DNA of 30,390 bases from a virus. Shown piece after piece: positions 1-30,390 of the stretch. The notes under the pieces are model-generated. The model saw nothing but the letters and a program-made list of their open reading frames with translations, did no database searches and was not told where the DNA came from. A program made the translations under genes and the position numbers. Where the stretch lies: positions 1-30,390 of IMG/VR virus record IMGVR_UViG_3300032420_000098. The stretch is one strand, 5' to 3'. Positions within the stretch are counted from its first letter, which is position 1; the number at the start of each line of letters is the position of its first letter.

Positions 1-358
1 GCGCCAGAAACGGCGACTTCGGGAGGATCGTGCTCAAGAGGCCAAGGCCCGAAACCGCGCCAACACTGGGGGAACAGGCAAAAAAAATCCCAACCTGATA
101 AGGGTTGGGATTTCACATTATGGTGGTGGGGTGGAACCCTGCGCCAAACCTATGTAACTCAGCGCCTTAGAACCGCTTCGAACTCCTGCGGAAAGGTGCG
201 GAATCCGGCCCCTGGCGCTGGTAATCCTACCAGTTCCCACCTGCGGTTGGCATCAGCGATGTGCCGGCAACCAGCCGCCATTTCGATTCCCATTTGAGGA
301 ATTGAACCCGCGTCCGCCAGACGTCTACGCTGGCTCGATCGCAGGCGACCGGAGCGGG
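1..358. other. Left-edge region without a defensible gene
   Basis: I see no confidently coding gene here. A + strand frame is open from base 2 to a TAA at 155-157 and gives an Arg-rich peptide, but it runs straight through the terminator hairpin at 81-113. A - strand GTG frame (159-362) overlaps the stop of the DCL gene by GTGA, but its product resembles no family I know. At 300-317 the - strand reads GGACGCGGGTTCAATTCC, which matches the T-arm of many tmRNA and tRNA genes. The following bases do not complete the stem, so it is at most a remnant or an attachment-site relic. The region is probably a mosaic junction or the 3' untranslated end of the DCL transcript. Confidence 0.5.
81..113 (-). 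terminator. Rho-independent terminator, - strand
   Basis: An 11-bp perfect stem (AAATCCCAACC at 85-95 with GGTTGGGATTT at 103-113) has a 7-base loop. Read on the - strand, the stem runs directly into seven T residues (A-run at 81-87), which is a classic intrinsic terminator. In the + direction only three T follow, so + strand termination would be weaker. It is placed to end transcripts that come leftward from the DCL-family gene. Confidence 0.75.
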
Positions 359-1105
359 TCACGCCAACCGGACCGGCCGTGCAACCTTCGGTCGACGAGC
401 TGAACTTGCGGTCTGCAGGTTTGCTTCCCGGCAGAGAATCCGAAGTATCGCTTGGTCATGGTGAAACGCCCGGAATGCCTCAGTCACAGCGCTGTCCAGG
501 AATGTTGCCGTGGTCTGGCCGTCAGCCGGAGCAGAAACGATGCCATCCGGGATGTCCCTCGACCAGCCCCTGGCAGCCCGGAATCCGCTCACCATGTGCG
601 AGAAGTACGGCCATGCGTGGTCAAGGTGTGCGTCGTCGATGGTGACCATCTTTCCGGTCAACTCGCACTCAACCCGGCTCTGATCGTCGCCGTACTCGGC
701 AAAGGCCTGCTTCTTGGCCAGGATGAGGTCGAGTGCGACCGCCTGCCGGCATGCGTTGTAGAAGTCTTGGGAGCGCCCCTTCGGCTTACCCTTGACCGCA
801 TCGATGTACGAGAAGTCGGTTTCAGTGCCGTCCTGCCGAACAATCCAGAACCCCGACGTGCTCCAGCCGGTCCCGGTATTCAGGCGTCGCTCAAAGTGAG
901 CAATCTGGCCGGCACCCTTTGTGGGTTCGCCGACAGCTTCGAGGACCGGATCAAAGCGATCGATGAGCGCCACCAGGTCTGTGTGGTCAGCGGGGTCGCT
1001 GACACGCTGACCATCCTGATGCCGGCGTAGCAAGGCCTTGAAGTGGTCAAGGGCGCTGCTCTGGGTCGGGAAGCTCCGTGAGCCAATTACGACAGGTTTA
1101 GCCAT
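359..1105 (-). CDS. DCL family (DUF3223) protein with HNH-like C-terminal half
   Basis: A 248-residue protein. The N-terminal half (about 1-110) matches the DCL/DUF3223 fold: 'VIGSRSFPTQSSALDHFKALL' type start, 'GFWIVRQDGTETDFSY' near 85-100. The C-terminal half has an HNH-like arrangement: C147-x2-TG, 'DAHLDH' (D162, H163), then 'FHHDQAILR' (H215/H216) and N229, in the order expected of a degenerate HNH nuclease. I chose the ATG at 1103-1105 because AGGAG lies 9 bases upstream; an ATG eight codons earlier lacks a Shine-Dalgarno. The gene is divergent from the BREX operon and faces the terminator at 81-113. DCL proteins are known in plants for plastid rRNA processing; the bacterial role is not established. 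A nuclease role in defence is inference from the HNH-like residues and the neighbourhood. Confidence 0.75.
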   Translation of the reverse strand: MAKPVVIGSRSFPTQSSALDHFKALLRRHQDGQRVSDPADHTDLVALIDRFDPVLEAVGEPTKGAGQIAHFERRLNTGTGWSTSGFWIVRQDGTETDFSYIDAVKGKPKGRSQDFYNACRQAVALDLILAKKQAFAEYGDDQSRVECELTGKMVTIDDAHLDHAWPYFSHMVSGFRAARGWSRDIPDGIVSAPADGQTTATFLDSAVTEAFRAFHHDQAILRILCREANLQTASSARRPKVARPVRLA

Positions 1106-1223
1106 TTCTCGTTTCTCCTGGCTCATCAAGTGCCGGCCCGCCGTCGGCCCGCAGGTCGACCACGTCCACGCAGTGCCACCCTTTGTGGGGCACGCCGGCC
1201 TGGTTCCATCGATTTCCGCTTAT
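1098..1223 (-). pseudogene. Decayed small gene ('GVPHKGWxCVDVxDL' protein remnant)
   Basis: Just upstream of the DCL gene the - strand encodes NRWNQAGVPHKGWHCVDV then VDLRADG. I recall this as the N-terminus of small bacterial proteins that continue into a CxxC segment. Here the frame loses that segment after RADG and stops inside the next gene. A perfect AGGAGG (bases 1229-1234) sits 5 bases before an ATA codon (1221-1223), exactly where the initiator should be, so the ATG appears to have mutated to ATA. What is seen is the frame, the Shine-Dalgarno and the ATA. That it is a pseudogene of this family is recall plus inference. ATA initiation of a short live peptide is not excluded. Confidence 0.4.
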
Positions 1224-1258
1224 CGCAGCCTCCTGTCGGTAACAAAATGCGATGGACT

Positions 1259-1268
1259 GATGCGCATC
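1259..1268. promoter_or_regulatory. 10-bp palindrome upstream of the brxR promoter
   Basis: GATGCGCATC is a perfect palindrome starting 19 bases upstream of the -35 box of the brxR promoter, in the divergent intergenic region. WYL regulators of the BrxR family bind inverted repeats upstream of their own operon, so this is a candidate operator half or core. The length is modest and could be chance. Confidence 0.3.
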
Positions 1269-1277
1269 TACAATTGA

Positions 1278-1306
1278 TCGACATGCTATCGTGCAAGGCA
1301 TATACT
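1278..1306 (+). promoter_or_regulatory. Sigma70-type promoter of the BREX operon
   Basis: The -35 box TCGACA (1278-1283, 5 of 6 to consensus) and the -10 box TATACT (1301-1306, 5 of 6) are separated by an optimal 17 bases. Transcription would start near 1313, giving a leader of about 40 bases before brxR. No other comparably good promoter was seen in the operon, so the whole BREX cluster probably depends on this site. Confidence 0.65.
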
Positions 1307-1355
1307 ACCCGTAAGAGCACTAACTAGCGATCATTAACCCGAAACGGCAGCCAGG

Positions 1356-2270
1356 ATGTCCAACGAACAGCTTGCAGACCTGACCCAGCCCCAGCGCGAC
1401 CGGCTTGCGTTTATTGAGTTGCGCCTGCGCTTCATCGGAGAGATTCGTCGTCAAGACCTGGTGTCGCGTTTTGGCATCCAGGCAGCAGCAGCGACCCGGG
1501 ACATCGGGATCTACAAGGATCTCGCCCCGGGCAACCTGGACTACGACACCAAAAACAAGGTGTACGGGTACGCGGACGGCTTTACGCCTGTCTTTGATTT
1601 CCCGGCAGAGCGAGTATTAGCGTGGCTGTCGCAGGGCTTCGGTGATGGCGAGCCTTCCGCCCTCAAGTCCTGGATTACCTGTGAGATCCCCTCCCGGCTC
1701 ACAAAACCAGGGCTCGACACGCTCGCATGTGTCACCCGGGCCATCCACCAGGAGCGCCCCCTCAAGGTCATCTACCACTCCCTGTCGAGTGGCGAGACTG
1801 AGCGCGAGATCGTCCCCTTTGCGTTGATCGACAACGGCCTGCGCTGGCATGTCCGAGCCTTCGATCGACGCAGCAAGGATTTCAGGGACTTTGTCATCAC
1901 GCGCATGCAGCGCACGGCGATGCTGAAAGACCGCGACGTTCTGCCACACGAAAAAAGTGACCAGGACATCCAGTGGACCCGGATCGTGGAACTGGAACTG
2001 GTGCCGCACCCCGATCAACCGCGTCCCGAGATCGCGGAGATGGATTACGGCATGACTGGCGGCATGGTGAAGATGAAGCTCCGTGCAGCGACTGCCGGCT
2101 ACATCTTGCGGAAGTGGAGCGTCGACTGCTCCGCAGATCACGGTCTTCGCGGACCTGAGTACAGGCTTTGGCTCAAGGACCACTTGGCGTTGTACGGCGT
2201 AAAAAACGCCGTGCTGGCACCAGGGTATGCGACCTTGGATGCGGCCCGGGCAGGAGCGGAATGTGACTGA
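1356..2270 (+). CDS. brxR: BREX transcriptional regulator BrxR (WYL domain)
   Basis: A 304-residue protein. The N-terminus (about 10-75) looks like a winged helix-turn-helix ('RLRFIGEIRRQDLVSRFGI' ... 'ATRDIGIYKDL'). A WYL domain follows at about 130-190 ('RPLKVIYHSLSSGETEREIV', 'ALIDNGLRWHVRAFDRRSKDF'), then a C-terminal WCX-like extension. Size, architecture and position as first gene of the operon match BrxR, a family of dimeric repressors that bind inverted repeats upstream of BREX operons and are thought to sense a ligand through WYL. Autoregulation of the promoter at 1278-1306 is therefore likely. The Shine-Dalgarno is weak (only CCAGG immediately before the ATG), which suggests low expression. 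Confidence 0.88.
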   Translation: MSNEQLADLTQPQRDRLAFIELRLRFIGEIRRQDLVSRFGIQAAAATRDIGIYKDLAPGNLDYDTKNKVYGYADGFTPVFDFPAERVLAWLSQGFGDGEPSALKSWITCEIPSRLTKPGLDTLACVTRAIHQERPLKVIYHSLSSGETEREIVPFALIDNGLRWHVRAFDRRSKDFRDFVITRMQRTAMLKDRDVLPHEKSDQDIQWTRIVELELVPHPDQPRPEIAEMDYGMTGGMVKMKLRAATAGYILRKWSVDCSADHGLRGPEYRLWLKDHLALYGVKNAVLAPGYATLDAARAGAECD

Positions 2271-2317
2271 ACAATGGCTACCACTGCCGGCGCCGGTCGC
2301 GTCGGTAGAACAAACGA

Positions 2318-2833
2318 ATGACGAGAATTGAGATGAAAGAATCCTACCTACCGACATTGCTGCAAATGAGGATGCTCGTCGGCTTCCTTGGCGAGCGTGC
2401 TCAGTGCGCCTGGTGGCCAACGGCGTTCTATGAGGCATCGAGCAAGCTCTTCCTGGAGCCGGTCTTCTCGAAAACGTCTCGTCTCGCTCAGTACCACGGT
2501 GTGCTGGAAGCCGCCAGGCGATTGCACGACGAGCATCTGAGCGTGGGCAGCTACCACCTATTCCGGTTGCCGGAGGAGGTCGAGCAAGATCTGCACGCGG
2601 TCGTGCAAAGCAGCGTGGGAGAAGAACTCGCCAGCCAGGCGCCACAAAGCAAAGATGCTGCGCTGGATGAGTTGAAGCGATTGGCCGCCACGGGCAGCTC
2701 GTCCAGCGTGGGTCCAACGGCGGTCGGAAGCATTAAGGATATCGATTCCACCGATACCCTGAAGGCCATCGCAGCGGCCTACCTGTCGGCGTTCACACAG
2801 AACGCCAAAACCTATCCGTATCTGGTGGGGTGA
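2318..2833 (+). CDS. brxE: BrxE-like BREX protein
   Basis: A 171-residue protein directly before brxA. The conserved-looking block at about 8-85 includes 'MRMLVGFLGERAQCAWWPT', 'LEPVFSKTSRLAQYHGV' and 'RRLHDEHLSVGSYHLFRLP'. I recognise this as the BrxE family, small proteins of unknown function first defined in type 6 BREX loci. The C-terminal third is low in recognisable motifs. The start is uncertain: ATG 2318 and ATG 2333 (MKESYLPT) are both possible and neither has a strong Shine-Dalgarno. The stop overlaps the GTG of brxA (GTGA), indicating translational coupling. No biochemical role should be assumed. Confidence 0.65.
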   Translation: MTRIEMKESYLPTLLQMRMLVGFLGERAQCAWWPTAFYEASSKLFLEPVFSKTSRLAQYHGVLEAARRLHDEHLSVGSYHLFRLPEEVEQDLHAVVQSSVGEELASQAPQSKDAALDELKRLAATGSSSSVGPTAVGSIKDIDSTDTLKAIAAAYLSAFTQNAKTYPYLVG

Positions 2834-3624
2834 CCGTGGCCGACAACAAGCCCTACACGACTCAGTTGCAAGCAGGACTTGGGCTCGTCAACGAGACCAA
2901 GACGCTGCTTGATCTGTGGTCGCCTGGCATGTCGGCAAACCAGTTACATCAGGTCGCGCTGGAATCGGGTCGATTCCCGACTGTCACGGCGCGCCGACTT
3001 CGCAACATCGTCGTTGAATGCTTCGCTCCACGCTACCTCGTAGCAGGCGGCGCACCGGCGGCGCATCTCAAGCAGTTGTCCACAACGATATCCACGGCTG
3101 ACCTGACGCAGCTCATGCTCGTGTTTACGAGTCGAGCCAACCCGATCCTCGGCGACTTCGTGCGCCACGTTTACTGGGCCCGGTACGCCGGTGGGTACAC
3201 GCAAATCACCAATGACGACGCGCGCACCTTTGTCGAGCGCGGCATCGATGACGGCAAGACGATCAAACGCTGGTCCGAAACCACAGTGCGGCGTGTCTCA
3301 GCCTATCTGACCGGATGCTGCGCTGACTATGGAATGCTCGAACGAGGGCTGCGCTCAAACCGTCGCATCCTGCCGTTCCGTATTTCCCCATCCGTGGCCG
3401 CTTATCTTGCCTACGAGCTGCATTTTTCAGGTGTCGGTGATAACGCCCTACTGACACACGAGGACTGGCAGTTGTTTGGCCTGGCGCGTGAAGACGTGCT
3501 GGAAGAGATCAAGCGGCTTTCGCTGAAAGGATTGCTCATCGTCCAAGCGGCGGGCGATGTGATTCGGATCAGCTGGAAACAACAAGACATGGAGGCGCTC
3601 TGCGATGTCCTCACTCAAAGCTGA
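2830..3624 (+). CDS. brxA: BREX protein BrxA (DUF1819)
   Basis: A 264-residue protein of the BrxA/DUF1819 family, small helical DNA-binding proteins of BREX operons resembling NusB-type inner-membrane-protein folds. Typical features are 'ADNKPYTTQLQAGLGLVNET' at the N-terminus, 'RRLRNIVVECFAPRYL' near 55-70, 'FVRHVYWARYAGG' and a C-terminal winged-helix-like part ending near 'GDVIRISWKQQDMEALCDVL'. The GTG start overlaps the brxE stop; a second GTG at 2836 has a better-spaced GGGG upstream and may be the real start. The 3' end overlaps brxB by 20 bases. BrxA is needed for phage exclusion but generally not for methylation in the studied systems. Confidence 0.88.
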   Translation: MTVADNKPYTTQLQAGLGLVNETKTLLDLWSPGMSANQLHQVALESGRFPTVTARRLRNIVVECFAPRYLVAGGAPAAHLKQLSTTISTADLTQLMLVFTSRANPILGDFVRHVYWARYAGGYTQITNDDARTFVERGIDDGKTIKRWSETTVRRVSAYLTGCCADYGMLERGLRSNRRILPFRISPSVAAYLAYELHFSGVGDNALLTHEDWQLFGLAREDVLEEIKRLSLKGLLIVQAAGDVIRISWKQQDMEALCDVLTQS

Positions 3625-4180
3625 TTTCGACGAACTGCGCGAGCGCATCCGGCACGGACGCGAGCTCGGCCATGCGAGTTTCGAGCCGATTTACTACCTG
3701 GTCTTTCCGCCAGAGCAGATCCTCGAGGTGAAGCGGCAAACGCCTGCCTGGGTGGCCAAACTCCACCAGGAAGGCTGGGCCGTGCACACGTTTTCCATCG
3801 CCGAACAGATCTGGGCCTTGCTCAAAGACGACCCGTTCTGGTCGCTCTGCGTGATGGAGGACAAGTCCGCTCCGCTGGATTGGCCGCGCACCAATAAGGC
3901 ACTGGCGGACATCCTGACGGCGGATAACGGCCTGCTGAAGCGCCTTGAAGAGGCCCTGCAGCCTCTGGAGGGCCAGCAGAACGCGCTGCTCTTGGTCACG
4001 GACCTTGAAGCATTGCACCCGTTTCTGCGCATTGGCGCAATCGAAAGCCAGCTCCAAGGCAAATTTCACGTGCCGACGATTTTTCTGTACCCCGGCGTGC
4101 GGACCGGCAAGACGCGCCTGAAGTTTCTCGGCTTCTACCCGGAAGACGGCAACTACCGCTCCGTCCACGTCGGCGGCTGA
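3605..4180 (+). CDS. brxB: BREX protein BrxB (DUF1788)
   Basis: A 191-residue protein matching DUF1788/BrxB: 'ADFDELRERIRHGRELGHA', 'FEPIYYLVFPPEQILEVKR', 'LLVTDLEALHPFLRIGAIESQL' and the family-typical end 'RLKFLGFYPEDGNYRSVHVGG'. It is a core component of type 1 BREX, required for methylation and defence in studied systems. GGAGG lies nine bases before the ATG, inside the end of brxA, supporting the overlapping start. No catalytic motif is visible. Confidence 0.9.
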   Translation: MSSLKADFDELRERIRHGRELGHASFEPIYYLVFPPEQILEVKRQTPAWVAKLHQEGWAVHTFSIAEQIWALLKDDPFWSLCVMEDKSAPLDWPRTNKALADILTADNGLLKRLEEALQPLEGQQNALLLVTDLEALHPFLRIGAIESQLQGKFHVPTIFLYPGVRTGKTRLKFLGFYPEDGNYRSVHVGG

Positions 4181-4208
4181 ACAGACAAAAGAACCCTGGG
4201 ACATACCT

Positions 4209-7200
4209 ATGACCATCCGATCACTATTCGACCCAAGCAAGGACATCTACCGGACCATCGAGAAGGTCATCACCTATGGCGCCTCGCAAGAAGGTCGCCT
4301 CAAGGCTGAGATCTCCGAGTATGTGGTCACCGAGAGCATTGAGGAGCAGTTCCGCAAGCTCCTCGACCGCATGCAGCTGGCGATGGAGTCCGGTGGTGAG
4401 AATGAGGTCGGCGTCTGGGTCTCGGGCTTCTACGGGTCAGGTAAGAGCTCGTTCACCAAGTACCTCGGCCTGGCATTCGATGATCAGCGCACCATCGACG
4501 GCACACCATTCATCAAATACCTGCAGGACCGCCTGCACAAGCCGCAAACCAAGGCCCTGCTCAGCACCGTGGCACAGCGGTTTCCGGCTGCCGTGGTCAT
4601 GCTGGACCTCGCGAGCGAAATGCTCGCCGGCGCTACGATGGAAGACGTCTCCACCGTCCTTTACTTCAAGGTGCTCCAGTGGGCGGGTTACTCCCGCAAC
4701 CTCAAGGTTGCCGCCTTCGAGCGCATGGTCGAGAAAGACGGCCGCACGCCCGAGTTGCACGAACGCATCGCGCAAGCGCTGCCGGGTGCCACTTGGGCGC
4801 GCGTGCAGAACAACCCACTGGCCATCGACGGGCTGATCCCGAAGATCGCTCACGAGATGTACCCCGCGCTCTTCCCCGAGGCCAAGTCCTTCTCATCCAG
4901 CACCGAGGGCTTCTTCCAGTTCGAAGACCAGCGCGTGCAGGAGATGATCGACATCGTCCGCGAAAAAAGCGGAAAGCAGAACATCATCTTCATCGTCGAC
5001 GAAGTCGGCCAGTACGTGGCCTCACGCGACAACCTGATCCTCAACCTCGATGGTCTGGCCAAGAACCTAAAGCGGCTGGGCGACGGCAAGGCCTGGATCA
5101 TCTCCACCGCGCAGCAGACGCTCACTGAAGACGATCCTCGCGCAGCACTGAACTCGGACAAGCTCTACAAGCTCAAGGACCGTTTCCCGATCCAGATCGA
5201 TCTCGAATCGAGTGACATCAAAGAGATCTGCTACCGCCGCCTGCTCGGCAAATCACCGGCTGGCGAGACCGAACTCGGAAAGCTGTTCGATGCCCACGGC
5301 CAAGCGCTGCGGCACAACACCAAGCTGCAAGACGCCAAGTATTACGACGCGGACTTCAGTAAGGAGAGCTTCACCAATCTCTACCCGTTCCTGCCGGCTC
5401 ACTTCGACATCCTGCTGCACCTGCTGGGCGCACTGGCCAAATCCACCGGTGGCATCGGCCTGCGCTCGGCGATCAAGGTGATTCAGGACGTTCTGAAAGG
5501 CGAAGGCGGCTCCAAGGCAATGGCCGATCAGCCCGTGGGCTGGCTTGCCACCACCGTCACGCTGTACGACGAGCTGGAAAAGGACATTCGCCGTGCCTTT
5601 ACCTCCGTTCACCAGGCGGTTGGCAAGGTCCAGATCCGCTTTCCGGACTCGCAACTCCATCAAGACATCGCTAAGTCCGTCGCCGTGTTGCAGATCCTCG
5701 GCAATTTGCCGGTGTCGGTGCAGAACGTCGCCAGCCTGATGCACCCGTCGATTACTGCGTCCTCGCAGCTCGATACGGTGCGCAAGGCAGTAGAGGAGAT
5801 GCTGGGTGACGTGCATGTGCCGCTCGGTGAGAAAGACGGCAACCTCGTGTTCCTCAGCGAGAAGCTCCGCGACATCGAACAAGAGCGCGGTGCTATTGCA
5901 CTGCGTACCGTCGATGTGAAGCGCATCTTCAATGACGCCCTGCGCGAGTCCTTCGACCCGCTGCCCCGCATCAGCCTGCACAGCACGATGGCTGTCGCAA
6001 CGGGCTTGAAGGTCCAGGCCGGCAGCGCCATTACCAGCTTGGCCGGTGATCAGAGCACCATTCAAACCGTCGTCGAGCTGGTGGCTGCCAGCGACTACGA
6101 GGCTGCCAAAAACCGGATGCTGGATGACTCCCGCAGCCGCGCCGGTCGCAACATCATCGGGCTGTTGGCCCGCTCCAATCCTGAGCTGGACGATCTGTCC
6201 AACGAAATCTATCGCTGCCAGCGCATCGCTGAACTGCACCGCAACGAGCCCGACCAAGAGGTCAAAGACTACTGCACCGGCCAACTTGACCGCGCCGCCA
6301 AGCTCGCGACCCAGCTCCAGAGCAAGATCAAGCAAACCCTGCAGGCAGGTTCTTTTGTTTTCAGGGGCCAGGCAACAGCGGTATCAGCGCTGGATGCCGA
6401 CCTGCTGGAGGCAGCCAAGAAGCTGCTCTCCGATGTGGCTGACCAGGTGTTCGACCGCTATGTAGAAGCACCAGTACGCGCGGGCACCGACACCGCTGAG
6501 AAATTCCTGAAAGTCGCTAACCCTGCCGCCATTGGCAGCAGTCTGGACCCGCTTGGCCTGGTGCAGACGGTTGCGGGTCGTGCCTCGTTCAAGACCGACC
6601 ACAAGGCGATGATCAGCATCCGCGACTACATCGACAAGCGCGGCACCGTCGATGGCAAGCGCCTGCTCGACGACTTCAGCAGCGATCCGTTCGGTTGGTC
6701 GCCAGATACCACGCGCTACATCGTGGCCGCCATGCTCATGGCCGGCGAAATCAAACTCAAGGTGTCCGGCCGTGAAGTCACGGCCGCAGGCCAGCAAGCG
6801 ATTGATGCCCTGAAGACCAACAACTCCTTCAAGCAGATCGGCGTCGCGCTGCGCGACGAGCGCCCGTCCATCGAAACCCTCGGTCGGGCGGCGGAGCGGC
6901 TCACCGAGCTGGTCGGTGACATGGTCATTCCGTTGGAGCAGGAGATCAGCAAAGCGGCGGCCAAGCACTTTCCGCGCTTCCAGCACGACTATGGCTCCTT
7001 GGCCGAGAAGCTCAGCGGCCTCGGGCTAGCCGGCAGCGACCGAATCCGCACCCTTAACCAGGACATTGCCGACGTCTTGTTCACCGATGCGTCCGACGCA
7101 CCCCAGCGCCTGGGTGCCGAAACCTCTGCCATTTACGACAACCTCAAGTGGGCGCTGGAAGTGAAGCGCGTGCTCGACAACGGGCTCGACGCGACGTTGC

Positions 7201-7841
7201 GTGACCTACAGGCCCATCGCCGCGACATCGAGGCCTTACCCGACACCGGCGTACCGGGCGAGCTACGCCGCGAACTCGCGGAAGACCTGGGAGCGCTGTC
7301 AGAGCGCCTGGGCAAAGAGGACTTCTACAAACACACTGCCGACTTCAATTCGCAGCTGACCCACCTGAAGGGCCGGGTGCGCGATGCGGTCATCACCCTG
7401 TCGGAACAACAAAAGCTGCGCTTGAAGGATGGCGTAGAGGACCTGCAGCGCATCCCCGAATGGGAAGAGCTTACCCAGGAAGAGCGCGGCAATGCCGTGA
7501 ACCGGCTGGATGGCCTCGCCCTGGCAGCCACGCAGGATCTGGCGGGACTGAAGAAGCTGCTGGCCCGTGACTACGACATCAACAGCACCCTCGAAGACCT
7601 CAAGCGCTCCATCCAGCGCCAGGGTCAGGATCGGCTACGTCAGCGCATGGAAGAAGATCGAGCCAAGACCGGTGATAAAGGCCCAGCCAAGCTCACCAAA
7701 TCGATCTTGGTGCCGGTGAAGATGACGTCTGCCGCAGACATCGACGCGTTGATTCAGCAACTGCACGAGATCAAGGCGCAGCTCGGCCTCTATGCAGAGA
7801 TCGAAGTGACCTTCTCTGTGGGCAACGGGGGCGATCAGTAA
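4209..7841 (+). CDS. brxC: BREX P-loop ATPase BrxC
   Basis: A 1210-residue protein, the usual length for BrxC. Walker A is GFYGSGKS at residues 73-80 and Walker B is 'IIFIVDEVGQY' with D264 and E265. The N-terminus 'IRSLFDPSKDIYRTIEKVI' is characteristic of the family, and long helical, probably coiled-coil stretches fill the C-terminal half. BrxC is a large AAA-like ATPase related to DUF499/Orc-type proteins; it assembles with PglX, PglZ and BrxB and is essential for BREX activity. It starts 28 bases after brxB with only a weak Shine-Dalgarno. Its TAA abuts the pglX ATG with no gap, so the two are probably translationally coupled. Confidence 0.93.
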   Translation: MTIRSLFDPSKDIYRTIEKVITYGASQEGRLKAEISEYVVTESIEEQFRKLLDRMQLAMESGGENEVGVWVSGFYGSGKSSFTKYLGLAFDDQRTIDGTPFIKYLQDRLHKPQTKALLSTVAQRFPAAVVMLDLASEMLAGATMEDVSTVLYFKVLQWAGYSRNLKVAAFERMVEKDGRTPELHERIAQALPGATWARVQNNPLAIDGLIPKIAHEMYPALFPEAKSFSSSTEGFFQFEDQRVQEMIDIVREKSGKQNIIFIVDEVGQYVASRDNLILNLDGLAKNLKRLGDGKAWIISTAQQTLTEDDPRAALNSDKLYKLKDRFPIQIDLESSDIKEICYRRLLGKSPAGETELGKLFDAHGQALRHNTKLQDAKYYDADFSKESFTNLYPFLPAHFDILLHLLGALAKSTGGIGLRSAIKVIQDVLKGEGGSKAMADQPVGWLATTVTLYDELEKDIRRAFTSVHQAVGKVQIRFPDSQLHQDIAKSVAVLQILGNLPVSVQNVASLMHPSITASSQLDTVRKAVEEMLGDVHVPLGEKDGNLVFLSEKLRDIEQERGAIALRTVDVKRIFNDALRESFDPLPRISLHSTMAVATGLKVQAGSAITSLAGDQSTIQTVVELVAASDYEAAKNRMLDDSRSRAGRNIIGLLARSNPELDDLSNEIYRCQRIAELHRNEPDQEVKDYCTGQLDRAAKLATQLQSKIKQTLQAGSFVFRGQATAVSALDADLLEAAKKLLSDVADQVFDRYVEAPVRAGTDTAEKFLKVANPAAIGSSLDPLGLVQTVAGRASFKTDHKAMISIRDYIDKRGTVDGKRLLDDFSSDPFGWSPDTTRYIVAAMLMAGEIKLKVSGREVTAAGQQAIDALKTNNSFKQIGVALRDERPSIETLGRAAERLTELVGDMVIPLEQEISKAAAKHFPRFQHDYGSLAEKLSGLGLAGSDRIRTLNQDIADVLFTDASDAPQRLGAETSAIYDNLKWALEVKRVLDNGLDATLRDLQAHRRDIEALPDTGVPGELRRELAEDLGALSERLGKEDFYKHTADFNSQLTHLKGRVRDAVITLSEQQKLRLKDGVEDLQRIPEWEELTQEERGNAVNRLDGLALAATQDLAGLKKLLARDYDINSTLEDLKRSIQRQGQDRLRQRMEEDRAKTGDKGPAKLTKSILVPVKMTSAADIDALIQQLHEIKAQLGLYAEIEVTFSVGNGGDQ

Positions 7842-10800
7842 ATGGCCTTCGACCAAATAACAAGAAACCGCCTGCAACGCTTCGTCAATGACACGCGCCG
7901 CGTGCTGGAGGAGGAGTTCACCCGCCAACTCCAGAACGACTACGGTATGGACCCGAATGCGGGCAGCGTTGCGGAACTCAACAGCCTGCGCCATATCAAC
8001 GACGCACAGCGCGAATCCGCGCGAATCTTGCGCGACACCCTGGCGCACTACTGCGCTGGTGGTGACATGGATGCCAAGCAGGGGCTGGATCGTATCGTTC
8101 GTGAGCAGGCGTTCACGGTGCTGAACCGCTTAGCAGCCTTGCGTATGGCCGAGGCGCGCGGTTTGTTGGTCGAGTCGGTGGGCAATGGCTTCCAGGCCAA
8201 GGGCTTTCAGCTCTACGCACGGCTGGCCGGCACCGGCCTGGGCGAAACCGGCGATGCCTACCGTGCCTATTTGTTCAGTGTGTTCGATGAGCTGAGCCAA
8301 GACCTGCCAGGTCTGTTTGATCGCTACTCGCCGCAGGGCCGCTTGTTCCCGCGCGAAGCCGCGCTGCTGCAGGTGCTCAACCTCATCAACGACGCCGACA
8401 TCGCTCCGCTGTGGAGCGAGGACGAAACCATCGGCTGGATCTACCAGTACTTCAACTCCAAAGAAGAGCGCAAGGCAATGCGCGATGCCTCGCAGGCGCC
8501 GCGCAACAGCCGCGAGCTGGCGGTGCGCAACCAGTTCTTCACGCCGCGCTACGTGGTCGAGTTTCTGGTGGACAACACCCTGGGCCGTCTCTGGTTCAAC
8601 GCCACAGGCGGCGATACCCATCTGCGTGACCGCTGCCCGTACCTGCTGGTCAAGCCCGACGAGGCGCCCCAGTCTTCCACCAAGCTGCGCGACCCGCGCA
8701 CCCTGAAGTTACTGGACCCGGCCTGCGGCTCCATGCATTTTGGCCTGTATGCCTTCGATCTGTTCGCCGAGATCTATCGCGAGGCATGGGCCTGGGAGCT
8801 GCAACATGGCCCCGGTTCGCTGGACGTCTCTACCCAGCCCCAAGCTGCGCTCAAGCCACTGAGCCAGACCTACGAAGACGAGGCTGCCTTTCTGCGCGAC
8901 GTTCCGCGCCTGATCATCGAGCACAACATCTACGGCGTCGACATCGACCCGCGCGCCGCGCAGATCGCTTCCCTGGCACTGTGGCTGCGGGCGCAGCGTG
9001 CTTGGCACGGTGCCGGTGTCAAATCCAAAGATCGTCCCCTGATTGGGCGGGGCCATGTTGTGGCCGCTACCGCGCCGCCAGCAGAGCGTGACCTGCGCCA
9101 GCAGTTCTCGGCGAGTCTAGATAAGCGCGACGCTGAGCTATTTGAGAAAACACTTCAGCTTCTGAAGGGACTTCCCGAATTAGGCGTGTTGCTACAAGTT
9201 GAGAAAGACCTCCCAAGGCTAACCAGAGAGATATATGTGGGGAGAGGGACAGGTCTATTCGCTGAACAGGAGCAAGAGACTTGGTGGCAAGCCGAAGCTA
9301 GATTGCGAGAAGCGCTCCTTAATTTTTCTCACGCAGCGAAATCAACATATCAAGCACGGCTGTTTGCTCAAGATGCGCTGGATGGGCTCCGCCTGATTGA
9401 CCTCTCGCGGGAGCGATTTGATGTCTTGGTAATGAATCCACCCTTTGGCGAGCCTACACGCTCGACAAAAGCCTACCTCGAAGAGACTCTGCCACGATCC
9501 AAGGGGAATATTCTCACTCAGTTTATCGAGCGAGCAACACAATTGGTTCGGCCGGGGGGGCGTGTTGGGGCAATCGTGAGCCGCACATGCTTCTTCCTGC
9601 AAAGCTTCTCCGCATTTCGCAAGTCGGTACTGGCTGAGGATCTCGCACTGGAGAGTTTTGTCGATCTTGGGCAGGGGGTGCTCGATGCGATGGTGGAAAC
9701 AGCAGCTGTCACTTGGGAGAGGAGCAGCGAAAAGGGAGATGAAGCTATCTTCTTTCGTGAGCTCAACCGGGTCGATAAAAACAGCAGTCTACTCGAATCA
9801 ATTCTCTGCTTAAAAACCGGGCGCGATGGTGACAACCTATTCAGGAGAAAAGTCGAGCAGTTTTCAGTTTTTACCGATATGCCGTACGTGTATTGGATCA
9901 ATCACTCAATTGCCGAAAAAATCGCAGCGCGCTCCGTGATCGAGCCGTTGGAATGCTCCATACGGGTTGGTTTGCAGACTGGAGATGATTTTAGATTCCT
10001 GAGGCTTTGGTGGGAGGTAAGTAGTGATCAAGTCGTTATCCCCACCAAGAACCACGATATAGAAGAACTTCGACGCCAATCTATCGAGTTGAGCAAGAAG
10101 AAAAGGTGGGCGTGGTACTCGAAAACTGAATCAGCGTCACCGGTCCTTTCCTCGATACACTTATATGTCAACTGGTTTGATGACGGAGCCGAGATTAAGG
10201 CCTATCACGTTGGAAACGGTCACTCTGCATCAAAGTACGTAATGTCTGAGTCAATGTACTTCAGGCCAGGCTTCAGCTACATGCTTCGCTCAAGTCGCTT
10301 GGTACCCTACATCGTGCCTTTGGGGGTTATTCCGACAGCGGGCAGAAGCCAGGTGTACCCAAAGGAAGGCTCTGAAATCTGGCTTGCCGCCCTGTTGTCA
10401 TCCAATCTTGCCACTGCTGTTGCTCGCTTTCGCGGCGAAGCGTTCTGGCAGCCTAAGTTCCAGAACTCAATGGTTTCGGCAATTCCTTACATCAAGCCGG
10501 AATCCAATGACTTGAATGAAGCATCGCGCATTATTTCAGATGTGCGTGGACGGATGGCTGAAAGGTTCAAGCGTGATGAGACCGAAATTCTTTTCACGTC
10601 ACCCTCCCTTAACGGTGAAGGTGAAAAACGTCAGGCATTCAACCGTGAGACTCTGATCGGCGCCACCTTTGATAAGCGTGTAGCGGAGTTGTGCGGACTC
10701 ACGTCAGACGAATTTCGTGCCCTGCAGCGAGATCATAACGAGGCGTTGATGCGAACGTCGGGCGCGGTAGACGTTGAGGAGGATGAGGAACAGAGTGATG

Positions 10801-11717
10801 AGATTATCGCCGACACCGATGAGATAGTTGACGAATCGTCCTCGCGTCAATCGTGGGCAGTAGGTGTGGCCTTCGGCCGCTTTGACTGGAGGCTTGCCAC
10901 AGGCGAGCGACAAGCTGCACCCGAGCCGGCGCCGTTTGACCCGTTGCCAGCTCAAAGCCCCGGTATGCTTTCCGATGGCGCCGAAGTATTTCACGGGCGA
11001 TCTGGCATCTTGGTTGACGACCAGGGACACCCAGATGACCTGGCGCGTCTAATTGAGGAAGTGCTGGCGCGCGTCAACGTGACCCCGCCAGACGATGTTC
11101 CCCGCTGGCTGCAGCGAGAATTTTTCGCTTTTCACTTGCAGCGCTATTCCAAGAGCCGCCGCAAAGCGCCCATTTACTGGCCGCTGTCCACCACCTCCGG
11201 CAGCTACACGCTGTGGGTCTACTACCCCAGCCTCACCAGCCAAACGTTGTACACCGCCATCAACGACTTCATCGAGCCCAAGCTCAAACGAGTCGGCGGC
11301 GACGTGACGGCGCTGCGCAACAAGGGCTCGGTCCGTACCCGCGACGACGAAAAGCAGTTCGAAGCCCTGCAAGCCCTCGAGTTGGAACTGATCGAACTGT
11401 GCGACACCTTGCTCAAGCTTGCGCCGACCTACAAGCCCAACCACGACGACGGTGTGCAGATCAGCGCCGCGCCGCTGTGGCCGCTGTTCCGCCACAAACC
11501 CTGGCAGAAAGTGCTCAAAGACACCTGGGCCAAGCTGGAAAAAGGCGACTACGACTGGGCGCACCTGGCTATGAACTACTGGCCAGAGCGTGTGCGTGAG
11601 AAGTGCAAGACTGACAAATCGCTGGCCATCGCACATGGCCTGGAAGATCTGTACATCGAGCCCGAGGCCAAACCGAAGAAGGCGCGCGGCAAAAGGAAGG
11701 CCGGGGGTGATGAATGA
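7842..11717 (+). CDS. pglX: BREX adenine-N6 methyltransferase PglX
   Basis: A 1291-residue protein, typical for type 1 PglX. SAM-binding motif I is DPACGS at 292-297, and catalytic motif IV is NPPFG at 532-536, the form used by adenine-N6 methyltransferases. The conserved 'RNQFFTPRYVVEFLVDNTLG' block lies near 230-250. PglX methylates a non-palindromic host site and discriminates self from phage DNA; its central and C-terminal part sets specificity. The stretch from about base 9100 to 10900 (residues about 420-1020) is visibly less GC-rich than both flanks, with different codon choice, which suggests recombinational exchange of the specificity region. The last 200 residues return to the operon's normal composition. 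It overlaps pglZ by ATGA. Confidence 0.94.
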   Translation: MAFDQITRNRLQRFVNDTRRVLEEEFTRQLQNDYGMDPNAGSVAELNSLRHINDAQRESARILRDTLAHYCAGGDMDAKQGLDRIVREQAFTVLNRLAALRMAEARGLLVESVGNGFQAKGFQLYARLAGTGLGETGDAYRAYLFSVFDELSQDLPGLFDRYSPQGRLFPREAALLQVLNLINDADIAPLWSEDETIGWIYQYFNSKEERKAMRDASQAPRNSRELAVRNQFFTPRYVVEFLVDNTLGRLWFNATGGDTHLRDRCPYLLVKPDEAPQSSTKLRDPRTLKLLDPACGSMHFGLYAFDLFAEIYREAWAWELQHGPGSLDVSTQPQAALKPLSQTYEDEAAFLRDVPRLIIEHNIYGVDIDPRAAQIASLALWLRAQRAWHGAGVKSKDRPLIGRGHVVAATAPPAERDLRQQFSASLDKRDAELFEKTLQLLKGLPELGVLLQVEKDLPRLTREIYVGRGTGLFAEQEQETWWQAEARLREALLNFSHAAKSTYQARLFAQDALDGLRLIDLSRERFDVLVMNPPFGEPTRSTKAYLEETLPRSKGNILTQFIERATQLVRPGGRVGAIVSRTCFFLQSFSAFRKSVLAEDLALESFVDLGQGVLDAMVETAAVTWERSSEKGDEAIFFRELNRVDKNSSLLESILCLKTGRDGDNLFRRKVEQFSVFTDMPYVYWINHSIAEKIAARSVIEPLECSIRVGLQTGDDFRFLRLWWEVSSDQVVIPTKNHDIEELRRQSIELSKKKRWAWYSKTESASPVLSSIHLYVNWFDDGAEIKAYHVGNGHSASKYVMSESMYFRPGFSYMLRSSRLVPYIVPLGVIPTAGRSQVYPKEGSEIWLAALLSSNLATAVARFRGEAFWQPKFQNSMVSAIPYIKPESNDLNEASRIISDVRGRMAERFKRDETEILFTSPSLNGEGEKRQAFNRETLIGATFDKRVAELCGLTSDEFRALQRDHNEALMRTSGAVDVEEDEEQSDEIIADTDEIVDESSSRQSWAVGVAFGRFDWRLATGERQAAPEPAPFDPLPAQSPGMLSDGAEVFHGRSGILVDDQGHPDDLARLIEEVLARVNVTPPDDVPRWLQREFFAFHLQRYSKSRRKAPIYWPLSTTSGSYTLWVYYPSLTSQTLYTAINDFIEPKLKRVGGDVTALRNKGSVRTRDDEKQFEALQALELELIELCDTLLKLAPTYKPNHDDGVQISAAPLWPLFRHKPWQKVLKDTWAKLEKGDYDWAHLAMNYWPERVREKCKTDKSLAIAHGLEDLYIEPEAKPKKARGKRKAGGDE

Positions 11718-14242
11718 GTATTGCTGAATTTATCCGCGAAAGCGTGCTGCGGCCGCGCTTGAAACAGGCCGGCGCCCTGGTGGTGTACGACGCCGACAAG
11801 CGCTACCACGAGCAGTGTTTCGATCTGGCCGCTGACAAGGTACGAGTCATCGACACCTCCGAAAGCAGCATCGAAAGCCGGGAGGCTGCATTGCTGGCGC
11901 TGCGCGAGGTTGGGCAGCCCAAGGCCCCACTGGAAGGGGTGTTGATCTATGTGCCGACCAAGCGACCCGAAACCGACGAGCAGAAGCAGGCTGACCCATT
12001 CGCCCTGTATGCAGAATGCGGCGCCGTATTCCCGCAAGACGATGGCGACGAGTACCTGAGCCTGTGTCTGCGTGCCAGGCCGGATCACGCGACCCAGATC
12101 CGCCAGGTGTTCGCCGGGTCGCCTTCAGGGCCGACCTTTGCAGTGATCGATGCCATTGGTGGTGGCGTGAGTTGGCCGCAGCTGCGAGCCACTTTGCGGG
12201 TCGAGTCTGGCCGGGAGATTCTGGCAGCACTGCTGGCGCCAAGCGTTAGCCAAACCGATGCGCTGAAGGGGCAGGAAGGTTGGGTGCAAGAGGCGCGCGA
12301 CTTCCTCCGCGCCACCTTGGGCCTGAGCGTGAAGACGCGCGGCAAAACCTGGGCTGCTCTGGCGGATGAATTGTGGCGCTACGTCCTGTTCAGCGAGTTC
12401 GTATTTGATTTGCCAGTGGCGCTGCCGGAGACCCTGAAAGGGGTGCCGCATGCCCCGATGGAAGCCAGACCGATCGTCGAGGATGTGTGCGACCGCCTGC
12501 GCAGCGACCCCAAGTCACGCGCGGTTTATATCGAGCGGGCCGAAGCCATCGAGGCGGAGCTTAATCTGAGCGATCTGTGTGGAGCGATTGAGGACCTGGG
12601 TGAGCGCGACACCTTCCCCTTCGAAGAGCGGACGTTCCTGCGCACGGCGATCAAGGGCATCGTTACCGGCGACACCGATGCCACTCGCCGGGTGCTAACC
12701 CGCCATAAGAGTTCCGTGTGGCTGGGCAAGGGCGAAAGCCAGGCGCAGTGGGAGCTGGTGCGGTCGGGGCTGAGCCTGGTCGAAGCCTGCGAAGACTTTG
12801 AGCGACAGTTGCCCGACCACGCCCGCTCACAGGTTGATCTGATCGATTTCTACCTGGGCAGCCTGCGCGAGGCCGACCGCCTGCAACGCGAGTTTGAGCA
12901 GGCGGCAGGTGACTTTCTCGACCAGCACGGCTTGATGCATGAAGTCATCAGCCAGGCCCGCGCCCGCTATCGGCGCCTGGCCGAAAAGGTTCAGGGCGTG
13001 TTCGTGAAGCACGTCGAGACCGCTGGTTGGCCACCTACCGGGCGCTTGGCCAACGCCGATACCTTTGATCGTCTGGTGGCGGATCGACTCAAGGAAAGCG
13101 GGCGCAAGGTGGCCTATCTGATGGTGGACGCCCTGCGCTACGAGTTGGGCGTGGCCCTCGAAAAACTGCTGGCTGAGGATGGGCCGGTCGAGCTGCAAGC
13201 GGCCTATGCGCAGCTGCCGACCATCACCCTGGTGGGTATGGCGAGCCTGTTGCCTGGAGCACGCACGGGTTTAACCCTTTCGCTGGAGAACGAGTCACTC
13301 CTGCCCAAGCTGGCCGGGGCGCCGGTGGGCAACGTCCCGCAGCGTATGAATGTGCTGGCCAAGCGGTACGGGGATCGCTTTGCTGAAATGCCGCTCAACG
13401 ATTTTGTGCGCGGCAAACCGAAGATTGCCGAGACTGTCGATCTGCTGGTACTGCGGTCCACTGAAATCGACAGCCAGCTGGAAAGCAACCCCGAGACGAC
13501 ACTGGGTCTGATACCCGGCACGCTGAAGCTGATTCGCGTCGCGCTGCACAAGCTGCGCGGCATGGGCTTCAAGGAGGCGGTCATCGTGACCGACCACGGC
13601 TTCTTCCTCAACGCGCAAGCAGAGGCAGGCGATGTGTGCGTGAAGCCGCAAGGGAAATGGCCTGTGAATGCGCACGACCGCATGATGCTGGGCGACGGAA
13701 CGGCAGACGGTCACAGCCTGGTCGTCAGCGCGGAGAAGGTCGGCATTCGCGGTGATTTCTCCCAAGTGGCGCTACCCCGCAGCATGGCGCCCTATCGCGC
13801 GGGGCATTTGTATTTCCACGGCGGGGCATCCCTGGCGGAGGCCGTTGTGCCTGTGCTGGTGGCACGTTTGGATACGGTCGCCCATGCTGAACTGCGCAAG
13901 GTGGTGGTCGAGCTGAGCTACAAAAACGGTGCCAAACGAATTACTACGAGGTTGCCGGTCATCGAAGTGATACTGGTTGCCGACGATATGTTCTCGCAGG
14001 GCATGAGCGTTGAGATCTTGCTGGAAGCGCAGGACAGCAAGGGCAATGTGGTGGGTGAACCGCGCCCGGGCGGCGATGTGAATCCCGCAACTCGGACCGT
14101 GACCTTGATGGCAGGCCAGCGCAAGCAAATTGCGCTGCGCATGGATGACGAGTTCAGAGGCAAGTTCTCGGTCAAAGCGCTGAACCCCACCACGCTCGCA
14201 GCCTACAGCGCTCTTGCGATTGAAACCGACTATACGGAATGA
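11714..14242 (+). CDS. pglZ: BREX alkaline-phosphatase-superfamily protein PglZ
   Basis: An 842-residue PglZ protein. The alkaline-phosphatase-like core carries metal-ligand motifs 'LMVDALRYELG' (D472) and 'VIVTDHGFF' (D627, H628). The N-terminal third is the PglZ-specific region, and the last 120 residues look like a beta-rich C-terminal domain. PglZ is the signature protein of BREX and is needed for both methylation and phage exclusion. Reported activity is metal-dependent phosphodiester or nuclease-type chemistry, and its physiological substrate is still unclear. The start ATG overlaps the pglX stop and its stop overlaps the brxL start (ATGA both times), so the three genes are translationally coupled. 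Confidence 0.93.
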   Translation: MSIAEFIRESVLRPRLKQAGALVVYDADKRYHEQCFDLAADKVRVIDTSESSIESREAALLALREVGQPKAPLEGVLIYVPTKRPETDEQKQADPFALYAECGAVFPQDDGDEYLSLCLRARPDHATQIRQVFAGSPSGPTFAVIDAIGGGVSWPQLRATLRVESGREILAALLAPSVSQTDALKGQEGWVQEARDFLRATLGLSVKTRGKTWAALADELWRYVLFSEFVFDLPVALPETLKGVPHAPMEARPIVEDVCDRLRSDPKSRAVYIERAEAIEAELNLSDLCGAIEDLGERDTFPFEERTFLRTAIKGIVTGDTDATRRVLTRHKSSVWLGKGESQAQWELVRSGLSLVEACEDFERQLPDHARSQVDLIDFYLGSLREADRLQREFEQAAGDFLDQHGLMHEVISQARARYRRLAEKVQGVFVKHVETAGWPPTGRLANADTFDRLVADRLKESGRKVAYLMVDALRYELGVALEKLLAEDGPVELQAAYAQLPTITLVGMASLLPGARTGLTLSLENESLLPKLAGAPVGNVPQRMNVLAKRYGDRFAEMPLNDFVRGKPKIAETVDLLVLRSTEIDSQLESNPETTLGLIPGTLKLIRVALHKLRGMGFKEAVIVTDHGFFLNAQAEAGDVCVKPQGKWPVNAHDRMMLGDGTADGHSLVVSAEKVGIRGDFSQVALPRSMAPYRAGHLYFHGGASLAEAVVPVLVARLDTVAHAELRKVVVELSYKNGAKRITTRLPVIEVILVADDMFSQGMSVEILLEAQDSKGNVVGEPRPGGDVNPATRTVTLMAGQRKQIALRMDDEFRGKFSVKALNPTTLAAYSALAIETDYTE

Positions 14243-16341
14243 ACCCTATGGACGAACTGGACCAAAAGCTAAACGCCACATTCGACGGCAAAGTGCTGCG
14301 CAAAGACTTGCTGCATCGAATCAAGAAAGGCACCAACGTCCCGACGTTCGTCCTGGAATTCCTGCTCGCCAAGTATTGCGCCAGCAACGACCAGGCGGAA
14401 ATGGATGCAGGCATGGAGGCGGTGCTGTCCTCCTTGCAGGAGAACTACGTTAAGCCGGACGAGGCCAATGCCGCGCAGTCCAAGGTGGCCACCAAGGGCA
14501 AGCACCGCTTCATCGATAAAGTTCACGTCCGCTATGTCGAGAAGGAGAAGCGCCACTGGGCATCCCTGGAGAATTTCAACTCGCAGCGCATTGCGATTGG
14601 CGAGAAGTTCTACCGCGACAACGATCGGCTGTTGGAAGGCGGGATCTGGGCCGAGGTGACTCTGGCGCACAACGATATTGATGAGGACGACTACGCGTTT
14701 TCGATCGAGGATCTGCGGCCCATTCAGCTCTCGCGCTTTGATTTCGAGCGCTACACCGAAGGCCGGGCCGCGTTCACACGTGACGAGTGGATCGCAGCGG
14801 TTCTGCGTTCGGTTGGCCTGGAGCCAGGCAAGCTGTCGAAACGCGTGCAGATGCACTTTATCGCCCGGCTGGCTGCGTTGGTGGAGCCCAATTACAACTA
14901 CATCGAATTGGGCCCACGCGGCACTGGCAAGTCCTACTTCTTCAGCGAGTTCTCGCCCTATGCCACGCTGATCTCGGGCGGCCAGGCGACCAAGGCCACG
15001 CTGTTCTACAACAACGCGCGGCGCAAGGTGGGCCTGGTTGGCTATTGGGACACCGTGGCCTTTGATGAAGTCGGCGGGATCAAGGTGCGTGATCCGGACA
15101 CCATCCAGATCATGAAGGACTTCATGGCCAATGGCCGCTTCTCGCGCGGCGCCGAGGTCATCGCCGATGCCAGTTTGAGCTTCGTTGGCAATATCGATGT
15201 CTCGGTGCAGCAGGTCGTGAACTCCAACGAGTTCGACTTGTTTCAGCCGCTGCCCCCCGAACTTGATCTGGCGGTGATGGATCGCTTTGCCGCGTATATC
15301 CCGGGCTGGGAAATGCCCAAGAACAGCAGCGAGTTCCTGACCAACAACTACGGGTTCATCACCGACTACCTGGCCGAGGCCTTCCACTACCAGTTCAAGC
15401 ACACCAACCGGTATGAAGAAGTCAGCAAGCGTATTCGCCTCGGCAAATCAATCGAGGGGCGCGACGAGAAGGGTATCAAGAAAACGGTTTGCGCTTTCCT
15501 GAAGATCCTGCACCCACACGGACCGCCGACGGACGACGAGTTCGAAGAGTACGTGGCCTACGCGACCGAGTGCCGCCGTCGCGTCAAGGAGCAGATGAAC
15601 AAGCGCAAGCCGGACGACGAGTTTGCGCGCATCAATCTGTCCTACTTCAAGGTCAGCGGTGAGGAAGTGGTGGTGTTCTGCCCGGAGTCGAAGGATGCGG
15701 CGGCAACACAGCAGCCGGCTCGTCGTCGTTTGAGCCAGGCGAGTGAGCAGCCCAGCGAGGCAGTCGACGCGCAGCCCGCCGTGCAGCGGGCGCCAGTTAC
15801 TGCGGTAGAACCTTCAGTGACCTCGTCGCCGATTGCGCCGACACCAGCGGTGGTTGAGCCACCAGCAGTGGAGCTCAAGGAACAGCATTTCAGCATCCTG
15901 TATGGCGACACCGGTTACAGCTACGAGTCGATCCTCGGCCCCTACTTACAGGGCGCGAAGGCCGTCGTCATCGAAGACCCGTATATCCGACTGCAACATC
16001 AGATTCAGAACTTCGTCCGGTTCTGCGAGACGGTGTTGAAGGCCGGCACCGTGAAGAAGATCAGCCTGATCACCGGCTACGATGACAAGACCCAGCTGGC
16101 CGACATCGCCGAGAAGCTCGACGAGCTTAAGCAGAGCCTGCTGGAGTTGGATGTCGAACTTGAGGTGAAACTCAACCCCAACATCCACGACCGCGAAATC
16201 CGTCTCGACAACGGCTGGATCATCAAGATTGGTCGCGGGCTCGACTTCTACCAGAAGCCTGGGGGGTGGTTTGAGGTGGGGGCAAACGATCTGAGCCTGC
16301 GGAAATGCATGGAGACCAAGGTAGACATCTTTCGGGCGTGA
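14239..16341 (+). CDS. brxL: BrxL-type AAA+ ATPase with MITD1-like C-terminal domain in place of Lon protease
   Basis: A 700-residue protein. Residues 1-480 are the BrxL AAA+ part: Walker A GPRGTGKS at 225-232, Walker B 'VAFDEVGG' (D276, E277), and the typical 'KILHPHGPPTDDEFEEYV' block before position 440. A Pro/Ala/Gln-rich linker spans about 481-545. The C-terminus (about 548-700) is not a Lon protease: I find no GxSxG-like serine motif. It instead resembles the C-terminal PLD-like MIT_C domain of eukaryotic MITD1, with 'HDREIRLDNGW' (H650, R652), 'KIGRGLDF' and the terminal 'ETKVDIF'. BrxL normally forms a DNA-bound ring acting in phage exclusion. What the swapped domain does, perhaps binding or nucleic-acid processing, is unknown. 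Starts within the pglZ stop codon. Confidence 0.88.
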   Translation: MNPMDELDQKLNATFDGKVLRKDLLHRIKKGTNVPTFVLEFLLAKYCASNDQAEMDAGMEAVLSSLQENYVKPDEANAAQSKVATKGKHRFIDKVHVRYVEKEKRHWASLENFNSQRIAIGEKFYRDNDRLLEGGIWAEVTLAHNDIDEDDYAFSIEDLRPIQLSRFDFERYTEGRAAFTRDEWIAAVLRSVGLEPGKLSKRVQMHFIARLAALVEPNYNYIELGPRGTGKSYFFSEFSPYATLISGGQATKATLFYNNARRKVGLVGYWDTVAFDEVGGIKVRDPDTIQIMKDFMANGRFSRGAEVIADASLSFVGNIDVSVQQVVNSNEFDLFQPLPPELDLAVMDRFAAYIPGWEMPKNSSEFLTNNYGFITDYLAEAFHYQFKHTNRYEEVSKRIRLGKSIEGRDEKGIKKTVCAFLKILHPHGPPTDDEFEEYVAYATECRRRVKEQMNKRKPDDEFARINLSYFKVSGEEVVVFCPESKDAAATQQPARRRLSQASEQPSEAVDAQPAVQRAPVTAVEPSVTSSPIAPTPAVVEPPAVELKEQHFSILYGDTGYSYESILGPYLQGAKAVVIEDPYIRLQHQIQNFVRFCETVLKAGTVKKISLITGYDDKTQLADIAEKLDELKQSLLELDVELEVKLNPNIHDREIRLDNGWIIKIGRGLDFYQKPGGWFEVGANDLSLRKCMETKVDIFRA

Positions 16342-16349
16342 TGTATAGA

Positions 16350-16408
16350 CAGTGTTGAGTGAGTTTGGCCGCGATGCGATTCAGCAGACGTATGGATGAC
16401 CAACACTG
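16350..16408. repeat. 8-bp inverted repeat between brxL and the nuclease-helicase gene
   Basis: CAGTGTTG (16350-16357) and CAACACTG (16401-16408) form a perfect inverted repeat around 43 bases in the 118-base gap. There is no T-tract, so it is not a standard terminator. It could be an operator, a long hairpin or chance. Confidence 0.3.
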
Positions 16409-16459
16409 CTACCTCATCGATCACATGCAATTCGTCGAGTTTTTCTGGAAATAGAATTT

Positions 16460-19400
16460 ATGCCGAGCACTGCGAAAAAAAGTATCTCCAAAAGCGCCCT
16501 GTCCATGTTCCTCCGGACAAAGTGTGATCGAGAACTCTACTTGTCCTTGCATGAGGATTCTGAGCTTGCGACACACAGCATGCCAGTTCCGTTGCAGGCT
16601 CGACCAGGAATTGGTGTTCTGCAAACGGCAGGACGGGACTTTGAGGATGAACGCAATGATCAATTGATACAGGCGTTCGGCAGCTTGGTCATATATCAGC
16701 CCGAAAAGGGAGCGACCAAGCCGGTTAAGGCTCCGCTCGCCACGCTGCTTGGCAAGGTTACAGCACTCCCCGCAATCCTCTTGCAAGGGAAATTCGACCA
16801 TTCGACCTTTCAGAACACGGTCTTGACGAACATCGGTCTTGATGCCGTTCAAACCGCCCAGGTTCCTCCAATTGCTGGACTCATTCCAGACATCATTGTT
16901 GTGCGCCAGGCTGTAGTCGATGATGAAGAAGTCGGTGCAAACGGCTGTCGCAGACACATTGACATCACTACAGAGACGCGTCACGCACTGAGCATCATTG
17001 ATGTCAAGCATACGAGCGAGGCTAACCCGAGCTATTCGGCAGAAGTCGCGCTTTACGCCATCTTCTTGGCTAACTGGATCGCTGACCAAGGGATGCAGAA
17101 CAAATACTTCGTAACGATACGCAGCTATTTGTGGACTCGCTTCAAACAAGGGAAGTCAGCACTCGATGCATTAATGACTGTGACGACGACCGCAACTCCG
17201 GATCAATATCTTGATGCGCTTATTGCTGACAGCGAGGATGCCAACCTTCGTTTCTATTTGCCAACAGTGCTCCATTTCTTCAGGGAGGATTTGCTTCGAG
17301 TTATCACCATCGGTGATGCATCAGCTAATGGCTGGCAAGATCTGGAATGGCATGTCGATGGCCGCTGCAGCTCGTGTGACTGGCTTGGGCACGAAAAATG
17401 GGCAAACCCGAAGGATAAAGCCAAAATTGCTGCACAGCCCACACACTATTGCTACCCAGCAGCAAAATTGACAGGGCATCTGAGTCAGATCGCGGGTATG
17501 ACTCGCGGTGCAAGAAAGACGCTCCAAATTAACGCGATTCAGGATACGGCGAGCGCCGCAAGTACGCCGTCAGCACATCCAGCTTTTCAGCAGCACAGCC
17601 ATCTCAAGAAGGAGCGCAGTCGTATTCCGGCTCGTGCTCAAGCGTTGATAGCATCGACGACGACGGTCGACAATGCAGCGGTTCTGGCAAGCCTGGCACC
17701 ATGGCCGCAATTGCACGTGGCTATTACCGTCAACTTCGATCCGAGTGCAGGACTTCTTACTGGCTTATCAATATTTGGAAGAGCAACGGCCTATGTGAGC
17801 GGACAGACCCCGCGACAATTCGCCACGAAGTGCTTTGTCGTGGACCAGAAAAGTCTCGCCGACGAATGGGTTGCTCTTGAGGGACTGCTATCAACGCTGT
17901 CCGACATGGTCGATCAGGCCGAGGCATTCGTTCGCGCCGCCGGGAAAACACCCCTCACTGCTCAAGTCGCATTCTGGGAAAAGCGCCAGTTCGAGGAGTT
18001 GTGCGGCGCGATGGGTCGCCATTTGCCAAGAGTACTGAACCTCACCAACCGCAAGACCAAGGCGCTGGCATGGCTCTTTCCTGCCGATGAGCTGATAGAG
18101 AAGCCAGATGGTGCGGTTAGTCCTTGCGTTGTGTTTGTTGACGAAATCGTTCGGCGAGTTGTTTTCGCGCCGACTCCTCATGTCATCACTCTATTTGATA
18201 CCGCCGAAACCTACTACTCCGGTCCAGGTCCGATTCGGCAGGGTGATGCCTTCTATCGTGAGTTCCTGACTAACGGTATTCCGAGAGAGCGCATCTACGA
18301 GATCTGGAGCAATGTGACCACGATCAAGCGCGGCTCGGTCACTGTCCCTCGAAATACTGTCATTCAAGAATTCGGTAACGCGCTCGAAAAGCAATGTCGG
18401 GCGTTGAACAGTGTTGTCGAAAAGCTCCGTACGGATTTCAGAGGTCAACTTAAGGCGAATGCGCCAAAGCTAACTCTCTCGATTCCACAAGGAACCCGCG
18501 ACGTAGCCTTCGATAGCAAGCTTTGGGTGTGGTGGGAAGAGCTTCAGTATCACACCAGGAAGTTGGAGTCTCATCAGCGCCTGGCGCTTGATGCCGAAGC
18601 GTTGGAAGCGAGCTATGAGGCGGTTCGCCTTACCAACGGGCTCCCGACAGCATTGCTTAATGAATATGTGTTTGACGTGTTGGCAGGATCAACTGAAGCA
18701 AAACTCGACGACACTGAAGGCTACCTTGCTCTAGGAAAAGAGGGGAATCCTGGCCTCCCTCTGCAGCGAGCACGAGACATCATTGCGACCGGTGCACCTG
18801 CGTATTCAGGCTCGGACCAGACCCTCACCACGCCATTGTGGTCGGCACTGTCTGTCAATCTCGTGTCGTTCGACCGAAGCACCCGCAAGGCCGTATTGAG
18901 GTTGTCTAACTGGCGAGAGCCGGCGTTTTTTCCGTACCTTCTTGCTAATTCAACGATTGATCTGATGAACGATATCTTCATCACCAAGGGGCAGGGTTCA
19001 TTCAAGTGGTATGAAACGGCAAAAGCGATTTTGACTGCCGTCGGCAATCCCTCGATTGCGGTTGCCGACAGCAACGCGGCGGTGGCCATGGGTGCCAGGA
19101 CGCCGAGGGCTGGCTCAGATGCCGTCACTCCACTCGCGCGAGTGCTTTGGACGGCTGATGCTGTTCATGGAACGTCCGTCGTTGCATCGACCGAAGCAGC
19201 ATCAATCGCCGTATATGCCAGAACCAGGCACAATCTGAACAGCAGTCAGACAGATGCCGTGGCCCATGCCGCAGAGAAAGGGCTGACGATCATTTGGGGC
19301 CCACCTGGAACAGGGAAGACCCAGACCCTTGCTGGCTGCATTCATGGCTTAGTCCATGACGCCGTGCAGCGCGGCCAGCCATTAAAGTTATTGGTGGCCG

Positions 19401-20713
19401 GGCCCACCTACAAGGCAGTGGAAGAACTCATTGGTCGAGTGGTAAGTTCTTTGGACAGCGACACGACCTGCCCAGCCGAAGTATTCATCGCGTACTCGTC
19501 GTCACAATCCCCACGATCCTTCGTTGCAACGAGCGCTCACCTGCGGGTGGAGTCCTTCAATCTGCATCAAAGTAACCAAGAGACTCAGGATTGCCTCAGC
19601 AGCCTGGCGAAAACGGATGTCGTCACGATCGTCGCTACATCAACAATGCAGTCCTACAAGCTCTCCGAATGGACATGCGCTCGATACGTTGGGCCAATTT
19701 TCGACGTTGTTATCGTCGACGAAAGTTCTCAAGTTCAATTGACCACGGCGATTTCGCCTTTGGCAACATTGAAAGAAGATTCTCGTTTGATCATTGCAGG
19801 AGATCATCTCCAAATGCCACCGATAATGGCGCTTGAGCCGCCTGTCGGCGCGGAATACTTGGTGGGCAGCATCCAGAAATACCTACTCACCAGACCATTT
19901 GCCGGCAAGATTAATACGTGCCCGCTCGAAGAAAACTACCGATCAGCGGAAGACATTGTTGCCTATGCGCGAACGATCGGGTATCGAGCAACGCTCCAAG
20001 CTTCAAACCCGGCAACGGCACTCCATTTTCTAGCCGCAGTGCCAACACCGGCAACGGGCTTTCCGATATCTCTACCCTGGTCTTCTCTATGGCCGCAAGC
20101 CCTGGATGCGGACAAGAAAGTATTGGCGCTTCTGCATGACGACGATCTTTCGTCGCAGAGCAACTCGGTTGAGGCAAAAATTGTCGCGGCGCTGACCTGG
20201 TGTCTGAAAAATACCGTGAGCGCTGAGCTCGATGGACGAGGCGCTGCCACTCACACTTCACCTGCACCTGATCAGTTCTGGGGTCAGTGCATCGGTATTG
20301 TCACTCCGCACAGAGCACAGCGTGCGCTGGTGGTACGCGAGCTAAGGGCGATTTTCCCTACTGACCCGCCCGAACTGATCGACTCAGCGGTTGATACCGT
20401 AGAAAAGTTCCAAGGTGGCCAGCGGCACACCATCATCGTCACTTTCGGAGTTGGTGATGCCGACGTGATAATGGGCGAGGAGGCATTCCTCATGCAGCTC
20501 GAACGCACCAACGTGGCGATTTCACGCGCAATGGCCAAATGCCTGGTGATCATGCCTATGACTCTTGCGGGGCACGTACCGCAGGACAAGAAAGCGCTCG
20601 AGACGGCACACGCCATCAAAGACTACGTCGATGAGTTCTGCAATCACGAAATTGTGGATCAAATCATGTCTGGGCCGACGTCAAAGCAAGCGAAGCTGCG
20701 TTATCACCGGTAG
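16460..20713 (+). CDS. Cas4/Dna2-like Fe-S nuclease fused to SF1 helicase
   Basis: A 1417-residue fusion. The N-terminal part is a PD-(D/E)xK nuclease of the TM0106/RecB-Cas4 group: 'IPDIIVV' (D about 145), 'IIDVKHTS' (D-V-K about 185-187) and a following 'AEVALYAIFLANW' helix. C22, C303, C306 and C331 match the split four-cysteine Fe-S cluster of Cas4, AddB and Dna2. The C-terminal third is an SF1 helicase of the Upf1/Dna2 type: GPPGTGKT (947-954), 'VDESSQ' (D1087), 'LEENYRS', 'VEKFQGGQ' and 'ERTNVAISRA'. Such enzymes unwind and cut DNA. The start has only a weak Shine-Dalgarno. Composition is less GC-rich than the BREX core, suggesting separate acquisition. It may be a BREX accessory or a stand-alone defence gene. 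Confidence 0.82.
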   Translation: MPSTAKKSISKSALSMFLRTKCDRELYLSLHEDSELATHSMPVPLQARPGIGVLQTAGRDFEDERNDQLIQAFGSLVIYQPEKGATKPVKAPLATLLGKVTALPAILLQGKFDHSTFQNTVLTNIGLDAVQTAQVPPIAGLIPDIIVVRQAVVDDEEVGANGCRRHIDITTETRHALSIIDVKHTSEANPSYSAEVALYAIFLANWIADQGMQNKYFVTIRSYLWTRFKQGKSALDALMTVTTTATPDQYLDALIADSEDANLRFYLPTVLHFFREDLLRVITIGDASANGWQDLEWHVDGRCSSCDWLGHEKWANPKDKAKIAAQPTHYCYPAAKLTGHLSQIAGMTRGARKTLQINAIQDTASAASTPSAHPAFQQHSHLKKERSRIPARAQALIASTTTVDNAAVLASLAPWPQLHVAITVNFDPSAGLLTGLSIFGRATAYVSGQTPRQFATKCFVVDQKSLADEWVALEGLLSTLSDMVDQAEAFVRAAGKTPLTAQVAFWEKRQFEELCGAMGRHLPRVLNLTNRKTKALAWLFPADELIEKPDGAVSPCVVFVDEIVRRVVFAPTPHVITLFDTAETYYSGPGPIRQGDAFYREFLTNGIPRERIYEIWSNVTTIKRGSVTVPRNTVIQEFGNALEKQCRALNSVVEKLRTDFRGQLKANAPKLTLSIPQGTRDVAFDSKLWVWWEELQYHTRKLESHQRLALDAEALEASYEAVRLTNGLPTALLNEYVFDVLAGSTEAKLDDTEGYLALGKEGNPGLPLQRARDIIATGAPAYSGSDQTLTTPLWSALSVNLVSFDRSTRKAVLRLSNWREPAFFPYLLANSTIDLMNDIFITKGQGSFKWYETAKAILTAVGNPSIAVADSNAAVAMGARTPRAGSDAVTPLARVLWTADAVHGTSVVASTEAASIAVYARTRHNLNSSQTDAVAHAAEKGLTIIWGPPGTGKTQTLAGCIHGLVHDAVQRGQPLKLLVAGPTYKAVEELIGRVVSSLDSDTTCPAEVFIAYSSSQSPRSFVATSAHLRVESFNLHQSNQETQDCLSSLAKTDVVTIVATSTMQSYKLSEWTCARYVGPIFDVVIVDESSQVQLTTAISPLATLKEDSRLIIAGDHLQMPPIMALEPPVGAEYLVGSIQKYLLTRPFAGKINTCPLEENYRSAEDIVAYARTIGYRATLQASNPATALHFLAAVPTPATGFPISLPWSSLWPQALDADKKVLALLHDDDLSSQSNSVEAKIVAALTWCLKNTVSAELDGRGAATHTSPAPDQFWGQCIGIVTPHRAQRALVVRELRAIFPTDPPELIDSAVDTVEKFQGGQRHTIIVTFGVGDADVIMGEEAFLMQLERTNVAISRAMAKCLVIMPMTLAGHVPQDKKALETAHAIKDYVDEFCNHEIVDQIMSGPTSKQAKLRYHR

Positions 20714-20720
20714 CGATTGT

Positions 20721-20741
20721 GTCGAGCTAAATGCGCTCGAC
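20721..20741. terminator. Hairpin between convergent genes
   Basis: A 7-bp stem, GTCGAGC (20721-20727) with GCTCGAC (20735-20741), and a 7-base loop lie in the 13-base gap and the last codons of the methyltransferase gene. No T-tract follows on either strand, so it is at best a weak bidirectional terminator or a block to convergent read-through. Confidence 0.35.
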
Positions 20742-21872
20742 GTGAAAATCAAACTCGACGGCAGCGGCAGAATCAGTCTTCATCTGATCTGCTTGCCGCT
20801 TTCCTGCATCGGCTGAAGCGGCAGCGCGAACTGAAACCAATCGCCACTTGATACCAGACTCCTCGAGGGAGTTCTTGAATAGTTCCTTCACGTTGACTGC
20901 AGAGGAAGGAATGATTCCAAACCTAACATACATCTCCAGTCGATCGGAGGAAATGCTCGAAGTATTCCTCCATACCGATCCAAGAGATCTGGCAAATACA
21001 TCTTTCCCGCCGTGATTTAGTTGGGGGCCTGCCGCATAGTCAATTTCGCTAGGGCCTCCTAAAAACCAGTTTCTCAACCACTGATCTTGTACATATGTTC
21101 GCATGCCGTAATACGGGGGGGATGTGACTACTAGAGATGGCTTGGCGTTGATTGCATCGTAGGAATCCGCCTCTTGTGAGTCGCCCTGGAACACTTGGAG
21201 AATGGAGTTCGGTGACGTGAAGCTCAGCCCTGTTAGGCGCGCAATTTTTCGCCGTAGAACCGTTATGACGTCAAGCTTTGGAGCCTTTAGACCCCTTTCT
21301 TTCCAGTAGCGAACTGCGTAGTCCGGCTTTGATGCATAGGTCCTCGGCATTTGATTGGAGAAGTACCCAGCGTTCGTGAGGTCCTTTGGCAAGGGGCCGT
21401 GTAGGCATCCTAGTGCAGCGGCGCGAAGTATTGCGGATGCGTCAGAATCCTCAGGTAGCACCAATAAAGCCTCTCTTAACTTACACAGATCGCGAAGCGT
21501 CTGCTGATGGTATGCGTGCTTGAAAAATGGACTCTTAGGAATATCGATGGGATCAGTGCTTGCAATCAGATCTTCCGCAAGTGCAATAGGATCTTCGATA
21601 TCGCAAGAGGCCAGCTTGGCTTTCGCAATCGCCACTGCAACAGGCGACGAATCAATTCCCCACGCATTCATCCCCAGGTTTCGGGCAGCAAATAGAGTTG
21701 TGCCCCGGCCGCAGAATGGGTCGAGCACGACTGGGTTGTCCTTTTTGTGTTTCTTGAGCACTCGCAGCGGATACTCGAGCGGAAACATCGTGAAATAAGG
21801 ACAGATTGCGTTCAGCGCATTTTCTTTGCTATATGCCAGGGCCACTTTATGGGGTCTTGTGTTGTCGGTCAT
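20727..21872 (-). CDS. TSPPY-type site-specific DNA methyltransferase
   Basis: A 381-residue protein. SAM-binding motif I is 'LDPFCGRGTT' at 50-59 with an acidic 'GIDSS' about 15 residues on, and catalytic motif IV is TSPPY at 250-254. The family uses SPPY for N4-cytosine or, less often, N6-adenine methylation; the target cannot be read from the sequence. The motif I before motif IV order, and the 'PYFTMFPLEYPLRVL' lead-in, fit the stand-alone SPPY methylases. It is convergent with the nuclease-helicase gene and on the same strand as the prophage genes, 49 bases downstream of the lysozyme. Its composition resembles the nuclease-helicase more than the phage genes. It could be an orphan or protective phage methylase, or the modification half of a defence pair. 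Confidence 0.85.
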   Translation of the reverse strand: MTDNTRPHKVALAYSKENALNAICPYFTMFPLEYPLRVLKKHKKDNPVVLDPFCGRGTTLFAARNLGMNAWGIDSSPVAVAIAKAKLASCDIEDPIALAEDLIASTDPIDIPKSPFFKHAYHQQTLRDLCKLREALLVLPEDSDASAILRAAALGCLHGPLPKDLTNAGYFSNQMPRTYASKPDYAVRYWKERGLKAPKLDVITVLRRKIARLTGLSFTSPNSILQVFQGDSQEADSYDAINAKPSLVVTSPPYYGMRTYVQDQWLRNWFLGGPSEIDYAAGPQLNHGGKDVFARSLGSVWRNTSSISSDRLEMYVRFGIIPSSAVNVKELFKNSLEESGIKWRLVSVRAAASADAGKRQADQMKTDSAAAVEFDFHVERI

Positions 21873-21921
21873 TTTCGGATATACGGCACAGTTTACCTTG
21901 GCTGCCTGTTGTAGGGAACGA

Positions 21922-22395
21922 CTACCTTGCTCCAGCTTCCATCGTCAGCAACATAAATTCGGCATCTCGTCGAACCACTAATCCCGGCAGCACCTTCCCG
22001 CCCCCGTAGACCCAGCGCCGCAGCTCCTGGCCCGCACCATGCCAGTCCCGCTGATTGATCCGCCGCCGCAGCGTCGACGTCTGAAGTCGCCCCGCGCCGA
22101 GGTTGAAGGTGAAATCCACGATGGCCGCGAGACGTCCCCCTGACTCCGTGGCCAGCAGCGGGCAATAGCGCAGTGTGGCGTTGAGTGCAGTCGTCAGGTC
22201 TTGCGCCAGATAGAGCTCTGCTTCGCCCTCGGTGATCGGCGGATGCTTTGGGTTGCAGAGGTGGCCGTAACCGATGGTCCAGTAGCCAGCGGAGCAGATG
22301 TAAGGGTGAGCCCGGCCAGGGTCGAGCTTCGGCACGCGGTGGAATCCTTCGAACCGCTTCGCCAGGACGATGGCGGCATGGGGAATCTTGCTCAC
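21922..22395 (-). CDS. Phage lysozyme (GH24 endolysin)
   Basis: A 157-residue T4-type lysozyme (muramidase) that cleaves the peptidoglycan sugar backbone at the end of the lytic cycle. The catalytic Glu is E16 in 'KRFEGFH'. The family block 'AGYWTIGYGH' supplies T40, and the position usually held by Asp is C34, giving an E-C-T triad of the kind known in active endolysins. The E-to-C spacing is 17 residues instead of the usual 8, because of an insertion around 'PKLDPGRAHP'. There is no signal peptide or N-terminal membrane anchor, so export must depend on the holin. It begins with GTG overlapping the holin stop (GTGA). Confidence 0.88.
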   Translation of the reverse strand: MSKIPHAAIVLAKRFEGFHRVPKLDPGRAHPYICSAGYWTIGYGHLCNPKHPPITEGEAELYLAQDLTTALNATLRYCPLLATESGGRLAAIVDFTFNLGAGRLQTSTLRRRINQRDWHGAGQELRRWVYGGGKVLPGLVVRRDAEFMLLTMEAGAR

Positions 22396-22868
22396 TGTCG
22401 AACCCGATCAAACACGCGCCCGATGAACCAGAAGTTCAGTACACCGGCCCACAGGGCTTGGTCGGCGTCGGTCCATGCGTGGACGATGGCGACGCCCCAG
22501 TCAGCACCACCTTCGATGGCAGCCACGAAGGCGGCGGTCTTGGCGGCGCAGTAAAGCGCCATGAACCAGTAGGTAATCACCGGACGGACGCTGCTCGACA
22601 GGGCATCGGCCCAGCGGACGCCAGTTTTCTCCCCCTGAGTGCGGACGGCTTCACGCAGCGTCTCGATCGCGCCCACGTTCCATGCCGCATCGGCGCCGGC
22701 ACCGATTTCGTCCATGCGCTGCGCACCGCGTAGCTTCTCGAATTCGAGCGCCTTGTCCTGCATGGACAGCTCGTGGCCGCGTTCGCCCTTGCGGTCGAGC
22801 CACTTGAGGAACTCAGGTGCCAGGCGAAACGCGCCACCCAACAAACCGCCCAGCAGCGTCTCGATCAT
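22392..22868 (-). CDS. Phage holin-like membrane protein
   Basis: A 158-residue protein resembling the 3TM phage holin family. Hydrophobic segments lie at the N-terminus ('LLGGLLGGAFRLAPEFL'), at about 93-115 ('PVITYWFMALYCAAKTAAFVA') and near the C-terminus ('WAGVLNFWFIGRVF'), with a charged, helical region between the first two. It lies between the small membrane protein and the lysozyme and overlaps both neighbours by four bases, as in lysis cassettes. It probably permeabilises the inner membrane to time lysis. The assignment rests on topology and position more than on a diagnostic motif. Confidence 0.72.
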   Translation of the reverse strand: MIETLLGGLLGGAFRLAPEFLKWLDRKGERGHELSMQDKALEFEKLRGAQRMDEIGAGADAAWNVGAIETLREAVRTQGEKTGVRWADALSSSVRPVITYWFMALYCAAKTAAFVAAIEGGADWGVAIVHAWTDADQALWAGVLNFWFIGRVFDRVRQ

Positions 22869-23158
22869 TGCCCACCTCCGAACAGTTTGAGTTTCACGAA
22901 CGCACCGGCCAGCAGCGCCATCACCAAGCCAGTGACCAACATCTTCACGATGGTCAGGCCGGCGGTTTTCTTGGCCTCGTTGAAGGCATCGAGCAGATTT
23001 CGCAACTCACGGATATCGTGCGCGGCATCCTCGCCGTCCAGGCCAACCTCGTGCAGGGCATGCCGGGCACCGCGCTCGGCGGCGCGTTCGAGCATGTCTT
23101 CGAATTCTTCGTGCGGCATCGTCACCATCTTTCGCCGCTCCACTTGGGTTGCATCCAT
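22865..23158 (-). CDS. Small phage membrane protein (DUF6127-like)
   Basis: A 97-residue protein with a charged helical N-terminal part ('MPHEEFEDMLERAAERGA', 'DIRELRNLLDAFNEAKKTA') and one C-terminal transmembrane segment ('IVKMLVTGLVMALLAGAFV'). This pattern matches small proteins, including DUF6127 members, found upstream of holin and lysozyme in prophages. A strong GGAGG eight bases before the ATG supports the start. It is first in the lysis module after the terminator at 23178-23202. It may be a holin partner or antiholin; the function is not known. Confidence 0.65.
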   Translation of the reverse strand: MDATQVERRKMVTMPHEEFEDMLERAAERGARHALHEVGLDGEDAAHDIRELRNLLDAFNEAKKTAGLTIVKMLVTGLVMALLAGAFVKLKLFGGGQ

Positions 23159-23177
23159 GTTTTTATCCTCCAGAAAT

Positions 23178-23202
23178 ACAAAACCCGCCTCAGGGGCGGG
23201 TT
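23178..23202 (-). terminator. Terminator at the end of the tail operon
   Basis: AACCCGCC (23182-23189) pairs perfectly with GGCGGGTT (23195-23202) around a 5-base loop. On the - strand the stem runs into TTTT. It separates the tail genes from the lysis genes. Confidence 0.7.
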
Positions 23203-23224
23203 CGGTGGGTTGATGTTCGATCGA

Positions 23225-23575
23225 TCAGATCGCGACGCCTGAACTCCAGCCGGCAACCTTGTAGGCCGACAGCACGGCTTCGTCCTCGATGAAGCACAGC
23301 CAGCCAATCTTGGGAACGTAATACTCCCAGGCGCTCGCCACGCGCACGGCGATCTGGTTGGTCTTGCCGACCCAAACTCCTGTAGCGGCGGCCGGCACGA
23401 TGTACCGATCGCCATCGACGGGACTCGCGGGCGGCGTGGTCAGATCCCGGTCCTTGACCGAGAGTCCGACGATTGCGCCGACGCGCTTCAAGTTGCTATC
23501 CATGCTGGAGTTCCAGCCAGACTCACCCAAGGCCCAGCCGTAGGTGAGTCCGAGATTGGGATCAGTGCTTGCCAT
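23225..23575 (-). CDS. DUF2793 phage protein
   Basis: A 116-residue protein of the DUF2793 type: 'KRVGAIVGLSVKDRDLTTPP' followed by 'VDGDRYIVPAAATGVW' and 'WEYYVPKIGWLCFIEDE'. These domains occur in tail-associated or receptor-contacting phage proteins, often as part of tail fibres. I start it at 'MASTDPNLGLTYG', whose ATG overlaps the tail-tip gene's stop by one base. An upstream in-frame start would add 25 Arg-rich residues that overlap the previous gene and look like a frame shadow. It is the last gene of the tail operon. Confidence 0.72.
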   Translation of the reverse strand: MASTDPNLGLTYGWALGESGWNSSMDSNLKRVGAIVGLSVKDRDLTTPPASPVDGDRYIVPAAATGVWVGKTNQIAVRVASAWEYYVPKIGWLCFIEDEAVLSAYKVAGWSSGVAI

Positions 23576-25785
23576 CAGATGCCTCCGTAGTATTTGCCGT
23601 AGTTGAGCCCGAAGCCAGCGCGATCGAAACTGCGCGTCTGCCGTTGCCAACTGGCATAGCCATCGCGCACCGCTTCGACTTCGATCTTGAGTTTTCCATT
23701 GAGGCGGCCCAGACCACTGTCGGTTGCCTCGTCGGCGACGAGATAAGTCCAGGAGGTCGTGGCGATGCCGGTGACGGTTTTTCGGAGAGCGCCGCTCTCG
23801 CCATAGACCCGGATCGTGTAGGTGGTGCCTGGCTCGGGGCCGATGTTGGCCTCAGACTGCGTCACCAGATACACCGTCTGCTGCATCCGATCACGGAAGG
23901 ACCAAGTGATTGATGCCTGGCCAAGAAGGACCGTCGGCCACATTACGTTGTTGACCTTCACGTTCCCCGGCGGATAGGGCCGGATCATCCGCCCGGCAAA
24001 GGTATAGCTGTCTGCGGGTGCGGCCGATTCTGCCAAGCGTCCGAGACCGGTGGCGGGCAGCATCTTCACCTGCAGTGTTTCAGCAGAGAGGTACTGCTCC
24101 GTGATCAGCGCTTCTACCGCGTCAGCAAACCAGAGGCGCGCCGCTGCCAGATGCGTTGCTGGTACTGTATCGAGGACACCCCGATCCACCGTGACCGTGC
24201 CGGCCACCAGGTTGATCGCCTTGACCGCCACGATCTCGTTGTCGAGATAGGCAATGGTGTCGAGTTTCACAACGTCCAGGTCCTGCCCATTACCAATGGC
24301 GAGTACCGTGGCCTGTTCGTCAATGGCATTGGTGACCGTTGCATTGGGCGTAAAGCCCATCGTTTCGACTTCGGCGTAGGCGGCACTGCCCTGGCGGGTC
24401 AGCAGTTTGACGTTAAGCGAGTCACCCGAAGGCCGGCTGGCACAGGCGATCAGAAAGCCGCCCTGGGGGTCGAGTTCGGCGCGTGCCGTGGCCGACTCCC
24501 CGACCAGTCGTTTGACCACCGACCACCAAGGCGCTTCCGCCAGTCGGCGAAACGGCACCGGGGCGGGTGACGTCAGTGGGGATATCCACGAGGTCGGCGT
24601 CGGCAAAACATAGGAGGCCGATGGCAGGCCGAAGATATCTTCCACACACTCGATCCGCACCCGGCCATCGGTCAGCGTGCCGTAGGAGATGCGCACCACC
24701 CGCATCACCAGCTGCGCGATGCCAAACTCGGGCCAGGTGAATTTGAATACGTCGCCGATGTTGAGGTTGGCGGCCTTGCGATTGGCAATGAGCGTGGCCT
24801 TGGCCAGTGGCACCGAGAGTTGCTTGAGGTCCCCCAGCGCGACCCGCGAAGCGAGGCTGCCATTGGTAATCCCCGGATAATCAACCGTCGCCGAGGACAC
24901 CACGCCACCCGCCAGTTCCAGCGCGGCCAAATCATGCACCGTGATGGCGGCATCCTTGTCGGTGCTGCGATCGCGATAGCGCACGGTGACCTGATTGATC
25001 AGTTCCGATTCCGCCGGTCGCGAGAAACTCTCCAGTTCCAGAATGTTCGACGCATCGAGCACCAACAAACTGGCTACGGTGTAGTCCGCCCGGGCGAGTT
25101 TCAGAACAAACTTCCCGGTGCGGGGATGCACATAGAGGGTGCCGTCGATATGTCGCAGCACCTCGGCGATGAATTCCTCCAGGGGCTGCTCACGATCCCA
25201 CAAGATCGACAGACCGTACTGCTCCGAGGCCAGCGTATTGGCCGAGGTCTGGAAACTGGTGGCATCGATCTCACTTGCCGCGTATCCGAGACCCCACGTC
25301 GCGTTGTTCAGAGACTCGTAGATGATGTGCGCCGGGTTGGCGTCATTGCTGATGTTGCCACCACCCAGGGCCGCCGGTGCGGGAATGCGCCGCGCTTCGA
25401 CGCTCCATGGCTTGACATAAGGGTTCATGCTGGAGAGCAGACATTGCTGGGCGATCAGCGACACCACACCCCGGAAAGCGGGAATCACACTGCCGAGTTT
25501 CTGCTGCAGGTAGCCGGAAACAGTTTCTGCCGGCCCACCCATCTTGATCTCGACGTAGCCCTGGACGCCACCCTCGCGGGATTCGCCACCGAAGAGTTCC
25601 GGCGCGTTGACGTAGATCGTCTGGGAGGACGTGATGCTGCCACTCCAGGCCGTGCGCTCGCCGACGATGATGCGCGTCACCGCATCCACCGGCCCGTGGC
25701 AGAGCGCCAGGTGCAGGCCGGCGTAGTAGCGATGGCCGACGACATAGGTGGAGGAACCGCCACCGCCTTTCCCGCCGCCGCCCAT
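23575..25785 (-). CDS. Phage tail-tip / host-specificity protein (J-like)
   Basis: A 736-residue protein. The Gly-rich start 'MGGGGKGGGGSS' and 'YYAGLHLALCHGPVDAVTRI' are typical of Phage-tail_3 (tail-tip, J-like) proteins. The middle ('VTVRYRDRSTDKDAAITV', 'LNIGDVFKFTWPEFGIAQLVMRV') matches baseplate-hub-like repeats, and the C-terminal part looks like fibronectin-type beta domains. It probably forms the central tip that contacts the host cell. It directly follows the small 68-residue gene (its ATG abuts that stop) and precedes the DUF2793 gene. A very long open frame exists on the opposite strand, but it has no sensible product. Confidence 0.85.
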   Translation of the reverse strand: MGGGGKGGGGSSTYVVGHRYYAGLHLALCHGPVDAVTRIIVGERTAWSGSITSSQTIYVNAPELFGGESREGGVQGYVEIKMGGPAETVSGYLQQKLGSVIPAFRGVVSLIAQQCLLSSMNPYVKPWSVEARRIPAPAALGGGNISNDANPAHIIYESLNNATWGLGYAASEIDATSFQTSANTLASEQYGLSILWDREQPLEEFIAEVLRHIDGTLYVHPRTGKFVLKLARADYTVASLLVLDASNILELESFSRPAESELINQVTVRYRDRSTDKDAAITVHDLAALELAGGVVSSATVDYPGITNGSLASRVALGDLKQLSVPLAKATLIANRKAANLNIGDVFKFTWPEFGIAQLVMRVVRISYGTLTDGRVRIECVEDIFGLPSASYVLPTPTSWISPLTSPAPVPFRRLAEAPWWSVVKRLVGESATARAELDPQGGFLIACASRPSGDSLNVKLLTRQGSAAYAEVETMGFTPNATVTNAIDEQATVLAIGNGQDLDVVKLDTIAYLDNEIVAVKAINLVAGTVTVDRGVLDTVPATHLAAARLWFADAVEALITEQYLSAETLQVKMLPATGLGRLAESAAPADSYTFAGRMIRPYPPGNVKVNNVMWPTVLLGQASITWSFRDRMQQTVYLVTQSEANIGPEPGTTYTIRVYGESGALRKTVTGIATTSWTYLVADEATDSGLGRLNGKLKIEVEAVRDGYASWQRQTRSFDRAGFGLNYGKYYGGI

Positions 25786-25992
25786 TTACACGGTCTCCTG
25801 TTGTGCTTCGGTCTGCTGTTCCATCTTGTCCGCGAGGCGGCTCGCCATCGCATCTCCCGTGGCGCGCAACCAATCGGTCGTCACACCGTTCTGGCGAAAG
25901 TCATCGAAGCTCACGCCTTCACGCGGGAACCACTTGCGCAGTCCCGCATTGCAATAGCCGAAGGCCTTGGCGTCGTCGTGCGTCACAATCAT
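25786..25992 (-). CDS. Small phage tail-module protein
   Basis: A 68-residue protein, 'VTHDDAKAFGYCNAGLRKWF' then 'GDAMASRLADKMEQ'. The 'GYCxxGxRxxFxxxG' pattern recurs in small proteins next to tail-tip genes of many prophages. The function is unknown; a tail assembly role is inferred from position. Its ATG overlaps the previous stop (ATGA) and its TAA abuts the tail-tip ATG. Confidence 0.7.
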   Translation of the reverse strand: MIVTHDDAKAFGYCNAGLRKWFPREGVSFDDFRQNGVTTDWLRATGDAMASRLADKMEQQTEAQQETV

Positions 25993-26228
25993 TTCTTGCC
26001 TCCACTGCCCGACGATTGGCGAATCTCGGTGGTTTTGACGTCGCCGTACCAGACCACATTGGCCTGTCGGATGACACGCGTGCCGAACAACACCGGAATG
26101 GCTTTGCCGGATTCCGCCACCGGCACATCAAGATTGCCGGGGGTCGGGGCGAGCGGTTTTGGCGGTCGCGGCGTGAGCAATGCGCCGATGACCGTGGTGA
26201 TGACCCAGACGAGGATTTGTGCCCACAT
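25989..26228 (-). CDS. Small phage tail-module protein with N-terminal hydrophobic segment
   Basis: A 79-residue protein. A hydrophobic stretch at the start ('ILVWVITTVIGALL') is followed by 'PRPPKPLAP' and then 'GKAIPVLFGTRVI' and 'ANVVWYGDVKT'. The latter motifs resemble the N-terminus of larger tail-tip proteins, so this may be a split-off or partner piece of the tail tip. GAGGG seven bases before the ATG supports the start. Function inferred only from context. Confidence 0.65.
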   Translation of the reverse strand: MWAQILVWVITTVIGALLTPRPPKPLAPTPGNLDVPVAESGKAIPVLFGTRVIRQANVVWYGDVKTTEIRQSSGSGGKK

Positions 26229-26238
26229 GATTCAGCCC

Positions 26239-27036
26239 TCAGACAATCGAATCCCCGGCGAAGGGGTTCTTGACGGGAATCCAGGGAAACCCGCCGAAGT
26301 TGAGGCTGTTGCCGAACTTGCTCTGGCAGGTGGCAAACGTCCGGTCACAGCCGGCAAAGGCTTCAAACGCCGAGCCCACGGCTATACCCGGCAGCACCGC
26401 CGAGAGCGTGACCGTGTCCCCGGAGTGATTGGTGATCATGCGTGGCACGCCGCCGACCCGGAGATAGCCGCCCGTCAGCCAGCCGGTGGCCTGCGAGAGC
26501 AAGGCGCTGGACGTCACGTTCAAGCCCGACAGCGCACCCACGGTGCCGGCCACCTTGTAGGCTTGGTTGTTCATCCCGCAGCCGGGATCGAACAGCGCAT
26601 GGCGGCAACCGGTCTGGTAGTGGGCGCGCAAGCCGGGCCGTTTCAGGGCCGTAAATATCGACTCGCAGCGAATTTTCGCGGTACTGCCGCTGAACACCAC
26701 GGAGGCCACACGCCCCTTCCACCATGTGATGTACTCGGCGTCGCCCAGATGGTTGCGAAACAGCGTGATCGACACCACGCCATTGGGTCGTGCCGCCGCG
26801 AAGAGTTGCGCCACCGCAAAGTCGCGGGCGCATTCGAGGTCAATGCCGTTACGGGCAAAGTCGGGCGACTGCTCAACGGCCGAGCGGCGGATCACGGCGG
26901 GTTGATAGCTCTCAACCTGATAGGTGATGACATCCCGGGCACTCGTCACGGTCCACACCTGCTGACCGAGGACGAAGCGGTAAAGCTCGACCGGCTGGCC
27001 CGCGGCTAACGACGTTTCCTGTGTGGTGTAGGTCAT
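26239..27036 (-). CDS. Phage BR0599 / DUF2163 family protein
   Basis: A 265-residue protein. The C-terminus 'CDRTFATCQSKFGNSLNFGG' and 'FPWIPVKNPF', the pair 'HALFDPGCGMN', and N-terminal beta-rich sequence ('ELYRFVLGQQVWTVTSA') match the BR0599/DUF2163 family of tail proteins found before tail-tip genes and related to gene-transfer-agent tail components. The conserved cysteines may bind metal; this is family lore, not shown here. The ATG overlaps the stop of the preceding 562-residue protein's gene (ATGA) on the same transcript. Confidence 0.82.
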   Translation of the reverse strand: MTYTTQETSLAAGQPVELYRFVLGQQVWTVTSARDVITYQVESYQPAVIRRSAVEQSPDFARNGIDLECARDFAVAQLFAAARPNGVVSITLFRNHLGDAEYITWWKGRVASVVFSGSTAKIRCESIFTALKRPGLRAHYQTGCRHALFDPGCGMNNQAYKVAGTVGALSGLNVTSSALLSQATGWLTGGYLRVGGVPRMITNHSGDTVTLSAVLPGIAVGSAFEAFAGCDRTFATCQSKFGNSLNFGGFPWIPVKNPFAGDSIV

Positions 27037-28721
27037 GCTTTCACACTCCGCATCGGGACGGACGCTTCCGCTACGCTATCCGTCTGCCAGTTGATCTCGA
27101 TCTGGTCGGCGTCGAGCCGGGTCTTTTCCAGAAAGTAGATTGCGAGCCAGTCTTCGGGGTTGGCATCGAAGCCGAAGGACTGGTTGATCGTCATCACTTC
27201 TTCTTCACCGGTGGTGCCTGAACCAAAACTCAGGATCGTGCGGAAATACCAGGAGCCGTTCTTGTAGAGGAACGCGGCTTCGGTGCGCCCCGGCATCGGA
27301 TTGAAATAGAGCGCATAACCGCGCGAGGCCACCGTCATCACGGTCTGGTTCGAGAGAATTCTCTGGGTCGGAACGAGGGAGGCTTCCCAGGTCGGATGCC
27401 AGAACGCGGTCAAGCGACCCTGGCGGGCGGTTAGCCAGCCCTTGAAGGCGGCGATCTCGGCGCGGCTCTTGAAGATGTAGTCGAACGAGCGGTGCACGAA
27501 GGGACGCGCGGCGTGATCATCCACCGCCGTGATGCCTGTGTCGAAGTCCAGTACCTCGGCCAGTCGCAAATAGTCGGCATCGACATTGCGGACGCGGTTG
27601 GGACGGGTGATCCAGACCGGGGTGGAATTGAAGGTGGTTGCCGACTCCTGCTTCGTAATGGTCGTGGTGCCGGCGATATCGAATACGAGGCGCGCCGTGG
27701 CGATGGCATCCGTCACCCGGGAGACCGCCTGCGTCACTCGTAGTCGGGCGGTGCGGGATGGCGTGACAAACGCGCCTGCTGGCCAAGATTGCAGCAACGG
27801 TTGCTTCAAGGTCACGGCATTGCTCGCCACCGACAGCACTTCGGCCGCCTCCGTGTTGCGGCTGTCGGAACCAATTACCAGCAGCCCATCAGCCTCGTAT
27901 TCCAGGTTTGTGGTGGTCAGCGGAATCACCGTGCTGCCGGCCGTCACCGGGGCGGTCAGGACGCCTTTGTCGGGCCAGATGGGGAGTGCATAGACTCTGG
28001 ATTGCCAGGCCGACAGCAACACGTCCAGCAGTGCAGCATCGCTGCTACCCACCAGGATCGAGAACTCCAGCGAGCGGCGCGGCTTGGCCCGTAGACTGAC
28101 GCGCTGCTCGGATCCGTCGCGGGCGGTGAGCACGTCGGTGGTCCACATCAAACGTTCCAGCCAGCCATCCGTCCAGTTGGGTTTCAGGCCGAACACCACC
28201 ACCCGCCGCCCGGAGATGGACAGGGTCGGGGCTTCATTCGGAAACTGGAAAGTAAAATCTGCTTCGATCACCGGTGGCCCGTCGAGGCTCACCGACACGT
28301 TGTGTAGCCGCGATTCGAGCATGCCGTAGGTGGTCGGTGGATTCGCCGGGGCAGCGAGCGTGATACCGCCATCGTTCTCGCCGATGACCGCCGACAAGTT
28401 CTGCGGCGAGAAGTGGGCATTCCAGACCTCGACCTGGCGCATTTGCGTGGAGAGCAGATTACCCAGCGCGATCTTGGCCGGCAGCAGATGGACGTGGTGG
28501 TACCAGTCCTGCTCGAATTGGCGCACCCTGTTTCCCGAGAAGACGGAAACGATCTCGCTGACCGGCAGGTTATTGGTCTTTGCGCCCGCATTTGGCGGGT
28601 TGTTGGCCAACGCTCCTGCATAGGGCTGTGTCAGGGGCGCCGGCAGGAACTTGTAGGCATTACCGTAGCCAGGATTGGCCGGCAACCCGGACGGTAGGAT
28701 GGCTCCGGCGTAGGTCGTCAT
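27033..28721 (-). CDS. Large phage tail protein, family not recognised
   Basis: A 562-residue, probably beta-rich protein. Visible stretches include 'FEQDWYHHVHLLPAKIALG' and 'FTFQFPNEAPTLSISGRR' in the N-terminal half, and 'NRVRNVDADYLRLAEVLDFD' and 'TAFWHPTWEASLVPTQRIL' in the C-terminal half. I cannot name a family with certainty. Its position directly before the BR0599-type gene, with four-base overlaps to both neighbours, makes a distal tail or tail-assembly role likely. There is no signal peptide, membrane segment or catalytic motif. Confidence 0.7.
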   Translation of the reverse strand: MTTYAGAILPSGLPANPGYGNAYKFLPAPLTQPYAGALANNPPNAGAKTNNLPVSEIVSVFSGNRVRQFEQDWYHHVHLLPAKIALGNLLSTQMRQVEVWNAHFSPQNLSAVIGENDGGITLAAPANPPTTYGMLESRLHNVSVSLDGPPVIEADFTFQFPNEAPTLSISGRRVVVFGLKPNWTDGWLERLMWTTDVLTARDGSEQRVSLRAKPRRSLEFSILVGSSDAALLDVLLSAWQSRVYALPIWPDKGVLTAPVTAGSTVIPLTTTNLEYEADGLLVIGSDSRNTEAAEVLSVASNAVTLKQPLLQSWPAGAFVTPSRTARLRVTQAVSRVTDAIATARLVFDIAGTTTITKQESATTFNSTPVWITRPNRVRNVDADYLRLAEVLDFDTGITAVDDHAARPFVHRSFDYIFKSRAEIAAFKGWLTARQGRLTAFWHPTWEASLVPTQRILSNQTVMTVASRGYALYFNPMPGRTEAAFLYKNGSWYFRTILSFGSGTTGEEEVMTINQSFGFDANPEDWLAIYFLEKTRLDADQIEINWQTDSVAEASVPMRSVKA

Positions 28722-29476
28722 TTCAGGAATCCGTATCCGCCATAACTCATGCTGAAGACCATCCAGTCACTGCCGCCCAACGTCACCACATCCTTGTTCA
28801 CGTATTGCCCGTTGATGCGCAGCAGACGCACGCCTGGCGCATAGCCCATCATCGAATAGAAGTTGCTCGGGGTTGGGCGTCCCACTTCAACCGTGGCCGG
28901 ATAGAGCGGCGTGACACCGTTAAACGCAATCGGCGAGTAACTGTCGAGGCCCCGGGTGGTCGCGTTATAAAAGGAGCGCACGCCATCGACGCCCGATGTG
29001 CCGGCTTTCCACTTGTTGGTGTTGCCGTCGATATCTGCCCGCACAGAGTTGCTGTAGGTATCCGAAAGGAAGGCGCCGCCGGTGAACGTGCAGGTCTTGG
29101 TAATCGCGCCGAAGATGATTGGCGCATAGGTAGTGCTCGCCGTCTGTGCGACGCAATAACACCAGCCGTCGCCACCGAAGAGAAAATACTCGGCGCTGCC
29201 TGACATCTGCGACAGGGAGTAAGTGCCTGAGGGGACGGTTTGCGACCCGTAGGCCAGTCCGCTGCTGAAATTGGTCGACCCGTAGCACGAGACGCTGCTC
29301 GCGTAGGAATGCAGATTGACGAACTGTCCGGTCGCAGCATGTTGGAGATGCAGGCGGAAATACCCAGCATCCGCCTGATACATCAGTTGCGTATAGCCGC
29401 AGGAGCCGGTGGCAAAGAGCCGGATCTTGTCGAGCAGGTCGTTGGGTGAGGTGGTGACGCCGGATTGGAAGGCCAT
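28718..29476 (-). CDS. Tail-associated protein, paralogue of the next upstream gene
   Basis: A 252-residue protein. The N-terminus 'MAFQSGVTTSPNDLLDKI' and the middle 'SAEYFLFGGDGWCYCVAQT' correspond to 'MAFTSGTATDYLDLLNRL' and 'AMPYWIVANGRRIVMVAKT' in the neighbour, so the two look like diverged copies. I chose the second of two adjacent ATGs: it fits the AGGAGG spacing better and matches the paralogue's MAF start. Proteins of this type sit between tape-measure and tail-tip genes in many prophages; their structural role is unclear. Confidence 0.7.
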   Translation of the reverse strand: MAFQSGVTTSPNDLLDKIRLFATGSCGYTQLMYQADAGYFRLHLQHAATGQFVNLHSYASSVSCYGSTNFSSGLAYGSQTVPSGTYSLSQMSGSAEYFLFGGDGWCYCVAQTASTTYAPIIFGAITKTCTFTGGAFLSDTYSNSVRADIDGNTNKWKAGTSGVDGVRSFYNATTRGLDSYSPIAFNGVTPLYPATVEVGRPTPSNFYSMMGYAPGVRLLRINGQYVNKDVVTLGGSDWMVFSMSYGGYGFLK

Positions 29477-29505
29477 CATGCCTCCTGACGGGCCGTCCCG
29501 AAGGA

Positions 29506-29539
29506 GGCCTCAGTTGCAAATGAGGCCCCCTCGGGGGGC
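29506..29539. repeat. Two adjacent hairpins between paralogous tail genes
   Basis: The first is a near-perfect palindrome, GGCCTCA (29506-29512) to TGAGGCC (29521-29527) around TTGCAA with one mismatched pair. It overlaps the second by three bases: GCCCCC (29525-29530) with GGGGGC (29534-29539). No clean T-tract follows, so termination is doubtful. Such GC-rich hairpins are common in intergenic DNA of some betaproteobacteria, which hints at the host. Confidence 0.55.
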
Positions 29540-29579
29540 AGCGAGCAGATTATGCGAGCGTGGGGGTTCATCATTGACC

Positions 29580-30386
29580 TCACGCGAGCTTCAAAGCCCA
29601 GTAGTCGCTGTAACCGGTGCGATACACGTCCTGCACCACCAGATGATCGACGCCACCGACGTTGATGATGTTTTCGACGGCATTGGCATATCCTGGAACG
29701 GCGTAGCAACCGTCCATTTCGCCCAGACCTATGTGGATGTACGGCAGGAGCGGATAGGAGCCGTCCGGGCATTCGCGCATGGTGCCGCCCCAAGTGTTCG
29801 GCCACATCGCCGATACGCCGGTCCAGACGCCAGTTGGCGAGTAGTACGCGCCCGAGTAACCGGAGGACTTTGGCAGATGGTTGCGATAGGTGTAGCTGTT
29901 GCTCCAGCGCGTCGGACTGTTGTAGGTCCCACCCACCAACAGTGGATACGGATACTGCGACGGTGTGGCGTAGGGCAGAAACAGCCCCAAGTGCATCATT
30001 TCGTAATACGTGCCGGTCTTGGCGACCATGACGATGCGACGGCCGTTGGCCACGATCCAATACGGCATGGCCGAGGCCATGAGCAACGCGTAGAACGTCC
30101 CGCTCGGGTTGTATTGGCCGTCGAAGGTCTGCACCGGATTCCAACCGACGAAGCCGCGAAGCTTCCAATTCCCGTAGTCGGCTCCCGCTTCGGACAGGAT
30201 GCCGACGTTGATCTGATCGGTGCCGGCGAGCCCGGGGCCTTGCAGCACCAGTTCGGCGGGCGGTCCGGGCACCCAGCGCAGCACCGACCAGCGTTCATTG
30301 GCCGGCAGCATGTCCTGCGTGACGAACTGCTTCAAGCGGTTCAGCAGATCAAGATAATCGGTGGCGGTACCACTGGTGAAAGCCAT
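29580..30386 (-). CDS. Tail-associated phage protein
   Basis: A 268-residue protein, complete within the window (ATG at 30384-30386, too near the edge to judge its Shine-Dalgarno). It has 'YWIVANGRRIVMVAKTGTYY' followed by 'LGLFLPYATPSQYPYPLLVG', a combination I have seen in tail-region proteins of other prophages. Aromatic-rich sequence and lack of signal or membrane segments suit a structural virion protein. It is the first complete gene of the leftward tail operon here, 103 bases ahead of its paralogue, with a palindromic spacer between. Confidence 0.7.
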   Translation of the reverse strand: MAFTSGTATDYLDLLNRLKQFVTQDMLPANERWSVLRWVPGPPAELVLQGPGLAGTDQINVGILSEAGADYGNWKLRGFVGWNPVQTFDGQYNPSGTFYALLMASAMPYWIVANGRRIVMVAKTGTYYEMMHLGLFLPYATPSQYPYPLLVGGTYNSPTRWSNSYTYRNHLPKSSGYSGAYYSPTGVWTGVSAMWPNTWGGTMRECPDGSYPLLPYIHIGLGEMDGCYAVPGYANAVENIINVGGVDHLVVQDVYRTGYSDYWALKLA

Positions 30387-30390
30387 GGTT

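What the first reader, a model, noticed from the sequence alone, without database searches (positions are those of the whole stretch)
16460..20713. Fe-S nuclease-SF1 helicase fusion directly behind BREX
C22, C303, C306 and C331 together with PD...DVK make a Cas4/Dna2-type nuclease, fused to a full SF1 helicase, in the same orientation as BREX after a 118-base gap. It is not one of the six core BREX proteins. It could be a BREX accessory that degrades phage DNA, or an independent single-gene defence.
Basis: partly seen in the sequence, partly recalled or inferred. Interest (0 to 1): 0.55.

Follow-up and report, generated by a model that had tools for sequence, protein, structure and literature searches.

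The report
Nuclease-helicase paired with DNA methyltransferase
Behind a BREX phage-defence operon in a phage genome sits a large DNA-cutting, DNA-unwinding enzyme whose regular companion is not BREX but a DNA-methylating enzyme next to it, so the two probably form their own small, mobile restriction system that travels behind several different defence systems.

Summary
Window 16460-20713 (+) encodes 1417 aa: a Cas4/AddB/Dna2-type PD-(D/E)XK nuclease with four invariant cysteines, then a UPF1/Dna2-type SF1 helicase, 118 bases after brxL. BREX is not its regular partner: it lies behind BREX in 3 of 26 distinct loci collected, and in 0 of 12 distinct testable BrxL relatives in viral contigs. In three viral contigs with a related BREX and a related lysis-side flank, a 5.6-kb block holding this gene and the next one is cleanly missing. 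Conversely, in two type I RM loci the BREX block is replaced while this pair stays. What stays with it is the convergent DNA methyltransferase at 20727-21872 (-): immediate neighbour in 21 of 22 loci where that side is visible, down to 30% identity, on plasmids, in phages and on chromosomes, also where no RM or BREX was recognised upstream. Best reading: a two-gene, restriction-modification-like unit (ATP-driven nuclease plus protecting methylase) in a modular phage defence slot. Eight open-access paper searches and PADLOC did not show it. Anatomy and linkage are computed; restriction activity is inferred. New variant of a known kind; interest about 0.5.

The parts
16460..20713 (+). nuclease-helicase fusion, 1417 aa ('NucHel')
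   Evidence: ORF; Pfam; invariant active-site residues; fold
16460..17485 (+). residues 1-342: Cas4/AddB/Dna2-type PD-(D/E)XK nuclease with cysteines 22, 303, 306, 331
   Evidence: AF2 model; VIA Z 10.7 to Cas4, 8.3 to AddB; residues invariant in 19 of 19
17471..17665 (+). residues 338-402: helix-hairpin-helix-like stretch (weak model)
   Evidence: matches RadA (2bke, Z 7.7) and DNA polymerase iota; tentative; 'HhH' is a recalled label
17696..18088 (+). residues 413-543: RNase-H-like (DEDD exonuclease-like) stretch, activity unknown
   Evidence: RNase T Z 6.7-7.0; tentative
18590..19090 (+). residues 711-877: region matching the part of IGHMBP2 before its helicase core
   Evidence: 4b3f Z 7.0, 4b3g Z 6.6; tentative
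19211..20680 (+). residues 918-1407: UPF1/Dna2-type SF1 helicase
   Evidence: Pfam AAA_11/AAA_12; PDB profile hits; PADLOC DpdJ match
20727..21872 (-). DNA methyltransferase, 381 aa, convergent with NucHel, 13 bases between the two genes; DPFCGRGTT and TSPPY motifs
   Evidence: N6_N4_Mtase 3.9e-13; D51-P-x-C-G-R-G and S251-P-P-Y invariant in 11 of 11 sequences; partner in 21 of 22 loci
16342..21957 (.). about 5.6-kb block (NucHel + methyltransferase) cleanly absent in three viral contigs with a related BREX and related lysis-side flank
   Evidence: blastn of window flanks against L083, L086, L087
2228..16440 (+). BREX block, replaced by about 9.3 kb of type I RM + GmrSD in L059 and L061 while WYL, NucHel and methyltransferase stay
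   Evidence: blastn blocks; family hits
1356..2270 (+). WYL regulator at the left end of the exchanged block
   Evidence: PF13280; retained in the type I loci
359..1129 (-). DUF3223 gene at the left border of the slot
   Evidence: PF11523; 88% DNA identity in L061, 95% protein identity in L068
21893..22868 (-). two small phage genes at the right border (21893-22411 unknown; 22392-22868 PHROG 6637 of unknown function, lysozyme-like by eye)
   Evidence: conserved right border
23575..30386 (-). phage tail/structural genes: the slot lies in a phage or prophage
   Evidence: PHROGs tail and structural families

Best explanation
NucHel (16460-20713) and the convergent DNA methyltransferase (20727-21872) are one two-gene, restriction-modification-like defence unit. 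The methyltransferase marks resident DNA at its own site; NucHel, an ATP-driven SF1 helicase carrying a Cas4/Dna2-type (putatively Fe-S) nuclease, loads on incoming unmarked DNA or its ends, unwinds it and cuts the strands to pieces. The unit sits in a modular phage defence slot downstream of whichever methylation-based system (BREX, type I RM, type III-like RM) occupies it, and may be read from that operon. Shown here: nuclease and helicase anatomy, conservation of both active sites, linkage to the methyltransferase, independence from BREX. Inferred: the restriction reaction, its dependence on methylation, and the role of the methyltransferase as protector.
For: The methyltransferase is the immediate neighbour of NucHel in 21 of 22 distinct loci where that side is visible; in the 22nd (L072) it is 3.6 kb away behind a HerA-like and a 380-aa gene. 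It holds on two plasmids with 39-40% identical NucHel, behind gyrB in G134, in G1618 and at 30% identity (L053). A codirectional arrangement exists too (L051). A 25% relative split over two ORFs (L073) has a different 720-aa DNA methylase directly upstream, behind type I hsdR. Reciprocal search from the methyltransferase: 9 of 13 loci have NucHel beside it (two of the nine identical), 3 are cut at a contig end, 1 lacks it. The two proteins diverge together: r 0.83 for 19 loci, 0.96 without L046, 0 of 5000 permutations as high in either case. Present or absent as a unit: L083, L086, L087 lack exactly both genes, and 19 methyltransferases find nothing in them; in G1358 NucHel is a remnant of about 96 aa and no methyltransferase is found in the 30 kb fetched, while type I RM genes are there. 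Active sites invariant in 19 of 19. No promoter or terminator pattern at 16200-16600.
Against: No activity has been tested. L046 carries a different NucHel (40% identical) between a Res end 98% identical to L005's (56 aa visible) and a methyltransferase 92% identical to L005's, so the two genes need not match closely. The methyltransferase family also occurs without NucHel (L050 with a HerA-like gene; Allochromatium plasmid). The frameshifted AM1 copy has no methyltransferase in the 28 kb fetched. In 16 of 26 NucHel loci an RM or BREX system, or a relic of one, lies upstream (one more cannot be seen), so a joint role is not excluded.
Confidence: 0.6

Rival explanations
1. NucHel is an auxiliary effector for whichever methylation-based system lies upstream: BREX, type I or type III enzymes arrest or cut unmethylated phage DNA, and NucHel loads on the ends or forks and degrades it. 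The methyltransferase is a second, separate or regulatory modification.
For: BREX (3), type III-like (9, one a relic) and type I RM (4, of which one has only a NucHel remnant and one is the 25% relative with a methylase gene in between) lie upstream and co-oriented in 16 of 26 loci; the gap is 33-118 bases in the eight loci measured, and larger in L021. NucHel can be exchanged while both neighbours stay (L046). Auxiliary nucleases beside BREX are a described theme (PMC12839542, section 35, part 1 of 2 read).
Against: In 9 of 26 loci no RM or BREX system was recognised upstream. BREX stands in the same slot without it (L083, L086, L087). One NucHel type behind three unrelated systems speaks against a specific contact.
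Confidence: 0.25
2. Slot sharing only: the NucHel-methyltransferase pair, BREX and RM modules share an insertion slot in phages and have no functional tie to each other; the order reflects the slot's recombination borders.
For: Homology borders are sharp at gene ends: 16441 or about 16475 at the start of NucHel, about 21958 beyond the methyltransferase, 2227 at WYL.
Against: This concerns only the tie to BREX and RM, and is compatible with the best explanation; it does not explain the pair itself.
Confidence: 0.3
3. A phage-serving system: the methyltransferase protects the phage's own DNA from host restriction, and NucHel is a Dna2-like replication/recombination enzyme of the phage.
For: The window and several relatives are virus records or carry phage structural genes.
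Against: Also on rhizobial plasmids and behind gyrB; cleanly absent from otherwise related phages; in 50,697 phage records one hit only, helicase part only.
Confidence: 0.08

Closest known systems
Dna2 nuclease-helicase and UPF1/IGHMBP2-type SF1 helicases
   Same: N-terminal Cas4-like nuclease fused to a UPF1-type SF1 helicase (fold Z 7.6 to Dna2; helicase profile 1.2e-15 to Dna2, 4.3e-23 to SMUBP-2)
   Different: bacterial/phage, 1417 aa, with tentative HhH-like and RNase-H-like stretches between; paired with a DNA methyltransferase
TM0106 family RecB-like nucleases (TIGR03491), some annotated as bifunctional RecB nuclease/helicase fusions
   Same: 25% relative L073 matches TIGR03491 at 2.3e-7; the window matches an overlapping profile region at 0.24; two haloarchaeal plasmid helicase hits (H33, H39) are annotated 'bifunctional RecB family nuclease/DEAD/DEAH box helicase'
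   Different: window scores 10.3 bits against a cut-off of 97.45, so it is not a member by that test; 6 of 8 members scanned gave no TIGR03491 hit at all
Type I and type III restriction-modification
   Same: methyltransferase plus ATP-dependent motor with PD-(D/E)XK nuclease (recalled)
   Different: no specificity subunit; SF1 rather than SF2 motor; Cas4-type nuclease; two convergent genes
BREX auxiliary nucleases (PMC12839542)
   Same: a nuclease coded beside BREX core genes
   Different: the part read lists HNH, HKD, PD-(D/E)XK alone or fused (e.g. with SF2 helicase), TOPRIM/OLD, HEPN, PIN, Schlafen (section 35 part 1 of 2); 'Cas4', 'RecB' and 'Fe-S' do not occur in the main text held
Dpd (DpdJ), Mokosh (MkoA), Gabija (GajB) helicases
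   Same: SF1/UPF1-like helicase part (DpdJ 1.4e-39, residues 918-1407)
   Different: only the helicase part matches; three such plasmid helicases looked at are about 2,100-2,170 aa in other gene settings
P2/P4 prophage defence hotspots (PMC9122126) and recurrent nuclease-protease pairs (PMC12799240)
   Same: phage slot with interchangeable defence modules; a two-gene module recurring beside unrelated systems
   Different: those hotspots are about 1-5 kb; here the exchanged blocks are about 9 and 14 kb and the retained partner is a nuclease-methylase pair

Membership tests
Cas4/AddB/Dna2 Fe-S PD-(D/E)XK nucleases | order C ... PD ... DxK ... (Q/E)xxxY ... CxxC ... C with the four cysteines conserved (motif order recalled) | tested here: met
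   C22, PD143-144, D181xK183, E195xxxY199 (E for the usual Q), C303-C306, C331 identical in 19 of 19
Cas4/AddB/Dna2 Fe-S PD-(D/E)XK nucleases | fold | tested here: met
   VIA Z 10.7 and 10.0 Cas4, 8.3 AddB, 8.0 SSO0001, 7.6 Dna2; best rows for another part of the model 7.2 and 6.7; plain Foldseek gave no hit at E <= 0.001
Cas4/AddB/Dna2 Fe-S PD-(D/E)XK nucleases | bound 4Fe-4S cluster and nuclease activity | not testable with these tools
   needs purified protein
UPF1/Dna2-type SF1 helicase | AAA_11 and AAA_12 over curated cut-offs, Walker A and B intact | tested here: met
   81.1 and 61.1 bits against 27; K953, D1087, E1088 invariant
TM0106 family (TIGR03491) | score over curated cut-off 97.45 bits | tested here: not met
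   window 10.3 bits; L073 30.1 bits; no hit in 6 other members
BREX accessory gene | regular linkage to BREX | tested here: not met
   3 of 26 NucHel loci behind BREX; 0 of 12 distinct testable BrxL relatives in viral contigs have it, nor has the Thioflavicoccus plasmid BREX
BREX operon in the window | brxA, brxB, brxC, pglX, pglZ, brxL in order | tested here: met
   with brxE-family protein and WYL regulator upstream
Restriction-modification-like system | DNA methyltransferase gene linked to an ATP-driven nuclease gene | tested here: met
   21 of 22 loci
Restriction-modification-like system | restriction of unmethylated DNA relieved by the methyltransferase | not testable with these tools
   needs phage assays and a methylome
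Known PADLOC defence systems | full-length match to a system protein model | tested here: not met
   12 families match, all in the helicase part; best DpdJ, residues 918-1407 of 1417 (PADLOC-DB of 2023)

The most novel reading that the evidence does not exclude
The pair is a general partner module for methylation-based immunity: one nuclease-helicase plus its own methylase that plugs in behind BREX, type I and type III-like systems alike, takes the DNA they arrest or cut, and finishes it, while also able to act alone. It would supply a dedicated DNA-degrading arm to BREX, whose way of stopping phage is debated.
Probability: 0.2. Interest if true: 0.75.

Novelty: new variant of a known kind. 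Interest (0 to 1): 0.5.

Why it matters
It corrects the natural reading 'extra gene behind BREX = BREX accessory': the evolutionary partner lies on the other side and the other strand. If the inference holds, it is a compact, apparently undescribed restriction system with a Cas4/Dna2-type enzyme as the cutting part, not covered by PADLOC, and present or absent as a 5.6-kb block. Natural phages with BREX alone, pair with another system, and both give a ready set for testing whether the pair and BREX act independently or together.

Tried and rejected
Rejected: housekeeping enzyme. It was found in 1 to 5 genomes per 198-399 sampled, each count including the sample's seed genome (2 of 398, 1 of 385, 5 of 399, 2 of 369, 2 of 199, 1 of 198). 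Rejected: known PADLOC system. Set aside: longer helicases in Caulobacter, Methylobacterium and Skermanella plasmids, about 2,100-2,170 aa, by size like DpdJ (not scanned one by one) and in other gene settings, and a Chloroflexota one. Whether the RNase-H-like stretch is active could not be settled. For L046 I first thought of an exchange point inside the gene's last 325 bases; the protein profile does not support one.

Against my reading and kept: the L046 exchange; L050 and Allochromatium methyltransferase without NucHel; AM1 without methyltransferase; the frequent RM or BREX system upstream; upstream of L072 another defence-type gene (LmuA-like, 4.1e-15).

Limits of 'no RM or BREX recognised' (9 of 26): for L006 and L007 it rests on the record's annotation, for the others on tblastn with the window's BREX genes and the type I and type III-like genes of L005, L010 and L015, plus Pfam or PADLOC on selected upstream genes, not on every gene.

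Rows dropped before counting: repeated fetches of the same place (L004, L017, L018, L020, L022, L023-L037, L038-L042, L043-L045, L047-L049, L056-L067, L076, L077 where a larger piece was used); L055, L052 and L054 as NucHel loci because they are cut; 36 of 39 plasmid records, the further records and the one phage record, which match only the helicase part or were not opened; L095-L097, identical to L094 over the compared 7.6-8.1 kb; L085, with 243 bases after brxL, untestable.

Literature: 'not found' rests (open-access PMC only; only the listed top rows were seen). Seen: PMC12839542 outline, section 35 part 1 of 2 and a term search; PMC12799240 outline with abstract and opening; PMC9122126 and PMC11090510 passages; all others search listing only.
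Full report
What was checked. The window is a 30,390-base IMG/VR virus record. Its genes are: DUF3223 (359-1129, -), WYL regulator (1356-2270), brxE-family (2318-2833), brxA (2830-3624), brxB (3605-4180), brxC (4209-7841), pglX (7842-11717), pglZ (11714-14242), brxL (14239-16341), NucHel (16460-20713), then on the minus strand a DNA methyltransferase (20727-21872), two small genes and phage tail/structural genes to the end.

What the protein is. Helicase: Pfam AAA_11 and AAA_12 well over cut-off; nearest solved relatives by sequence are SMUBP-2, UPF1 and Dna2. Nuclease: invisible to Pfam, but an AlphaFold2 model of residues 1-550 (mean pLDDT 78) gives Cas4 (7mi4, Z 10.7, rmsd 3.7 over 196 residues; 8d3l, Z 10.0), AddB (4ceh, Z 8.3) and SSO0001 (4ic1, Z 8.0) over about residues 1-342; Dna2 (5eax) reaches Z 7.6, hardly above the rows for residues 414-548 (DNA polymerase alpha 7.2, RNase T 6.7). 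Plain Foldseek had no hit at E <= 0.001, so the fold rests on the second look plus the residue pattern. Between nuclease and helicase lie a helix-hairpin-helix-like stretch (338-402), an RNase-H-like stretch (413-543) and a region like that before the helicase core of IGHMBP2 (711-877), all tentative. A 25% relative, L073 (split over two ORFs), matches TIGR03491 (TM0106 RecB-like nuclease) at 2.3e-7 and the window touches an overlapping profile region at 0.24; six other members do not match. The protein is best described as a far relative of TM0106-type nucleases fused to a Dna2/UPF1-type helicase. In 19 of 19 sequences the putative Fe-S cysteines, the PD...DxK residues and the helicase motifs listed are identical.

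Who its partner is. I collected homologues from IMG/VR, GTDB contigs, plasmids, phages (none kept) and sampled genomes: 26 distinct places after removing repeats and helicase-only matches. Four cannot show an intact NucHel together with its 3' side: G821 (contig ends about 70 codons into NucHel), L073 (3' side cut), L008 (Methylorubrum AM1, frameshifted) and L079 (a remnant of about 96 aa). Of the other 22 (W, L003, L005, L006, L007, L009-L016, L019 with its 5' part cut, L021, L046, L051, L053, L070, L072, L074/L075 split over two contigs, L081) the methyltransferase is the immediate neighbour in 21, convergent in 20 and codirectional in L051; in L072 a HerA-like gene and a 380-aa gene lie between. 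L073 has another DNA methylase (720 aa) directly upstream. Searching from the methyltransferase, 9 of 13 loci have NucHel beside it (L048 and L049 are the same sequence), three are cut, one (L050) has a HerA-like gene instead. The two proteins diverge together (r 0.83, 19 loci; 0.96 without L046; 0 of 5000 permutations in each case).

What lies upstream, of 26: BREX in 3 (W, L016, G821); a type III-like set (UvrD-PDDEXK, DNA methylase, ResIII/TnsA-like; my label) in 9 (L003, L005, L014, L015, L021, L070; only the Res end visible in L046 and in L011, the latter by eye; a relic in L009); type I RM in 4 (L010 and L012 with GmrSD, distant L073, remnant L079); no RM or BREX recognised in 9 (L006, L007, L008, L013, L051, L053, L072, L074/75, L081); not visible in L019. 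Gaps are 33-118 bases in the eight loci measured. In G134 the pair lies directly behind gyrB.

Two exchanges that separate the pair from BREX. First, against the type I loci L059 and L061/L062 the window is homologous at the WYL gene (to 2227) and again from 16441 through the methyltransferase, while 2228-16440, the whole BREX block, is replaced by about 9.3 kb of type I RM plus GmrSD; against type III-like loci homology starts at about 16472-16477, at the NucHel start. Second, a search with BrxL in viral contigs gave 16 loci; four are one sequence and one is too short after brxL, leaving 12 distinct testable ones (one with only 536 bases to look at); none has NucHel, with window and further NucHel queries. 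In three of them (L083, L086, L087; BrxL 86-93%, PglZ 80-94% identical to the window's) homology to the window runs to the end of brxL (16339-16343) and resumes at about 21958 beside the same two small phage genes, so about 5.6 kb, NucHel plus methyltransferase, is absent. A BREX is thus seen without the pair and the pair without BREX in the same kind of phage slot.

How it most likely works. Shown: anatomy, intact active sites, purifying selection (dN 0.027, dS 0.37 against L016), tight pairing, presence or absence as a block. Inferred from the families: a DNA methyltransferase (SPPY-type motif, invariant in 11 of 11) that protects resident DNA, and an ATP-driven nuclease that destroys unprotected DNA. 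No promoter- or terminator-like pattern was found in 16200-16600, so NucHel may be read from the upstream operon; this is weak evidence. The strongest point against a closely matched pair is L046, where a 40% identical NucHel sits between a Res end 98% and a methyltransferase 92% identical to L005's. This favours either a nuclease that does not read the methylated site itself, or fast exchange of the nuclease under pressure from phage inhibitors.

Known work. Auxiliary nucleases beside BREX have been catalogued (PMC12839542; section 35 part 1 of 2 read); its main text does not contain 'Cas4', 'RecB' or 'Fe-S', and 'SF1' only in a reference. Prophage defence hotspots are known (PMC9122126, passages), as are two-gene modules recurring beside unrelated defence systems (PMC12799240, abstract and opening). 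I did not find this pair described in eight searches of open-access papers, which does not exclude subscription papers. Verdict: real, conserved and mobile; not a BREX part; a new variant of methylase-paired nuclease-motor systems.

Noticed in passing
L005:2535-9944 (also L003, L014, L021, L070): Co-oriented trio of UvrD-helicase/PDDEXK nuclease, type III-like DNA methylase and ResIII/TnsA-like protein directly upstream of NucHel; the ResIII/TnsA-like protein has no PADLOC hit. In L015 (and identical L004) the nuclease end of the first is fused to the methylase.
   Followed up: partly
L072:3689-12823 and L050:4865-8091: The same methyltransferase family stands beside a HerA-like ATPase (DUF87), in L072 together with NucHel and a 380-aa gene, in L050 without NucHel: a possible alternative motor for the methyltransferase.
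   Followed up: partly
L046:1320-7013: NucHel exchanged for a 40% identical version between a Res end 98% and a methyltransferase 92% identical to L005's.
   Followed up: partly
window:14239-16341: BrxL carries a C-terminal phospholipase-D-like domain (MIT_C, 5.8e-52), as in the HKD-nuclease BrxL variant described in PMC12839542.
   Followed up: no
L016:1473-5260 and L068:11635-15417: PglX is 81-84% identical to the window in its first half but about 50% or unmatched after it (in L016 over two ORFs), while BrxC, PglZ and BrxL are 97-98% identical: probably exchange of the DNA-recognition part.
   Followed up: no
L085:2722-4455 and L090:2734-4455: A distant GmrSD-type gene (24-25% identical to the L010 one) between pglX and pglZ of related BREX loci.
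   Followed up: no
L074/L075 (genome G134): The nuclease-methylase pair sits directly behind gyrB, next to recF- and dnaA-like genes, in a chromosome.
   Followed up: no
L078/L079 (genome G1358): Type I RM genes followed by a NucHel remnant of about 96 aa and no methyltransferase found.
   Followed up: partly
L007:10616-11755 and L080:13440-14582: Two stand-alone pairs (Rhizobium plasmid, genome G1618) have a gene of about 380 aa just upstream, each with a weak match to the end of a SoFic model; annotated in L007 as DUF1612 and helix-turn-helix, so perhaps a shared regulator.
   Followed up: no
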